Shown here: piece by piece, positions 1 through 59,544 of the stretch | Numbering within the stretch: position 1 is the stretch's first letter | How the letters are laid out: every line of letters starts with the position of its first letter | NCBI GenBank assembly: GCA_963169325.1 | Contig: CAUJEY010000270.1 | Location: 1 to 59,544, forward strand | DNA: 59,544 bases | Reading direction: 5' to 3' | Origin: Bacteroidota bacterium | GTDB lineage: Bacteria > Bacteroidota > Bacteroidia > Chitinophagales > Saprospiraceae | Notes under the pieces: generated by a model | What the model was told of the DNA's origin: nothing | Databases searched by the model: none | What the model saw: only the letters and a program-made list of their open reading frames with translations | Made by a program: the position numbers and the translations under genes

Positions 1-231
1 TCTGCCTACGCCTCCACCAACGAATACCTGTGCAACAACTTCGATCCCGTCATGCTCGTCGATTATTTCGGCGCCAATGTGTGCGGGGTGCCGGGGGAGG
101 AAACGAAAGTCGGGCAAGTGCAGCAGGCCACGGAAACATCCAACGCGCAGACGCGCTGGGTGTTGTTTTTTATCGCCATTGTCATTCTAATCCTGCTCAG
201 CGCATTGCTATGGAAGAACAAGGACAAGTAA
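1..231 (+). CDS. C-terminal end of a membrane-anchored protein (5' end outside window)
   Basis: Frame 1 is open from the first base to a TAA at 229-231, giving the last 76 residues of a protein whose start lies upstream of the window. The last ~25 residues are a hydrophobic segment (WVLFFIAIVILILLSALLW) followed by a short lysine-rich tail, so the protein is probably a tail-anchored or single-pass membrane protein with a cytoplasmic C terminus. The next gene starts inside its last codons (22-bp overlap), which points to translational coupling. I do not recognise the family. Tail-anchored topology is shared with the next protein. Confidence 0.6.
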   Translation, partial: SAYASTNEYLCNNFDPVMLVDYFGANVCGVPGEETKVGQVQQATETSNAQTRWVLFFIAIVILILLSALLWKNKDK

Positions 232-497
232 CCCAAAGTGAGGCAAGCGTCGATTGGTTGCCGTCGCTGTTCCAGGCTATCGGCAGTGTGTTCGATACGA
301 TCTCCACTGCCCTGGAGCCTACTGTCCTTTCAGCGCAAGCGTACTTCCAGCAACTGCTCAACGCGCAAGCAGAACTACAAGACCCGCTGGCCCAGGTCAA
401 CGAAAACCGCCGGCGCACCGACATGATTTTGATTTACGCGGGAGTGGGCATTATCGCGCTTTTGATTATCGCCATCATCATAAAAAAGAAGGAATGA
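210..497 (+). CDS. Small single-pass membrane protein, unknown function
   Basis: A 95-residue protein. I chose the ATG at 210 over an upstream in-frame ATG at 30, because the stretch 30-209 is the coding sequence of the preceding gene in another frame and its translation is arginine-rich nonsense. The N-terminal two thirds is polar and helical (VDWLPSLFQAIGSVFD, then a glutamine-rich stretch). The C terminus is a membrane segment (ILIYAGVGIIALLIIAIII) ending in KKKE. It overlaps the upstream gene by 22 bp and the downstream gene by 4 bp (ATGA), so the genes form one operon. The family is not recognised; small size and topology would fit a holin-like or structural membrane protein, but that is only a guess. 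Confidence 0.6.
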   Translation: MEEQGQVTQSEASVDWLPSLFQAIGSVFDTISTALEPTVLSAQAYFQQLLNAQAELQDPLAQVNENRRRTDMILIYAGVGIIALLIIAIIIKKKE

Positions 498-1285
498 AAA
501 GTATTTCCCATATCGTCATTGTCGCGGCAGTAGCAATCGGTTTGCTACTGTTGGTGGTCTTTCTTTTTCGACCTACCAAAGCCGCTCCGGGCACAGGTGG
601 TGAAAACGGTAATGGACCTGGTGATGATCCACCGCCCGGCCCCTTGCCTTGCCAGAACATTCCCGACAACCTGCCACCTTTTCAAAATGCCGTGACCCCG
701 TCCGGCGCCAAGGCTTTCCTGGGTGTGCCTGATGCTGATTGGACGCCGGATTTTGAAGCCCGGTTGCGCGGCTTTTTCCTCGCCGTGGATGTGGAGCCTT
801 CCGATTTTACGATGAAATATTTCGGAGCCAGTGTCATCTGGCAATACCTGAACAGTCCGGATGGACAGTTGCCCGACCTGGTTGTACTAAAGGCCTCGAA
901 ACGCTGCGGAACCATCATTGGAGTGCCTTCGCAGTATATTCCCAAACCGCCGTTTTGCCTATCCTTCACCTCCGGCAATTGGTTGGAACCCACCTACAGT
1001 GCAGACAAGGAAGTCGGAACCGCCGAGTGGGATGGTATCAGAAACGTATTCGGTATTCCCACCTCCGAGTGGACACCCGCCATGCAATCGCGCGTGAAAG
1101 GTTTTTTCAAAGCCGTGAACATCCAACCCTCGGAATGGAATGCCAAGGGCTTGAACCAATGGTATCAGAGACGGCCGGCCAAAGAATACCTCGTCAGTGC
1201 CTTGGGTGGCCTGCCGGATGCCCTGATTACCCAGGGTTGTATGCGTTGTGATGGTAAAAGCGATCAATTCATCAACGATCTCTGA
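494..1285 (+). CDS. Membrane-anchored protein with two tandem copies of a ~50-residue domain
   Basis: A 263-residue protein with an N-terminal membrane anchor (about residues 5-27), a Pro/Gly-rich linker (about 30-55) and two internal repeats. The first repeat reads FLGVPDADWTPDFEARLRGFF and the second FGIPTSEWTPAMQSRVKGFF, each followed by a similar V-x-P-S-[DE] segment; paired cysteines may form disulfides. I start it at ATG 494, in an ATGA overlap with the upstream stop. The longer open frame upstream (from 254) only shadows the previous gene. Exported topology is likely: anchor first, then a long soluble part. I cannot name the repeat domain. It belongs to the 1-1781 operon. Confidence 0.65.
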   Translation: MKSISHIVIVAAVAIGLLLLVVFLFRPTKAAPGTGGENGNGPGDDPPPGPLPCQNIPDNLPPFQNAVTPSGAKAFLGVPDADWTPDFEARLRGFFLAVDVEPSDFTMKYFGASVIWQYLNSPDGQLPDLVVLKASKRCGTIIGVPSQYIPKPPFCLSFTSGNWLEPTYSADKEVGTAEWDGIRNVFGIPTSEWTPAMQSRVKGFFKAVNIQPSEWNAKGLNQWYQRRPAKEYLVSALGGLPDALITQGCMRCDGKSDQFINDL

Positions 1286-1287
1286 CC

Positions 1288-1644
1288 ATGAAAACCATCG
1301 ACTTCAACGAAATACTCAGGTTTGTTCAAACCGGCCAACCGATGCTCTGCATTGACGTGCGGGAACCCTATCGTCAGGCTACTTTGGATGCCGGGGGGTG
1401 GAAGATACCCTACAACGAGATTTCGCGCCATGCCGAACTGCTTTTGCCGTTCAGGGATTGTTTGACGGTGGTTTGTTGTTTGCGGCCTTCTGGAAGCCAA
1501 CGCACGACGATTGCCGCCGGCGCCCTTCGGAAACTGGGGTTTAGCGATGTGCGGGAATTGAAAAATGGATTGTACCAGGGATGGATTCAAAAGGTGGGAC
1601 GTAAGGCGAAACTGCCGGCTCCGGCGCAAACTGTACCTATATGA
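1288..1644 (+). CDS. Rhodanese-like single-domain protein
   Basis: A 118-residue protein with the length and fold signature of single-domain rhodaneses (GlpE/PspE class): CIDVREP near residue 21, then a beta strand into a cysteine loop (VVCCLRPSGSQRT, residues 62-73) and a helix (AAGALRKLGF). Family members transfer sulfur from thiosulfate or persulfides to an active-site cysteine. Here the loop is Cys64 with Arg72 eight residues on, longer than the usual C-x4-[RK] loop, so catalytic activity is uncertain and it may have a binding or phosphatase-like role. It lies 2 bp after the membrane repeat protein and overlaps the next gene by 4 bp. It has no signal peptide, so it is likely cytoplasmic. 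Confidence 0.75.
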   Translation: MKTIDFNEILRFVQTGQPMLCIDVREPYRQATLDAGGWKIPYNEISRHAELLLPFRDCLTVVCCLRPSGSQRTTIAAGALRKLGFSDVRELKNGLYQGWIQKVGRKAKLPAPAQTVPI

Positions 1645-1781
1645 TCCCGTTGTTGTTTATGGACCCGCAGTGGATAAAGAAGAACCCGGTTCCTGCAATA
1701 TTGATTGCTGTGATCTTTATTTGCCTCGGTATGGCCTTGATGGACTGGTGGAGAAGGAGGTACAAAATTGCACACACTTGA
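1641..1781 (+). CDS. Very small single-pass membrane protein (46 aa)
   Basis: A 46-codon frame from ATG 1641 to TGA 1779-1781, overlapping the rhodanese-like gene by ATGA. It encodes one hydrophobic helix (VPAILIAVIFICLGMALM) flanked by charged residues (WIKKN before, WWRRRYK after), the pattern of a real small membrane protein. It would be missed by length cut-offs. It is the last gene of the plus-strand operon before the convergent metal-resistance genes. No family is recognised. Confidence 0.5.
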   Translation: MIPLLFMDPQWIKKNPVPAILIAVIFICLGMALMDWWRRRYKIAHT

Positions 1782-1822
1782 CCGATGGCAAGTTTTCGGT
1801 CATTGGATGACTCAAGATGATT

Positions 1823-2032
1823 TTAGCAACACCCTTTATTTTCCTGGATCGGCGGACACTTCACAGAACCGTAAGAGCAAAACACGCAACAATCACCCGG
1901 TTTGGGTTTCAGTAGTGTTTTACAGTTTTCACATTCATAGAAAAACATGCAATAATCCGTAGGCATTGTTTCCTGCTTTTTATGACCGCAACTGGGGCAA
2001 GTGATTACTGATTCCAAAAGTATGGTATTCAT
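1823..2032 (-). CDS. GDCCVxC-domain small cysteine-rich protein of mercury/metal loci
   Basis: A 69-residue protein with a CPSCGH knuckle near residue 13, a second CENC pair, and the hallmark GDCCVFCSYGSVKCPP followed by an ENKGCC tail. This matches the small GDCCVxC-domain (seleno)protein family, often found beside merTP genes; in some members the first Cys is selenocysteine, but here it is an ordinary TGT/TGC codon. The protein probably binds Hg(II) or other thiophilic metals. Its start overlaps the stop of the MerT-MerP fusion gene (2029-2032), so the two are co-translated. There is no signal peptide, so it is likely cytoplasmic. Confidence 0.85.
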   Translation of the reverse strand: MNTILLESVITCPSCGHKKQETMPTDYCMFFYECENCKTLLKPKPGDCCVFCSYGSVKCPPIQENKGCC

Positions 2033-2634
2033 TTTTGCAGACTTTTTGAGTGGATCACCGAATAACCGCTTGCATCAATTGCCTTTTCAATTTCCACGAC
2101 GGTAATCCTGGTCGGGTCGAAGAGGACGGTAGCTTGAGCATCGGCAAATGAAGCAGTTGCCTCAACTATGCCTGGCAGTTTGTCTATTTCAGCTTTGATA
2201 TGATGCTCACAACTTGCACAGGTCATTCCTTCGATACTCACTTCCACCTTTTGAATCTGATTTTGTTCCAGATTGACCGATTGTTTACCGGCATTTTGGA
2301 AAAATATGCCTCCATAAAGTGGGAATGCCGAAGTAACAACGGCAAACGCGGTTATAAAAAACAAAAAGGTTTTGGTTTGTATAAACGGCTGTTTATGGTT
2401 GGGCTTGCAGCCACAATCGTCCACCGGTACGGGTCTCAACTTTTGATACCAGGCAAAGCCCAAGGCTAAGACAGTTACACCTAACAGGTAAGGCCGTGCT
2501 GGTTCGATCCAGGAAAAAGCGGAAGCCATACTACTGGTTCCGGCCAGAAACGCCACGACCGGAGTGATGCAGCATAGCGATGAGGCGACCGCCGTGAAGA
2601 GGCCGGCAAGCGGCGCTGAATTTTCAAGTTTCAT
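2029..2634 (-). CDS. merTP: MerT-MerP fusion mercuric ion transporter
   Basis: A 201-residue protein fusing a MerT-like inner-membrane part (about 1-125, with the CC pair at residues 21-22 in SSLCCITP and three predicted membrane helices) to a C-terminal MerP-like heavy-metal-associated domain (from about 136, GMTCASCEHH, Cys139 and Cys142). Such fusions are common in Bacteroidetes and move Hg(II) from the periplasm to the cytosol for reduction. No merA reductase is visible in the window, so the cargo could be another soft metal. I prefer ATG 2634, which starts at MKLENSAP; ATG 2682 would add 16 residues. It is followed by the GDCCVxC gene and preceded by a broken ArsR-like fragment. Confidence 0.85.
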   Translation of the reverse strand: MKLENSAPLAGLFTAVASSLCCITPVVAFLAGTSSMASAFSWIEPARPYLLGVTVLALGFAWYQKLRPVPVDDCGCKPNHKQPFIQTKTFLFFITAFAVVTSAFPLYGGIFFQNAGKQSVNLEQNQIQKVEVSIEGMTCASCEHHIKAEIDKLPGIVEATASFADAQATVLFDPTRITVVEIEKAIDASGYSVIHSKSLQK

Positions 2635-2653
2635 GTTTCGATTATTTAGCGTT

Positions 2654-2773
2654 TCAAACAGGTTTCGCAGCAATGTGCGCAAACCAAGGACAAATGACGG
2701 GCAAATGTTCGGCTTTCAAGGTGTAATAAATGGTCTGTCTCTCTTTGTTGTAGTTCAGGCGGCCTTGTAAAAG
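2654..2773 (-). pseudogene. C-terminal fragment of an ArsR-type regulator
   Basis: The frame upstream of merTP encodes about 39 residues (GRLNYNKERQTIYYTLKAEH, then a short Cys/His-bearing tail) that look like the wing and C terminus of an ArsR/SmtB winged-helix repressor. The first ~60 residues, including the recognition helix, are missing: upstream the frame runs into sequence belonging to the neighbouring membrane-protein fragment. This suggests a deletion fused two genes. A functional ArsR would be expected in front of merTP, so the operon may have lost its own regulator. The assignment rests on short motif similarity. Confidence 0.45.
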
Positions 2774-2931
2774 CGGCCTGAAAACTGAAAACCAACAAAA
2801 ACGATTGCAGCCGCAGTCAACCCAAAATCTTCCCGTACCCCCAGTACAAATGCGGCCGACGTTCCGATGATCGCCCAGAGTAGCGGGATCAGATACAGGT
2901 ACCAAGACAACCTTAATGATCCGCCAATCAT
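2755..2931 (-). pseudogene. Small membrane ORF, likely the C-terminal remnant of a DUF6064-like protein
   Basis: A 58-codon frame starting 15 bp after the P-type ATPase stop, with two hydrophobic segments (YLYLIPLLWAIIGTSAAFVL and TAAAIVFVGFQF) separated by GVREDFG. From memory this resembles the end of DUF6064 membrane proteins, which are normally about 220 residues; if so, only the last quarter is left. Its end overlaps the ArsR-like fragment in another frame, consistent with a deletion junction near 2755-2775. It could instead be an intact two-helix membrane protein of the metal operon. Confidence 0.4.
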
Positions 2932-2945
2932 GGGAAAAATCGCGT

Positions 2946-4964
2946 TCAGGAAAAATTCATTTTCTGCACCCGCACCGCGTTCAAAATCGCCAGCAACGCC
3001 ACGCCCACATCCGCGAATACCGCTTCCCACATCGTTGCCAAGCCGCCTGCGCCGAGTACCAGCACTACCGCCTTCACGCCGAAGGCCAGCCCGATATTTT
3101 GCCAAACGATGCGCTTGGTAACCTTACCAATGTGGATGGCTACCGGTATTTTCGAGGGCTTGTCGTCCTGAATCACGATGTCTGCCGTTTCGATGGTGGC
3201 GTCCGAGCCGAGGCCGCCCATAGCAATACCCGCGTCGCTGAGGGCCACCACCGGCGCGTCGTTCACGCCGTCGCCGACAAAGGCTACGGACTCGCCACGG
3301 GATTTTATCTCCTTGACTTTATTCACTTTGTCTTCTGGCAACAAGTCACCAAAAGCATTTTTGATGCCCAATTTTTCGGCCACCAATTTGACGACCGCCG
3401 TTTTGTCGCCGCTCAACATGGTGACTTGCACACCGAGTTTCTCCAATTTTTGGACGGTAGCGAGCGCATCTTCTTTGATTTGGTCGGCAATGGTGATGTA
3501 ACCGGCAAATTGCCCGTTTTCGGCAATGGCGATAATCGTGTAAGGGATGTCGGCTAGTTCGGCGGGGAAGGCGATGCCGAACTTTTCCATGAGTTTGAAA
3601 TTGCCGGCCAAAACGGGTTTGCCGTTCAAAACTGCCCGCAGTCCATGTCCGGCAATTTCTTCTGTTTCAGTGAATTTCAGCGAGTTGTCCACCGCGCCGA
3701 CATATAGATGGATGGCCGTGGCGACGGGGTGCGTACTGTTGTTTTCCAAAGTATTGACCCATGCAAGGGTCTTTTTTTCATCAAAACCAGGGTTGATTTT
3801 GACTTCTTGTACTTTGAAAACGCCTTCGGTCATAGTCCCTGTTTTGTCCATCACCACGTTTTTCACCGCTGCCATGATGTCTAAAAAGTTGCTGCCTTTG
3901 AACAAAATACCATTTCGGCTCGCCGCGCCGATGCCGCCGAAATAGCCCAGCGGAATGGAAATCACCAACGCGCAGGGGCAGGAAATAACGAGGAAAATCA
4001 GCGCGCGGTACAACCAGTCCCGGAAGGAATAATCTGCCACGACGAAATACGGCGCCACGACAAGCAGCACGGCCAACACCACCACCACGGGCGTATAAAT
4101 CTTAGCGAACTTGCGGATAAACAACTCCGTCGGCGCTTTTTGCGCAGTGGCATTTTGTACTAATTCCAGTATTTTGGACAGTTTACTGTCGGTATAAGCC
4201 GTCGTCACGCGCACCTGTGACACGGTATTTAGGTTAATCATACCTGCCAATACGGCGTCGCCTTTTGTTTTGGTATCGGGCTTGCTCTCGCCGGTGAGCG
4301 CTGCCGTGTTAAAGGAAGCCGTCTCGGATAGTAACTCGCCGTCCAGGGCCAGTTTTTCGCCGGGTTTGAGTCGAATAACGGCGCCGATACCGACGCTTTC
4401 GGCTTTTATGGTTTTGGTTTGGCTGTTTTCCAAAATAGTTACTTCATCTGGTCGCACATCGAGCAGGGCCTTGATGTTGCCTTTGGCGCGGCGCACCGCC
4501 GCCGTCTGAAACAATTCGCCGACAGCGTAAAAAAGCATCACCGCGACGCCTTCCGGGTATTCACCAATGGCGAACGCGCCGATGGTCGCCAGGCTCATCA
4601 GGAAAAACTCGGTAAAAAATTCACCCTTACCGATGGCTTGCACTGCTTCTTTCAGCACCGGCCAACCTACCGGGAGGTAGGCCGCCAGGTACCAAACCGG
4701 ACGAACCCAACCCCTGAAAAACGCGGGTTGCACGTACTCGTCCATTGCAATGCCGCTGAGCAACAACACGAAACTGGTTATGGCGGGCAGGTATTCGCGC
4801 CAAGCGCTAATGCCTTCGTGATCATGGTCGTGCCCGTCGCCCTCTTCGTGCGGCCGGAGCGGTGGCGGGCCAGTTTTGATTTCTATTTTTTCTTCGAGCG
4901 AGCAGCAGGTCATACGGCCTTGCGCATCGTAGACGTGGACGTGGGGAGTTGCGTTTATCGACAT
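2946..4964 (-). CDS. zntA: Heavy-metal P1B-type ATPase (Zn/Cd/Pb exporter type)
   Basis: A 672-residue P-type ATPase that pumps Zn(II), Cd(II) or Pb(II) out of the cytoplasm using ATP. Visible signatures are the CPC metal-site motif in the membrane (C329-P-C331), the phosphorylated Asp373 in DKTGTMTEG, the NSTHPVATAIH motif of the nucleotide domain and GDGVNDAP near the C terminus. The N terminus has no classical HMA domain, but a CC-x2-E stretch and a His/Asp-rich segment (EEGDGHDHDHEG) that can bind divalent metals. CPC followed by ALVIS fits the ZntA/CadA group better than the copper group. It heads a minus-strand run reaching the mer-like genes. The specific metal is inferred. Confidence 0.92.
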   Translation of the reverse strand: MSINATPHVHVYDAQGRMTCCSLEEKIEIKTGPPPLRPHEEGDGHDHDHEGISAWREYLPAITSFVLLLSGIAMDEYVQPAFFRGWVRPVWYLAAYLPVGWPVLKEAVQAIGKGEFFTEFFLMSLATIGAFAIGEYPEGVAVMLFYAVGELFQTAAVRRAKGNIKALLDVRPDEVTILENSQTKTIKAESVGIGAVIRLKPGEKLALDGELLSETASFNTAALTGESKPDTKTKGDAVLAGMINLNTVSQVRVTTAYTDSKLSKILELVQNATAQKAPTELFIRKFAKIYTPVVVVLAVLLVVAPYFVVADYSFRDWLYRALIFLVISCPCALVISIPLGYFGGIGAASRNGILFKGSNFLDIMAAVKNVVMDKTGTMTEGVFKVQEVKINPGFDEKKTLAWVNTLENNSTHPVATAIHLYVGAVDNSLKFTETEEIAGHGLRAVLNGKPVLAGNFKLMEKFGIAFPAELADIPYTIIAIAENGQFAGYITIADQIKEDALATVQKLEKLGVQVTMLSGDKTAVVKLVAEKLGIKNAFGDLLPEDKVNKVKEIKSRGESVAFVGDGVNDAPVVALSDAGIAMGGLGSDATIETADIVIQDDKPSKIPVAIHIGKVTKRIVWQNIGLAFGVKAVVLVLGAGGLATMWEAVFADVGVALLAILNAVRVQKMNFS

Positions 4965-5004
4965 ACCGAGACCGTTTTTATTGAAAAATGAATGTGCATG
5001 GTTT

Positions 5005-6783
5005 TCAATTGTTTTTTACCAAAACTTTCTGTGAAAAAATGCCTTTCGCGGTACGCAGGCTGACAACATAAACCCCGCTTTGCAGCCTGTCGGCATGGAA
5101 AAAGTATTTGGATTCACCTGCCGGAAGCGTACCCGAAAAAATCGTTTCCAACCGGCGTCCGAGGCAATCGCTCAATTCGAGCGTCGCGGTGCTGTTGTCC
5201 GCGCTAAACACGGGGATACAGGTGATTGCGCCCGCCGGATTAGGGAACACATCGCCGAGTCGGGTATTTTCCTTTGCAAGGTCGGTGGTACCGGTCGAGA
5301 CATTGATTTTAAATCGAAAATAACCCTCTGGGGCGGGCATCGGCCGGGCGATCTGTTTGCCAGAGTTTGCCGTAGCATGGATGTAGTAATAGACCGTAGA
5401 GCCGCCCGGCTGTTGCGGGATAGCAGCCGTCCAAAGGTTTTCAACGGGGCTGACAAGCGCCATCGGCAGTTCCTGGTATGTGGCGCCCGGATCGGTTTTA
5501 TAAAAGACGGACGCACTTGTAATGCCGCTTCTGTGGCGAATAGTAGCCTTCACCTCGTATGCCGGCGGGTTGACGTCGGTAATGTCGTCGAGACGGCGGT
5601 GGCTGATCGCTAAGGGGTCCGTTACGCCGACTTCTTTAGTAATACAGTGAACTGCACCACCGAGGAAAATCATTGCGTCGCAATCCACACCCACGATATT
5701 ATAGCCCGGCATAGACTCTCGCCAGATACGCAAGCCGGTGGTGTCGTATTGTTCTTTATACGTCGGTACGATAATCGTCTTGTTGACAAAAACCGCATTA
5801 GCGTAAGTGCGGTAGTTGCCGCCCTGGTGCGGATAAAGGTTGTTTTTGTCGGGCGGCATCGGTACACGAATGACTTTAAACGGCGTACCGTAGGAACTTG
5901 TGAAATTGCTCAACACATACTGCAAATTCGCCTCGATTTGCGGTCCGTCGGCGATTCCCGAAGGGTACTCCCCCACGAGCAGCGTCACCTCGTCCAGCAG
6001 TTTCATGTGCATGTCGATGTGGTGGATACCGTCGTAAGGCAAGATGGTCATCTTGATGTACGGATCTATACCTAAATAGGCATCCATGATTTCCCCGACC
6101 TCCGCTTCGGAATGGTTACTTTGACCCCAGGTATTAGTCGAATCGTTCTCATCGAGTACGAGCTTGGAGGCAAAAGCCCGTCCTATACCGTCGGTCATAA
6201 AATTGCCCCCGGTATTCACCAGGTCATTGGGTGCGACGGTAGTGGTATAGACCGGCATGTTGAAATATTGCCCGAACAATTCCGGCATCACGTCGTCGAG
6301 TGGACGCGGGCGGTTGTAAATCCAATCTACCCAGGCCAGAGAATCCACATCGTTGAGGTAGCAAGGCTGCCCGCCGTAATCGCGCACCCAGAAACTGTTG
6401 CTCGATGCTTGAATGAAGTCCACGTTTTGAGACCAGTCCACGCCGTAGCTCGTCAGTTCGGTTTTGCAGGTTTGAATATTGGAGCATGCCACTACGACTT
6501 TGCATTCCTGCTTCGCTGCATTGATTATACCGGCCAGAATGTCTTTATAGGAACGCCAAACCACTACCAACGCTTGTAGTTCTTCCCACTCGGCCATCGC
6601 CCGAACAGGTAGTGCAGGCGGGTCGGTGATGCCGAAGGGCGGGGGTGGGTTGAATCCGAATGCTCCCTGTACAAGCCACGATTGTTCGGCTTCGGAAAGA
6701 CCTCGCGGCAAGGTAGGTTCCTGGGCATGGAAGCTTTGGCAGAATGCAACAATCGCAAGTAAAAAGGTGATTGTCTTTTTCAT
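5005..6783 (-). CDS. Secreted agmatine/peptidylarginine deiminase with T9SS sorting domain
   Basis: A 592-residue protein. A signal peptide (MKKTITFLLAIVAFCQSFHA) is followed by a PAD_porph/agmatine deiminase domain (about 50-410) and a C-terminal type IX secretion sorting domain (VFPNPA, then GVYVVSLRTAKG). Family active-site regions are present: FWVRDYGG, NTGGNFMTDG, HHIDMHMK and GGAVHCITKE with the nucleophile Cys380. It would convert guanidino groups of arginine or agmatine to citrulline/carbamoylputrescine and ammonia, outside the cell or at its surface. I start at ATG 6783, which gives a clean signal peptide; the longer frame adds 23 unlikely residues. It sits inside the metal-export cluster without an obvious functional link. 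Confidence 0.88.
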   Translation of the reverse strand: MKKTITFLLAIVAFCQSFHAQEPTLPRGLSEAEQSWLVQGAFGFNPPPPFGITDPPALPVRAMAEWEELQALVVVWRSYKDILAGIINAAKQECKVVVACSNIQTCKTELTSYGVDWSQNVDFIQASSNSFWVRDYGGQPCYLNDVDSLAWVDWIYNRPRPLDDVMPELFGQYFNMPVYTTTVAPNDLVNTGGNFMTDGIGRAFASKLVLDENDSTNTWGQSNHSEAEVGEIMDAYLGIDPYIKMTILPYDGIHHIDMHMKLLDEVTLLVGEYPSGIADGPQIEANLQYVLSNFTSSYGTPFKVIRVPMPPDKNNLYPHQGGNYRTYANAVFVNKTIIVPTYKEQYDTTGLRIWRESMPGYNIVGVDCDAMIFLGGAVHCITKEVGVTDPLAISHRRLDDITDVNPPAYEVKATIRHRSGITSASVFYKTDPGATYQELPMALVSPVENLWTAAIPQQPGGSTVYYYIHATANSGKQIARPMPAPEGYFRFKINVSTGTTDLAKENTRLGDVFPNPAGAITCIPVFSADNSTATLELSDCLGRRLETIFSGTLPAGESKYFFHADRLQSGVYVVSLRTAKGIFSQKVLVKNN

Positions 6784-6887
6784 GGCGTTGAATTTATTTG
6801 ATGAGAACAATGAAGTAAAAGGAAGATTCCCTGAAGAGAGCGACGACTTCAAACCGCCGCCCTCCCGGGAACAAACCCTAATTTTCC

Positions 6888-8195
6888 TTAGTGCGCGTGT
6901 CCCTCGCCCTTGTTATTCATTTTGGCCAGCAGAAAAAACGCGCCTTTTACCACTACTTTCACATCCTTGGGGAGATCGGAGAGTGGCGTGATTTCGGCAT
7001 AGCCCACATCCGTCGTGCCGCGCCGGACGGCTATTTTCTCGAACACAGGCCCAGCTTCGGCGGGATCGTGTCCCGCTTTCTCTTTTTCAGTATGGTCGTG
7101 TGCTTCTTCTTGTTGATGGCCGGTTTCGGCTTCGTCGTGGTGTTCCTCCTCGCGGTGTGCGTCCGTCCGGATGAAAATAAAATCCTGTCCTTCGTGGGTC
7201 ACGATGGCATCGGCAGGCACGGCGGGTACGGTGGCTTTGCCAAGACTGACCACCGCCGTAATGCCCATACCCTCGATAAGACCTGCTTTATCGCCTTTCA
7301 CCTGGGCGTGTATCGGGATGGTCTTCGTATCTTCCTCAAAAGCGTTGCCGATGGAATAAATGACCGCGTCGTATTCTTTACCGGGGTTGTTAGTAAGCGT
7401 AAAATGTATGACCTGGTTGTTGCGCAACCGGGGCAAATCCTGCTCGTACACAAACAGGTCGAGGTGTAACTGGCTGTTATCCACGATTTCGGCTACCGGC
7501 GTGTTCACGTCCAGGTACGAACCGATTTTGACCATAACGCTGCTCACCGTTCCGTTTAGCGGGCTGCGCACCGACAGGCTGGTAACGAGGTTATCGTTTG
7601 TCAGTTTTTCCGGCGCAATGCCCATAAGTTGCAGTTGCTGGCGGAGTGAAGCGCGGCGGGTGCGCAGAGTATTGAGTTCGCTTTCAGCCTGTTGCAGGTT
7701 TTTGAGCGCCCCGGCATTGCCGCTGTTCAATTCCTTTTGGCGGTTGTATTCGAGTTCGGCCAGCGTGATGCGCGAAGCCAGCGTGAGGTACTCCTCCTGC
7801 ATCGGAATAATCTGCGGGTTGGAGATCGTCGCCACCGTCTGCCCCGCTTTCAGCACACTTCCGGGTTGTACAAGCAAGGTTTTTATCACACCACCGTAGA
7901 GGGTCGTGGCGTTGGCCTTGTTCTGGTTGGGTACGCGCAGGTAGCCATTGGCTTTGAGCGTCGAGGTGAGGTTTTTTTGCTCCACGCCGCCGAGTTGTAA
8001 GCCGACAGCCTTCATCTGCTCCGTTGTAAGCGACACGGTCGTGGTGTTTTCATGCTCGTCGTGACCTGCTTCTTCGTGGCCGGCTTCTTCCTTTTTTTCG
8101 CCGGAAGCGGCACTGCCAGAGCAGGCGTTGAAAACAAAAGGAGCGGTCAGGATGGCGAAAGCCAGCGCGAAGCCGGCGATGCTATATTTTTTCAT
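6888..8195 (-). CDS. czcB: RND efflux periplasmic adaptor (CusB/CzcB type), lipoprotein
   Basis: A 435-residue membrane-fusion protein with a lipoprotein-type signal ending FVFNACSG, a His/Glu-rich N-terminal segment, lipoyl/barrel halves around an alpha-hairpin (about residues 130-200, many Gln/Leu) and a second His-rich insert (about 345-385, with HREEEHHDEAETGHQQEEAH). The His-rich parts suggest divalent-metal binding and fit CzcB/CusB rather than drug pumps. It bridges the CzcA-like pump and the outer-membrane channel encoded just upstream as one fusion (18 bp apart). I start at MKKYS (8195); the alternative ATG at 8210 adds five residues and spoils the signal peptide. Confidence 0.9.
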   Translation of the reverse strand: MKKYSIAGFALAFAILTAPFVFNACSGSAASGEKKEEAGHEEAGHDEHENTTTVSLTTEQMKAVGLQLGGVEQKNLTSTLKANGYLRVPNQNKANATTLYGGVIKTLLVQPGSVLKAGQTVATISNPQIIPMQEEYLTLASRITLAELEYNRQKELNSGNAGALKNLQQAESELNTLRTRRASLRQQLQLMGIAPEKLTNDNLVTSLSVRSPLNGTVSSVMVKIGSYLDVNTPVAEIVDNSQLHLDLFVYEQDLPRLRNNQVIHFTLTNNPGKEYDAVIYSIGNAFEEDTKTIPIHAQVKGDKAGLIEGMGITAVVSLGKATVPAVPADAIVTHEGQDFIFIRTDAHREEEHHDEAETGHQQEEAHDHTEKEKAGHDPAEAGPVFEKIAVRRGTTDVGYAEITPLSDLPKDVKVVVKGAFFLLAKMNNKGEGHAH

Positions 8196-8213
8196 GATGT
8201 TATGGTCCAAAAA

Positions 8214-11200
8214 TTATTGATTGTTAAGGAAATAGAGTTGGATGGCCGCGTGGTTGTACTGGTTCAGGTTGTCCAAATAATTCTGGCGAATACCGGCGGC
8301 CTGCGCGAGATATTGCGCGAGGTCGGCAAAGCTGATTTCCCCGGCGCGGTAGGCTGCGGTGGCCGCGCGCGTGATCTCGTCAGCCTGGACTAACCCGGTG
8401 GTTTCGTAAAATTGAAGTGCGGCGTTGTTTTTCTCCAACTCCAGACGTGCCGAGGCGGCAGCGGTGTTGAGCCAAAGGGTTTGGTATTCCAGTTGTTTTT
8501 GCTGCACGGCGCTGCCGATTTGCGCAGATTTGATTTTTTGCCGAAAACTTTTGCCCGCAATCGGCACGCCCACGCTCAGGGAAAAACCCGAAAATGTGGG
8601 CGAAATGCCGTATAGGCGCTGCGTGAATGCCCGCCCCGAAAAATCCGGTTTCAGACCCTGCCGTTGCAGGTAAATGTCGGCGGCGGCGAGGTTCACGTTT
8701 TGCCGTTGGAGCAGCAGCAGGGGATGGTTGGCAAGGTCAGAAGCGGCGCTTACCGGCAGTTTTTGCAGCGGCCCTTCGGCAGGCAGCAGCGGCTCGGCGG
8801 CGTTGAGCAATTGCATCAGCGATTGCTGTTCCACGGCTACCTCCCGGTCGAGTTGTTGCTGTTGGGTGCGCAGTTCGCGGAGACGGGCTTCGGCGGCTAT
8901 TTTTTCCAGCCCCGTGCTTTCGCCCGTACGGGCGCGTAGCGCGGCAGCGTCGGCGAGTTGGGCATAGAGCGTGTCCAAGCCTCTGTACATCAACTGTCTT
9001 TCCTGCAAATACGCGAGCTGGTAGTACACCGTGCGGATGTCCCGCTTCAATTCCGCTTCGGTGCGGGTTCGCGTCAGTTCGGCATATTTGACCTGTTCCC
9101 GGAACAGGCTTTTTCGCGCTTTGTACACCGTCGGGTATTGTACCGTTTGCGAAAGCCCGATTTTGAGAATGCCTTTGGAATCCTCGGTACTGAGGTCTTC
9201 ATTCTCTATAAAAACGCCCGTTTTCGGCAACTCGAACGAAGTCCCGACCGTGGCTTTTGCCCGCTCGATGTCCAAAGCGTTGGCTTGCAGCAAAAGGTTT
9301 TGTTCCAAACCAATTTGTAAAGATTCTTCCAGGGTTACGCGGCGTTGCGCCTGGGCATTCGTGCTGAAAAACAACAATACGGGCAACAAAACCGGCAAGA
9401 TCACTGAAGGACGCACCCGGTTTTTTCCAATCAAAAACAGGTAAAGCAAAGGCAGCACTACCAGCGTCAGGAAGGTGGCCGTGATGAGGCCGCCGATGAC
9501 CACCGTGGCCAAAGGCTTTTGTACCTCGGCGCCCGCGCCGGTGGAAATAGCCATCGGCAAAAAGCCGAGCGAAGCGACCATCGCCGTCATCAGTACGGGC
9601 CGCAGCCGGATGCGCGTACCTTCGAGCACCCGTTGTATGGGGTCTTCGAGGCCGTCTTTTTGCAACTGGTTGAACGTGGCAATCAATACAATGCCGTTTA
9701 AAACCGCCACGCCGAACAGGGCTATGAAACCCACGCCCGCTGAAATCGAGAATGGCATGTCGCGCAGCAGCAGCGCGAACACCCCGCCGATAGTCGACAT
9801 CGGGATGGCCGTGAAAATCAACCCCGCCTCTTTGAACGAATTGAAAGTGAAAAACAAGAGCATAAAAATCAGCGCCAGGGCTACCGGAACGGCAATTTGA
9901 AGCCGGGCAGAGGCTTTTTCAAGGTTTTCAAAGGTACCGCCAAACGTGTAGTAGTAGCCGGTGGGCAGCGCGGCCTGCTGGTCCAATTTGCCCTGAATTT
10001 CGCGCACGACCGATTGCACGTCGCGCCCGCGCACGTTGAACCCGATGACGATGCGGCGTTTGCCTTCCTCGCGGCTGATTTGCGCCGGGCCTTCCCTGAA
10101 CGTCACCGTCGCCACCTGACTGAGCGGGATTTGCTGGCCGCCTGGTGTGGGAATGAACAGGTTGCTCACGTCGTCGATGGACCCGCGGCTGGCACTGTCG
10201 AGCCGCACCACGAGGTCGAATTTCCGCTCATTCTCAAACACCGACCCGGCAGCGGCTCCGGCAAACGCCGTGCTGACTACGTGGTTGATGCCCTCGATGT
10301 TCATGCCGTAATTGCCGATGCGGCGGCGGTCGTATTCGATGGTGATTTGCGGCAGGCCGGTTGTGCGCTCCACCTGCGGGGCGGTGGCGCCTTGGACGGA
10401 CTGCACTACGGCGGCAATTTTCGGGGCGAGGGCGGCGAGGGTGTCTATGTTTTCGCCAAAGATTTTAATAGCCACATCCTGCCGCACCCCGGTCATCAAT
10501 TCATTGAAACGCATTTGAATGGGTTGGCTGGCCTCAAAAAACACGCCGGGAATGACCTCCAATTTTTCCATGATCATGGCAGCCAGTTCGTTGTAATCTT
10601 TCGTGGTCGTCCACTCCTTCATGGGTTTCAGCACCACCATCATGTCCGTCGCTTCCGGCGGCATGGGGTCGGTAGGCACTTCGGCGCTGCCAGTTTTGCC
10701 CACCACCATTTTTACTTCGGGAAACTGTTTGATAATGCGGGTGGCTTGCATCGAAGTCTCGACGCTTTGCGACAGCGAGGTGCCTTGCGGCAGGATGCAG
10801 TGGAAAGCGTAGTCGCCCTCCTGCAATTGTGGGATAAACTCGCCGCCCATACGGGTAAATAGAAAAACACTGACGGCAAGCAAAACAAGGGTGGCCGCTA
10901 CCACGGCGTATTTGAAGCGGATAGCCCCGCGAATGACCGGCGCGTAGACTCGTTGAAAGAAATCCATGAGGCGGTCGGAAATGTTCTTTTTGTGCGAGAT
11001 ATTTTTAGGTAAAAACAAGGCGGACATCATCGGGATATAGGTCAGCGACAAAATCAGCGCACCCAAAATGGCGAACGCAACAGTAAGCGCCATCGGTCCG
11101 AACATCTTGCCCTCGATGCCAATCAGCGACAAAATGGGCAGATAGACAATCAGGATGATGATTTGACCGAAGGCCGCCGAGTTCATCATCCGGCCGGCGC

Positions 11201-12521
11201 TTATGCCTACGCCCTCGTCCATTTCCGCTTGTGTGAAAGGCCGGCCAAGTTTTTGCAAGACCAGGTAGTGCATCGTCGCTTCCACGATAATGACTGCACC
11301 GTCCACGATAAGGCCGAAGTCAATGGCGCCGAGCGACATGAGGTTGGCCGACACGCCGAACTGGCGCATCATGCCGAGGGCAAAAAGCATGGAAAGCGGT
11401 ATGGCCGAGGCCACGATCAGCCCTGCCCGCAGGTTACCGAGAAACAGCACCAGTACAAAAATCACGATAAGCGCGCCCTCGATAAGGTTGGTCTGTACGG
11501 TGCTGATGGCGCGGTTCACCAGGTCGGCGCGGTCGAGAAACGGTTCGATTTCCACGTCGGCGGGCAGCGATTTTTGGATAGTTCCCATTTTTGCTTTCAC
11601 CTTGCCCACCAGATCGAAACTATTGGCGCCTTTGAGCATCATCACTACGCCGCCGACGGCTTCTTTTTCACCGTTGTACGTCAAAGCCCCGTAGCGCACC
11701 GCGCCGCCGAACTGTACCACGGCCACGTCGCGGACGAACACGGGCACGCCGTTCGCGTCGGTTTTGATCACGATGTTGCGCACATCGTCGAGGCTCGAAA
11801 TCAGGCCGAGGCCCCGGATAAAGTAAGCATTCGGTTTTTTGTCAATATAAGCCCCACCGGTATTTTCATTGTTTTTGCTTAAAGCGTCGAATACGTCGGG
11901 GATGGTCACGCCCATCGCCCGCAACCGGTTGGGATTCACCGACACCTCGTATTGTTTGAGGATGCCACCAAAGCTATTGACCTCTGCGATACCGGGCGTT
12001 CCGTACAGTTGGCGCGCCACGATCCAGTCCTGCATCGTGCGAAGGTCCATCGCGGTGTATTTGTCTTCGCTGCCTTTTCTTGGGTGGATGACGTACTGAT
12101 ACACCTCGCCGAGACCCGTACTTACGGGCGCGAGTTCGGGCGTACCTACTCCGGCAGGGATGGCCTCTTCTGCCTCTTTGAGTTTTTCGTTGATAAGTTG
12201 GCGGGCAAACCAAACGTTCACCGCATCGTCGAACACCACGGTCACGACCGACAGCCCGAAGCGGGAAATGGAGCGCATTTCCACGAGGTCGGGCAAGTTG
12301 GCGAGGCTTTTTTCGATGGGATAGGTGACGAGTTGCTCCACCTCCTGGGTGGCCAGTGTAGGGCACAAGGTGATGACTTGTACCTGGTTGTTGGTGATGT
12401 CGGGCACCGCATCTATCGGCAGCCGCGTAGCGCTCCATACGCCCCAGATTACCAACGCGAGCGTGAACAGCCCGATGATAAATTTATTTTTGATGGAAAA
12501 TTGGATAATTCCGTCCAACAT
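8214..12521 (-). CDS. czcA: CzcA/CusA heavy-metal RND pump fused to a TolC-like outer membrane channel
   Basis: A 1435-residue protein. Residues 1 to about 1030 are a complete HME-family RND transporter (first helix, LPIDAVPDITNNQVQV, the big porter loops and twelve membrane segments, with GRMMNSAAFGQ and GVAVLNGIVLI). After the last membrane helix comes a second signal-peptide-like stretch (PVLLPVLLFFSTNAQAQ, about 1035-1055) and then about 380 residues of TolC-like outer-membrane factor, alpha-helical and rich in Gln/Leu/Ala. Such fusions occur in Bacteroidetes and place pump and outer channel on one transcript with the adaptor, for proton-driven export of Cu, Ag, Zn or Co. I start at ATG 12521 (MLDGIIQFS), typical for the family; the extra 20 upstream residues look non-coding. 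Confidence 0.92.
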   Translation of the reverse strand: MLDGIIQFSIKNKFIIGLFTLALVIWGVWSATRLPIDAVPDITNNQVQVITLCPTLATQEVEQLVTYPIEKSLANLPDLVEMRSISRFGLSVVTVVFDDAVNVWFARQLINEKLKEAEEAIPAGVGTPELAPVSTGLGEVYQYVIHPRKGSEDKYTAMDLRTMQDWIVARQLYGTPGIAEVNSFGGILKQYEVSVNPNRLRAMGVTIPDVFDALSKNNENTGGAYIDKKPNAYFIRGLGLISSLDDVRNIVIKTDANGVPVFVRDVAVVQFGGAVRYGALTYNGEKEAVGGVVMMLKGANSFDLVGKVKAKMGTIQKSLPADVEIEPFLDRADLVNRAISTVQTNLIEGALIVIFVLVLFLGNLRAGLIVASAIPLSMLFALGMMRQFGVSANLMSLGAIDFGLIVDGAVIIVEATMHYLVLQKLGRPFTQAEMDEGVGISAGRMMNSAAFGQIIILIVYLPILSLIGIEGKMFGPMALTVAFAILGALILSLTYIPMMSALFLPKNISHKKNISDRLMDFFQRVYAPVIRGAIRFKYAVVAATLVLLAVSVFLFTRMGGEFIPQLQEGDYAFHCILPQGTSLSQSVETSMQATRIIKQFPEVKMVVGKTGSAEVPTDPMPPEATDMMVVLKPMKEWTTTKDYNELAAMIMEKLEVIPGVFFEASQPIQMRFNELMTGVRQDVAIKIFGENIDTLAALAPKIAAVVQSVQGATAPQVERTTGLPQITIEYDRRRIGNYGMNIEGINHVVSTAFAGAAAGSVFENERKFDLVVRLDSASRGSIDDVSNLFIPTPGGQQIPLSQVATVTFREGPAQISREEGKRRIVIGFNVRGRDVQSVVREIQGKLDQQAALPTGYYYTFGGTFENLEKASARLQIAVPVALALIFMLLFFTFNSFKEAGLIFTAIPMSTIGGVFALLLRDMPFSISAGVGFIALFGVAVLNGIVLIATFNQLQKDGLEDPIQRVLEGTRIRLRPVLMTAMVASLGFLPMAISTGAGAEVQKPLATVVIGGLITATFLTLVVLPLLYLFLIGKNRVRPSVILPVLLPVLLFFSTNAQAQRRVTLEESLQIGLEQNLLLQANALDIERAKATVGTSFELPKTGVFIENEDLSTEDSKGILKIGLSQTVQYPTVYKARKSLFREQVKYAELTRTRTEAELKRDIRTVYYQLAYLQERQLMYRGLDTLYAQLADAAALRARTGESTGLEKIAAEARLRELRTQQQQLDREVAVEQQSLMQLLNAAEPLLPAEGPLQKLPVSAASDLANHPLLLLQRQNVNLAAADIYLQRQGLKPDFSGRAFTQRLYGISPTFSGFSLSVGVPIAGKSFRQKIKSAQIGSAVQQKQLEYQTLWLNTAAASARLELEKNNAALQFYETTGLVQADEITRAATAAYRAGEISFADLAQYLAQAAGIRQNYLDNLNQYNHAAIQLYFLNNQ

Positions 12522-12626
12522 GACATGACTTGGATTGAGTGAATGGGAAAATACCATGACCCGGCCCTGGCACAAAGCCAAAGCCGGGAAGCCCCTGTCA
12601 CGACGGTTTACGTCGGCAGTGGGTCA

Positions 12627-13025
12627 CTAAACCAAATGCGATATGGGAGGACGGAACAAAGCTTCCAGATGCGCCGAAGTGCAGGGTGCATCATAACAGA
12701 AATTGGAAGCCCGGTCGGCATACAACCAGTCAAAAGCCGACAGTTCGGAAAAAGTATTTTTGAAAAAACCGGCGTAGGTCATACCGCCGGTCGCGCCGCA
12801 ACCCGGGCAATGACAATGGCCGCAGCCGTCGGTATCGGGCGGGCATTCCTGGCCGGGGTGGGTTTCTACACATTCGTCACCGGAAGTGGCGCAATGTTCG
12901 TCGTCAGCCTGTTTTGAAGTTGTCTCCTGGCTGACCTGGCTATCGTCGCAAGCCCGAGCCCCGCTCGTTGGCAACGCAACGAGGCAGACAGTGAACAGGA
13001 ACAACATGCCAGGGTAGAATTTCAT
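12627..13025 (-). CDS. DUF6660-like exported Cys/His-rich protein of metal-efflux operon
   Basis: A 132-residue protein with an N-terminal signal peptide (FLFTVCLVALPTSGARA), an acidic Cys/His-rich middle (DGCGHCHCPGCG) and a C-terminal aromatic segment ending PPISH. This matches the small DUF6660 family often found first in Bacteroidetes czc/cus operons; a periplasmic metal-binding or sensing role is inferred, not shown. It precedes the pump gene by about 100 bp on the same strand. A good -7-type box (TATCTTTG) lies at 13036-13043, only about 10 bp from the start codon, so the mRNA leader would be extremely short. Confidence 0.7.
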   Translation of the reverse strand: MKFYPGMLFLFTVCLVALPTSGARACDDSQVSQETTSKQADDEHCATSGDECVETHPGQECPPDTDGCGHCHCPGCGATGGMTYAGFFKNTFSELSAFDWLYADRASNFCYDAPCTSAHLEALFRPPISHLV

Positions 13026-13035
13026 AATGCGTGGG

Positions 13036-13043
13036 CAAAGATA
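13036..13043 (-). promoter_or_regulatory. Bacteroidetes-type -7 promoter box of the metal-efflux operon
   Basis: On the minus strand the bases read TATCTTTG, a full match to the Bacteroidetes -7 consensus TAnnTTTG, followed by C. A GGTTTCC stretch about 20 bp upstream is a possible weak -33 element. The start codon of the DUF6660-like gene lies at 13025, so transcription would begin almost at the ATG. No operator palindrome is obvious. Confidence 0.5.
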
Positions 13044-13455
13044 AGGAAATTCGGAGGAAACCAGCCATTCGTCTTTGCGGTAAACGAAATAGCCTCTCCC
13101 GGCAGGGAGGGGGAATTTATATCCTGAATACTTTCAACAATACGGGTAAACTCCGGATGTGTTGTGGAGGGCGATAGTCGGTCAAAGAGGGTTTAGCCGA
13201 TAACAAAACGGACGGGATGCGTTCGCCATCCATCAATTCTGGTTGCAGGAAAATTTTGTGGCCGGGGTATTGGGAAATATAAATTTAGTATCCATATTTG
13301 CAACATAAAATAACGGGTAGTTTAAAAAAATAACGCCGGTGCAGGGCGTCCACAGGCCACGAGCCCATCAAGCCCCTTAGAAGAGAATGCCAGCCTTTCG
13401 CTCTGCCCGGCTTTTTAGCAAAATCACCGATCCGTAATCCACACCTATATCATAT
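13044..13455. other. Intergenic region with a promoter-like box, no gene seen
   Basis: About 410 bp between the divergent metal-efflux operon and a small plus-strand lipoprotein gene. I see no credible frame on either strand. At 13293-13304 there is CATATTTGCAAC, the same box that precedes the two halves of the methylase/helicase module; a TTG lies 22 bp upstream of its TATTTG. From that box to the lipoprotein start is about 150 bp, long for a leader. The rest (for example an AGCCCCTTAGAAGAGAATG stretch) is unexplained and may be decayed coding sequence. Confidence 0.4.
13293..13304 (+). promoter_or_regulatory. Promoter-like CATATTTGCAAC box, third copy in window
   Basis: It is identical over 12 bases to the boxes at 38361 and 46553 that stand in front of module genes, with a TTG at nearly the same upstream spacing. 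The sequence between TTG and the box is AT-rich and differs from the other two copies, so only the core is shared. It would drive the lipoprotein/amidase/phosphatase genes on the plus strand. Assignment as a sigma-ABfr-type promoter is inferred from consensus. Confidence 0.4.
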
Positions 13456-13626
13456 ATGCGCATCCTGCTCTCTCTTTTCGCCTTGCTCCTCTTCGCCGCC
13501 TGCAAACACGACGTCATCCCGGCCGAGCCGACCCAAACCCCGGACAGCACCGAACTGGATCAACGCACTTACCCGGCTTTACCGAAATTGTACATCCCCG
13601 GCAACACCAAGCAAATAGACCCGTAA
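13456..13626 (+). CDS. Small lipoprotein (56 aa), unknown function
   Basis: A short frame beginning MRILLSLFALLLFAACKHD: a classical lipoprotein signal with the lipobox cysteine at residue 16 (FAAC). Only about 40 residues follow, Pro/Thr-rich, ending TAA at 13624-13626. Size and signal resemble entry-exclusion or lysis-type lipoproteins of mobile elements, but no family is recognised. The start position may be off by one base. It is about 100 bp upstream of the amidase gene on the same strand and is probably co-transcribed. Confidence 0.45.
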   Translation: MRILLSLFALLLFAACKHDVIPAEPTQTPDSTELDQRTYPALPKLYIPGNTKQIDP

Positions 13627-13728
13627 CCAACCCGAAAAACCGGCCATACCAGGCACCAGTTGAAATTTCCCGAAAAACAAGATTTTTTCAATCGGTCCGA
13701 CCTGGGTAAAGCCTAAAAATCGCACTAC

Positions 13729-14532
13729 ATGACACAGAAATTCGGTTTTACGCTAATCGCACCAGCCGAGTTTGAAGCCTGGCTTGCCGCACAAAGTGTT
13801 GCCCGGACGGTGTTTACCGTACAGTTGCATCACACATTCGCTCCAAACTATGCCGGCTTTAACGGCAAAAACCATTTTGGCCTGCAAAAGGGGATGCAGA
13901 GTTTTCATACCCTGATGAACGGCTGGCAGGATATCGGCCAGCATTTCAGCATTTTTCCCGATGGTATGATCGTCACCGGCAGGAACCTGGAATCTTCTCC
14001 GGCCTGCATCTTCGGATTCAATGCGCATTCTATCTGCATCGAGAACATCGGCAACTTTGATATTGGCGGCGATGAAATGCGGCCGGAACAGCGCCAGGCT
14101 ATTTTACAAGTCACCGCAGCGCTGTGCCGGCGTTTCCGAATCCTGGTCAATTCCAACCAGGTCGTATATCACCACTGGTTCGACCTGAAGACCGGCCAAC
14201 GCACCAACGGCGCCGGCATGACCAAATCCTGCCCGGGCTCCAATTTCTTTGGCGGCAACACCGTCGATGCGGCGGAAACGAACTTTCTCCCACATGTTCA
14301 GGTGATCCTTGACCATCAGCCCGACCAGCCACCGCTATCCGTCGCCTACTATGCTACTGTGACAACCAATAACCTCAACATCCGGGACAAACCGGATGTG
14401 TCCGGTCGCCGGATAAATGTTACGTCCACCGGGGCTGTCCTGCGGGTGTACGAGGAAAAGAATAACTGGTGCAGAATCGCGGCGAACCGGCAAGAATGGG
14501 TTTCGGGAAAATACCTGAGAAAACAGGCTTAA
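13729..14532 (+). CDS. N-acetylmuramoyl-L-alanine amidase with C-terminal SH3 domain
   Basis: A 267-residue protein. Residues about 28-175 form an Amidase_2/PGRP-like zinc amidase: the first ligand is in VQLHHTFAP (His34/35), then GQHFSIFPDGMI, the HSICIEN strand, and the later ligands in YHHWFDLKTG (His148/149) and KSCPG (Cys168). Residues about 205-266 are a bacterial SH3 domain (NLNIRDKPDVSGRRI, then WVSGKYLRK) that likely binds the wall. It would cut the bond between MurNAc and the stem peptide. No signal peptide is visible, so export would need a holin-like partner or another route, as in phage endolysins. The neighbours are a small lipoprotein and a phosphatase. Confidence 0.85.
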   Translation: MTQKFGFTLIAPAEFEAWLAAQSVARTVFTVQLHHTFAPNYAGFNGKNHFGLQKGMQSFHTLMNGWQDIGQHFSIFPDGMIVTGRNLESSPACIFGFNAHSICIENIGNFDIGGDEMRPEQRQAILQVTAALCRRFRILVNSNQVVYHHWFDLKTGQRTNGAGMTKSCPGSNFFGGNTVDAAETNFLPHVQVILDHQPDQPPLSVAYYATVTTNNLNIRDKPDVSGRRINVTSTGAVLRVYEEKNNWCRIAANRQEWVSGKYLRKQA

Positions 14533-14568
14533 CGACAAATACTATTCATCCAAATAAAGGCTACCGAT

Positions 14569-14856
14569 ATGGTCTTCTTCGAAATTTCAATCAACGATTT
14601 CCTGTGCGGGAAATTTAGCAATGGAACCTTTGCCGATGAACATGGCGAAGAGGTCCGGTACGGCAAAATCCCAAATATAGAAAAGTTGAATGCCGAGATA
14701 CTGGGGCAGATACAGCACCGGGATCCGAGCCGGCCAATATCCGCATACCGGCCTGATACGCTTGAAGTCGGTAAAGCAAAAATAGTTAACACCGGTGGCC
14801 AATGCGGGGAGGTGTATTTGTCGTCTGTGGCGATGGTTATTTATCGGTGCCGGTAA
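14569..14856 (+). CDS. Hypothetical protein (95 aa)
   Basis: A 95-codon frame between the amidase and the phosphatase on the same strand (36 bp and 13 bp gaps), beginning MVFFEISINDFLCGKF. Composition is normal for a soluble protein, with no membrane segment or signal peptide. An overlapping minus-strand frame (14529-14792) has a worse, Ser/Cys-rich composition and breaks the operon direction, so I prefer this one. No family is recognised and no function is suggested. Confidence 0.45.
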   Translation: MVFFEISINDFLCGKFSNGTFADEHGEEVRYGKIPNIEKLNAEILGQIQHRDPSRPISAYRPDTLEVGKAKIVNTGGQCGEVYLSSVAMVIYRCR

Positions 14857-14869
14857 TGCCGAATTCGAT

Positions 14870-15463
14870 ATGAAAAAGAGCCAACCCAAACGTGTCGCTC
14901 CTAAATCCGGAACACCCGGCCTTTTCCGTAACCTATTTTTTCTCGGGTTTTGTCTTTGCGTAGCATGGGTACTTGGGGAAGCCAATAAAAAATACGCTGG
15001 CCGGGAGCGTCCTCATTTGCGCGACATCGACCTGCCGGGTTATGTGTTTAAGGTGCCCGGCGAACGGTATAATTATCGCTCCGCGCAACTCACCCTGGAA
15101 CAATTAGACTCTCTGCTCCGAAAAGGATTGATCCGATGCGTGATCCGCTTGAATGGCAACGGCAAAGACTCCGGCGGGATGCCGGCGGAACAAGAAAAGG
15201 CGCTCTGCGAAGAACGGAAGGTTGATTTTAAATTGATCAATGCACAGGAGAGGGACGCCGCCCCGACTATTCACAAACTACTCCTGGAAGGCCGCTGCTT
15301 GATCCATTGCTTGCATGGGTACGACCGGACTGGGGCGATGGTGGGGGATCATTTGCGGCGGTTGGGATATTCGCAGGAGGAGGTGATTCGGTTTAATGGG
15401 TGGGAAGGGTATTTGGAGCGGAAAAGAACAGCTTATGGGAGGTATCTGGAGTTGATCCATTAG
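14870..15463 (+). CDS. Membrane-anchored protein tyrosine/dual-specificity phosphatase
   Basis: A 197-residue protein starting MKKSQPKRV, with one N-terminal membrane helix (LFRNLFFLGFCLCVAWVLG, about residues 20-40) and a cysteine-phosphatase domain. The active-site P-loop is HCLHGYDRTG, with nucleophile Cys147 and Arg153 spaced C-x5-R as required, and a DSP-like strand RCVIRLNGNG upstream. It would remove phosphate from phosphotyrosine, phosphoinositides or related substrates; the catalytic side is probably periplasmic or cytoplasmic depending on topology, which the sequence does not settle. I start at ATG 14870; the longer frame from 14795 adds 25 arginine-rich residues. Confidence 0.78.
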   Translation: MKKSQPKRVAPKSGTPGLFRNLFFLGFCLCVAWVLGEANKKYAGRERPHLRDIDLPGYVFKVPGERYNYRSAQLTLEQLDSLLRKGLIRCVIRLNGNGKDSGGMPAEQEKALCEERKVDFKLINAQERDAAPTIHKLLLEGRCLIHCLHGYDRTGAMVGDHLRRLGYSQEEVIRFNGWEGYLERKRTAYGRYLELIH

Positions 15464-15560
15464 ATTAATTTTGACCCTAATATGCATTGACAGCGCCTTT
15501 GTTCTTTTAACTTTTTTACGACTAATTCCACCTAATTTCCAAACATTTGTTTTAACTTCC

Positions 15561-15568
15561 TAATTTCG
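15561..15568 (+). promoter_or_regulatory. Possible promoter of the DUF4007 operon
   Basis: TAATTTCG matches the TAnnTTTG -7 consensus at seven of eight positions and lies 15 bp before the ATG of the DUF4007 gene, in an AT-rich 120-bp gap after the phosphatase gene. No clear -33 TTG occurs at the right distance (TTTCC at about 15536). This is a weak call based on position and partial match. Confidence 0.3.
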
Positions 15569-15583
15569 CACTAAATTGACAAG

Positions 15584-16471
15584 ATGATATCCGTAGTAAG
15601 AAAACCCACATTTTCCGGTCACGAATCCTTCCAATGCCGCCATCTTTGGTTAAAAAAGGGCTACGACTTTATCCGGCAAGGCAAATCTTTTAATTCAGAA
15701 GACGCCGTCGTGGATTTGGGCGTTGGGAAAAATATGGTCGGCGCAATTCGTTACTGGCTGCGGGCTTTCGATTTACTTGAGGATCAGAATGAACCCACTG
15801 TTTTGGCTGATTTGCTACTTGAAGATGAAGGGTATGATCCTTATCTTGAGGATGACGCTACCTTATGGCTACTGCATTACCACCTGATCAAAAAAGGATT
15901 TGCAACGACATACTCCCTTATTTTCAATGAATTACGAAAAGAGCGCATCGAATTTACTGAAGAGCATTTTATAAAATTTGTGCAGTGGAAGTCAGAAACA
16001 ACCATGCCGTTTCAATTTAACCCTAATACCATTAAGAGCGATTTTGGAATTTTTCAAAAACTTTATGTCGGCAGTGAAGCGCTGAAAGACAAAGAGGATA
16101 TTATTTCCGGCATTTTGGCGGATTTAAAATTAGTACGCACGCTTGACCGTTCCGGCAACCAGACTTTTTACCATATTGAAGAAACCGAGCGCGAAGAACT
16201 TCCTCCGGAAATTATACTTTATGCGATTCTTGATAATGAAGAATACGGAATGTCCGTCAATTTTGAGACCATGATGACCGGCCACAATAGCCCAGGTTCC
16301 ATATTCGCAATTAATCGCACAGGATTGCTCCAGAAGATTGAAGCCTTAGTACAAAACCCAAAGTTCAAATTCCTGGTTTTCAAAGACGATGCGGGTGTAC
16401 GTGAACTCCAATTCAAAAATAAACCAGAATCCCCCTCCATTATCCTCAACACATACTATTATGGCAATTAA
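15584..16471 (+). CDS. DUF4007 family protein of a sulfur-modification-like defence island
   Basis: A 295-residue protein whose N terminus (TFSGHESFQCRHLWLKKGYD) is the DUF4007 hallmark, followed by the conserved VDLGVGKNMVGAIRYWL segment, which resembles a helix-turn-helix-like module. Members are found, as far as I recall, next to PAPS-reductase/DndC-like proteins and large P-loop ATPases in phage-defence loci; the biochemical role is unknown. Here it is the first of three plus-strand genes and overlaps the ATPase gene by 11 bp, so the two are probably made together. No catalytic motif is visible to me. Confidence 0.82.
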   Translation: MISVVRKPTFSGHESFQCRHLWLKKGYDFIRQGKSFNSEDAVVDLGVGKNMVGAIRYWLRAFDLLEDQNEPTVLADLLLEDEGYDPYLEDDATLWLLHYHLIKKGFATTYSLIFNELRKERIEFTEEHFIKFVQWKSETTMPFQFNPNTIKSDFGIFQKLYVGSEALKDKEDIISGILADLKLVRTLDRSGNQTFYHIEETEREELPPEIILYAILDNEEYGMSVNFETMMTGHNSPGSIFAINRTGLLQKIEALVQNPKFKFLVFKDDAGVRELQFKNKPESPSIILNTYYYGN

Positions 16472-19400
16472 GCATACGCCTTCGGTCAATATTTTGCGTG
16501 ACCAAAAACGGGATATTGCCTACATCCCGACGCTAAACGCTAACCGCATTGCCCAACAAATATCGGCAGATGTTGAATCGGGGATACGTTCGTACAACAT
16601 CATAGGGTCTTATGGAACGGGGAAGTCTTCGTTTTTGTGGGCATTGGGACAAACATTGACTGACAGGAAGCGGTACTTTGAAATTGGCTTGGGTAAAAAT
16701 GCCAAAGTCACCGTTTTGAATATGGTTGCCGAATTCAGCTCTGTTAGTCAATTTTTTGCAGAATACTTCGAAGTAGATGATGGGAACGAACACCCGGAAC
16801 AGATTTTTGCAGCGATTTACAACCGTTATCATGCTTTGGGGAAAAAGAACCCATTGTTGGTTTTGATGGTGGATGAATTCGGTAAATTTTTGGAATATGC
16901 CGCTAAACACAATCCGGAGAAGGAACTCTACTTCTTGCAACAGCTCGCAGAATTTGTCAACAACCCCGACCATAGTATTTTGCTGCTGACGACGCTCCAT
17001 CAAAACTTTGATGTATATGCTCATACACTCCAAAAAGCCCAACGCTTCGAATGGACAAAAGTGAAAGGGCGTTTCAGGGAAGTGCCATTTAACGAACCGG
17101 TTGAACATTTGCTCAATTTGGCCGGAGAACGGTTGAGCCAATCGGATGAGTGGGGGACGGCGCCCAAATCGCTCGAAAAAATGGTTCAATCGTTTAATGC
17201 GACAAAAGCGCTGTCATTTAGTCATACGGCTGAACTCGCCCGGAAACTATTCCCACTTGATCTTTATTCTGCATCAGTGTTGGCCTTGGCCTTGCAGCGA
17301 TACGGGCAAAACGAACGCTCGTTGTTTACCTTTTTGGAAAGCCAGGATTATACGGGTCTGCGTGGATATGACCGTCGCAATAACCCCTTTTTCAATCTTT
17401 CAAATGCGTATGATTTCCTGATTTTCAACTTTTATGGCTATCTAAATGCCCCGACGAGTCAAGACAAGCAAGCTTGGACATCTATACAGAGTTCATTGGA
17501 GCGTGCTGAAAATGAAATTGGTGAACACACTGTCGAATGTCTAAAACTCCTGAAAACCATTGGCCTGCTGAACCTATTTGCATCCGCTGGTTCTAAGTTA
17601 GACGCAGAATTTTTAACGGAATATTCCAGGCAATGCTTGGGTTTGAAACAACCGGAATTGGCCCTGGAAATACTCATTAACCGAAAAATAATCCTGTACC
17701 GAAAATACGCCCGGCGTTTTGTTCCATTCGAGGGCACGGACTTAGACATTCAGGACGAACTACTCCGGGCCGGCAATCGATTGGGCGAAATTTCAGATGT
17801 TTCTACATTGCTCAACAAGTATTTTCGCTTTCCGCCGGTGTTTGCCAAACAGTACTATTACCAGATTGGAACGCCCAGGTTATTCGAGTTTGTGATTTCA
17901 CAATCGCCCAAAACCGACCTTGTGCCTCGTGGAGAAACGGATGGCTATATTAACCTGATTTTCAATGACCAGTTAACGACTGAGGATGTGCAAAAGGCAT
18001 CCAAATCTGGTGAGGCTATATTGTATGGTTATTACCGAAACGCTAAAGATATCCGGGAGCTGCTCTTTGAGATTGAACGTACTAAAAAGGCATTGGAAAA
18101 CGTACCCTCCGAAGACAAGGTTGCCCGACGCGAGTTAAATAATATCCAAACACATCAGGAAAGCCTTCTGAACCATTATATCTTAAAAAACCTCTATTCG
18201 GATAAAGGAGATGTTGCCTGGTATTTTGACGGCAGACCACTGACAATTGGCAGTAAACGTGAATTCAATGTACAGTTGACCACAATCTGCAAAAAAGTCT
18301 ATCCGGATACCCCGGCTTTTAAAAACGAGTTGGTCAACCGGACAAAACTTTCTTCGCAAATTCAGACTGCCAAAGGCGCCTTTATTAAAAGTCTGGTGCA
18401 AAATTGGCATTTACCAGATTTAGGGTTCCCGAAAGACAAATTCCCACCGGAGAAGACTATTTTCCTGACCTTGCTTAAAGAAAATGGCTTGATTCCCGAT
18501 CTCGAAAAGCCGGAAAATCCGCTTTCGATCAGCGAGCACAATTCCTTTCGTAAAGTATGGGAGGCATCCGAAGCCTTTCTTGAAAGTGCTCGGGCAAACC
18601 GCCGGCGTATATCGGAACTTACCGGGATTTTAAGCAAACGCCCATTCAAATTAAAACAAGGGTTGATTGATTTTTGGCTACCGGCCTTCCTTTTTATCAA
18701 ACGCGATGAGTTTGCACTTTTCGGTTCGAACGGGTATATACCGAACCTGAGTTCTGATTCTCTTGATTTGGTAGTACGCAAGCCAGCTGACTTTGAAATC
18801 AAAAAATTCGACCTCGCCGGCATTCGGTTGGATGTTTTTAACGCCTACCGTCATTTTTTGAGCCAAGTGGAGTTTGACAAAGTGAGCAATCCGGTTTTTG
18901 TCGAGACCATTCGCCCGTTCCTGACCTTTTACCGTAATCTACCGGACTACGCCAAACATACTAAGCGACTGCAAAAAGAAAGCCGTGCAGTTCGGGAGGT
19001 CATTTCAAACGCAACCGACCCGGAGAATACCTTTTTCGAAGATTTTCCCGCTGCTTTTGGAACCAGCCTCTCAGAATTGAAAACTTCGCAAGTGGCACTG
19101 GAGTCATACATTAATGCCTTGCAGGAATCCATTCGAGAACTGCGCAGTTGCTATGATGAATTGGTAAACCGGTTTGAAACTTTTCTGCTTTCGGAAGTAC
19201 TATATCAGTCATTACCGTTTGGAAAATACAAGGAGCAATTGCAAGGAAGGTTTCGGGATATCAAACAACACCTTTTGCTGCCCTACCAAAAAACCTTTTT
19301 CCTCCGGCTTTCCTCGGAGTTGGACGAACGCGAACCCTGGCTAAGTAGCCTCGCGCAGGCGGTGGTAGGAAAGCCCATGAAACAATTCCGGGACGAAGAC

Positions 19401-19676
19401 GAGCCATTGCTCTATGATAAATTCAAATCTTTAGTACTCGAATTGGACAGCCTGACCGCCCTCTCTAAGACGTCCATCAACGAAGACAAAGAAGAGGTTT
19501 TCGGTCTTGAAATCACCACTTTTGAACACATCGAAAAGAAAATTGTCCGGTTCCCGAAAAATAAAAAAACGGAGATTGGTCGGCTGGAGGACACCTTAAA
19601 AAAACAGTTGGGAAGTGATAAAACCCTTAATATTGCAGCATTGGCAAATGTTCTCAAAGAACTTTTGAAGAAATAG
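16461..19676 (+). CDS. Large P-loop ATPase of the defence island
   Basis: A 1071-residue protein with a clear Walker A (GSYGTGKSS, residues 49-57) and Walker B (LVLMVDEFGK, about 133-142), then a long helical C-terminal two thirds without recognisable nuclease or helicase motifs. Size and layout resemble the big AAA-type ATPases of BREX (BrxC) and phosphorothioate-dependent restriction (DptF/DptH), but I cannot assign it to one of these. The start is ATG 16461 (MAIKHTPSVN), inside the end of the DUF4007 gene; 24 extra upstream residues in frame are shadow sequence. The DndC-like gene follows after 21 bp. Confidence 0.75.
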   Translation: MAIKHTPSVNILRDQKRDIAYIPTLNANRIAQQISADVESGIRSYNIIGSYGTGKSSFLWALGQTLTDRKRYFEIGLGKNAKVTVLNMVAEFSSVSQFFAEYFEVDDGNEHPEQIFAAIYNRYHALGKKNPLLVLMVDEFGKFLEYAAKHNPEKELYFLQQLAEFVNNPDHSILLLTTLHQNFDVYAHTLQKAQRFEWTKVKGRFREVPFNEPVEHLLNLAGERLSQSDEWGTAPKSLEKMVQSFNATKALSFSHTAELARKLFPLDLYSASVLALALQRYGQNERSLFTFLESQDYTGLRGYDRRNNPFFNLSNAYDFLIFNFYGYLNAPTSQDKQAWTSIQSSLERAENEIGEHTVECLKLLKTIGLLNLFASAGSKLDAEFLTEYSRQCLGLKQPELALEILINRKIILYRKYARRFVPFEGTDLDIQDELLRAGNRLGEISDVSTLLNKYFRFPPVFAKQYYYQIGTPRLFEFVISQSPKTDLVPRGETDGYINLIFNDQLTTEDVQKASKSGEAILYGYYRNAKDIRELLFEIERTKKALENVPSEDKVARRELNNIQTHQESLLNHYILKNLYSDKGDVAWYFDGRPLTIGSKREFNVQLTTICKKVYPDTPAFKNELVNRTKLSSQIQTAKGAFIKSLVQNWHLPDLGFPKDKFPPEKTIFLTLLKENGLIPDLEKPENPLSISEHNSFRKVWEASEAFLESARANRRRISELTGILSKRPFKLKQGLIDFWLPAFLFIKRDEFALFGSNGYIPNLSSDSLDLVVRKPADFEIKKFDLAGIRLDVFNAYRHFLSQVEFDKVSNPVFVETIRPFLTFYRNLPDYAKHTKRLQKESRAVREVISNATDPENTFFEDFPAAFGTSLSELKTSQVALESYINALQESIRELRSCYDELVNRFETFLLSEVLYQSLPFGKYKEQLQGRFRDIKQHLLLPYQKTFFLRLSSELDEREPWLSSLAQAVVGKPMKQFRDEDEPLLYDKFKSLVLELDSLTALSKTSINEDKEEVFGLEITTFEHIEKKIVRFPKNKKTEIGRLEDTLKKQLGSDKTLNIAALANVLKELLKK

Positions 19677-19697
19677 GCCAATTCAACCTGTTAGCCA

Positions 19698-20798
19698 ATG
19701 AATAAAGTTCGGCATGTATTGGGAATCTCCGGCGGTAAAGACAGCGCTGCATTAGCGATTTATATTAAAACCAAGTACCCAGACTTGGACATTGAGTACT
19801 ATACCTGTGATACGGGGAAAGAGTTGGATGAAACCTACCAGTTGATTGAAAACCTGGAGGTATTTTTAGGAAAGGAAATCCGGAAATTGCGGGCAGTGGA
19901 GGATAGCCATGAGGATCCGTTTGATCATTACTTGAAACGCTACGGAGGATTTTTACCTTCCTCAAACTCCCGGTGGTGTACTAAAAAACTCAAACTTGAA
20001 CCTTTTGAGCATTATGTAGGTGTTGACTCAGTGGTATCCTATGTTGGCATTCGAGGCGATGAAGAGCGCGAAGGTTATATTTCGAAAAAGCCCAACATCC
20101 AATCCATTTTTCCCTTTCGCAAGAATATATGGAGCGAGGACGTGGTAGCCAAAGCCCTTGCCAATACGAACCGTGATGTATTAGTCGATATATACCATTC
20201 ACTTGAGTTGGAAGCGCGATCAAATCGATTCGAGGAAATTCTTCTGATACCGGCTGAGCAAAAGTTTACACAATCCCATAAACTTAATACGTTGCTCGAT
20301 TTGCACGTACGGGACTTCAACCGTTTGATCTTTGCTTTCTTGCAAACAACCCAATACCCATTGGCGACGGAATCACTATTTCCTCTGGTTGATAATGATG
20401 AAGTTTTGGTGCGTGAGGATATTTTTCGTATTCTTGAAGAAAGTGGCGTAGGCATCCCAGCCTACTACCACAAAAAGGACTTTGCCATCAACGGTAAAAA
20501 AGGCCAATATAGCCGTAGTCGTTCTGGTTGCTACTTCTGTTTCTTCCAACAGAAAATCGAATGGATTTGGTTATATGAACAACATCCAGAACGGTTTGCC
20601 AAGGCTATGGAATATGAAAAGGATGGCTATACGTGGAATCAGGAAGAACGTTTGGACGAAATGATTCTACCGGAACGTATGCAACAAATTAAAGAAGATT
20701 TTATCAAAAAAACTAGCAATGCTGTCTCCCACTCACCATTTCTTTTGGATATTTTGGATGAGGAAGAAGGGGTTGGGTGTGCGGCGTGTTTTATTTGA
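19698..20798 (+). CDS. DndC-like PP-loop (PAPS reductase family) sulfurtransferase
   Basis: A 366-residue protein with the ATP-pyrophosphatase PP-loop SGGKDSAA (residues 11-18), followed by an adenylate-binding alpha/beta fold typical of PAPS reductases and DndC/SspD. Cysteines that could hold an Fe-S cluster or persulfide occur in SRWCTKK (about 95), SGCYFCFF (about 275) and the C-terminal GCAACFI. A long helical insert (about 155-240) separates the two halves. In Dnd systems the homologue activates the DNA backbone for sulfur insertion, with sulfur from a cysteine desulfurase; no desulfurase is in the window, so a host IscS would be needed. Its 3' end is 3 bp from a convergent gene. Confidence 0.8.
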   Translation: MNKVRHVLGISGGKDSAALAIYIKTKYPDLDIEYYTCDTGKELDETYQLIENLEVFLGKEIRKLRAVEDSHEDPFDHYLKRYGGFLPSSNSRWCTKKLKLEPFEHYVGVDSVVSYVGIRGDEEREGYISKKPNIQSIFPFRKNIWSEDVVAKALANTNRDVLVDIYHSLELEARSNRFEEILLIPAEQKFTQSHKLNTLLDLHVRDFNRLIFAFLQTTQYPLATESLFPLVDNDEVLVREDIFRILEESGVGIPAYYHKKDFAINGKKGQYSRSRSGCYFCFFQQKIEWIWLYEQHPERFAKAMEYEKDGYTWNQEERLDEMILPERMQQIKEDFIKKTSNAVSHSPFLLDILDEEEGVGCAACFI

Positions 20799-20801
20799 TA
20801 A

Positions 20802-21542
20802 CTAAATATCCGTATCTAAGGATGGCATTATTGAGAAAATAGAAAAATTGGAAAAGGATTGGCTCCCAAGCCCCGCCCAAAAACTACCAATGAATGAGTA
20901 ATAAGGCTTCCAAAGCCGGTGTATTGAATGTTGAATAATTTGTTTATATTCACTATTCTGGGTTAATGTTTTGTGCTTATCTTTTGTTAGGAAATTTTTT
21001 AATATAAAGTCAATCCCTAATATAGCATCCATCGGTGGATGAGCAATTCGTGGAGACGGCAAGATGATTACCTGGCCATAATTTTGTATTTTATCCCAGA
21101 TTCTATGCCCCCCAAAAGTTAAATGATACTCTGGATGAATAAATTTTTGATCGCCCGCTGAATCCTTATCAAGATGCCATGACGCATACCCATTAATATC
21201 TTCAATGTCTAGTAATCCGAAAACTTCTATATTAAATTTTTTTAGGTCAATTAATGGATTAGCCTGATCGGCTGGGTTAGCGTATCTACCTATTAGTTCG
21301 ACCGAAAGAACAACATCAAAAGGTACAGCACCCACCGGTTTTGTATGCGACATGGTATCAATAGGCAATTTTAAGCCTTCAAAATGATATTGCCATTCAT
21401 TCTCTGTGGAATGACTCATACATCTTCCTTGGGCATCATAAAGTGGGCCGACATCTTGGCAAAGCCCACAATCATTGAGTAATTCGGCCATTTTAACTAA
21501 GTCGGCAGCAATTAATTTTTTATTATCGACGAATCCGTTCAC
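20802..21542 (-). CDS. Unknown protein, last gene of an AT-rich sensor cassette
   Basis: A 246-residue protein with an N-terminal NDCGLCQDVGPLYD segment (a CxxC pair plus a third Cys in GRCMSHS) that might bind zinc. The middle is a mixed alpha/beta region (PFDVVLSVELIGRYANPAD) and the C terminus (YYSFIGSFWAGLGSQSF) is aromatic. No family is recognised. Its start lies 20 bp inside the receiver-like gene, so it is translationally coupled to it, and the three minus-strand genes 20802-24832 form a tight unit. The region is visibly AT-rich compared with the flanking genes. Confidence 0.6.
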   Translation of the reverse strand: MNGFVDNKKLIAADLVKMAELLNDCGLCQDVGPLYDAQGRCMSHSTENEWQYHFEGLKLPIDTMSHTKPVGAVPFDVVLSVELIGRYANPADQANPLIDLKKFNIEVFGLLDIEDINGYASWHLDKDSAGDQKFIHPEYHLTFGGHRIWDKIQNYGQVIILPSPRIAHPPMDAILGIDFILKNFLTKDKHKTLTQNSEYKQIIQHSIHRLWKPYYSFIGSFWAGLGSQSFSNFSIFSIMPSLDTDI

Positions 21543-22656
21543 GTGAATAAAAGGTTTTAAGTTGATCTAATTTATCTTTTTCACTAGCTGCGACATCCTT
21601 CCAGTCTTCTATTGAAATTCGATTAATGGCAGCTTCATGGGAGACATATTGCTTTGATTGCCAAGGGAAAGCATTTTCCTGCCCAGATACAAATAACCCA
21701 TCTATAGGGTCAAGGGGGCGTTTAAGTCCTTGGCAAATTATCCAAAATTGATCGCTTCGAGCCTTTTCAATTTTATTCGCTGGTACTAACCCATCTAATC
21801 CTAATTTTCCTTTCAGAAGATCAACACGCTTCGAAGCGGATGTTGGTTGAAGCCTTAAGCCTTCTCCTATTGCTTCGTCCCACCAGTGTTCAATGTTATA
21901 CATCCACCACCGAGACCATCCTTCCATAAAAACACCTTTATAAGAAAAGTCATTGAGTATTAGTTTTAATTTTGGCCAGTCGTTTGATGCATTGATCTCA
22001 ATACCTAGCCGGGCAGCCAATAGCTGTTCAGAAATAAGTAATCCTTCCTTTTCTAGTAAATTACGTACTATAAAAGCCGCAATATCATGTGTTGGTTTAT
22101 TAATGTATGTTTCCATCCTTTGACGAAAGCGCTCTTCCAATGCTTCGTATCCAAAACCCATAAGTTGCTCAACAGCCCTACTTGGATTTTCTCTATTCAA
22201 ATGGTTAATCCAATCATAGCCCCTCGCTAAAGCGAGTAACTTCAACCTGAGGGTTTCAAATGCAGAATTGTTGTTTAATTCTTCTTTTAATATACGAAGA
22301 TCGAAAGCATCCTCACCTGTCTTGTCGAAAAATTGTTGAAGGTTGTAATTACCAGAAAATAACACTAATGGAAACTCGTTAATTGTTTTCTCTTTTGCCA
22401 TTTCACGAATAGCATGGGCAATTATCGCACCACTATATTTCGCGTAATTGCCATCAAGACCGGCTTTTTCTTGTAGCCTAAGATCAAGGATAACCCCTTG
22501 AAAACTTAGTTGAGCGATACGATCGTATTCACGTTCCCAATCACCTGCAGGCTTAGAGTGTTCAATTTTAATGCCTCCTCCTGCTTCAATGCCGCTAATA
22601 GTACCTGCAATATCCTTTTTGTCCCAGTCATCAATATAAAGATATCTATATTCCAT
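21523..22656 (-). CDS. Receiver-like domain protein with unknown effector part
   Basis: A 377-residue protein. The first ~125 residues follow the response-regulator receiver pattern: acidic pair Asp9-Asp10 (YLYIDDWD), a candidate phospho-acceptor Asp58 (GVILDLRL), Ser101 (PLVLFSGN) and Lys124 (LRILKEEL). The remaining 250 residues are helical and aromatic-rich (EGWSRWWMYNIEHWWDEAIG) with no DNA-binding or enzyme motif I can name. It overlaps the double-GHKL kinase gene by 11 bp, so a kinase-receiver pair is likely. The receiver is divergent; phosphorylation is an inference from residue spacing. Confidence 0.6.
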   Translation of the reverse strand: MEYRYLYIDDWDKKDIAGTISGIEAGGGIKIEHSKPAGDWEREYDRIAQLSFQGVILDLRLQEKAGLDGNYAKYSGAIIAHAIREMAKEKTINEFPLVLFSGNYNLQQFFDKTGEDAFDLRILKEELNNNSAFETLRLKLLALARGYDWINHLNRENPSRAVEQLMGFGYEALEERFRQRMETYINKPTHDIAAFIVRNLLEKEGLLISEQLLAARLGIEINASNDWPKLKLILNDFSYKGVFMEGWSRWWMYNIEHWWDEAIGEGLRLQPTSASKRVDLLKGKLGLDGLVPANKIEKARSDQFWIICQGLKRPLDPIDGLFVSGQENAFPWQSKQYVSHEAAINRISIEDWKDVAASEKDKLDQLKTFYSRERIRR

Positions 22657-24832
22657 ATTCCATTAATTGTTTTGATGATGCTTTTGGAATTTCAATTCTA
22701 AAACATGTTACAAATTCTGTCTCTGGAGGGATTAAGAAAATTTTACCCCCATAAGTTTCAATAATATCCTTTACGATTTTTAAACCCAAGCCAGTGCCTA
22801 CTAATCGCTCATCAGAAGGCGCGTCAAAGCCGGCAGGTAAAGAAGTAGTAAAGAAGGCATTGAAAATTCGATCCTTAATTTCCTCCGCCACGCCATCTCC
22901 ATTGTCTGTAAATTCAATGTATATTTTATCACCTTCTTCCCCAGCAATAATAGCAATTATTCCTTTTGAATTCGCGCGTTGGATCGCTTTTTTTGAATTT
23001 GTATATAAATTATACAAAATTGAAGTCCATTCAGATGGGTGCATCGGCACTGTAAATAAGTCATATCCTCCATAAAATTCAGATTTAATCTCTATCCCCA
23101 TTTTATTTGCATCTCCCTTAATTGCTGACACAAATCTATTTACTATATCAGTAATTCTTATTGGTTGCAATTCTCGACTTACATTTTGAGAAATCGTGGT
23201 ATTAAAATAAGCTGTATAAGCAATAAAATTATTGAACCCTCTTCGAAGTTCTTCTAATAACCCAATTCCTTCAGCATTTTGTTGAAGTGATTGAAGAGCC
23301 GCAATATAACCATTTATTGAAGGAGTATATTGAGTAACTTCATGGGTAAATTCCGCAATAGTCAATCCTAAAGCAGCCAAAACCCTAATCATTCCTAATT
23401 CATCTATTAAAAGCCTTACTTCTTCTCTTAATTCTCTAACTGCATTTTGTGCCTCCTCTTTTCTCTCGAGGGTACCGGAATTAACGAAGGTTTCAATTCG
23501 ATTTAGTAGTTCCTCTACTGTAGTCCGTTCCTGTTTGTTAGATGATTCCTTTGCTTTACCTGCTTTTCTAATCTCAGTAACACCTTCCCTAAGTCTTAAA
23601 CGCGCCGAAAAAAGTGATTCAGACACAAAGTGTTGTAATTCACGAAAAGCATCATTTGACAAAAGCCCTTCGCGGCTGGCAGTTTCTTCAAAGAACTTCC
23701 CTTTAATATCTAACACTTCAACAAATCCGAAGAAATTACGGTTCCTGTAGGGGATATTCGTAGACCCCTTTTCGCCACTATATATTTTGATATCTAAGCC
23801 TAACCAATCGTCATTTGGCTCTCCATATGGTAAAACCCGAAAGCCATTTCGATAAAGCCTTATTCCAGAAGACTCTTCTGACAAAGTCCTTATATTCCTT
23901 AGTTCCAATTTTGAAACCCCTGCATAATATTCTTCTCGTTCATAAATAAAATAATATGCCTTAAAATGTATTCTCTTTAAACTTGGGTAATTGGGTTCAT
24001 TTTTTTTATATTCAATTGGATTATCGAAATCTTCTATGCTTAAATTTTTGCTTGAGACACTAAACGCTCCTTTCCCATCAGAATCAACACTACCCTCAAT
24101 AACCGCAAGGGCTTTATCAAAGATCATCTTCTGTGGGTCAGCAATAACCGTTCTTATTCCATCAGCATTTCGATAAAATCGAACTTGAAAAGTATTGTCT
24201 TTTTGATTGGCTAGTTGAAGAATTGACCCTTCATCTGATAGGTAATCGGGCTGAAACAAATCAGATACATACCGATAAATGCGCTCTATCGATTTGACGG
24301 TCCAAGGGTCACGTAGATTTGAAATTTTCAGTAAAGTACCTTCATCTTTTTGTTTTGCTATTTTCCTTACTGAGTTAGTGATAGTGGTTATATCTTGATC
24401 TATTTGATACTTTTTCCAGTCAATTTCTAATTCGAAGGCGTTGCCTGAATCATTTGTTTGAGTTATAATTGTTAGATGTTCGCCTAACCTTTGAGTTGCA
24501 AACCGTCCAATGCCTTTTCTGCCAGCTCGCTGTCGTTTGTATTTTTCAGATTTTGGATTATGAACTTTGTCCGTTGAAGAAATAGTCATAAAGCCGTCGA
24601 TCAGTTGCTTGTATGTCATACCGCAGCCATCATCCTCAATAAACAGCGTCCCTCCAGTCATATCTGAATCGATGAAAGTAACACTTACTTCTCGGGCGTC
24701 AGCATCATATGCATTTTTAATCAACTCAGAAACCGCAGTTTCAGCACGCCCCACCAGCTCACGGCCCAATCGGTCAATAAGTCCTGCATCAACTCTGAAA
24801 GCAACATTCTCATCAAATTGATTATTATCCAT
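22646..24832 (-). CDS. Double-GHKL ATPase: MORC/Hsp90-like N-terminus plus histidine-kinase C-terminus
   Basis: A 728-residue protein with two separate GHKL ATP-binding folds. The N-terminal one has the N-box ELIKNAYDA (36-44), G1 EDDGCGM (66-72) and G2 GRKGIGRFA, as in MORC/Hsp90/MutL-type ATPases. The C-terminal one has NLYTNSKKAI, FTDNGDGVA, an F-box (IFNAFFTTS) and GTGLGLKIVKDI, as in histidine kinases. Between them a helical region carries FTHEVTQY with His497 directly followed by Glu, like a DHp phospho-acceptor. It has no membrane segment, so it is a cytoplasmic sensor. It overlaps the receiver-like gene. N-terminal GHKL domains of this type often remodel DNA or sense invaders; here that is inference. 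Confidence 0.75.
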   Translation of the reverse strand: MDNNQFDENVAFRVDAGLIDRLGRELVGRAETAVSELIKNAYDADAREVSVTFIDSDMTGGTLFIEDDGCGMTYKQLIDGFMTISSTDKVHNPKSEKYKRQRAGRKGIGRFATQRLGEHLTIITQTNDSGNAFELEIDWKKYQIDQDITTITNSVRKIAKQKDEGTLLKISNLRDPWTVKSIERIYRYVSDLFQPDYLSDEGSILQLANQKDNTFQVRFYRNADGIRTVIADPQKMIFDKALAVIEGSVDSDGKGAFSVSSKNLSIEDFDNPIEYKKNEPNYPSLKRIHFKAYYFIYEREEYYAGVSKLELRNIRTLSEESSGIRLYRNGFRVLPYGEPNDDWLGLDIKIYSGEKGSTNIPYRNRNFFGFVEVLDIKGKFFEETASREGLLSNDAFRELQHFVSESLFSARLRLREGVTEIRKAGKAKESSNKQERTTVEELLNRIETFVNSGTLERKEEAQNAVRELREEVRLLIDELGMIRVLAALGLTIAEFTHEVTQYTPSINGYIAALQSLQQNAEGIGLLEELRRGFNNFIAYTAYFNTTISQNVSRELQPIRITDIVNRFVSAIKGDANKMGIEIKSEFYGGYDLFTVPMHPSEWTSILYNLYTNSKKAIQRANSKGIIAIIAGEEGDKIYIEFTDNGDGVAEEIKDRIFNAFFTTSLPAGFDAPSDERLVGTGLGLKIVKDIIETYGGKIFLIPPETEFVTCFRIEIPKASSKQLMEYGI

Positions 24833-24861
24833 TGGTCGAGTTTTGAAAAATGCTGAAAAGA

Positions 24862-25338
24862 CTATCCTTCCAGTAGATCAATAAAACAATACTCACTTTC
24901 AAAAAAATAAGGCTCGTCCTTTACTTTAGTGTAAATCAAATCGAAACCTCCATTAGCATATTCTTCCAGTAGGTCTTTCAACGCCGTGATTTTGCCTTCC
25001 ACCTGGTTATCTTCTAAATCTTCCAATGTATTCAGGTCAAGGTCTGATTTTGCAATTACCGCCATCAAGACAAACCGTACCAATTCAGCCGGTCGCCAAG
25101 CCCGTATTTCAATGAATTTTTGGGTTTCCAAGTCCTCTAATGGCAGACGGTAATCCTTTTTCAAACCAAGCATAGCGGCATACATATACAGCTCGTAAAC
25201 ATTTGAGAAGTATTTGCCGGTCTCAAATTTAACATCTACTTTCCCACCGCCCACAAGCGTAAATCGATCAACAACCGGTTCTCGGTATATTTTGGCATAT
25301 ACCGGCGCCCTATCCTCAAATCGTTTAATAAATTCCAT
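24862..25338 (-). CDS. Unknown 158-residue protein coupled to the DndD-like gene
   Basis: An acidic, mainly helical protein of 158 residues, beginning MEFIKRFEDRAPVYAK and ending FIDLLEG, 18 bp downstream of the DndD-like ATPase gene. A basic/aromatic stretch (YELYMYAAMLGLKKDYRLPL) and a later helix (WRPAELVRFVLMAVIAKS) loosely recall the short DndE protein that follows dndD in classical Dnd operons, but there is no convincing sequence match and the length is greater. I describe it as unknown, in a DndE-like position. Confidence 0.6.
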   Translation of the reverse strand: MEFIKRFEDRAPVYAKIYREPVVDRFTLVGGGKVDVKFETGKYFSNVYELYMYAAMLGLKKDYRLPLEDLETQKFIEIRAWRPAELVRFVLMAVIAKSDLDLNTLEDLEDNQVEGKITALKDLLEEYANGGFDLIYTKVKDEPYFFESEYCFIDLLEG

Positions 25339-25356
25339 AACTGTGTCGCTGGGTGT

Positions 25357-27549
25357 TTATCTGAGTTTAGTTATATGTATTTCTAATTCATCCCGGTGTC
25401 CCCTTTGTTCTTCTTCCGAAAGCGAAGGCTCAATAACATATACACTACCCAACTTGTCACCCACTTCCTCGAAAAGCCGGTTTTGCAAGTCAGGTTTATT
25501 GTAAAAATCCTTGCTGATGACAATGCTTTGGCTGTACACCTCGCTGGCTGCCCGGCAAAAGCCGATGGCGTAATTATCTCCAAACTTAGAAGTGGGTGCA
25601 TCCGAAATGAGTGGGTATAACTCTGCTGCCGGACTGCTCCGCTTCGCAGAAATAATCGCCATTATGACTGCCAATTTGATCAGGATGATATTGGAGTCGT
25701 TGATCGAAGAGAGTGGCCGCCCATCCCGGTCGAGGTTTTTTGGCATGTAATTGTCGTTGGGCTGCTTTTCAAGTTTGATCCGACCGCGTACCGATTTATT
25801 TTCTGCGGTCATGTTGAAAAAATGCTTGTTTGCCTCTGACTCTAATTGCTCGATGAGTCGATTAAATACCCTCGCCCTTGTCGATTTAGCGATGTCTCTG
25901 AAATCAGCAAGTACCTGTACTTTCTCTTCCATGAATTTCGGCACTTTACCGGTAGCCAAGCTCCGCAGCTCTTCTTCTGTCTTTTTTACTTCTCCTGCTT
26001 TCTCCTCGATTCTTATTTCTATTCGCTGCAAATCTTTTTCGTATTTGATAATGGCAGTGTGGTGGCTCTGAAATTCGGTGACAACATTAAATGACGATTC
26101 GATAGAAGTAATTTGTGAGGCATTTACAACATCCATGAGATCTTGCTCATTGGCATCTAATTCGGCTTTTATTTCTTTGTATTTGGCTTCCAACTCAAGG
26201 ATTTCACTGAGGGTATTTTTAATTTCATGATCGGCTTGGTTTATGGTTCCTTGTAATTGCAGGCCGTTTTGGTAAAGACTCTTGAACTCATTCGAAAAGT
26301 CATTTTTTGTAACGGACTCTGGTTTCCTCTTTTGTTTGTGGGCCTTAGAGCGATCCAACAACTCTTGAATTTTTAGATACGCCCCCGTACCATTTGGCGC
26401 GTCCCGGTCACAAACAAGACATCGCTCTTTTTCCAGCATTTGCTGAATGAAGATCGGCTCAGGCACATCAACAGGCAAGCGAAAAGACTTCAAAATTTCG
26501 TCCATTGCCTGTTTTTGTGCTTCTTGCTCAGACTCTTTTCTCATCCGAATCCGGGTATATTCGTCATACTTGGCAGCGTAAGTATCTACCAAAAAACCAG
26601 CACCTTTTAGAATCCAATTCCGGGTAAAGAGGCTTTTATTAATGGCTGCCTTCATTTTGTTTTGGCGCTCATCAGTTTCTTTTAGGCGTGCCTTTAAATC
26701 AGCACTTTTTGTAGAGAGTTCTTTAATCCGCTGGGCGTCTTCCAATTTACCTAATAGATCATCCTTCTTTTCCCTTGCCTTGGTGAGGTCATTGGCTGCC
26801 AAAATCCGTTCTGTCTCCAACCGCTCAATTTCGCTTCTAAGTCGTTCAATCTTGGAAACTAATTCGTCGTTTCGGTTGGCATTTGAGGATACACGGCGAC
26901 TCTCTCGCTGAAACTCTTTTTCGGCCGTTTCATATGCTTTCCGGGATAATTCCTCGTAAAAATCAAATTCGCTTATATCTGAAAGAACATTGATGGCTCG
27001 GGTCAGCGTATCATTCTTTTTAAAGTCAATGAGACTATCCACCTGTTCGCCCTGAAACCACATATATGGTTTTACGTCATCGGGGAGAATTCGTCGCCGC
27101 AAGGATTCAATATCTGCCTGTGATACTGGACGAGAGTTCAGGTACTTTTCTTTGAAAAATGCCGACTGTGCGCTCTCCGACGGCTCTCGCCAAATGCCGG
27201 ATTCCGTTTTCGTAATGGTGTAAGATCGAGTTAAAGTGTATTCGTCGCCTTTTTGTGGGTTAAAGACTACAATTTCAATCTCTGTTTTGACTGAACCGCC
27301 CGGCTCACATTGGGATTTTGCCTTGTCGGAAACCAAATTGCCGCGGATATCTTTATGCCCGGTTGGTTGAAACTCACGTGTCATCGAATCAAAAACCCGG
27401 TCGTACAACACCCAATAAAAACCGTCGTATAATTTTGATTTCCCGGCGCCATTATCGCCGATCACCAAATTCAAGCCTTCTTTGAACTCGAATTTGACCT
27501 CCCCGAAATAACATTGGAAATTCGTTAGTGTAATGGATTTCAAAATCAT
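25357..27549 (-). CDS. DndD-like SMC/Rad50-type ATPase
   Basis: A 730-residue protein with an N-terminal P-loop (GDNGAGKS, residues 31-38), a long coiled-coil middle interrupted by a zinc-hook-like CLVCDRDAP motif, and a C-terminal ABC half with SDAPTSKF near the end in place of a typical Walker B. This is the architecture of DndD, the ATPase that supports DNA phosphorothioation, and of related Rad50-like defence proteins. I use ATG 27549 (MILKSITLTNFQCYFG); the extra upstream start codon is a TTG. It follows the small 70-residue protein gene and precedes the 158-residue gene. Confidence 0.8.
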   Translation of the reverse strand: MILKSITLTNFQCYFGEVKFEFKEGLNLVIGDNGAGKSKLYDGFYWVLYDRVFDSMTREFQPTGHKDIRGNLVSDKAKSQCEPGGSVKTEIEIVVFNPQKGDEYTLTRSYTITKTESGIWREPSESAQSAFFKEKYLNSRPVSQADIESLRRRILPDDVKPYMWFQGEQVDSLIDFKKNDTLTRAINVLSDISEFDFYEELSRKAYETAEKEFQRESRRVSSNANRNDELVSKIERLRSEIERLETERILAANDLTKAREKKDDLLGKLEDAQRIKELSTKSADLKARLKETDERQNKMKAAINKSLFTRNWILKGAGFLVDTYAAKYDEYTRIRMRKESEQEAQKQAMDEILKSFRLPVDVPEPIFIQQMLEKERCLVCDRDAPNGTGAYLKIQELLDRSKAHKQKRKPESVTKNDFSNEFKSLYQNGLQLQGTINQADHEIKNTLSEILELEAKYKEIKAELDANEQDLMDVVNASQITSIESSFNVVTEFQSHHTAIIKYEKDLQRIEIRIEEKAGEVKKTEEELRSLATGKVPKFMEEKVQVLADFRDIAKSTRARVFNRLIEQLESEANKHFFNMTAENKSVRGRIKLEKQPNDNYMPKNLDRDGRPLSSINDSNIILIKLAVIMAIISAKRSSPAAELYPLISDAPTSKFGDNYAIGFCRAASEVYSQSIVISKDFYNKPDLQNRLFEEVGDKLGSVYVIEPSLSEEEQRGHRDELEIHITKLR

Positions 27550-27573
27550 ACACAATGGTGGTTAGTGGCTATT

Positions 27574-27786
27574 CTATTTGTTTAGGGTTTGATTCAGTTT
27601 CCGTACCATAGTATCTATGGAGTCTCCTTTGTCTTTCCCCAAAATGGCGGCTTTCAAGGTATTGATTAATTTTGACTCTGAATGGTCGATGAATTTCAAT
27701 TTGGTCACCTCCTCCTTGGTCATATAGCCCTTTTGTTCGACCAAGTCGTCCATCAGGAATTCGCGTAGTAATTCTTCTTTGGTCAT
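27574..27786 (-). CDS. Small helical protein (70 aa) between helicase and DndD-like genes
   Basis: A 70-residue charged helical protein, MTKEELLREFLMDDLVEQKG to QTLNK, starting in an ATGA overlap with the helicase stop at 27783. The overlap decides the start: the longer frame to 27840 reads helicase codons. The protein could be a subunit tether or inhibitor, but no motif is recognised. Coupling to the helicase means it is made in similar amounts. Confidence 0.6.
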   Translation of the reverse strand: MTKEELLREFLMDDLVEQKGYMTKEEVTKLKFIDHSESKLINTLKAAILGKDKGDSIDTMVRKLNQTLNK

Positions 27787-30017
27787 ACAGAAATGAGATT
27801 TTGATGGATAGTGTGCAGGTTTAGATCGTAATGTTGGCAAATTTCTTCCAAAATTTCCAAAGTATGGTAGCGATTAATGGACATGAATGCAAAATAGGCA
27901 ACACGTTCAAGTTCCCGCTGCACTAACTTTTGTTCCATTTTAAAGGTATCTTCATCTAAATCCGTACCATAAAAATCCGGAACGACCACCAAGTCGTGAA
28001 TCACAGCCAAATGCTTATCTGGATGTTTACGCAACACCCGGCCCCGTCGCTGAATAAATTGTCGTGGGTTTCCCGTGCTTGAACAAAAAATAGCCAACTC
28101 CGCACGGGGAATGTCAATACCCTCATCCAGGCATTTCATCGAGGCCAACACATGAATCTCACCCTGTTGGAACTGTTTCATAATCAAATCCCGGTCTTTG
28201 GTAGCACCGGTAAATTGATTGACAATAATTTTTGGATGAATGCCTCCAATAGCCTGTGTGTATTGGTTTATCAGGCGTAAATCTTCTTCATCTTCGGTCC
28301 AAGATTCCTGATCCTGCACCGAAAAACCTTCCGGGACATAAACGAATGTGAATTTTAGATTGCCGTGCTCCTCAAAATGTTGCCGCAGAATTTCCTGGGT
28401 TATATCGAGTTTGTTCGCGGCTTTCTGTACAATACGTTTTCGTGCCAGCAGGAGTTTTTCCACTGCATCCGATTCTTTGAACCTACCCGCTTTGAAGTCA
28501 AAAAACTTCATCAGTTTTTTAGAAATGCGCACATACTCTTCCAACTCAGAAGGTGTCAACGTAACCAAATGGGGGAAATATTTGTATTTACAGAGCACAC
28601 CTTCTTCAATTGCTCGTTCCATTGGAAATGAATACGTGTAGGGCTCTGTGTCACGAAAGAAGGTCTCCATTGCAGCCGTGCCGGAAGGATCGTAAATACG
28701 CTTAGGTGTAGCTGATAAACCTATCCGTTTTTGCAAGTGCACGGAAGGTAATACCTCCAAGACTTTCGCCGAGGCGATATTGTGTCCTTCGTCAGCAATG
28801 AAAATGGTATCAGTTGGTAATTTTCGGAAATGATGCTGGAATTTTTCCCGGTAAAAGGTGGCGTAGGTACAAATAACCACGAAAGCCTTTGCGCCTCCGA
28901 ATTTAATAAAGGTGAGTACACCAGCCAAATCATGTTCCCAATCTGTTTTTGAGGAAACCTTGATGATGTTTGAGAAATTGAACGACCGGGCTTCCTTTTC
29001 CCATTGCTCGACCAATGAAATGGTTGGAACCAAAACAACCATTTGGTAGGGCTTGTCTTGATTTTGCTGGTACTCCGCTAGGACACAGTTGAGCGCTGTG
29101 ATAGTTTTTCCGGTACCCGTCGCCATTGCAAAAATACCATGCCGATCATTTTCGACCCAGCGTTGATATGCCAGCGTTTGATAATCTCGCGGACCGTTTG
29201 GATGGGGGAATTTTGGCTCTTTTAAATAAGCTTCCACATGCTCTTGGGCCCGGTCCAATACCTTTTGGTAATAGGGTTTGTAAGATTGTTGGGCCTTTTT
29301 TTTGATCAACTGTTCCTCTTGCACGAGGAGTTCATTTAAGTTGCGATCACCAAACTCATTTTGAATGACCACCTCGATGGCTTCAAACGGAATGTGTTCA
29401 ACAAAGTCGGCTTTCTGGTTGAATATTTGATCAAAGTAATTATGGTACTCTCGGATGGCCTCCTGATCACTGCGCGTTTTCCAGGAACATTTGACGAACA
29501 ATTCTTCTAAGTTTTCGAGTAAGCCGCTTGCTGTAAAATTACAAGAGGACTGGAATTTGATTTCATTTTGACCGTCATAAAAGACGCCGGATTTATAATG
29601 CGAGATGCCGCGGTCACCTTTGGGTCGAACGGCTACAATTTCAATCCGTTTAGATGCAATTAGCCACGCCAAACATTCGAAAAAGTGGCGGCCATAAGCG
29701 TCAAGATTATTTTTAAGTCCGATGAAGTCGTTTAATGTAAATTGATAGTCTCGCTCGTGTGTATTGAGTCCGGTTAAAACAGCTTCCTTGTCCTGTTGTG
29801 ACAGGATGTGATTAATGACCATGCGAACCCGTCCATCATTACTTAGGAATTTAGCAAAACCAATCGACAGCACACTGATGGCCGAGGAACTGAAATAGCC
29901 CAAAAGCAAGTCTAAGCGCTTGCTTTCCAACAAGGCATCCATATAGAATGCAACTGGTTCGTAGTCGCTGCCACTGCGATACTCCCCTGAGGGTGGAAGG
30001 GCAAAGTCGTTTAACAT
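27783..30017 (-). CDS. PLD-like nuclease fused to a DEAD/DEAH-box helicase
   Basis: A 744-residue protein. Residues about 20-200 are a phospholipase-D-type nuclease domain: HYKSGVFYDG (HxKxG-like) and SCNFTASGLLEN fit one PLD half, typical of restriction nucleases. From about 275 comes an SF2 helicase: FAMATGTGKTITA (Walker A), a DEGHN motif II, GLSATPKR (motif III) and FIQRRGRVLRKHPD (motif VI). This architecture matches a family annotated as phosphorothioation-system restriction enzymes and also type III/ISP-like effectors. It would translocate on DNA and cut invaders. It heads the minus-strand half of the island, overlapping the small 70-residue gene. Confidence 0.8.
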   Translation of the reverse strand: MLNDFALPPSGEYRSGSDYEPVAFYMDALLESKRLDLLLGYFSSSAISVLSIGFAKFLSNDGRVRMVINHILSQQDKEAVLTGLNTHERDYQFTLNDFIGLKNNLDAYGRHFFECLAWLIASKRIEIVAVRPKGDRGISHYKSGVFYDGQNEIKFQSSCNFTASGLLENLEELFVKCSWKTRSDQEAIREYHNYFDQIFNQKADFVEHIPFEAIEVVIQNEFGDRNLNELLVQEEQLIKKKAQQSYKPYYQKVLDRAQEHVEAYLKEPKFPHPNGPRDYQTLAYQRWVENDRHGIFAMATGTGKTITALNCVLAEYQQNQDKPYQMVVLVPTISLVEQWEKEARSFNFSNIIKVSSKTDWEHDLAGVLTFIKFGGAKAFVVICTYATFYREKFQHHFRKLPTDTIFIADEGHNIASAKVLEVLPSVHLQKRIGLSATPKRIYDPSGTAAMETFFRDTEPYTYSFPMERAIEEGVLCKYKYFPHLVTLTPSELEEYVRISKKLMKFFDFKAGRFKESDAVEKLLLARKRIVQKAANKLDITQEILRQHFEEHGNLKFTFVYVPEGFSVQDQESWTEDEEDLRLINQYTQAIGGIHPKIIVNQFTGATKDRDLIMKQFQQGEIHVLASMKCLDEGIDIPRAELAIFCSSTGNPRQFIQRRGRVLRKHPDKHLAVIHDLVVVPDFYGTDLDEDTFKMEQKLVQRELERVAYFAFMSINRYHTLEILEEICQHYDLNLHTIHQNLISV

Positions 30018-30049
30018 CGGTCGCTAAGGTAGGGATATGATGGGGATGT

Positions 30050-30553
30050 TTATTCACCTTCAATTTCCAAATGCCCAAACTGTGGTAATTCCACTGTTTC
30101 AAAATACTGATTTACAATTTTATCCAGATAGGAGTCATTTACGATATCGTCCTCCAGATAATATTCTGTCTCCGGGTGTAGTTCAATAATTTTCTCATTG
30201 GAAACTTTTAGCCTAGATCGGATCGCCTTAAAAAACTTCACCTCTGAATACTCCACTTGTTCATCGGCCTTGATCGTTTGAATGGCAAAGTCAACCAGGG
30301 TTAGTTCTTCCTTTTCTGACAAATTGGCATTATGCAACAGTTCGAAATAACGTTTAATGAAGTCTTTGCTACCAATATTTATTCTGGCAACCAAAGAATT
30401 AATCTCTTCTTCAAAGTTAAATTTGGCGAATACAGGTGACGTAGCACATAGCGATCTGATTAAATCAACCTCCCGGTTATCAATATGGCCGTCGCAGGCC
30501 ATACAACAGAAGGCAGTTTTGAGCAGCAGTTTATCGTAAGAAATGGTATCCAT
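30050..30553 (-). CDS. TerB-like acidic protein of the Hsp70 operon
   Basis: A 167-residue protein with a TerB/DUF-like helical signature: FCCMACDGHIDNREVDLIRSL, the Asp-Gly-x-Ile-Asp pattern seen in tellurite-resistance TerB domains, which bind metal ions. The C-terminal third is acidic (YYLEDDIVNDSYLDK). I start at ATG 30553 (MDTISYDKLL), 4 bp after the kinase-AAA gene stop, because the longer frame overlaps that gene. It is the last gene of the five-gene operon. TerB domains often accompany chaperone/ATPase stress modules; the exact role here is unknown. Confidence 0.65.
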   Translation of the reverse strand: MDTISYDKLLLKTAFCCMACDGHIDNREVDLIRSLCATSPVFAKFNFEEEINSLVARINIGSKDFIKRYFELLHNANLSEKEELTLVDFAIQTIKADEQVEYSEVKFFKAIRSRLKVSNEKIIELHPETEYYLEDDIVNDSYLDKIVNQYFETVELPQFGHLEIEGE

Positions 30554-30557
30554 AATA

Positions 30558-32375
30558 TTAATTTTTGTTGAAACCAATGTGTCTTCTTTCTGGGGGATTC
30601 TGGGCGTCATCTTCTCCCTCCATTTTGGCGCGGAGCGCCTGGTATTTCTGAATTTCAGAAAGCGGGACTGAGGGTTTGTTCCCCTTAATTACCTCTTCCA
30701 GTATTTTCATGGATATGCGAGCCTTCTCCTTCAACGCTCTTCGTGCAGCATCATTCACGATGAGTTCAATATCGGCAGAAACATAATGTTCTGTTTGATT
30801 TGCAAGCAAATCATAGTCAATACCAAAATCAAGCGGCCGGCTTTTTAGATAAAGTTCAAACATGGCTTTTCGTGCCTCAAAATCAGGTGGTGGTAAATAC
30901 ACTTTTTTATCCAAGCGCCCTGCCCGAAGTATAGCGGTGTCAATTTTTTCCGGACGATTGGTAGCACCGATAATAAAGATACCACGTTCCGCACAATTGG
31001 TCATTTGGGCTAAGAATTCGTTCACTTCGGATGCATAGCTATGGTTCAAGTTACCTTCCCGGTTGGGTACCAATGCATCTAACTCATCAATAAACATGAT
31101 GGTTGGAGCATTCTTTTTAGCCTCTTCGAATAGTTTGGCAATCTTTTCTTGCGAACCGTGTACGTAGATACTTGCAAGATCAGAGGGTTTGAGATCGAGG
31201 AAATTAAAGCCAACCTCTTCGGCAAGTCTCTTGGCAAAATAAGTTTTCCCACACCCGGGAGGACCGTATAGCAGCATTCCATTGGGAATGGTGACACCAT
31301 ATTCTGCATATTGATCCGGATGAAGCAGGGCATCTATGACCTCAGTTTGTAAAAGGTTTTTCAAATCTTTCATACCGGCAATGGCCTCAAACCCTTTGCC
31401 TGTAGCCCGTTCAGTTCGTTTCAGATTGGGAGCAGCTGGGGTGTTTTCTTGTGAAGTCTCGCGAATGAGAATGTCATGGATGGGCGTTTCTCCTTTGAGT
31501 ACCTCCAGGAATTCGGCAGCAGTCTTAAAGCGCTGGTCGATATCGGTTTGCAGGGCTTTATTGACAATTTTCAGAATCGTATCTTCAAATCCGATGAATT
31601 GGTGTTTTATGTTTGGAAACGATGGCGGTTTTTCGCGTTCAGCGGCCACGATATCCTCCGGTTTTTCCCGGCTTGCTTTAAAAGCAGGTACTTCTTTGTA
31701 CCAGGGAGGCATGCCAAACAACAAATGATACATCAAGGCCCCAGTGGAAAATAGGTCTGACTGTGGAGCATATAAGTTACTTAAGCATTCGGGTGCCAGA
31801 TAGTAAGGATCAAGGCCTTGGCGGTTGAAGGATTTGGATGATTGATAAAACGAGCGGGCATGACCAAAATCAATAATAATCGGCACCGGTACATCGCCAG
31901 AGAGATTGAGCATGATGTTTTGGGGTGTGATCTCGTTGTGTATGATACAATCGCCATGCTGATGCAAATATTTTAACCCTTCCAGGATACCCGAAATATA
32001 CTGTTTGACGTCATAAGCGGTTGAAATCCGCTCACGCCCGATCCGTTCGGCAAGGGTTTCTCCGGATATGAAATGCAACACCAAGTACAGATACTTAACT
32101 TGATTGACAATAATTTCTCCACTGTCTTTATATCCAACGATATTGGGGTGCTTTATCTTTTTTAGAAACTCGATTTCCAACAAATTTCCATCCGCATCAA
32201 AAGATGATCGGTGGGTTTTTGACGTGCTGAATAATTTTAGAAAATAGATTTTACCGCCACCATCTTTTACACGATAGGTTTCTGCATTCGCGCCTTGTTT
32301 GATAAAAAGTAACACCTTGTACTTGTTATCAATCAGGTCGTTTTTTAATAACACCGCATTGCGTTGTTTTTCCAT
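30558..32375 (-). CDS. Protein kinase domain fused to an AAA+ ATPase
   Basis: A 605-residue protein. Residues about 18-300 are a Ser/Thr kinase-like domain: Gly-rich loop GANAETYRV, Lys47 (YFLKLF), a catalytic-loop position IIHNEITPQN (His146-Asn147-Glu148 where HRD is usual) and DFGHARS (Asp169). Residues about 345-560 are an AAA+ module: Walker A GPPGCGKT (371-378), Walker B IMFIDELD, sensor GATNRPEKID and RAGRLDKKV. Unlike FtsH it has no membrane segment or protease. The HNE for HRD replacement makes kinase activity doubtful; the domain may bind substrates or nucleotide. It lies 8 bp after the Hsp70 gene. Confidence 0.82.
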   Translation of the reverse strand: MEKQRNAVLLKNDLIDNKYKVLLFIKQGANAETYRVKDGGGKIYFLKLFSTSKTHRSSFDADGNLLEIEFLKKIKHPNIVGYKDSGEIIVNQVKYLYLVLHFISGETLAERIGRERISTAYDVKQYISGILEGLKYLHQHGDCIIHNEITPQNIMLNLSGDVPVPIIIDFGHARSFYQSSKSFNRQGLDPYYLAPECLSNLYAPQSDLFSTGALMYHLLFGMPPWYKEVPAFKASREKPEDIVAAEREKPPSFPNIKHQFIGFEDTILKIVNKALQTDIDQRFKTAAEFLEVLKGETPIHDILIRETSQENTPAAPNLKRTERATGKGFEAIAGMKDLKNLLQTEVIDALLHPDQYAEYGVTIPNGMLLYGPPGCGKTYFAKRLAEEVGFNFLDLKPSDLASIYVHGSQEKIAKLFEEAKKNAPTIMFIDELDALVPNREGNLNHSYASEVNEFLAQMTNCAERGIFIIGATNRPEKIDTAILRAGRLDKKVYLPPPDFEARKAMFELYLKSRPLDFGIDYDLLANQTEHYVSADIELIVNDAARRALKEKARISMKILEEVIKGNKPSVPLSEIQKYQALRAKMEGEDDAQNPPERRHIGFNKN

Positions 32376-32383
32376 ATTAAAAT

Positions 32384-34939
32384 CTATCGTGTCAATTTTC
32401 CTAAAAATTCTTCTGCCTCTCCGTGATCCATCTGGCCCACCAACTCTACCAATACAGGCCTGACCTGACCAGTTTTGCCAGATTGCACCAACTGCAAGCC
32501 ATGATTACAGAGGGTTCGTGCCTTAACTCTGTCTTTCCAGTGGAATGAACTGAAATTTTCGCTGATCTGCTGTAGCACTGCAATATCCATCCCGCCCCCG
32601 GTTACCAAATTGCGCAATTCAAAGTCAAACTGGCTAATAGCCGTGGAGAGCTCTTTAGCCGCTTTAATATCTTTGGTTTTGATAACCTGTTCTGTCTTTT
32701 GCCGGAATTCCTGTAGATGCAGGTTGATCTTGTCCATATTTAAGTCGCTACCGTCGCTATTGGCCTTAATTTTAGAAAGCAAATCTTCCAACTCATAGAA
32801 GGCGTCTTTTAACTCCTGTTCCGCTATAGGCCACTCGGTTTGTCGCTCCAGACCGTCGAGTAACCGGAGGTCTTTACGCAGATTTTCTAATATCCGGAAC
32901 TTGCCATCGGCGCTCCCTTTTTCATTATTCAATTGGGCTTCCAATTCGTCAAGTGTTTTTAATATCGGTGCTGTCTGCGCTTCAGGATGGCTTTCTTTTA
33001 CCCGGTTAGCTGTTTTTTTTGCTTTCCTGAGTTCACCTTTCAGCCAGTCCTCATCCACCTGCGATTTTTGAACAAGTTTTACAGGTATTTCTTCCGTGTA
33101 GTTCAGATATGGGAAAAAAGCGGAAAAAGTCATTTGTTCCGAGCGGTCCACTCTTACAGTGATTTCTACTTCACTGCCTGCCGGCAAAAGTGCAGGAAGG
33201 CTTTCCCCAGTGATAATAACGTCGTTTACATGTTCATTGTAGATTGCTCGGGTGCCATCTGCACCATGTTCACCCTGAAAAATCGGAATTACAATGAAGT
33301 CATCAATCATCCCCGGCCGAATCGGTCGCTGTGTTTTCAAACCTGTAGTGACGCCGGTTGCCGGTAAGGTTTGGTTTTTCTCCAGACCTTTAATATGTAA
33401 AAAAACGTCTTCTTCCAATATCCGGTCTTTGATTTCAATGCCAATATGATAGGGCAATACGGCCTGACCAGGATTTATACCCTGTAAAATGTTAAAGGAG
33501 GAAGGCTCACAATCCAATTTGTTCCCCTGATCATCGTACAGCACCACCACAAAAGTATTGGATGCTCCCGTATTCAGTTGTACATCTATAAGCGTGGCTT
33601 TTTCACCCACGGTTTTTTTACCACTTGACCAAGCTTTATCGCCGCGAGTGATTTCTGCAAATATCTTTTCAGGTATTCTTCCAGTCGTTTTTTCCCGAAG
33701 AATTTTCAGGCTGACCATCTCGTCTATTTCGACCGTGGTGGGTTCGTATTTGATGTCCAGTTGAATCTTTGTTTTGTCCCGGCTTTCTTCCACAATTGCC
33801 TCGGAAATGTCGATCGTCGATGCAAATAAAGCGGCGCCTTTGGCCACCGATGTCATGGGGTCCGTACTTGTATTGACTTTATCCGTGATTTGCTCTTTGA
33901 GCATCCGGCGAAGAATTGGCGAATAAGTAGGCCCGCCAACCAGCAACAAAGTGGTAAGTTGTGCGCCCTTCAGGTTGTTTCTCTTTAACAGATGCTTGCA
34001 GGTATCGATGGCCTTCTGGAAAATTGGAGAGACTACCACCTCCATTGATGCCTGATTTACATTGATATCTAAAGACGGTTCATCTCCGTTTTCGTCTTCA
34101 AAGGGCAGGTCGCCAAGATCGGTGAGGATATTGTGGGCATCCTTAAATGACATTTGAATTTTACATTCCTCTGCGTAGGATTTTACTGCGCCGCGCAAGA
34201 TTTCCCGCTTATCCATATCTTCTAAGATGGAATCAATGGCGTAATTTTCTTTCAGATACGGGATGATGATTTGATCCACAATCGCCTCGTCCAAATTTTT
34301 ACCACCCAGCCAGTTGTCGCCCTCCGTATCAACCACTTTCATAATACCTTCTTCCACTTTGATGAGCGCAGCGTCGAACGTGCCACCGCCGAAGTCAAAT
34401 ACCAACCAAATACCGTCCTTATTAGTCGAATCCAGGCCGTACGCCATAGAGGCCGCGATCGGTTCCTGCAGCAATTCGATATGCTGGAAACCGGCCAGTT
34501 GCCCCGCCCGGACGGTCGCCTCTTTTTGTACCATCGTGAACTTGGCCGGTACCGTGATGACGATGGATTTGATACTGTCATCCGTAATGAATGATTTTAA
34601 CTTCATCAAAATCTCAGCTGAAAGCTGCTCGGAGGAGTAATCAAAGTTCATGTTGGAACTATGATACCGGGTATTTGTACCCATAGTTCGTTTAAATTCA
34701 ATAAAAGAGTTTGAGTCTTCTTTTTTCCAATTCTTAAGAGACCTTTTTCTATCATTATTCAAAGCGTTACTTGCTGTTATTCCGACCAGTATTTCTTGTT
34801 TTTTGTTAAAATTTACACACGATGGAATTGTGTCCATTCCAAGATCAGATTTTTTAACGATCAGAATACCATTCTCAATTCGAACTATTGCAGAGTTGGT
34901 AGTACCTAAGTCGATGCCGTAGTCAATTTTGGTGCGCAT
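32384..34939 (-). CDS. Hsp70 (DnaK) family protein with long C-terminal extension
   Basis: An 851-residue Hsp70. The nucleotide-binding domain is clear: DLGTTNSA (10-17), VFDFGGGTFD (about 180-189) and LLLVGGPTYSPILRRML near residue 335. The substrate-binding part follows but is divergent, and about 250 C-terminal residues form a coiled-coil-rich extension (LKGELRKAKKTANRVKES and later helices) not found in the housekeeping DnaK, which is about 640 residues. This is therefore an accessory, operon-specific Hsp70, expected to act with the GrpE-like and J-like proteins encoded upstream. The gene is 32 bp from the GrpE-like gene stop. Confidence 0.88.
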   Translation of the reverse strand: MRTKIDYGIDLGTTNSAIVRIENGILIVKKSDLGMDTIPSCVNFNKKQEILVGITASNALNNDRKRSLKNWKKEDSNSFIEFKRTMGTNTRYHSSNMNFDYSSEQLSAEILMKLKSFITDDSIKSIVITVPAKFTMVQKEATVRAGQLAGFQHIELLQEPIAASMAYGLDSTNKDGIWLVFDFGGGTFDAALIKVEEGIMKVVDTEGDNWLGGKNLDEAIVDQIIIPYLKENYAIDSILEDMDKREILRGAVKSYAEECKIQMSFKDAHNILTDLGDLPFEDENGDEPSLDINVNQASMEVVVSPIFQKAIDTCKHLLKRNNLKGAQLTTLLLVGGPTYSPILRRMLKEQITDKVNTSTDPMTSVAKGAALFASTIDISEAIVEESRDKTKIQLDIKYEPTTVEIDEMVSLKILREKTTGRIPEKIFAEITRGDKAWSSGKKTVGEKATLIDVQLNTGASNTFVVVLYDDQGNKLDCEPSSFNILQGINPGQAVLPYHIGIEIKDRILEEDVFLHIKGLEKNQTLPATGVTTGLKTQRPIRPGMIDDFIVIPIFQGEHGADGTRAIYNEHVNDVIITGESLPALLPAGSEVEITVRVDRSEQMTFSAFFPYLNYTEEIPVKLVQKSQVDEDWLKGELRKAKKTANRVKESHPEAQTAPILKTLDELEAQLNNEKGSADGKFRILENLRKDLRLLDGLERQTEWPIAEQELKDAFYELEDLLSKIKANSDGSDLNMDKINLHLQEFRQKTEQVIKTKDIKAAKELSTAISQFDFELRNLVTGGGMDIAVLQQISENFSSFHWKDRVKARTLCNHGLQLVQSGKTGQVRPVLVELVGQMDHGEAEEFLGKLTR

Positions 34940-34971
34940 ATTTTAGAATTATTTTTTGATATTAAAGGTTG

Positions 34972-35850
34972 TTATATTTGACCAACTGATACTTCAACTT
35001 GGGCTGCTTGTATCATAATACCTTTAAAATTAACTTGTGGTTTTATAATTCTGGTAATTATTTCCTCGTCACTTTTTAAGTTATCATCTGGAATTGAGTT
35101 GACTACGATTAATTTCATACCAGGGTTAAACGGTTTATATAGTAAATCTGGAATATCGTACCCATTTGCAGCGAAATTTTCCTCGATTCGTTTAACGGAA
35201 GCGGCCAGTTGCTTTAGGCCCTTAGTTTCCGGGGCCATATTCGCAAGGTTTTTATTGATGCGTGTGATCTCGTCAGCCACTTTCAGAGCAAGTGAATGAT
35301 CTGGTTCATTCCCGACCGTTGTTGTTAATGCCGGTTTTTCAGCCTGTGCAATTTTCAACTGTGCTTCAATGATTTCGGAGAGTTTGGTGTCAAGTTTTAC
35401 AGATTCTTCTTCAAGTACCTTCTTCGTAGCTGCTATTTGATCTACTACGCTCGTTCGATCGGATTTGATACGTTTACCAAGCGCCACATAGGCCAAAGCA
35501 GATAATAACGCTACAGCCAGGAATGCAATGATCCAATAAAGGCTCTTTTTGCTTAATGAAGAATCCAAATCGGCAATTTTCTGGCTACTTGTTTGGTCGG
35601 CCAACGTCAGTTCCTTTTTAGTTTGCTCGATGGTTTTATCGGTGCTTTGCAAATACGTGTCAAGGGAGTCAATACTTGCTTGTGCACTTATTGTCTGTGC
35701 ATCAAATGCCTTCCTGAGTTTTGCGGTTTCAGCCCGTAGGAGCGCGACCTGCTGTTTTAAGGAGACGATTTCCTCTTCAACATTAGTATCAGTCTGTGCC
35801 ATCAAAGGAAATATCCCGACTAATAATAATACGGATAAAATGTATTTCAT
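34972..35850 (-). CDS. Membrane-anchored coiled-coil protein with GrpE-like C-terminus
   Basis: A 292-residue protein with a signal peptide (KYILSVLLLVGIFPLMAQ), a periplasmic coiled coil (about 25-95), one transmembrane helix (YWIIAFLAVALLSALAYVAL, about 106-125) and a cytoplasmic coiled coil, then a C-terminal segment (GYDIPDLLYKPFNPGMKLIV, then GIMIQAAQVEVSVG) that fits the beta domain of the nucleotide exchange factor GrpE, including the final V-x-x-A-x-V pattern. I infer a membrane-bound exchange factor for the Hsp70 encoded next to it. The start overlaps the J-like gene stop by ATGA. Similarity to GrpE is judged by eye and is the weak point. Confidence 0.65.
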   Translation of the reverse strand: MKYILSVLLLVGIFPLMAQTDTNVEEEIVSLKQQVALLRAETAKLRKAFDAQTISAQASIDSLDTYLQSTDKTIEQTKKELTLADQTSSQKIADLDSSLSKKSLYWIIAFLAVALLSALAYVALGKRIKSDRTSVVDQIAATKKVLEEESVKLDTKLSEIIEAQLKIAQAEKPALTTTVGNEPDHSLALKVADEITRINKNLANMAPETKGLKQLAASVKRIEENFAANGYDIPDLLYKPFNPGMKLIVVNSIPDDNLKSDEEIITRIIKPQVNFKGIMIQAAQVEVSVGQI

Positions 35851-37577
35851 CTTTTAATCATTTTGATAATTTGATTGAGGATAAAGCGGATGCAAGTGTT
35901 CGTAAGCCTTTTATTTTTAAGTATTTCTACTAATTTTGGAGAGTATTGGTAATAGGTTTTTATAACCCATAAACCCAATTTGAATTTTGACAATATCTCG
36001 TCTCTGAACTGACGAAGTACCACAACCTGAGGATGGTCATAGTCGCCGTAGGCCATCGTGGCGATATAACAACCACCGCCGCCACCCGAGCCACCGGATC
36101 TGCCAGTGCCGACATTTACACTTGACAACTGATTACGCAGACTGGAAAGGCCTTGTTTGTTTGTATTGAAATGGCTTCTAAAATCACTTCGAAGGTCCAT
36201 GTTGCCAATCAACAAGGTCACATCCCAAGCTTCATCAACTTTTTGCTTTAACAAGACTATGGCCATTAATTTACCGGCTTGGTCATATGTGTTACCTAAT
36301 CTATTTTGAATGGCATTTATCTCGGACACCACCATTCCTTGGGCATCCGCTGCAATCCTCGTGCTTAGTCCAATATACAACTCATCACTACTCCCTAATG
36401 TGGATTTGACATTCTGGACATGAAGCCTTGATTTGTTTAAGAATTCTTTAGCATTGGTGATAGTTGGCGATTTACTTTCATATTCATCAATCAAATCTTT
36501 AATTCTTTCCAAATCCTGAAGAATCCTTTGTTGTCTTTCCCGATTTGGTTTATCATCAATCCATTCTTGTAGATTATCCATATTTTCCTGACAGCGCTGC
36601 TTGGCCACATTGCCTATGGCCACGACTTTTGCTTTTCGCACACAATCCATTGTCTCATTCCCAGGATCGGTATTACTTTCCCGATAATACTTAAAATAAT
36701 CAATTCCACACTGCAATACTTCCTCGGCCACTTTATCAGAAAGGGTGGTAAACCTGATATCGGTTGGCCCCAAAATAGATTTGAGTTGGCTGAGGGAGTC
36801 TATTACATTCAAATACAATTGTTTACCTGTACCGGCTGCGTTTGAGGGGCTCGTCTTTCGTTTACGCTTAGCCTCTTCAATTTGCTTTTCAATTTGTTCT
36901 ATGGGCTGATGTGCAAAAGTTTTTAGATATTCTGATTTTGCAGAAAAAGAAGCTTTGCCTAATATCGTTAAAAACAGTTGCGCGTTCACACCATTTTTCT
37001 CGGCTTCCGCATATACTTTGCTCAGAAAGTTTTTTTGCAATTCCTCCTTTGATATTTTGAAAGTCTCATCTGTAGCGACCCTTACAAAATCAGAATAGTT
37101 ATCGCTTTCCAGAAATTTCAGCTTCATCAATATACCTTCTTCCAGTAAGCCTGTGTCGACACCGCCATTACGGAAGGCATTATTTAAATGCAACGTGGAT
37201 AAATTTTGAAAGGCAGAGTAGCTGCGAGAGGTTACTTCGCCGGACAACATTAATTTGCGCCAAACAGCGGCGGCTGTTTGCATGTCGAGTGCCTGCAATG
37301 CATCAAATGCAGGTTCATCTGCAATGCCATTATTTATAAACCAGAAAAGTGCCGCGTTCATTCGGTCTTGATTCAGGTTTATCCTGGCGGGCACTTCGCT
37401 TATGGCATCGGCAGTTCGGGTTAGATCGCCTAAAACCGGGAAACTGAAATCCTCATCAGGTTCCTGCTCCACTTCAAGAAACATTTTCAGTTTTTTCGTG
37501 CGACTCAGTTGTTCTCTCGCGCTAGCGCCAATCAGCAAACCAATTATGCGGTATGGGTTGTTTTTTATGGCAAGCAT
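35847..37577 (-). CDS. J-like/TPR-like protein with CFI-box C-terminus
   Basis: A 576-residue protein. The first ~45 residues (NPYRIIGLLIGASAREQLSR) resemble the start of a DnaJ J domain, but no HPD tripeptide follows, so it is J-like at best. A long helical region follows, then a Gly-rich linker (GRSGGSGGGGG) and the C-terminal CFI-box (CYIATMAYGDYDHPQVVVLR, then RDEIL and a hydrophobic tail), a domain found at the end of many bacterial proteins of unknown role. Together with the neighbours this reads as the co-chaperone of the operon. It is the first gene; no clear promoter box is seen in the 60 bp upstream. Confidence 0.65.
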   Translation of the reverse strand: MLAIKNNPYRIIGLLIGASAREQLSRTKKLKMFLEVEQEPDEDFSFPVLGDLTRTADAISEVPARINLNQDRMNAALFWFINNGIADEPAFDALQALDMQTAAAVWRKLMLSGEVTSRSYSAFQNLSTLHLNNAFRNGGVDTGLLEEGILMKLKFLESDNYSDFVRVATDETFKISKEELQKNFLSKVYAEAEKNGVNAQLFLTILGKASFSAKSEYLKTFAHQPIEQIEKQIEEAKRKRKTSPSNAAGTGKQLYLNVIDSLSQLKSILGPTDIRFTTLSDKVAEEVLQCGIDYFKYYRESNTDPGNETMDCVRKAKVVAIGNVAKQRCQENMDNLQEWIDDKPNRERQQRILQDLERIKDLIDEYESKSPTITNAKEFLNKSRLHVQNVKSTLGSSDELYIGLSTRIAADAQGMVVSEINAIQNRLGNTYDQAGKLMAIVLLKQKVDEAWDVTLLIGNMDLRSDFRSHFNTNKQGLSSLRNQLSSVNVGTGRSGGSGGGGGCYIATMAYGDYDHPQVVVLRQFRDEILSKFKLGLWVIKTYYQYSPKLVEILKNKRLTNTCIRFILNQIIKMIKR

Positions 37578-38308
37578 AATCTACAGAATTCGTTTAAAAT
37601 CAGATTAATTCATTTACATTCTTCTACACCTCACCACACCTCAAATCAGCACCAAACACGCCTGATTCATCATCACATTCAACCTCCAGTCTACCACATC
37701 TGCATTAGCTATGGCATGGAGAAAACCAGTAAGTATGTAATGGAGGTCAGTAGAAGCGCTTTTAACGGAAAGTATGACCTTGTTCAGGTCTCCGTTGAAT
37801 ACAGTTCCCTCCGGTTGCAGGGACGCAGATCCTTCGCAATCCGAGAGGGGCGTGCAAGGAATTGATCCAATTAAATTGAGGCTCGTCATGTTCGATGGTT
37901 TGAGGAAGCGGAAGAAAATAGCCCTTAAGTGGTATGTTTTATTTTTTAACTATTTTCATGCCAAAACCATCTGGTAGTATAATTTTACATGAAGTGTTTC
38001 GCCAGCCAAACAATATTATCTCATTTTACCGCCTATGGGTAGGAAAATATTGAGATTTTCCTAAACTGTTCAGCAATTTGAGTTCCGGTGTCCAAATCTG
38101 TATTTATGCAGTCTGGTAGTTTTATTCGGAAAAGATCGGTGCTGTCAGAAACAAGTTCAACCAATATTTCGCGTTTTTCATTTCACCGGCCAAAGCAAAC
38201 ACATCGATAAAGTGCCCGATTAATCCCAATGCCTTTTCCGATCAGCGACTCCTGGAGAGATTTGACCTCAGCAGTAAGTCTATTTTTTTTTGCCCAAAAT
38301 AGCACTCT
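37578..38308. other. Intergenic region between chaperone operon and methylase module
   Basis: About 730 bp with no convincing gene. Short overlapping frames on both strands (for example 37641-37889 minus, 37509-37865 plus) have unremarkable composition and no motif. On the minus strand between about 38330 and 38060 there are blocks that read like protein (NRLTAEVKSLQESLIGKGIG, then after a frame change REILVELVSDSTDLFRIKLP), which may be a decayed gene. AT content is higher than in the flanking methylase module. Confidence 0.4.
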
Positions 38309-38372
38309 CTCCAAAAAATAATTCCCTGCACTTCCCTTGCAAACCTTCGCAAATAATCCCCATATTTGCAAC
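38309..38372 (+). promoter_or_regulatory. Shared upstream element and promoter of the methylase operon
   Basis: A 64-bp stretch nearly the same as 46502-46565 (starting CTCCAAAAAATAATTCCC and ending CATATTTGCAACA). It contains a TTGC followed 22 bp later by TATTTG, spacing typical of Bacteroidetes -33/-7 promoters. The element ends exactly where the ATG of the small first gene begins (38373), so the transcript would be leaderless or nearly so. Conservation over 64 bp, beyond the core boxes, suggests binding of a common regulator or a duplicated operon head. Confidence 0.6.
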
Positions 38373-38642
38373 ATGAAGTCCCGCACCCCAACCCGAAAAC
38401 CGCAGAAGCGCCCGCCTACCGTCCCGCCCACCTACCGCGACCTAAAATCCCTCCGCCGCCAAACCGGCCTCTACGACCCCTTCGATTTCAGGGACTACCT
38501 CCAAACCCGGTTGCGCAGGCTAAAACCGGAAACAGTAAAAGCCATCGCTACATACCACCGCATGAAACGCCCGGTGGCCGATCCGGAAATGGTTGCCCTG
38601 TGGCTGGCCGAAACCATTTTTGAAAAAACCGCCTGGCCATGA
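38373..38642 (+). CDS. Small basic protein (89 aa), first gene of the methylase operon
   Basis: An 89-residue protein beginning MKSRTPTRKPQKRPPTVPPT, a basic proline-rich tail, followed by a helical part (LYDPFDFRDYLQTRLRRLKP). The charge suggests nucleic-acid contact, but no domain is recognised. I chose ATG 38373 because the shared promoter ends there; the in-frame ATG at 38337 would lie upstream of the promoter box. The stop overlaps the methylase start by ATGA (38639-38642), so the two are coupled. Confidence 0.6.
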   Translation: MKSRTPTRKPQKRPPTVPPTYRDLKSLRRQTGLYDPFDFRDYLQTRLRRLKPETVKAIATYHRMKRPVADPEMVALWLAETIFEKTAWP

Positions 38643-40984
38643 CCCCCATTCCTTTCCTGCCCGGCAAAAAAACGGTCATCTACCGGCCCAATGGCGAGCA
38701 GCACCAGGGGCAGTTTGCCATCGTGGACCTGGCCCACATCAAAGCCAGCCACGACGAGCAGACTTTTGCCGATACGCCGGGCTACCCCCGTAACCCCGCA
38801 GGAGGCAACGTCAACGACCGCAACTACGCCGGCGACGTGGGCGCCCAGGCCCTGGTGGACGAATACGCCCGCAATCTGGAGTCGGGCCTGCTCGTCAGCA
38901 CCGGCCGCACCCCGGAGGGCACACATATTATAAATAAGGAGGGTTTTGTGGTCAGCGGGAACAACCGAACCAGGTCTGCCAAACTGGCCCGGACGAAAGA
39001 CCAGGCCCGCTACCAGGCTTACCGGGATTTCCTGCAAGAAGAACTTTCGGCCTTCGGCATTCCGGAACAGGATTTCGCCGACCGCAGCGTTTTTGCCGGC
39101 CGGGATGGACAGATTGAAGCGCCGTTCCTGGTCCGCATCGACTACGACATTCCGGCGCTCACCACCGAGGAACTGGCCAAATACAACCAGGCCAGCACCA
39201 AATCCGAGCGGCCGGTGGACAAGACCGTCAAACTTTCGAACATCCTGCGCGAAAACACGGCCTGCGGCAAACAAATCCCCAAACTGTTCGAGGACGACGA
39301 CATCATGAGCGAGTTTTACACGGACGCCAGCGCGCAGAAACAACTGCTCGACATGTTGCTCTCCTGCAACCTGCTCACCCGCCAGCAGGTACCGGAATAC
39401 TACACCGACGGACATTTCACCGAATCCGGAAAATATTTCGTGGAGATGACCCTGGCTGCCATCGTGTTGCGCCCGCCCGCTTTGCAGGCCGCCGAAACCG
39501 ATGGCGTGGCCAGCCTGCGCAAGGCCATCGTCAATGCCCTGCCTGTCCTCATGGATAATATTGCCCTGCCGGCGCCCGGCGCCCGGCTGGGCGATGCGAT
39601 CAACGCCGCCGTAGTGTTCCAGCAAAAAATGAAGGCGTCCAAACTGTCCTTCGCGGATTTCATCGGCCAGCAAAACCTGCTGAGCACCGGGCTGTACTCC
39701 CGCGAAATGTTGGTGCTGAACCGCCTGATGAATGCCGGCCAGCGGGCGTTCAAATCCGCCATCGCCCGCTACAACGAAACCCTGAAGGCCAACCAGGGCG
39801 AGTCCCTGTTCGGCGAGGAGCACAAAGTAAGTCCGGCAGAAGCCTTCGAGCGGATCATTGTCGAAGCTCTGGATGCCGGGGAGCAAAAGGTCATCAGGCA
39901 GTACCTCAAACAGGTGGAAAGCCCAGGCGCCGCTAAGGAAACAGACCCGGCCGAAGGTATCGAAGCCTATACCAGTGGCGTTCAACAGGCTTTCCGGGAA
40001 GGCAAAAAACTGACCGTCACCGGACTGCGCAAAATCGCCGCTGCCGCCGGCATAGACACCGGCAACGAAAAATACCTCTGGGAACTAACCGAACTCTGCT
40101 GGGTAAACTGGTACCGGAAACTGGTGAACGCCCATATTTTCGAGGAGGACAAAACCGCCGCCTTCGATGCCGTGGTGGACTTCTACCGGCGCGTTCAACC
40201 CACCTACACCGGTCTCGACAGCCACAAAAAGGTGTTCCAGCAATACAGCACCAGCGCGCCGATTGCCTGGCTGGCCGGGTGGTTCACTTACGACCGCGAC
40301 ACAAAAAGCGTGTTCGAGCCGTCTGCCGGAAACGGCCTGCTGACCATCTTCTACCCGGAAGAAATGACCGTGGTCAACGAGATCGACCCGGTGCGGTTTG
40401 CCCACCTAAAAACCCAGCCTTTCCGGGCGATACACCGACTGGATGCATCCGTGCCATTTCCAGAGCGGTTCCACCGCGCCTTCGATGCGGTGCTCACCAA
40501 TCCGCCGTTCGGCCGCTTAGCCGAGGTCAACCGCGATTTCGGGTACCCGTTCAAGGCACTTGATCACGTCATGGTCGCCCACGCGCTGGCGTGCATGCGC
40601 GATACCGGCCGCGCCGCCATCATCCTCGGCGGCCACACGGAAATCAACGCCGGCGGACAAATTGCTGGCCACCGGCAGTTTTTCAACTGGCTGTACCGGC
40701 ATTACCGGGTAGTGGCCCTGCTGAACATCGACGCGGCCAAACTGTACCACAAACAAGGCACCGACTTCCCGCTGCGCATGATCTTGGTCGCCGGGCGCAA
40801 GGCGGAACCCTTCGGCGCTGCGCCCACGATCAAAGAATACCCGCAATTAACCCAGGTGACCGACTCCTTCGAAACCTTGTTCGACTTGGTGCGAGCCGCC
40901 AGGGAATCTGCCAACCTGCGCGAAGAAACCTTGACCCAAAAACTGGAACGGGAACTCCAAAAAATAAAAATCGAATCCGTATGA
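38639..40984 (+). CDS. ParB-like plus N6-adenine DNA methyltransferase protein
   Basis: A 781-residue protein. The N-terminal half (about 1-230, NEQGFVVSGNN-type region with RNTRSAKLAR nearby) fits the ParB-like domain (ddrB-ParB) seen in phage and ICE polyproteins. The C-terminal half is an adenine-specific methyltransferase: motif I FEPSAGNG (about 559-566), motif IV NPPFG (621-625) and a later LNIDAAKLYH stretch. Family members modify adenine in DNA, sometimes to avoid host restriction, as in phage P1 DarB. The helicase partner encoded at 46584 would complete a DarB-like pair. GC content is clearly higher than in the defence island. Confidence 0.8.
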   Translation: MTPIPFLPGKKTVIYRPNGEQHQGQFAIVDLAHIKASHDEQTFADTPGYPRNPAGGNVNDRNYAGDVGAQALVDEYARNLESGLLVSTGRTPEGTHIINKEGFVVSGNNRTRSAKLARTKDQARYQAYRDFLQEELSAFGIPEQDFADRSVFAGRDGQIEAPFLVRIDYDIPALTTEELAKYNQASTKSERPVDKTVKLSNILRENTACGKQIPKLFEDDDIMSEFYTDASAQKQLLDMLLSCNLLTRQQVPEYYTDGHFTESGKYFVEMTLAAIVLRPPALQAAETDGVASLRKAIVNALPVLMDNIALPAPGARLGDAINAAVVFQQKMKASKLSFADFIGQQNLLSTGLYSREMLVLNRLMNAGQRAFKSAIARYNETLKANQGESLFGEEHKVSPAEAFERIIVEALDAGEQKVIRQYLKQVESPGAAKETDPAEGIEAYTSGVQQAFREGKKLTVTGLRKIAAAAGIDTGNEKYLWELTELCWVNWYRKLVNAHIFEEDKTAAFDAVVDFYRRVQPTYTGLDSHKKVFQQYSTSAPIAWLAGWFTYDRDTKSVFEPSAGNGLLTIFYPEEMTVVNEIDPVRFAHLKTQPFRAIHRLDASVPFPERFHRAFDAVLTNPPFGRLAEVNRDFGYPFKALDHVMVAHALACMRDTGRAAIILGGHTEINAGGQIAGHRQFFNWLYRHYRVVALLNIDAAKLYHKQGTDFPLRMILVAGRKAEPFGAAPTIKEYPQLTQVTDSFETLFDLVRAARESANLREETLTQKLERELQKIKIESV

Positions 40985-41439
40985 TATTCCAACACGCCAA
41001 AATTCACCACGACGAGTCCCTCAAATGCCTGTGCGTAGCCTGCTACGAAGGGGAAATTCTCAACTACGAAGATCACGTCTTCGCTATTTCCTGCTGCATC
41101 GCCACCCTGATCCAGGACGCCCGCGACCGGGGCGTGGCCGTGGAGCCGCTCCTCCGGGAATACCTGGGCGCCGAGCCGGAACCCGGCCTCACACCCGCAC
41201 AACTTTTCGACACCGCTATTGCCGGCAGCGACGCCTGGTCGCACGTGGCCGCCCGTCTGCGCGAAGCCTGGCAGGAGGTGACGCTGGCGGAAATGCAGGA
41301 GCATTACCGGCGCAGTATGGCCGAGGGTATTTCAAACCTGCCTGAACCGGAAGGGCTGCCGTTTGGGGATGAGGAGTTTGATTGTATGACGTTGGAGGAG
41401 TGGGTGGAACGGTTGAGTGCGGTGGTGGAACTAGGGTGA
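40981..41439 (+). CDS. Unknown acidic protein downstream of the methylase
   Basis: A 152-residue protein starting MIFQHAKIHHDESLKC in an ATGA overlap with the methylase stop, so it is translationally coupled. It has two N-terminal cysteines (CLCVACYEGE), a helical middle and an acidic C terminus (PFGDEEFDCMTLEEWVERL). Composition and coupling support a real protein. I cannot name the family; a role as a partner or regulator of the methylase is a guess. Its stop is 8 bp from the convergent PepSY-like gene. Confidence 0.6.
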   Translation: MIFQHAKIHHDESLKCLCVACYEGEILNYEDHVFAISCCIATLIQDARDRGVAVEPLLREYLGAEPEPGLTPAQLFDTAIAGSDAWSHVAARLREAWQEVTLAEMQEHYRRSMAEGISNLPEPEGLPFGDEEFDCMTLEEWVERLSAVVELG

Positions 41440-41447
41440 CAATCACA

Positions 41448-41861
41448 TCATCGAACAAAGTCTCCTTCGGCATTAAAAATCAGATCCTTGCCACTGACCT
41501 CTACTTCGTAGGTGATTTGGCCCGAGGCATCCAAGATACGGGCGGCTTCCTTGATCTTTTTGCCAGGACGCATTTTGGTCACCGCATCGCGGACGGCGGA
41601 CGGCAGGTCGGTTATAGCGATTTCGGTTTCGGTTTCGAGCCATGTGCCGTCAAGTGAAAAATTGGCGGACGTTTCCTTGCCGTCAGCCGCGTCAAATTCG
41701 GCTTCCCATTCGCCATTTTTTTCCAGCGACCAGTCCACATCGGTGATGCCCGTGAATTTTTGGTTGAAACTGTTCAAAACTACCTGTGGCGGTTTCTTTT
41801 CGGCAAAAGCCGAAAAACATGAAACGAGCGCAATGAGACTCAAAAACATGATTTTTTTCAT
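41448..41861 (-). CDS. PepSY-like secreted protein
   Basis: A 137-residue protein with a signal peptide (MKKIMFLSLIALVSCFSAFA) and two PepSY-like halves (for example FTGITDVDWSLEKNGEWEAE and then TYEVEVSGKDLIFNAEG). This is the PepSY-like/DUF2874 family of Bacteroidetes periplasmic proteins, often found with two-component systems and TonB receptors; function unknown, possibly binding a ligand or peptide. It sits downstream of the TonB-dependent receptor and may be co-regulated with the kinase and regulator at 44472-46417. Confidence 0.82.
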   Translation of the reverse strand: MKKIMFLSLIALVSCFSAFAEKKPPQVVLNSFNQKFTGITDVDWSLEKNGEWEAEFDAADGKETSANFSLDGTWLETETEIAITDLPSAVRDAVTKMRPGKKIKEAARILDASGQITYEVEVSGKDLIFNAEGDFVR

Positions 41862-41927
41862 TGTAACTTATTTTTGTGTGAAAGATGAGACAAAAGTCGG
41901 GGGTGATTTTGGAGGAATTCTGTGCGC

Positions 41928-44351
41928 TCAAAATTTCCGGTTATACCCCGCCCGCAGCACCTGCGTTTCGTAGTAATCCGTACTTTCCAACCTGAAATCC
42001 ATCCCCTGGATGGTTTTGCGTATTTGCATCGTGTTGAGTAGGTCTGTGACATTCAGTACCAATTCGCCCTTGCCACGTTGAATGCTTTTTTTCAAGCCCA
42101 TGTCCAGTGCGTAGCGGCTGCCAATGCGGCCTTGCGGCAATAAGTCAGGTGCGAGATAGACACTTGAAATTTGCGTTTCCCAATTTCCGGGTAGTTTGAC
42201 AGTAGCATTCAATTTGAAATTCCCGGATGTAAGTTGCTGTTTTTCTGCTGTATAGGTAGTAGGCACAGGGTATTGATTGACGACTGAAAATGCTGCGAAT
42301 GTGCTGCGATACACATTGGCATTGACACTCAGCGACAATCGTTTTGAGACGGTTTGCTGCCAGACGAACTCCGCACCCGTGTTCCAACTACGCCCGGCAT
42401 TTTGAAAAACATTATACAGCAGCACGCTGCCCGGTACCTGTGTGACAATGCGTGTAATGGTGCCGTCGATGATTCGGTGGTAAACTGCTGCGAAAAAACT
42501 GCCCTGCGCATAGGTGTTTTTGTAGCCCAGTTCGGCGGACATGGTGAACTGCGGCTGCAAGGTCGGGTTGCCCACTTTGATCAGTTCCGGCTCGTCGTAT
42601 TTTGGGAAGATACGGATGTCCACCTCGTTCGGCCTGTCCACGCGTCGGTTTAAGAAAAGCGAGATTTTGTTGCGTTCGTTTAATTTGAAGGCTGCCCGTA
42701 CGTTCGGGAAGGGCTGAAAGTAGCGGTAGCCGTCGCTTTTGTAGGTGTTGTGATCGGGATTCACCCGGTAGTCCACCTGTACCAATTCGACCCGCAGCCC
42801 GCCTTCAAGTTCAATTTTTTGACTCTCAAAAACATAGTTGCCATAGAGCGCGGGTATTTTTTCGACATAATTCGCCCAGCCACCCGCGCCTGTATCAAGC
42901 GGAGAGTTTTGTCCCGGAAAGAACTGCATATTGACCGGGATCGAGCGATAACGCCCCTTGAAGCCCGCTTCTATGCGCCCTTGTTTGAGTGGTTTGGTGT
43001 AGTCTGCATTGAAATCCCAAACATGCTCGTCGGAAAGCAATTTGAAAGCATCCTGCCCGGTGAATGTGGGCAAGGTATTGGTGAAAAAGTACTTTTCGTC
43101 CTCCCGGTGAAAGGAGTAGTTGCCCGTAAACATGAGCGTGTGCCCCGGTTGCCGGAACTTATGGGTAAAAACTGCGGCGCCGAACGCGGTGAACTTCACT
43201 TCGTCCTCCAAAAATTGCCAAAGACGGTAGCGGTTCTCCAGGCTACCCTCGAAGTAAGGATTGTCACCGTTGTCTTTGATTTTTTCACGGTTAAAAAGCC
43301 CTGAAATACTCAACGTGTTGCGGGTGTCGAAGATATGGTCAAAACCCGTTTTGGCCGTCGCATAATCGGTACGACGGTTGCGCTTCACCTGCTGGAAAAT
43401 AACCGTTCCATCGTTGTATGTGCGGGTTGAGAACTCATTTTTGTTTAAGGTCGGGGCATATAGCCAATCTCCCTGCAAAAAGACATTGGTTGCTTTCTTC
43501 CGATAATTAATGGAAAAAGATGGGTTCAACTTAGGTGTACCTTGATATTGTGGTCGAATGGTCGGCAGATTCTCTTTTTTGATCCACAAGGCGCCGGCGC
43601 CCGCCGTCATGCCGATTTTGCCGTTAAAACCTTCCTGTTCCTGTTTTTTGAAAACGAGGTTGATAATGCCAGCGCTGGCATTGGCGTCGTATTTGGCAGT
43701 GGGGTTATTGATGATTTCGATACGTTCCAGCGCGGAAGCGGGCAGATTGTCCAACCCGGTTTGAGCGCCATAGCCGGTCAAAGCGGTCTGTTTCCCATCA
43801 ATCAAAACGGCCACCTTATCGCTGCCGCGCAATTGCACCTTGCCGTCCTGCCCGACGGTCACGCCCGGCAAATTGGACATCGCCTGCAAAACCGAGCCGC
43901 CTGATTGGCTGATGTTGTCGGCAACTGCAAAGGTTTTTCGGTCCATTTTAGCCGAAACTTCGTCTGTTTTGGAAGTGACCACGACCTCGCCCAGTGTCGT
44001 AGGCTCCTCGACCATTTGCAATACACCCAGATCAAGGAACGCACTCAACTCGCCCACCAGCACCCGTTGCCGCTTGGGTTGGTAGCCTAAAAAGCTGGCT
44101 TCGAGCAGGTATGCGCCTTTTTTTAGTCCTGAAAATGTAAACGCACCGGTCTCGTCGGTCAACGTCCCGGCAGTGAAGGCGCTGTCCTTTTCTGTTTTCA
44201 GTACGAGGCTCAGATAAGGAAGCGCGGTTTTTGTCTGAGCATCCTGCATTTTGCCGTACAAGGTGACACCGCTGCCTGTGGTTTGGGCGAGCACAGTTGT
44301 TGCAAAAAACACGGATAACGGGAGAAATAGAGATAAAAACTTAGTATTCAT
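41928..44351 (-). CDS. TonB-dependent outer membrane receptor
   Basis: An 807-residue protein with a signal peptide (NTKFLSLFLPLSVFFATTVLAQ), an N-terminal carboxypeptidase-regulatory-like domain (GVTLYGKMQDAQTKTALPY), a plug domain (VLQAMSNLPGVTVGQDGK) and a C-terminal beta-barrel with many aromatic strands. This is the outer-membrane beta-barrel family of Bacteroidetes; it imports a substrate not evident from sequence, energised by TonB. There is no SusD partner nearby. I start at ATG 44351 (MNTKFLSLF); the longer frame adds 35 unlikely residues. The adjacent kinase-regulator pair probably controls it. Confidence 0.88.
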   Translation of the reverse strand: MNTKFLSLFLPLSVFFATTVLAQTTGSGVTLYGKMQDAQTKTALPYLSLVLKTEKDSAFTAGTLTDETGAFTFSGLKKGAYLLEASFLGYQPKRQRVLVGELSAFLDLGVLQMVEEPTTLGEVVVTSKTDEVSAKMDRKTFAVADNISQSGGSVLQAMSNLPGVTVGQDGKVQLRGSDKVAVLIDGKQTALTGYGAQTGLDNLPASALERIEIINNPTAKYDANASAGIINLVFKKQEQEGFNGKIGMTAGAGALWIKKENLPTIRPQYQGTPKLNPSFSINYRKKATNVFLQGDWLYAPTLNKNEFSTRTYNDGTVIFQQVKRNRRTDYATAKTGFDHIFDTRNTLSISGLFNREKIKDNGDNPYFEGSLENRYRLWQFLEDEVKFTAFGAAVFTHKFRQPGHTLMFTGNYSFHREDEKYFFTNTLPTFTGQDAFKLLSDEHVWDFNADYTKPLKQGRIEAGFKGRYRSIPVNMQFFPGQNSPLDTGAGGWANYVEKIPALYGNYVFESQKIELEGGLRVELVQVDYRVNPDHNTYKSDGYRYFQPFPNVRAAFKLNERNKISLFLNRRVDRPNEVDIRIFPKYDEPELIKVGNPTLQPQFTMSAELGYKNTYAQGSFFAAVYHRIIDGTITRIVTQVPGSVLLYNVFQNAGRSWNTGAEFVWQQTVSKRLSLSVNANVYRSTFAAFSVVNQYPVPTTYTAEKQQLTSGNFKLNATVKLPGNWETQISSVYLAPDLLPQGRIGSRYALDMGLKKSIQRGKGELVLNVTDLLNTMQIRKTIQGMDFRLESTDYYETQVLRAGYNRKF

Positions 44352-44471
44352 CATTGCTAAATTTGTTTGAGGGGCAAAAATCCGACGAGATTTTGTAGAA
44401 ATTTGGAAGTTGCCCCCGCCCCTCATTTCTATTTCCAAATCAAACATCTCAGCCATTTTTCTATTGGTTTT

Positions 44472-45737
44472 CTATTTTTGAAATTCAATCCGGGCTGTCC
44501 ATAAGTTTTTTTCAAAAGTCAGATTCAGCCCAAGGCCTTGTTGCGTGCAAATTTCTGCCACTATTGAAAGCCCCAATCCCAAGCCTTCCGTTTGTTGACT
44601 TCCCCGGGCAAAACGAACAGTTAATTCTCCGACAGGCGCATTGGGTGGTGTGGCGGAGTTTTCCACGACAAATTTTTTTTCATCTAATAAAATGCGTAGC
44701 GACCCGCCCACGAGATTGTGTTTCACCGCATTGGCCAGCAGATTGCTCACGAGCGTTTCGGCGAGAAAGGAGTTGATTTCGAGCGTTTTGTCACGCAGAT
44801 CGGTGTGTACAACGAGTTGTTTTTCAGCGATAAAGTCTTCCAGCCATGCCAGTTTTTTTTCCACGAGAGGCTTTAATTCGAGTTTTTTTCGCTCTGAGAA
44901 CTGGTTGTTTTCGATTTTTGATAGCAACAAAAGCGATTGGTTGAGCCGCGCCATGCGTCGCGCGCTTTGCGCGACAATAGCAAGTTGGCGCGCCTGTGTT
45001 TCGTTCAGCGTCTCGTCCTGCAGGAGCATTTCCAACTTGTTTTGGATCACGGCAAGTGGCGTTTGCAGTTCATGACTGGCGTTTTCAGTGAACTTTTTGA
45101 CTGCTTGGAAATCCTTCCGGACTTGTTCGGTAAGGGTTTCGAGGGTAGTATTGAGCTCCTGAAATTCTTGCGCGGCGGCAGGCGCCAGGCGCAGCGGTTC
45201 CTGGTTGGTGAGCCGGAAGCCACGCATTATTTCCAATGTCTCGTAAAACGGCTGCCAAACCTTCCGCGAAACTGCCCGATTGACCCAAAGGATGGCTCCG
45301 AACAGCAAGCCGAACGACAAGGCGAGCAAGGCGATAACCAGCATGGCGAGTTCTTCCTGCTCAACAGTGCTTTGCAAAATGGACAGCTGTGTCCACTGCC
45401 CGCGTATTTTCAGCGGGAAGCACAAGCGGCGAAAGGGTTCCTCTTCATTTTCGAGCGGGTTGAGCAGCGTTGTGTCCGAAAATTTCTCGCGAAAATCAGT
45501 CAGGTCCGAAGGCATCGGCCTGGCTTCCAGCCGCGCGTCAATGCGTTGGAAAAATGCGGGCAGCGTGTCGTGCGCCCTTACGAAATCTTCTATCGCTACA
45601 CGGGTTTCTGCTAATTTTTCGTCGGTTTCGTGCATAATAGCGAGGTACATAACAAAATACATAACCACGCCTGCCGTCGCGAACACGGGCAATACGACGC
45701 GCAAAAACATCCGTTGAGTTTGGCGGAGTAGTTTCAT
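44472..45737 (-). CDS. Sensor histidine kinase
   Basis: A 421-residue membrane sensor kinase with two N-terminal transmembrane segments flanking a ~100-residue periplasmic loop (about 35-130), an H-box FTENASHELQTPLAVI with the phospho-acceptor His, and a HATPase C terminus (NLLANAVKHN, GLGLGLSIVAEIC). It overlaps the response-regulator gene by 4 bp, so the two are made as a pair. The stimulus is unknown; the PepSY-like protein and TonB receptor next door suggest an envelope ligand. Confidence 0.9.
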   Translation of the reverse strand: MKLLRQTQRMFLRVVLPVFATAGVVMYFVMYLAIMHETDEKLAETRVAIEDFVRAHDTLPAFFQRIDARLEARPMPSDLTDFREKFSDTTLLNPLENEEEPFRRLCFPLKIRGQWTQLSILQSTVEQEELAMLVIALLALSFGLLFGAILWVNRAVSRKVWQPFYETLEIMRGFRLTNQEPLRLAPAAAQEFQELNTTLETLTEQVRKDFQAVKKFTENASHELQTPLAVIQNKLEMLLQDETLNETQARQLAIVAQSARRMARLNQSLLLLSKIENNQFSERKKLELKPLVEKKLAWLEDFIAEKQLVVHTDLRDKTLEINSFLAETLVSNLLANAVKHNLVGGSLRILLDEKKFVVENSATPPNAPVGELTVRFARGSQQTEGLGLGLSIVAEICTQQGLGLNLTFEKNLWTARIEFQK

Positions 45738-46417
45738 GTCTTATCCGTGAATTTATAGCCGATGCCATAGACTGCCCGCAGGTAATCTCCACAGCCCCGG
45801 TCGAGGAGTTTTTTGCGGAGGTTCTTAACGTGCGAATAGATGAAATTAAAATCGTCCATCTGGTCGGCATCATCTCCGAGGAGATGCTCGGCGATAATTT
45901 CGCGACGCAGCACGCGGTTTGGGTTTGCCAAAAAATAAAGCAACAGGTCGTATTCCTTCGGTGTTAGATCGAGCGGGACATCGCTGACAGACACGTTGCG
46001 TTCATTCGGATTGACCCGTATTTCATTAAAAATGATGTCATTGTTGCCGCCGAAATGCCGGCGGCGGAGCAGGGCTTTGATCCTTGCATTGAGTTCTGGC
46101 AAGTAGAAAGGCTTGGTCAGATAGTCGTCTGCGCCCAAATCCAATCCGACGATGCGGTCGTTGAAGGCGTTTCGCGCGCTGACAATAATTACAGCTGCCC
46201 AAGGGCGTTTTTTTTTCAGGTTGCGAATCACGTCTATACCCGACCCCCCGCCTGGCAAGTTGATGTCCACGATTAAGCAGTCGTATTCATACACGCTGGC
46301 TTTTTCATCTGCGGTCGGGAAATCGGCGGCGTGTTCAACAAGATAACCTTCACCCCGCAAAAAATCACGGACGGTGGCAGCAAGGTCAGGCTCGTCTTCA
46401 ATGAGCAAAATTTTCAT
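45734..46417 (-). CDS. OmpR/PhoB-family response regulator
   Basis: A 227-residue regulator: receiver domain with acidic pair (IEDEPD), phospho-acceptor Asp in DCLIVDINLPGG and Lys in DYLTKPF, followed by an OmpR-type winged helix (DLTPKEYDLLLYFLANPNRV, then SHVKNLRKKL). It is the first gene of the minus-strand PepSY/receptor/kinase unit and ends in the kinase start. The ~165-bp gap to the divergent helicase gene holds the shared plus-strand promoter; no minus-strand -7 box is obvious. Confidence 0.92.
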   Translation of the reverse strand: MKILLIEDEPDLAATVRDFLRGEGYLVEHAADFPTADEKASVYEYDCLIVDINLPGGGSGIDVIRNLKKKRPWAAVIIVSARNAFNDRIVGLDLGADDYLTKPFYLPELNARIKALLRRRHFGGNNDIIFNEIRVNPNERNVSVSDVPLDLTPKEYDLLLYFLANPNRVLRREIIAEHLLGDDADQMDDFNFIYSHVKNLRKKLLDRGCGDYLRAVYGIGYKFTDKT

Positions 46418-46501
46418 TGGGCGAAAATACTACCCGAATTTTGGATAAATTTTGGCGCAGATTCTTCAAATTAAAAAAAGAACCTTTGAAACAGTGATGG
46501 G

Positions 46502-46565
46502 CTCCAAAAAATAATTCCCCGCATTTCCTTGCAAATTCTCTTAAACAATCGCCATATTTGCAACA
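46502..46565 (+). promoter_or_regulatory. Shared upstream element and promoter of the helicase operon
   Basis: Nearly identical to 38309-38372 over 64 bp, with TTGC and, 22 bp later, TATTTGCAACA. Here the box is followed by a 19-bp leader to the ATG at 46584, giving a normal short 5' UTR, unlike the other copy. The shared sequence implies that the two operons are switched on together. Confidence 0.6.
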
Positions 46566-46583
46566 AAAACCCAAGTCACCTCC

Positions 46584-49500
46584 ATGACCACCCCCGAAAA
46601 AACCCAGGAACCCCAAGCCCTCAACCTCTCCCCCGGCCTCTCCGCCTACCGGCCCATCTCCCGCGCCAATTCCCTCGAAGTCTCCCTACCTGGCAGCATG
46701 GCCTTCCAAACCCGGCAAGCCCTTCTGCGCCTGCGGCAGGAAATCGGCAGTCCCGACTTGTATGTGGCTCAAAAACTGCATTATCCGCTCAAATCCAACG
46801 TATTCGAGTTCTTTTCCGCCGAGCAGGTGGACGCCATCGCCCTGGCCATCTGGAATATCGAACGCGGTGACGGCATGATTATCGGCGACCAAACCGGCAT
46901 CGGCAAGGGCCGCATCGCGGCGGCCATCATCCGGTATGGCGCCAAAAACGGGCTACCCTCCATCTTCATCACCGAAAAAGCCACCCTCTTTTCCGACATC
47001 TACCGCGACCTGTTCGACATCGGCAGCGTGGACCTCGTGCCGCTCATCCTCAACAGCGACAGCAACGCCACCCTGCAAATTTCCCTGGACAGCGAAACCA
47101 TCGTCAAGGTCCACGAGTGGCGGCGCGACCGGAAGTTCCTGCCCAAAAGCATGGGCGAACTACGCGACCTGGTCGCCGACAAAGACGCCCTGCCGCCCGG
47201 CTACGACTTCGCTATGCTGACCTATTCGCAGTTGTCCTCCGACTGGGAAAGCCAAAAACAGTTGGGCAAAAAGACCAAGTCCGAACCTTCGGCTTCCAAT
47301 TTCAAAACCGAATACATCGCCGCACTTTCGCACGGCGCCGTGGTGATCCTGGACGAAGCCCACAACGCCTCGGGCGGCGAAAGCACCACCGGGTATTTCA
47401 TCCGCGAGCGGCTTTTGGCCAATGCTCAGGGTTGCTGCTACCTGTCGGCCACCTTCGCCAAACGACCGGACAACATGCCCGTGTACGCCAAAAAGACGGC
47501 CATCAGTCACGCCAACATCAAGGCGACCGAACTGGAAGAGGTGTTCGCCCGCGGCGGCGTGGCCTTGCAGGAGATCGTCGCCGGCGAGCTGGTCGCCTCG
47601 GGACAAATGTTGCGCCGTCAGCGCAGTTTCGAGGGCATCCGGGTGGAGTATAATTTCCTGCCCGACGATTACGAAGAGCACCGGGTCATTTACAACACCG
47701 TCATCGGCCTGGTGAACGATATCATTGAGTTTGAACAGGAGGTCATCGAGCCGTATTTGGAGACGATGAGCAAGGCCCTGTCCAGCGGCGGCGAAAAGGC
47801 CGAAAAGCGCAAGGGCACCGAAAAAGGTGGGGTGTCCAACTCGCCGTTTTTCAACAAAACCCACAATGTCATCCGCCAACTGTTGTTCAGCATCAAGGCA
47901 CGGCAGGTGGCGCGGGAGGCCATCCGACTGCTGGGCGAAAACAAAAAAGTCGTCATTGCCTTTGCCAATACGATGGCCTCCTTCATGGACGAGTTTGGCT
48001 ACACCAACGGCGACGAGGTGGATAACCTGGACTTCGCGATGGTGCTCAACCGCTCGCTGGAAAACGCCCTGAAATACACCGTGGCCACCGAAACCAGCGA
48101 GATCAAACACTACACCCTATCGCCCGCCGACCTCGACCCGCTGAGCGCCTCGATGCTGGAAAATCTGCGCGACAAAATCAAAAGCGCCTCGGCCGGCATC
48201 AGCCTGTCGCCCATCGACACGCTCATCAATACCATTGAAAAGACCCGCAAGCCAAAGGACGTGGGCGGCGCCGGACACGACTTTTACCGGGTGCGCGAAT
48301 GCACGGGCCGCTCGTTTCAGATCAAAGACGAAGGCGGCACGCTGGTGTACCGCTCCTTCAAGGCCAACGTGAAGCAGTTTTTTGCCGATTTCAATTCCGG
48401 CGACGCGGACGTGCTGCTCATCAACCAAAGCGCCAGCACCGGCGTATCGGCCCATGCTAGCGGCAAATTCCGCGACCAGCGCCAGCGCGCCATGATCATC
48501 CACCAGCCGGAACTGGACATCAACACCGAGGTGCAAAAACGCGGGCGCATCAACCGCACCGGCCAGGTGAATTTGCCGGAATATCTGTACGTGTCCTCGT
48601 CTATTCCGGCGGAAAAGCGCATTTTGATGGTGCTGAAACGCAAGTTGAAAAGCCTCGATGCGAATACGACCGGCAGCCAGAAATCCAGCGATGCCCAACT
48701 GGAATCGCCCGATTTTTTCAACAAATACGGCGACCGGGTGGTGCAGGGTTTCCTGGGTGAAAACTACATGATCGCTGCCGCACTCCGGTTAGACAGCGGC
48801 GAAGACGACAACAACTCCTCTTATGCCCGCTCGGATCTCGCCGAAATGTTCAGTCGCCGCATCGCGCTGCTCACCGTGGAGGAACAGGAACGGGCTTACG
48901 CCGAGGTGCTGGCCCGCTACAACGAATACGTCGAAGACCTCAAGCAGCGCGGCGAATACGACCTGGAAGTGGAATACCTGCCCCTGGAAGCCGAAACCGA
49001 GGAGCAATTTCTGCTGGAAGAAGGCAGCGGGCGGCCCACGCCGTTTGGTCAGCCAGCGGTTTTGGAACAAGTGCAGACCCGCGTGTTGAAACGCCCGATG
49101 AAATGGAGCGAAGTGCAGGCAATCATGGAAAAAACGCTGCAAGGTGTTTCGCTGGAGGAATTTCAAAAACGCTTCCGAAAAGAATACGAGGCCGGGCGGC
49201 AGGAATTGCGCGCTTCCAAATCCGCCGAGCGCAACGGCAAACTGAGCAAAGTCGAAGATGAAATCCGCGAACTGGAAACCCTGCGCGCCTCCGGCAAGTC
49301 CAAAGACGTGGAAAAATTCGAAAAAGGGCTGGAGAAGGCAAATAAGGTGCTCACCGAATTGAAAGAAAAAATGGCCGCTGAGGAAAATAAACTCACGGCT
49401 GAAACCAACAACGGCCTGCGCATCATCGACTTTTTCAAAGTAGGCCGGCCTTTCCAGTTTCGCATCGAGCAGGCCGGCACGGCTCGGGAGTTGAATGGCG

Positions 49501-50369
49501 TGGTGACTGGTTTGTATTTTCTGAAACCCGTGGGCGATCCCACGCGCTTCAACCCGGCCAATGTGCGGATCACCGCCGCCATCTACGGTCCGGAGCGCAA
49601 CTGGACGCTCAAGTTCAATAGCCCGGAAGTGTTCACGGCGATGGGCATGAGCACCCACAACCAGGAGGTGTTTTTGCAGGATTTGCTGTACAACTGGAAC
49701 CGCCACGACAGCGCCGGCAACAAACGCGAGGAGCAGTTTATCGCCACGGGCAATATGCTGTTGTCGGCCAAAAACGTGTTTTTGCAGGGCGCCGGCGGCA
49801 AACTGATCAAGTACAGCACCTTCGATGGTGGTATCCGCTCGGGCATTCTGGTACAAAAGGAGGTAGATCACAAGGGCCGGGAGCAGAAATCGGAACCCAA
49901 AACCCGCCGCTCCGTGCGTGCGTTGGCCGAAGAACTGGCACAAACCCGCCCGGGCTACCAGCAGTACCGCTACGTCGAAGGAACGGCGCTGAACAATGCC
50001 ATCGCGTTCGTGCGCACCCGCGAGGAAATGTACCGGGTGACCATGCCGAAAACCACGGCCTTCAAACCCTATTACGGCGACAAAGACCTGGTCAATTTGC
50101 TGTTCCAGGATACCTACGACCGCAACCGGGGCCTGCCCAAGGCCTTCGTCAGTTACCCGCCCAATTTGCTGGCCGGCTACGTCCACCGCGACGAACTGCA
50201 AGCCTTCCTGGACATCCTGGCCGACAAATACCAGATGACCTACTTAGCCGAAGCGCAACAATTCGCCGGCTTTTTGAACCTCGATCAGCCCATTCCCGAC
50301 CGCGAGCCCTCCGAGATGGAACAAATGCTGATCATCCTCGAACAACTCAACCTCGAAACCGCCCCATAA
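46584..50369 (+). CDS. Strawberry-notch-type helicase/ATPase
   Basis: A 1261-residue protein with an N-terminal SF2 core: Walker A GDQTGIGKGR (101-110), DEAH box LDEAHN (about 257-260), and motif VI VQKRGRINRTGQ near residue 650, followed by the strawberry-notch C-terminal domain and a charged coiled coil (GLEKANKVLTELKEKM). It is the helicase half of the DarB-type protein of phage P1, here separate from the methylase. These proteins are thought to act on DNA in phage and conjugative elements, protecting against restriction or aiding transfer; the reaction is not established. It is the first gene of a four-gene operon ending at the 53379 terminator region. Confidence 0.85.
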   Translation: MTTPEKTQEPQALNLSPGLSAYRPISRANSLEVSLPGSMAFQTRQALLRLRQEIGSPDLYVAQKLHYPLKSNVFEFFSAEQVDAIALAIWNIERGDGMIIGDQTGIGKGRIAAAIIRYGAKNGLPSIFITEKATLFSDIYRDLFDIGSVDLVPLILNSDSNATLQISLDSETIVKVHEWRRDRKFLPKSMGELRDLVADKDALPPGYDFAMLTYSQLSSDWESQKQLGKKTKSEPSASNFKTEYIAALSHGAVVILDEAHNASGGESTTGYFIRERLLANAQGCCYLSATFAKRPDNMPVYAKKTAISHANIKATELEEVFARGGVALQEIVAGELVASGQMLRRQRSFEGIRVEYNFLPDDYEEHRVIYNTVIGLVNDIIEFEQEVIEPYLETMSKALSSGGEKAEKRKGTEKGGVSNSPFFNKTHNVIRQLLFSIKARQVAREAIRLLGENKKVVIAFANTMASFMDEFGYTNGDEVDNLDFAMVLNRSLENALKYTVATETSEIKHYTLSPADLDPLSASMLENLRDKIKSASAGISLSPIDTLINTIEKTRKPKDVGGAGHDFYRVRECTGRSFQIKDEGGTLVYRSFKANVKQFFADFNSGDADVLLINQSASTGVSAHASGKFRDQRQRAMIIHQPELDINTEVQKRGRINRTGQVNLPEYLYVSSSIPAEKRILMVLKRKLKSLDANTTGSQKSSDAQLESPDFFNKYGDRVVQGFLGENYMIAAALRLDSGEDDNNSSYARSDLAEMFSRRIALLTVEEQERAYAEVLARYNEYVEDLKQRGEYDLEVEYLPLEAETEEQFLLEEGSGRPTPFGQPAVLEQVQTRVLKRPMKWSEVQAIMEKTLQGVSLEEFQKRFRKEYEAGRQELRASKSAERNGKLSKVEDEIRELETLRASGKSKDVEKFEKGLEKANKVLTELKEKMAAEENKLTAETNNGLRIIDFFKVGRPFQFRIEQAGTARELNGVVTGLYFLKPVGDPTRFNPANVRITAAIYGPERNWTLKFNSPEVFTAMGMSTHNQEVFLQDLLYNWNRHDSAGNKREEQFIATGNMLLSAKNVFLQGAGGKLIKYSTFDGGIRSGILVQKEVDHKGREQKSEPKTRRSVRALAEELAQTRPGYQQYRYVEGTALNNAIAFVRTREEMYRVTMPKTTAFKPYYGDKDLVNLLFQDTYDRNRGLPKAFVSYPPNLLAGYVHRDELQAFLDILADKYQMTYLAEAQQFAGFLNLDQPIPDREPSEMEQMLIILEQLNLETAP

Positions 50370-50374
50370 CCGCC

Positions 50375-51853
50375 ATGACCTACCAACTCCAAAACCTGAC
50401 TCCGCCGCAAATCGCCCGACTGGACGAGGTGCCCATCGCCCGGCAGGAGCAGATTATCGACCAGACCGGCGAACCGTTGCGTTTGGTGACTTCCTACTAC
50501 TTGGTTAAAAACGCCTCGGCTAATTTCACCGTGCCGCATGAAACCGCCGAAAACCTCGACGCGGCCATTTACAGCCTATTGACCCGGAAAGGTTTTTTGA
50601 ACGGGACCATGCAAGTGGCAAAACCGGAGCCGGTCAAACAAGAGCCGGCGCAAGCCAAAATGGATTTGCCCGAGCCGGCGCGAACGTTGGCTGCTAAACC
50701 TGCAACGCCTAAACCAACTGACCGGCCAAAGTTATTTTCCTTCAACAACTACCCCCTGGCCAAAAAATTCATGCCCCTGCACCAGCAGCGGGTAGTCAGT
50801 GGATTCAACGAGGAGCGCGAGGCCATCGTAAGTGACGTGGAAAAGATGCTGGCCGCCATTCCGAAGTTCCGCTCGCAATCGAAAAAGCCATTGATAGAGC
50901 AAACCGTGTACGCCCACTATTTCTACGGCCAAAGCGATTGGTTTATCTTGGAATACGACGGCAGCGAAGACCAGTTTTTCGGCTATGTCATTCTCAACGG
51001 CGACAGTCAAATGTCCGAATCCGGATTTATTGGCCGGCAGGAGATCACCGAAAACGGCCGGGTGGAATTGGATTTTCATTGGAAACCGGTGACGCTGGGC
51101 GAGGCGCTGCACAATGCCGATCCTGACTACTTCGAGGCGCCCAAGAAGAAAGAGGTGTCGGAAACGACCACCGAGCAGTTGATCGGCGTCGGTTTTGACC
51201 AAAAAAGCCAGTACACCCTCGCTGCCTGGAACAAGGCGCTGCCGGTCATGGAATGGCTGGTGCGCAACACGCCGTTCGTTGTCCCGCACGATTTTGGTCC
51301 CGGCAAGGGCAAATACAAAACGACCCGCAATGTGTCGAATTCCTACCTCGCCGATTTATACGACCGAAAAATTGAGGCGCCCGATCCCAAATTCAAAAAG
51401 GGCGATATGGCCCATTACAAAGACACGCCTGTGCAAATCCTGGACGAGGGCAATTTCGATATCGTGGTCCGGCACTGGATTTACTTAGCCCAAGCCTACC
51501 AATGGGCCGATCCGGACAACGTAAGCGAAAAGAGCCTGACCCCCATAGAGCATACGGATTGGAACGGCTTTGTCGAAGGGCAATCCTACCGGCACAGCAA
51601 CGGCAAAACATATCAGTTCGACGGCCCGATCGAACTGGGTGACGGGCAAAAATTAGCCACCTGGAAATTAGATGGTAAACGCGTCGGCGCGCCACTCCCG
51701 AACCTGCCGGGCTATTTCAAAACGGAAGCTGGTGTTATCGAAGCGCCACCGGTGGTGGATAACTCGAAGCGCCTGCGACTCGCCCAAGCCAAAGCCAAGG
51801 CGCAAGCCGCACGTATCCGAATCCTTAAACTCAAATCTCAAAAAGCAGCCTGA
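50375..51853 (+). CDS. DUF2958-like protein with short ParB/linker regions
   Basis: A 492-residue protein. The N-terminal ~60 residues (LQNLTPPQIARLDEVP) share a motif with the next protein. The middle (about 180-275, QSDWFILEYDGSEDQFFGYV and then ELDFHWKPVTLGEAL) fits the DUF2958 domain found on plasmids, ICEs and phages. The C-terminal third is less conserved and ends in a Lys/Ala-rich helix. Pro/Ala-rich linkers separate the parts. It lies 5 bp after the helicase gene; function unknown. Confidence 0.7.
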   Translation: MTYQLQNLTPPQIARLDEVPIARQEQIIDQTGEPLRLVTSYYLVKNASANFTVPHETAENLDAAIYSLLTRKGFLNGTMQVAKPEPVKQEPAQAKMDLPEPARTLAAKPATPKPTDRPKLFSFNNYPLAKKFMPLHQQRVVSGFNEEREAIVSDVEKMLAAIPKFRSQSKKPLIEQTVYAHYFYGQSDWFILEYDGSEDQFFGYVILNGDSQMSESGFIGRQEITENGRVELDFHWKPVTLGEALHNADPDYFEAPKKKEVSETTTEQLIGVGFDQKSQYTLAAWNKALPVMEWLVRNTPFVVPHDFGPGKGKYKTTRNVSNSYLADLYDRKIEAPDPKFKKGDMAHYKDTPVQILDEGNFDIVVRHWIYLAQAYQWADPDNVSEKSLTPIEHTDWNGFVEGQSYRHSNGKTYQFDGPIELGDGQKLATWKLDGKRVGAPLPNLPGYFKTEAGVIEAPPVVDNSKRLRLAQAKAKAQAARIRILKLKSQKAA

Positions 51854-51855
51854 CC

Positions 51856-53364
51856 ATGTATAAAATAGCCCAACTGACCGACGCGCAAATTGCTAAATTC
51901 AATCCTGATCTGCGCCGGGAAATTGAATCCCTGAAAGCCGACAGCGATAATTTCGATCCGGAATTGTACGAGGTGTTTGCTGAAAATGACAAAGACCTGT
52001 ACGAACTGGCCAAAGGCGAATTGGCTGGCGAACAACCCGTTGTGCCATCTGCCGCCGAACCAGTAGCACCCATGAAACGCGGCCCGAAGACAAAAGAAAA
52101 ACGCGCTAAAAAACAAGCCGAGGCCTACTCTGAAACCGTCACCATCGACGGCACACAGTACCTGGTCGGCGCCGATGCAGATGGAACTGTCCAATATGGC
52201 CTGGATAAAAACGGCCGGCTGCTCCAAATCGGTGATGCGGTGGAAGCCACCATCAAAGGCCATATTATAATAGGTGTCATCGCCAGCCTCAAAGCCCGAA
52301 AAGGCGGTGGCCACCTGGTGCGCTACACCGACGACGCCAGCAATAAAAAAACCGCGATGTTGCAGCCCTCGGCCATTGCCAAAACAGCCTCGGCTTCGCC
52401 AGCCACCGGCAAAGAAACCCCGGTAGCGCCCTACAAAATGCGGCTGCCCAAAAACCTGGTCAAAAAAGCCGAAGTCGCCCGCCGCACCGACTGCGACGAA
52501 AACGAGGCCATCCTGGTGACGCCCACTGAAAAAGTGGAAATCGCCACGCCTACCGTCGCCGATCCGGCCAAAGGCGATAAAATTCTGGCCCATCCCGATG
52601 GCACCCCGATGACCGTTATCGAGGGCAAAGCCGTGGACCAGCACTTTGAGGTAGAAGGCAAAGCCGGCATCGAAACCCGGAAGGACGGCACGGTGACTTT
52701 CGATGTCGCCGGCGACGAAACGCCCGAAGCCGCCGCGCAGCCCCAACCGGCAGACGACGAGACGAAATACCGCGCGGTCAAAGCGAAGAAGCCCACTTCC
52801 CAATGCGAATTCGCCCGCGAAAAGGCCAAGTCGCCAGCCCTGATGACCTTCCTGGAAGGCATGCGCCTGCGCTGGCACGACGGCGAATCCAAGGACAAAA
52901 TCATCGGCGTGTACTACCTGAAAAACGAAAACAAAGTCCTACTCAAAGTGAAAGTGTACGATTGGATAGACTTGTTTGCCGACATCCGCTACTACACCGT
53001 CTGCCCCGAAAGCGGTCGGCTCACCAAGGCTGAAAAACCGGGTAAAGGAGCATCCTCGGTGTTGTTGAGCAAGGTCGCCATGACCGAGTTTTACCGCCAC
53101 CCCTTCGGGCAATCCTGCAAGCGGGTAAGCAAGACACTCTACATCGAGTGTTACCGCAACGGCGCTTGCTCCACCGAAAAGCAAAAGCGGCTGTACCAGA
53201 TTTTTGCCACCAAGTGTATCCGGCAGGAAAAGGCGCATAGCCGGGAGTATTTGAAGTGGGCGCACCAGCAGACGGCGCAGCGCTGGGAGGGGTACGAGGG
53301 AACTAAAACGTATGCGCAGGTTTTTAAGGAAACGCTGGCGATGATTCGGAATGGGAAACGGTAA
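51856..53364 (+). CDS. Unknown mobile-module protein with N-terminal motif shared with its neighbour
   Basis: A 502-residue protein starting MYKIAQLTDAQIAKFNP, which echoes the LT-x2-QIA motif of the preceding gene. A Lys-rich central linker (GPKTKEKRAKKQAEAYS) leads to a segment with repeat-like beta strands and a C-terminal basic, Cys/His-containing part (YRNGACSTEKQKRLYQIFAT). No enzyme motif is visible. The gene starts 2 bp after its neighbour's stop and is followed by a rho-independent terminator, so it ends the helicase operon. Confidence 0.6.
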   Translation: MYKIAQLTDAQIAKFNPDLRREIESLKADSDNFDPELYEVFAENDKDLYELAKGELAGEQPVVPSAAEPVAPMKRGPKTKEKRAKKQAEAYSETVTIDGTQYLVGADADGTVQYGLDKNGRLLQIGDAVEATIKGHIIIGVIASLKARKGGGHLVRYTDDASNKKTAMLQPSAIAKTASASPATGKETPVAPYKMRLPKNLVKKAEVARRTDCDENEAILVTPTEKVEIATPTVADPAKGDKILAHPDGTPMTVIEGKAVDQHFEVEGKAGIETRKDGTVTFDVAGDETPEAAAQPQPADDETKYRAVKAKKPTSQCEFAREKAKSPALMTFLEGMRLRWHDGESKDKIIGVYYLKNENKVLLKVKVYDWIDLFADIRYYTVCPESGRLTKAEKPGKGASSVLLSKVAMTEFYRHPFGQSCKRVSKTLYIECYRNGACSTEKQKRLYQIFATKCIRQEKAHSREYLKWAHQQTAQRWEGYEGTKTYAQVFKETLAMIRNGKR

Positions 53365-53378
53365 AGGTTTTGAAAATG

Positions 53379-53423
53379 AAGCGGCGGGCGAGGATTTTAA
53401 ATCGGCTGCCCGCCCGCTTTTTA
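53379..53423 (+). terminator. Rho-independent terminator after the helicase operon
   Basis: A GC-rich stem GCGGCGGGC ... GCCCGCCCGC, nine pairs with one bulged C, is followed by TTTTT. The loop is about 20 nt. It lies 15 bp after the stop of the unknown 502-residue gene and just before the tRNA gene, so it separates the two transcripts. Confidence 0.7.
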
Positions 53424-53434
53424 ATCCATCCTAT

Positions 53435-53508
53435 AGCGGGGTAGCGCAGTTGGTCAGCGTGCCAGACTCATGATCTGGAGGTCGGAGGTTCGAGTCCTTC
53501 CCCCGCAA
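53435..53508 (+). tRNA. tRNA-Met-like (anticodon CAT), orphan in a mobile module
   Basis: A full cloverleaf can be folded. The acceptor strands are AGCGGGG and CCCCGCA. The D arm is GCGC/GCGT with a GG pair in the loop, the anticodon stem CCAGA/TCTGG encloses CTCATGA (anticodon CAT), and the T arm is GGAGG/CCTTC with TTCGAGT. Odd features: position 1-72 is an A-A mismatch (initiator tRNAs have a 1-72 mismatch), yet the three G-C pairs of an initiator anticodon stem are missing; base 37 is G where A is usual; CCA is not encoded (ACT follows). It could be an elongator tRNA-Met or tRNA-Ile2 (CAT), perhaps slightly decayed. Only one tRNA is seen in the window. Confidence 0.8.
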
Positions 53509-53529
53509 CTTTTTCCCAAAAACCGCCTC

Positions 53530-54249
53530 ATGTCACATCTCACCCAGTCGTATTTCGAAAAAATCCTCAATGCCGAGGGCGGGTATCAAAACCAGTCCGC
53601 CGACAGCGGCAACTTCAATCGTTGCGGCGTTAATGCCGGCACCAAATACGGCATCACGCCCAACGCCTGGCAGGAGCATTCCGGCCAGCAGTGTCCAGGC
53701 CCTGAAACAATAAGAAACCTCACCCAAGCGCAAGCCTGGGCTTTTATGGACTGGTGGGGAAACCGCTGGCGGATATGGGAAATCTACGACCAGAATTTCG
53801 CCGAACTGGTGTTCAACGCCTTTTACGGCAACCCTTCTGCCGCTGCAAAAACCCTGCAACTGACCCTGAACCAACGCGGTTACACCCTGGCGCTGGACGG
53901 CATTATGGGAAGCAAAACGCTGGCGGCTGTAAACGTCGAAACCGCCAAAGACAAAACCGGGCTGTACAACGCCTATCGTAACGCCTGGCTTTCCTACCTG
54001 CAATCACTCGGCAACTCACAATACACGGCCAGTTGGACCAACCGGATGAATACCTTTTTCCCTCCCTTGCCGGCCGGTGAAACACTCGCCACGCCATCTG
54101 TAGATTCCAACTACCAGGTCGAACTCTGGCAGCGGCGTTTCTCCGGGATGTTCAAAAGCAGCGACGACGCGATTTGGGTCTGGACGGCCCTGGCCTTGCT
54201 TTTTGGCTTGATCGCCATTTTTTATTATCGCCTCAAAACCCTGCATTGA
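53530..54249 (+). CDS. GH108 N-acetylmuramidase with C-terminal membrane anchor
   Basis: A 239-residue protein. Residues 1-90 form a glycoside hydrolase 108 domain with the catalytic Glu16 in ILNAEGGYQN and the typical TKYGITPNAW region; a peptidoglycan-binding-3-like part follows (ALDGIMGSKTLAAVN). The C terminus is a membrane helix (WVWTALALLFGLIAIFYY) with a positive tail. Family members cut the wall sugar chain as phage endolysins. I start at ATG 53530 (MSHLTQSYFE), 21 bp after the tRNA gene; a longer frame would run through the tRNA. The last base of the stop is shared with the M15 peptidase start (TGATG). Confidence 0.85.
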   Translation: MSHLTQSYFEKILNAEGGYQNQSADSGNFNRCGVNAGTKYGITPNAWQEHSGQQCPGPETIRNLTQAQAWAFMDWWGNRWRIWEIYDQNFAELVFNAFYGNPSAAAKTLQLTLNQRGYTLALDGIMGSKTLAAVNVETAKDKTGLYNAYRNAWLSYLQSLGNSQYTASWTNRMNTFFPPLPAGETLATPSVDSNYQVELWQRRFSGMFKSSDDAIWVWTALALLFGLIAIFYYRLKTLH

Positions 54250-54863
54250 TGACACCCAAAGCCAAGTACACGCTCCTGGCCACATCGCTTTTCCTTGGCC
54301 TCTCTGGTCTGACCTGGTGGCTGTACCGGCGTTATTTTCGAGATGGCATCGGCCCTACTGGGCAGTGGGACGACGAAGGCGGCACCACCGAACCACCGCA
54401 TACCGTGGCCGGCTCGGAACTCAACTACGAGCAATCACCCATCATTATGAGCCACTTTGATATCCGGGAATTTGACTCCTCGGATCAGCCTGGGAGTGGT
54501 GTTTACATGAAACTCAAGTTTCTGGAAATGCTCGATGCCGCCCGGGAGCAGGCCGGCATTCCATTTCGGGTCAATTCCGGTTACCGGACTCCCGGGCACA
54601 ATGCCGCCGTGGGTGGCGTGCCGGATTCCGCGCACACACGGGGCTGGGCAGCGGATATCGCTGCGCGGACGCTGGAGCAGAAGATCAGGATCGTGCGGGC
54701 GGCGCGGAGTGTTGGGTTTAACCGGTTTGGGATTTATGATACGTTCGTTCACCTGGATTGTGATCCGGGGAAGAAGCCAGATGTGGCTTGGAATGGAACG
54801 TTGTACGCGGTGGGGAGGGGCGGAGATTTTTCGGGGTGGGGGTTTGATCCGTTTACGGTGTGA
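54249..54863 (+). CDS. M15-type zinc peptidase (D-Ala-D-Ala carboxypeptidase-like) with N-terminal anchor
   Basis: A 204-residue protein with an N-terminal membrane helix (LLATSLFLGLSGLTWWLY, about 9-26) and a Peptidase_M15_3 domain: SAHTRGWAADI with His129 and Asp136 and FVHLDCD with His168 as zinc ligands, plus NSGYRTPGHN. It would trim stem peptides of peptidoglycan. The start overlaps the muramidase stop, so the two wall enzymes are made together. One is anchored at its C terminus and the other at its N terminus, which fits a wall-opening machine rather than a simple lysin. Confidence 0.85.
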   Translation: MTPKAKYTLLATSLFLGLSGLTWWLYRRYFRDGIGPTGQWDDEGGTTEPPHTVAGSELNYEQSPIIMSHFDIREFDSSDQPGSGVYMKLKFLEMLDAAREQAGIPFRVNSGYRTPGHNAAVGGVPDSAHTRGWAADIAARTLEQKIRIVRAARSVGFNRFGIYDTFVHLDCDPGKKPDVAWNGTLYAVGRGGDFSGWGFDPFTV

Positions 54864-54953
54864 GTCCGAGTTCAAATCCTATGGGATAGATCTCCATGCA
54901 AGAGTTTCCTAAAATCCTGGATTTGTTACAACTTTGGGCTAACGGGGGCGTGA

Positions 54954-54988
54954 CTGCCATACCGCCGCGTTTAGCGGGTGGTGGGCAG
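54954..54988. other. Imperfect stem-loop downstream of the M15 gene
   Basis: CTGCC at 54954 pairs with GGCAG at 54984-54988, and between them ACCGCC GC pairs with GC GG(G)TGGT around a GTTTA loop, with small bulges. There is no T-run, so it is not a simple terminator. The surroundings (CGTGACTGCC, GGGCTAACGGGGGCG) are GC-rich and the 220 bp between 54864 and 55086 contain no gene I can see. It could be a mobile-element end or an RNA hairpin; unproven. Confidence 0.4.
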
Positions 54989-55086
54989 CCGCGTAGAGCT
55001 AGCACACTATTATCCTTAGATTAAATGCCTGAGTTGTACTACGACTTTCATTCTCCGGGAAGAAAATCTCGGCATTATTTAGATGA

Positions 55087-55833
55087 TCAGGAACGCATTG
55101 AAAACTGAACTCCTTCCCGGGTCGCTGAAACGGCATAGGGAATATACTTTTCCAAAAGGTCAATTTCTACTCCAGGACTGAAACTTTCATACAAAAGTCC
55201 ATTAGTTCCCACATACCAGGAACGGGCAAGTTCCAGCTGGAGATTACATAAGATAAGAACAGCCCTGATGGGTTCTTCCAAATGATGCTCCTTAAGGTAC
55301 GCTTTGGTGACGCAGCCCTGTAAATAGTTAAAATAGGTCCGGTAGTCGCCATATTTTTTTTGAATATCCTCGTCCATTTGAGTCATTCCGGCTGCATTTA
55401 ATGACTTCCAATGTGCTTCAAAGTCTTCTGTGTAAGAAGACCAGTCAATTTTTATATCATTTAGTATGCTGTCGAACTCTTGGTCCGCTCCATAGAAATT
55501 CATTCGGTATTTAATATGAATCCGCTCATTTACAGTGACTGTTTCGGAATAAATATCATAACCAAAAGAGTCATCGTATTCAAAATAATTTTTCCAGTGA
55601 AGAGATTCCAATTCTGGAAATTGACGAAATAAAAAGGACATGAAAAGGGTCGCTATTTGGCGATAATCCCGATTGTAGGGGGATGTTGAAATTGAATCCC
55701 GCTTTTTAGCACGGGGAACTTTTTCGATTGGAATTGCGTCGATTTTAGAAAGTGACTCCTTGAAGTTTTTCTTATAATCTAGAGAATTGTGTAGCAAATA
55801 AGCCAGTATTTCGTCTATTTTGGATTCAATCAT
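55087..55833 (-). CDS. Unknown soluble protein (248 aa)
   Basis: A 248-residue protein starting MIESKIDEILAYLLHN, helical, with a central aromatic segment (LHWKNYFEYDDSFGYDIYSE) and a C terminus ending GVQFSMRS. There is no signal peptide, membrane segment or known motif. It lies about 50 bp downstream of the LRR gene on the same strand and may be co-transcribed with it. Codon use and length support a real gene. Confidence 0.55.
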   Translation of the reverse strand: MIESKIDEILAYLLHNSLDYKKNFKESLSKIDAIPIEKVPRAKKRDSISTSPYNRDYRQIATLFMSFLFRQFPELESLHWKNYFEYDDSFGYDIYSETVTVNERIHIKYRMNFYGADQEFDSILNDIKIDWSSYTEDFEAHWKSLNAAGMTQMDEDIQKKYGDYRTYFNYLQGCVTKAYLKEHHLEEPIRAVLILCNLQLELARSWYVGTNGLLYESFSPGVEIDLLEKYIPYAVSATREGVQFSMRS

Positions 55834-55887
55834 GATTAAATTGGTAGTTTGGCCGGCTAAACAACAACTGCTGTCGAAGTCGCATTA

Positions 55888-57156
55888 CTAGCGAGGTTTT
55901 ACCCGCCGAGGCTTTGGTGAGGAAGAGGGTTTTGATTTCGGTGTATTTTTTGCCTTCGTGTCGAGTTTCTCAAAGTAGTCGCGGACAGTTTGGAGGGATT
56001 CCAGAGCAATTTCGATTGGAGGGATCATTAGGGGGCAGTTTTCGATGTAAATCGCAGGACAGTCATCATCTCTTTCCCAAAATATCGGAATTCCCTTTTT
56101 AATCAAATGCAAAACCGGTGAAAGGTCAGCAACCTGCGTGTCGGAGCAGTCCAGTAAATCCAGTTTAGTCAAGCGTGCCAGTGGCGAAAGGTCAGCAACC
56201 TGTGTGTCGGAGCAGTCCAGTTTTTTCAAATTGGTGAGACTCGCCAACGGCGAAAGATCAGCAGCCTGAGTCTTGGAGCAGTCAAGTAATGTCAAATTAG
56301 TCAGGCCGGCCAGCGGCGAAAGGTCGGATATCTGCAAATAAGAACAGCGTAGTTCTTTCAAATGGTGCAGGCCTGCCAGCGGCGAAAGGTCAGATATCTG
56401 CTGGTGGGAGCAGTCAAGTAGATCCAGTGTAGTCAAGCGTGCCAGGGGCAAAAGATCAGCGACCTGCGTAGAGGAACATCTAAATGTTTTCAAATTAATT
56501 AATCCCGCCAGCGGCGAAATGTCGGCAACCGGTGTGTCTGAGCAATCCAGTATACTCAAATTGGTTAATCGCGCCAATGGAGAAAGGTCAATGACCTGTG
56601 TTCTGCCGCAGTAAAGTTCTTTCAGATTGGTCAAGTCCGCCAACGACGAGAGGTCGGAAACTTGCGTGTGGCAGCAATTAAAGTGTTGCAGATTAGTCAG
56701 ATACGCTACTGGGGAGAGGTCGAAAACTTGTGTGTAATGGCAATATAGTTTTTTCAAATTGGTCAAGCCGGCCAACGGTGTAAGGTCGGAAATCTGCTTG
56801 CCTTCGAAGACGAGTTCTTGTAGATTAGTGAGGCCTGCAAGCGGAAAAAGGTCGGAAACTTGTTCACTTTCGAATATAAGTTCTTGTAGATTAGTCAAGC
56901 TCGCCAGCGGAGAGAGATCGGAAACCTGCGTGTAGTAGCAATATAGTTTTTTCAAATTGGTCAAGCCGGTCAACGGCGAAAGGTCGGCCAGTTGATTGTT
57001 CCTAATCAACCTCAAATGCTCTACCCACACGCATGTACCAATCTCTTCCGGCACTTCGGTCATACCGCAGTCGCCCAGATCCAGGTAACGTGCATCTTCC
57101 CCCCGGTGGTATTTTTCGATGTTTTCGTGGATGCGTTGGAGGGCCGATTCGGGCAT
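55888..57156 (-). CDS. Leucine-rich repeat protein
   Basis: A protein of about 422 residues. The N-terminal cap (ALQRIHENIEKYHRGEDARY, then LDLGDCGMTEVPEEIG) is followed by about 14 LRR units of 22 residues (LSPLAGLTNLKKLYCYYTQV type) and a Pro/Lys-rich tail (PKSKPSSSPKPRRVKPR). Repeats are close at the DNA level too. The N-terminal cap resembles LRR proteins that in other bacteria continue into Roc-COR GTPase domains, but no GTPase follows here. The start is uncertain: ATG 57156 begins MPESAL; ATG 57225 would add a hydrophobic signal-like stretch. Such proteins usually bind other proteins. Confidence 0.75.
   Translation of the reverse strand: MPESALQRIHENIEKYHRGEDARYLDLGDCGMTEVPEEIGTCVWVEHLRLIRNNQLADLSPLTGLTNLKKLYCYYTQVSDLSPLASLTNLQELIFESEQVSDLFPLAGLTNLQELVFEGKQISDLTPLAGLTNLKKLYCHYTQVFDLSPVAYLTNLQHFNCCHTQVSDLSSLADLTNLKELYCGRTQVIDLSPLARLTNLSILDCSDTPVADISPLAGLINLKTFRCSSTQVADLLPLARLTTLDLLDCSHQQISDLSPLAGLHHLKELRCSYLQISDLSPLAGLTNLTLLDCSKTQAADLSPLASLTNLKKLDCSDTQVADLSPLARLTKLDLLDCSDTQVADLSPVLHLIKKGIPIFWERDDDCPAIYIENCPLMIPPIEIALESLQTVRDYFEKLDTKAKNTPKSKPSSSPKPRRVKPR
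56110..57000 (-). repeat. Array of ~66-bp direct repeats within the LRR gene
   Basis: The LRR region consists of about 14 tandem 66-bp units encoding 22 residues each. Recurrent plus-strand blocks such as GCCAGCGGCGAAAGGTC and AACTTGTGTGTAATGGC-type variants mark the units. Units differ at several bases but share the core, so the array could expand or shrink by recombination. Unit boundaries are approximate. Confidence 0.6.
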
Positions 57157-57310
57157 AAGAAAAGTTTTTACTAAAAAAGCAGAGATGATCGAGGCTGCGA
57201 AAATATTTTTACTGAATGAAAGCACTTTGTCAGTCCTGCCAAGTGGTTGACTTAGCGGGCGGGATGGGTGGGGTTGAGTCGAGTAGGCGCGGGAGCCGCT
57301 CCCACACCCC

Positions 57311-57928
57311 TTAAAGAAACGGACATGAGACTTTCACCTCATCCGGCTCCGGCGGCCGGAGTTCCACTTGGGCAGCACAGCGGTGCAGGGATATGCAGGT
57401 TTTCGTTATGTACTTGTAATGACAGTCGGGTAGCAGCGACACCAGATTTTCATCCGTGTTATGGCTGCCCATGCATATCGGTGTCAGGTGGTGACTACTC
57501 CATCCGGTAGCCGGTGTAATGGGTTGGCCGCAAAGCGCGCACTTGCCCGCTTGTCGCGTATAAAGGTACTTCAACAATTTTCTACCGGCAAGTTTTCTGT
57601 ACATGATTTCGGATTGCCGACGTTCAAAGTATAGTTCGTGTTCCGGATCATAAGGATTGGCATCGGCGCGGATTTTCACGTGCCGCTCGATCTTTATGGA
57701 TGCTGCCCGGAACAAGTCTACCGTATTGCCGTCTTCATCTTTGGCGAAGAATACCCAATTGGCTTTTCCATTGTTTCTGAAGTAACGGTTTTTAATCCAA
57801 GTGGCGTTCTTTCGGTGGCTGTGCCGGCGTTGAGCCCAGCGCCAAAGCCGTCCTTGTATTTCGTGATCCACGAATTGAAAGGTTTCGGCGGCGCTGATGT
57901 GCCGGTGATACCATGCCCATTTCCGCCT
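57311..57928 (-). pseudogene. C-terminal fragment of a group II intron maturase (HNH part)
   Basis: The frame is open from 57928, where a TAG precedes it, to TAA at 57311. Residues match the end of the intron-encoded protein: W-A-W-Y-H-R-H-I-S, then FVDHEIQGRLWRWAQRRH, IKRDANPYDP-like EDANPYDP segment, and a CxxC...HH HNH endonuclease part (CALCGQPITP, later NTDENLVSLLPDCH). The reverse-transcriptase domains are missing. The frame also reads through domain V (PDEVKVSCP), which normal introns do not, another sign of rearrangement. Confidence 0.7.
57316..57349 (-). ncRNA. Group II intron domain V
   Basis: Minus-strand 34-mer with the conserved AGC triad (GAGCCGG...), stem ATGAGG/TCTCAT closed by a GTGAAAG-type GAAA tetraloop, and a 3' half ...CATGTCCGTTTC. 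The pairs that differ from the usual CG version change on both sides (covariation), while position 4 of the outer stem is C opposite T, a likely decay. It is 34 nt, the usual domain V length. Confidence 0.75.
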
Positions 57929-58955
57929 CTATCATCATTTCAAGATATTTTTCTACATAATCCGGCTCAAATTTGGATTTTTTGACTTCGGAAAGTAACG
58001 CTGTCAAGTCCGCAACCGCGTCCCAATCATCTCGATAGCGATAGATGTTTATCAGCACGATAAAATGATCGGTGATTTGCGCCCCCATTTTCGGGCGGAT
58101 GCTTTCGATTGCTCCTTCGAACCCGTCAAAATCAAATTCGGGTTTGATTGATTTGATATTGAATCGTTGTTGTTGCGCGTAGGTCAAAACCTCCGCTTCG
58201 TTCACCCAAACATTATCGCCGCTGCGAAAGGTTTGAAAAAATGCGGGGTCAACACAGTTGTCCCAATAGTCAGCGCAATACGATAAGCAGCCCTCTTTCG
58301 TGTGTACCAACCTGTTCACACAACGCCCACGCCAATAAAAATCCATTTGTTTCGAGAAATAGAACAGTACCCGAATCAAATACTCTGCAAAATCTGGAAA
58401 AATCGTTTGGAATGGACAGTGTCTATACATAAATTCCACATAATGCCCCAACAGACAACTGTGACCATTGACGATGACATCCTGCATCAAACACTCCGGT
58501 TTGTTAATAAAACCGCGATAGGCTTCCGAATAATTCAGATAACTGCCGTGCAAGTACACCGCAAACACGCCATTTGGAAGTGCTTCAAAAGACAAATTTC
58601 GCTTTTGCAGCAAGGGTGCCAGATTGACACCCGGACGAAGCGTCAATAGAATTTTGTCAAATCCGTAACGGCAATCTCGTTGATTGCCCCAATCCGAACT
58701 TGCTGCGTTGTCGCAGTCCAATCGGAATATGCTGTCGGGGCCGCCCTCTCCGGCAGCAATAATCCAATAATTTTGGCGCATAGGCAGGAGTTCCTCTGCG
58801 TCGAAACCCCACGCGATACCAAAAATGCATTCGTCGTTGTGCATCTGAAACCCAACAGGATTCCGGGAGCGGTACATGACTGGCTCAAAAGGGTTTGTTT
58901 TTCGCGCAGGATCGGGGCTTTCAAGCTTGAGGTAATATGCTTTGTTGTTGGCCAT
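57792..58955 (-). CDS. Unknown protein truncated by the group II intron remnant
   Basis: A frame of 387 codons starting MANNKAYYLKLESPDPAR. Its natural part runs to about 57925 (YVEKYLEMMIEAE); the last ~45 residues (MGMVSPAHQRRRNLSIRGS and onward) are translated from intron sequence in another frame and look foreign. So the original C terminus has been lost or lies elsewhere. The protein is rich in aromatic residues and Cys, with no recognised domain. It starts 2 bp after the stop of the upstream gene at 58958. Confidence 0.55.
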   Translation of the reverse strand: MANNKAYYLKLESPDPARKTNPFEPVMYRSRNPVGFQMHNDECIFGIAWGFDAEELLPMRQNYWIIAAGEGGPDSIFRLDCDNAASSDWGNQRDCRYGFDKILLTLRPGVNLAPLLQKRNLSFEALPNGVFAVYLHGSYLNYSEAYRGFINKPECLMQDVIVNGHSCLLGHYVEFMYRHCPFQTIFPDFAEYLIRVLFYFSKQMDFYWRGRCVNRLVHTKEGCLSYCADYWDNCVDPAFFQTFRSGDNVWVNEAEVLTYAQQQRFNIKSIKPEFDFDGFEGAIESIRPKMGAQITDHFIVLINIYRYRDDWDAVADLTALLSEVKKSKFEPDYVEKYLEMMIEAEMGMVSPAHQRRRNLSIRGSRNTRTALALGSTPAQPPKERHLD

Positions 58956-58957
58956 GA

Positions 58958-59536
58958 CTATTTTTCTGAAATTTCCAATTGGAAGTATTTGTGTTGCGTG
59001 CCTTTTTGGTGGGAAACAGATTTACTTGGTCTTTCATCAGGCTGGTAAATATGATTGTGCATTTCGTGCAAAACGGAATAGTGCCCGGAGACCCGAACTG
59101 GGAATTTAGGTCGTCCAAACAGGAGCCCTCCAAATACCTTTAACTCGATTTTTTCACCCTCCGTCAATTCGTCAGCCGATTTGTATTCGATTTCAGAGAC
59201 TTTCAATTGCCGTTCATTCCCAATCGAAAACGCATGAAAACCGGGCTCCAAATCCATTTGCTCAACCAAGTTCGTTTGGGGATTGAGTAATTGGTGGTTT
59301 CCGTCCCGGCACTCGATTGTCCATATTTCAGCGGGTTTCAGCGTCTTCTGTTCGTCGTCAAAAGTGAACGATTGTTCGGTCGCCGATCCGTTGAAAAGAA
59401 CTACTATCGTTTTTGGGAAGTCAAACATGCATATGAGTTTGTACAACGAAGCCATAAACAATAAAGGGATTGCAACCTTCATAGCACCCAAGAAAAAATC
59501 CGCCGCTTGGGATTTGTCCAGCAAGCGGTGCAGCAT
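58958..59536 (-). CDS. Unknown membrane-anchored protein, upstream end possibly outside window
   Basis: A 192-residue frame ending TAG at 58958. The frame stays open to the window edge upstream of ATG 59536 (codons GAA GAA precede it), so the true start may lie outside. There is a hydrophobic N-terminal segment (AMKVAIPLLFMASLYKLICM, about 18-38) and then a mostly beta, acidic part (FNGSATEQSFTFDDEQKTLK, ELKVFGGLLFGRPKFPV). Family not recognised. It is followed after 2 bp by the truncated 387-codon gene, so the pair is an operon. Confidence 0.55.
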   Translation of the reverse strand: MLHRLLDKSQAADFFLGAMKVAIPLLFMASLYKLICMFDFPKTIVVLFNGSATEQSFTFDDEQKTLKPAEIWTIECRDGNHQLLNPQTNLVEQMDLEPGFHAFSIGNERQLKVSEIEYKSADELTEGEKIELKVFGGLLFGRPKFPVRVSGHYSVLHEMHNHIYQPDERPSKSVSHQKGTQHKYFQLEISEK

Positions 59537-59544
59537 TTCTTCTT

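Follow-up and report, generated by a model that had tools for sequence, protein, structure and literature searches.

The window, by which we mean the whole analysed stretch of 59,544 nucleotides, contains five intact open reading frames (ORFs) arranged head to tail on the minus strand, running from 37577 to 30050 (Table 1). They lie where the original prediction had placed five tightly spaced genes on one strand. In gene order, the junctions are a 4-bp overlap followed by gaps of 32, 8, and 4 bp, with the TerB start taken as 30553; this start is likely because homologues begin at the position of residue M20 of the longest ORF.

Table 1. Coordinates of the five genes, in gene order.
Product	Coordinates	Strand	Length
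J-like protein with CFI box	35847..37577	-	576 aa
Membrane GrpE-like coiled-coil protein	34972..35850	-	292 aa
Hsp70-family protein	32384..34939	-	851 aa
Probable pseudokinase-AAA+ fusion	30558..32375	-	605 aa
TerB-like protein	30050..30553	-	167 aa from conserved start (longest ORF 30050..30610, 186 aa)

Housekeeping DnaK, GrpE, and DnaJ are also encoded in the genome, and the five-gene set is thus an extra one, distinct from the housekeeping system as had been proposed. A neighbourhood survey identified 22 related loci, with the kinase-AAA+ gene at 22/22, the J-like gene at 20/22, the membrane gene at 20/22, and the TerB gene at 18/22. The two loci without J-like and membrane genes begin at contig ends, and the fused STK-TerB frames of L018 and L022 were left uncounted because of unread letters and broken frames in the records. 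G142/L007 and G451/L020 had identical coordinates and were treated as one genome. The complete set was also found in L188 and L189. Remoter relatives of the Hsp70 drop members: TerB was not found in L190, the membrane GrpE in L191, or the kinase-AAA+ protein in L192, while L193 has only Hsp70 and the J-like protein and L194 only Hsp70. The proposal that these genes are conserved as a set thus holds among the close relatives but not among the remoter ones. A chance cluster of unrelated genes has nothing but the mixed annotation in its favour and is refuted by a gene order that many Bacteroidota and a plasmid copy share; we give it a vanishingly small probability. Inspection by eye also revealed secreted SH3-type and lipoprotein-like genes beside the set in some relatives, with one weak SH3 model match.

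Domains and motifs of the five proteins

The J-like protein consists of a degenerate J-domain-like N-terminus (residues ~6 to 80), a long helical body, and a C-terminal CFI box (503 to 571; CFI_box_CTERM, E 2.3e-22). Resemblance of its start to J-domains was seen in a PDB profile search, where the ten best of 24 sequences at E<=10 were J-domain proteins (best E 0.017), and by hhalign (E 0.0029 across 26 columns). The HPD motif is missing from the first 90 residues in all 21 J-like proteins, and the description as a degenerate J-like partner is borne out. Pfam DnaJ was absent from the best 25 of 38 families listed for the 21 members. Foldseek with the whole model returned nothing at E<=0.001 (best, 0.0082), and a J-domain was absent from the best 50 of its 547 matches; block pLDDT over model residues 1 to 80 was 48 to 78. 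NCBI gave the CFI box, a C-terminal domain, its name, and no paper on it was found by full-text search of open-licence PMC articles. Across the 21 proteins, 11 possess a C-terminal transmembrane (TM) segment and 9 a CFI box, never together, and one has neither. It is possible that the CFI box holds the J-like protein of the window at the inner membrane.

The membrane protein begins with a hydrophobic signal-like N-terminus and a coiled coil, which are followed by one TM segment (~107 to 125), a second coiled coil, and a GrpE-type tail (~185 to 290). A GrpE-like C terminus had been predicted, and a template-free model of the tail of the 34972 to 35850 product agrees: Foldseek ranks 1 to 11 were all GrpE (best E 6.4e-6), as were all seven PDB chains matched at E<=0.001. 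TM-scores at these ranks were low (0.22 to 0.30 by query) owing to a different placement of the long helices. Pfam GrpE did not match the protein sequence, hhalign gave a weak alignment to GrpE (probability 3, E 0.015), and a PDB profile search recovered no GrpE chain at E<=10. The relationship to GrpE is thus supported by comparison of predicted structure and not by the sequence routes. All 19 full-length sequences, including that of the window and excluding four partial ones, possess one strong TM segment with K/R more numerous after it than before. L018 and L022, with unread letters or broken frames, were excluded when the membrane proteins and the TerB proteins were aligned and when alignments were made for folding. 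In the main text of a GrpE review (PMC12987570), a keyword search for transmembrane, membrane-anchored, and membrane-bound found none of these terms.

The Pfam HSP70 match (E 1.9e-65) is confined to residues 8 to 374 of the 851-residue protein. In an alignment of 25 rows, from which L022, L031, and L033 were left out, the phosphate and adenosine ATPase motifs are kept: DLGTTNS occurs in 25/25 rows, and the second motif reads DFGGGTFD in 21 and DLGGGTFD in three, with an unread letter in the remaining row. A profile of residues 376 to 851 found no Hsp70 chain in the PDB at E<=1, and the C-terminal part aligned weakly with the DnaK of the same genome (best E 0.035). We tentatively read this divergent region as containing an insert and, after it, a stretch resembling a substrate domain (~485 to 640). 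Separately, a second Hsp70 of ~690 aa was observed in L018, L029, and L033.

The fourth protein is a kinase-AAA+ fusion, as had been claimed (Pkinase, E 4.5e-38; AAA, E 7.4e-37), and the motifs of its AAA+ domain are present, with Walker A and Walker B followed by ATN/GR motifs in the window. Walker A reads GPPGCGKT in 28/29 rows and SPPGCGKT in one, and the Walker B Asp-Glu is kept in 28/29 rows, with IEE in one. The kinase half of the claim fared less well. HNE replaces HRD in the window, and the HRD Asp is lost in 28/29 rows, two of which (L007_0 and L020_10) represent one genome; L009 retains HRD. Judging from these residues, the kinase domain is probably catalytically dead, that is, a pseudokinase. 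The TerB protein of the window matched Pfam TerB at E 0.0016, with a score of 19.5 bits, under the curated cut-off of 24.4, and 20 of 21 aligned TerB proteins matched at E<=0.01 (best, 1.1e-6), with the broken frame of L013 left out. Tellurite resistance was considered as a function and dropped, as a TerB domain by itself is no evidence for it and TerB-type domains occur elsewhere, for example, in DjlA. Domain searches with the five proteins turned up no recognisable effector, whether a nuclease, a pore, or one of another kind.

Distribution and genomic neighbourhood

A close copy of the set was present in one of 42 genomes of the same genus, namely, its own, and in 0 of the 41 others. Across the phylum, the C-terminal part of the Hsp70 was matched in 8 of 395 genomes, again counting its own. 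Flavobacterium copies fall in separate branches, and near-identical copies occur in Chryseobacterium and Empedobacter. One record of a plasmid collection matched the set, and a phage record collection gave no match. A contig classed as viral carries a diverged copy close to a portal-like gene; the comparison with the set covered L096 and L097 of the 80 viral-contig loci. The GC content of the island in the window is 0.42, versus 0.53 to 0.55 outside it. On sequence evidence, the set is best read as sporadic and mobile among Bacteroidota genomes.

The predicted position next to a defence island was also confirmed: SspB/C/D and PbeA/C adjoin the set in the window, where the TerB gene lies 32 bp from PbeA on the same strand. 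On the plasmid, the set directly adjoins brxL/pglZ (BREX genes), and elsewhere Gabija adjoins L027, a type I methylase adjoins L032, a PD-T4-1/PDC-S02-like gene lies near L024, and SspB- and SspC-type genes lie near L013. The flanks of 11 of the 22 loci (101 proteins; ORFs of <100 aa, with unread letters, or open at contig ends omitted) gave matches to 337 PADLOC families at E<=1e-10, versus 10 in 11 stretches taken from these contigs as controls, counts that overstate the defence excess because a single protein matches many models. The ORF exclusions explain why the SspC-type gene of L013 is missing from the flank proteins. Named defence genes were vouched for at 4 of the 11 flank-tested loci, and the control stretches contain MADS-type matches. 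Six of 10 large flank proteins were without any match at 1e-10, a SIR2-family gene on the plasmid had none at 0.001, and no PADLOC family at E<=0.01 matched the Hsp70, J-like, or TerB proteins.

The short distance to PbeA, and the large ATPase systems found among several neighbours, could mean that the set is a helper module that folds or assembles adjacent large multi-subunit defence complexes (Ssp/Pbe here, BREX on the plasmid). We consider this unlikely, as the neighbour varies by locus among Ssp/Pbe, BREX, Gabija, and type I restriction-modification (RM) genes.

Related chaperone systems and a possible role in conflict

The gene order, folds, retained and lost motifs, patchy distribution, and neighbourhood are observed features, and it is highly probable that they reflect a dedicated, membrane-tethered Hsp70 machine, whatever its purpose. 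Several known systems resemble it in part. The HSP70 theme of GAP1-N2 GTPase-centred conflict systems, as described by Kaur et al. 2020 (PMC7159879), shares HSP70, GrpE, a DnaJ domain, membrane association, and a predicted conflict role. According to the same paper, the DnaJ domain there is fused to an FNIII-repeat protein, some systems have a second HSP70 lacking the peptide-binding part (compare the ~690-aa protein above), and hosts are actinobacteria and firmicutes, whereas named hosts of our set are nearly all Bacteroidota. Unlike those systems, the set has a TM-anchored GrpE and adds the kinase-AAA+ fusion and TerB; no GAP1 domains or GTPases were evident among the Pfam matches listed. 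CnuD of CoCoNuT systems likewise resembles Hsp70 and has a predicted defence setting, but it accompanies McrBC-type systems and its Walker A-like motifs are degenerate, according to PMC11090510, whereas the Hsp70 ATPase motifs here are intact.

Other parallels concern cell physiology. Escherichia coli DjlA, whose activation of Rcs depends on DnaK and GrpE, combines a TM-anchored J-domain with a TerB-like domain and acts at the inner membrane together with an Hsp70 and GrpE (PMC11709261). Here, J-like and TerB proteins are separate, the former lacks HPD, GrpE itself is membrane-anchored, the Hsp70 is dedicated, and an AAA+ protein is included. HscA and HscC are sporadic, specialised Hsp70s with private J-proteins, and HscC has been proposed to serve membrane proteins; they are far shorter than the Hsp70 here and have been suggested not to interact with GrpE (PMC8215388), whereas our set has its own GrpE-like protein. 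These precedents (E. coli HscC-DjlB/DjlC and DjlA-DnaK), along with the secreted SH3-type and lipoprotein-like neighbours in some relatives, would fit a general envelope or cytoplasmic stress chaperone that guards stressed membrane clients and is merely carried in genomic islands. We regard this as rather unlikely, given the lack of a close copy in the 41 other genomes of the genus and the adjoining BREX, Gabija, type I RM, and Ssp/Pbe genes.

A role in conflict is the most likely one because the set passes from species to species and is frequently found amid defence genes. We therefore favour, at about an even chance, a mobile, self-contained, membrane-tethered Hsp70/AAA+ remodelling machine that takes part in conflicts with phages or other mobile elements. 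In the scheme that we infer, which extends to complex formation, cycle direction, client, and anti-phage effect, a client would be delivered or sensed by the J-like protein, whose attachment to the inner membrane would be through its C-terminal TM segment or (in the window) perhaps through the CFI box. The dedicated Hsp70 would bind this client in an ATP-driven step and would be reset at the membrane by the GrpE-like head, which has a TM helix of its own as anchor. An AAA+ ring docked via the pseudokinase and TerB modules would then pull apart the client or a partner. Proteins of the invader might in this way be remodelled or blocked at the membrane, or their proteotoxic effect sensed. A more specific version, which we put forward tentatively and with some doubt, is a new type of immunity to phages or mobile elements that would rest on protein remodelling at the inner membrane. 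In it, a private Hsp70 cycle, both of whose co-chaperones would be anchored in the membrane, would pass proteins of the invader on to a pseudokinase-docked AAA+ unfoldase, without a nuclease or toxin, and the CFI box would be interchangeable with a TM helix as anchor.

Taken together, the set would join an Hsp70 cycle and an AAA+ motor within a single transferable cassette, and it offers a testable idea for the role of the CFI box. If our reading is right, it includes a GrpE-type factor anchored in the membrane, and it would extend the possible content of defence islands to protein remodelling.

Layout and conservation of the five-gene set

Five open reading frames (ORFs) follow one another in the same direction on the minus strand of the window. 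If TerB is counted from the conserved start at 30553, the junctions along the set are, in order, a 4-bp overlap and gaps of 32, 8, and 4 bp, with PbeA beginning 32 bp past TerB. GC content is 0.416 in the Ssp/Pbe stretch and 0.423 in the Hsp70 set, with 0.532 and 0.547 on the flanking sides, as expected of an acquired island. The high-GC part adjoining the island contains a 781-aa ORF. Elsewhere, the same genome has two other strong Hsp70-family matches (one being a standard DnaK) and one weak match, DnaJ matches, and one GrpE match distinct from the window protein; the five-gene set is therefore an extra set.

Scanning genome contigs with the Hsp70 as query, which picks up close relatives only, gave 22 loci. 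By tblastn with the window proteins as queries, the kinase-AAA+ protein was matched in 22/22, the J-like and membrane proteins in 20/22 each, and TerB in 18/22. L031 and L033, the two loci without the J-like and membrane genes, begin at a contig end. Four loci lack TerB: L025 and L028, which stop at a contig edge, and L026 and L029, in which no TerB was matched. Gene order in relatives is J-like, membrane protein, Hsp70, kinase-AAA+, and TerB, with inserted genes in some, such as a second Hsp70 of ~690 aa in L018, L029, and L033. The Haliscomenobacter hydrossis plasmid pHALHY02 carries all five genes with the order kept.

Remoter relatives were compared over seven wider stretches (L188 to L194), with the caveat that diverged genes can escape tblastn and that several of the contigs are short. 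The full set was found in L188 and L189, and a TerB match was absent from L190. In L191, all but the membrane GrpE were matched, whereas matches comprised Hsp70 and TerB in L192, Hsp70 and J-like in L193, and Hsp70 alone in L194. In L097, from a virus-classed contig, the GrpE position is occupied by a 129-aa soluble protein whose end is GrpE-like by eye.

A small hydrophobic protein follows TerB in eight relatives (L013, L014, L016, L017, L018, L020, L023, and L188); the window differs in that PbeA comes directly after TerB. Immediately upstream of the J-like gene, or one gene farther away, L017 carries a gene for a secreted SH3-type protein, and similar genes were seen there by eye in L019, L020, L024, L025, and L032.

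Features of the window and of related loci in other genomes or contigs (L-numbers)
Stretch	Feature	Coordinates	Strand	Evidence
Window	SspB-SspC-SspD modification genes	15584-20798	+	E 7e-106, 0, and 5e-92, respectively
Window	728-aa protein, Pbe-side cluster	22646-24832	-	two GHKL (Hsp90/histidine-kinase type) ATPase matches
Window	PbeA/PbeC-type genes	25357-30017	-	PbeA E 0; PbeC E 8e-33
Window	five-gene set	37577-30050	-	
Window	781-aa ORF	38639-40984	+	ParB-like and N6-methylase-like motifs, by eye
L014	small hydrophobic protein, ~100 aa	15674-15976		
L017	secreted SH3-type protein	1199-1738		by eye; the only one with a model match
L021	inserted lipoprotein-like gene, post-TM domain	12549-13223		by eye
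L096	post-TM domain	2116-5001		by eye
L190	1000-aa protein	7531-10533	-	PDC-S60 match

Membrane, J-like, and motor components

The membrane protein was modeled template-free with AlphaFold2 from an alignment of 23 sequences (mean pLDDT, 73.6; block means of 84 to 89 across residues 191 to 290). In a Foldseek search of the PDB, seven chains had E ≤ 0.001, all titled GrpE, and ranks 1 to 11 were all GrpE. Because TM-scores were low (0.22 to 0.30 by query), this is a fold match rather than a close superposition, and the link to GrpE at the sequence level is weak. All 19 full-length sequences have a single strong transmembrane (TM) segment past residue 100, richer in K/R after than before, a bias consistent with a cytosolic GrpE head.

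By eye, the N terminus of the J-like protein (N-P-Y-R-hydrophobic-hydrophobic-G ... R ... A ... R ... FWF) resembles a J-domain. A profile built from 26 such N termini had 24 PDB matches at E ≤ 10. J-domain proteins took the top ten places (best E, 0.017), with mKIAA0962, taken as one of them, in first place. No HPD motif was present in any of the 21 J-like proteins. The C termini of the J-like proteins of the window and 20 relatives carry a TM segment (11), a CFI box by alignment (9), or neither (1), and never both, hinting that the CFI box may be a membrane anchor; as the rows are related, the pattern is suggestive rather than statistical. A separate gene encodes a CFI-box-like stretch in L014 and L015. 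The J-like C termini of L013, L014, L015, L030, and L032 share a domain beyond the TM segment, possibly a periplasmic sensor, and the same domain was seen by eye in L096 and in a lipoprotein-like gene inserted in L021 and L034.

Among 29 aligned kinase-AAA+ rows, two of them from one genome, the HRD aspartate of the kinase is retained only in L009 (HNE in the window), and Walker A and Walker B are retained with one variant row for each. The AAA+ part scored highest against FtsH, CDC48, and proteasome-ATPase models, and model searches of the five-gene set found no protease domain. The Hsp70 retains its ATPase motifs. The region past approximately residue 376 is not the main match of any Pfam or NCBIfam model, and the PDB search gave no Hsp70 chain for it; a weak alignment to the organism's own DnaK tentatively places a substrate domain at ~485 to 640.

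Defense neighborhood and mobility

Judged by their matches, the Ssp and Pbe genes of the window form a phosphorothioation-based defense island; PMC6459918 presents phosphorothioation with PbeABCD as an antiviral system. The 728-aa GHKL protein of the Pbe-side cluster has unknown genes on both sides. Among relatives, BrxL and PglZ lie directly downstream of the plasmid copy, Gabija adjoins L027, a type I methylase adjoins L032, a PD-T4-1/PDC-S02-like gene is near L024, and SspB- and SspC-type genes are near L013. The PDC-S60-matching protein of L190 is encoded upstream of, and co-directionally with, the J-like gene; by eye, it has DUF4062, NACHT, and FGE-sulfatase-like parts. The plasmid also has, farther upstream, a SIR2-family gene without a PADLOC defense match at 0.001.

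Flanks of 11 of the 22 loci (101 proteins) were compared with 11 control stretches taken from those contigs (137 proteins). At E ≤ 1e-10, PADLOC families totaled 337 in flanks versus 10 in controls, and these are not gene counts, because a single protein matches many models. Named defense cases occurred at 4/11 flank loci, and the control stretches contain MADS-type matches. When ten large flank proteins were each scanned individually, six had no PADLOC match at 1e-10. Integrase and HipA-type matches were present in flanks as well.

Only the organism's own genome, among 42 of the genus (own included), has a close copy, and one other has a distant copy; the C-terminal part of the Hsp70 was matched in 8/395 genomes of the phylum, again including its own. 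The Hsp70 tree leaves several forks unresolved, and its long branches are uncertain; in it, Flavobacterium copies are scattered over several branches, and the copies from Chryseobacterium and Empedobacter are almost identical. An IMG/VR contig carries a diverged set (Hsp70, 41%) ~4 kb from a portal-family match (E 5e-5) and may be a prophage. The set was matched in one record of the plasmid collection and in none of the phage collection.

A likely membrane-based remodeling machine

Taken together, Hsp70 and AAA+ are two motors whose ATP motifs are intact, and their partners include a J protein without HPD and a kinase without the HRD aspartate; judging from these motifs, the J-like and kinase parts look like adaptor domains retained for binding. 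As the GrpE-like protein, and the J-like protein in half of the relatives, are TM anchored, the product is likely a membrane-based remodeling machine. DjlA, as described in PMC11709261, shows that DnaK and GrpE can be directed at the membrane by a TM-anchored J protein that has a TerB-like domain. The bNACHT25 work in PMC12169576 shows that a chaperone can participate in phage sensing. What points from the machine to a possible role in immunity is its neighborhood and its mobility.
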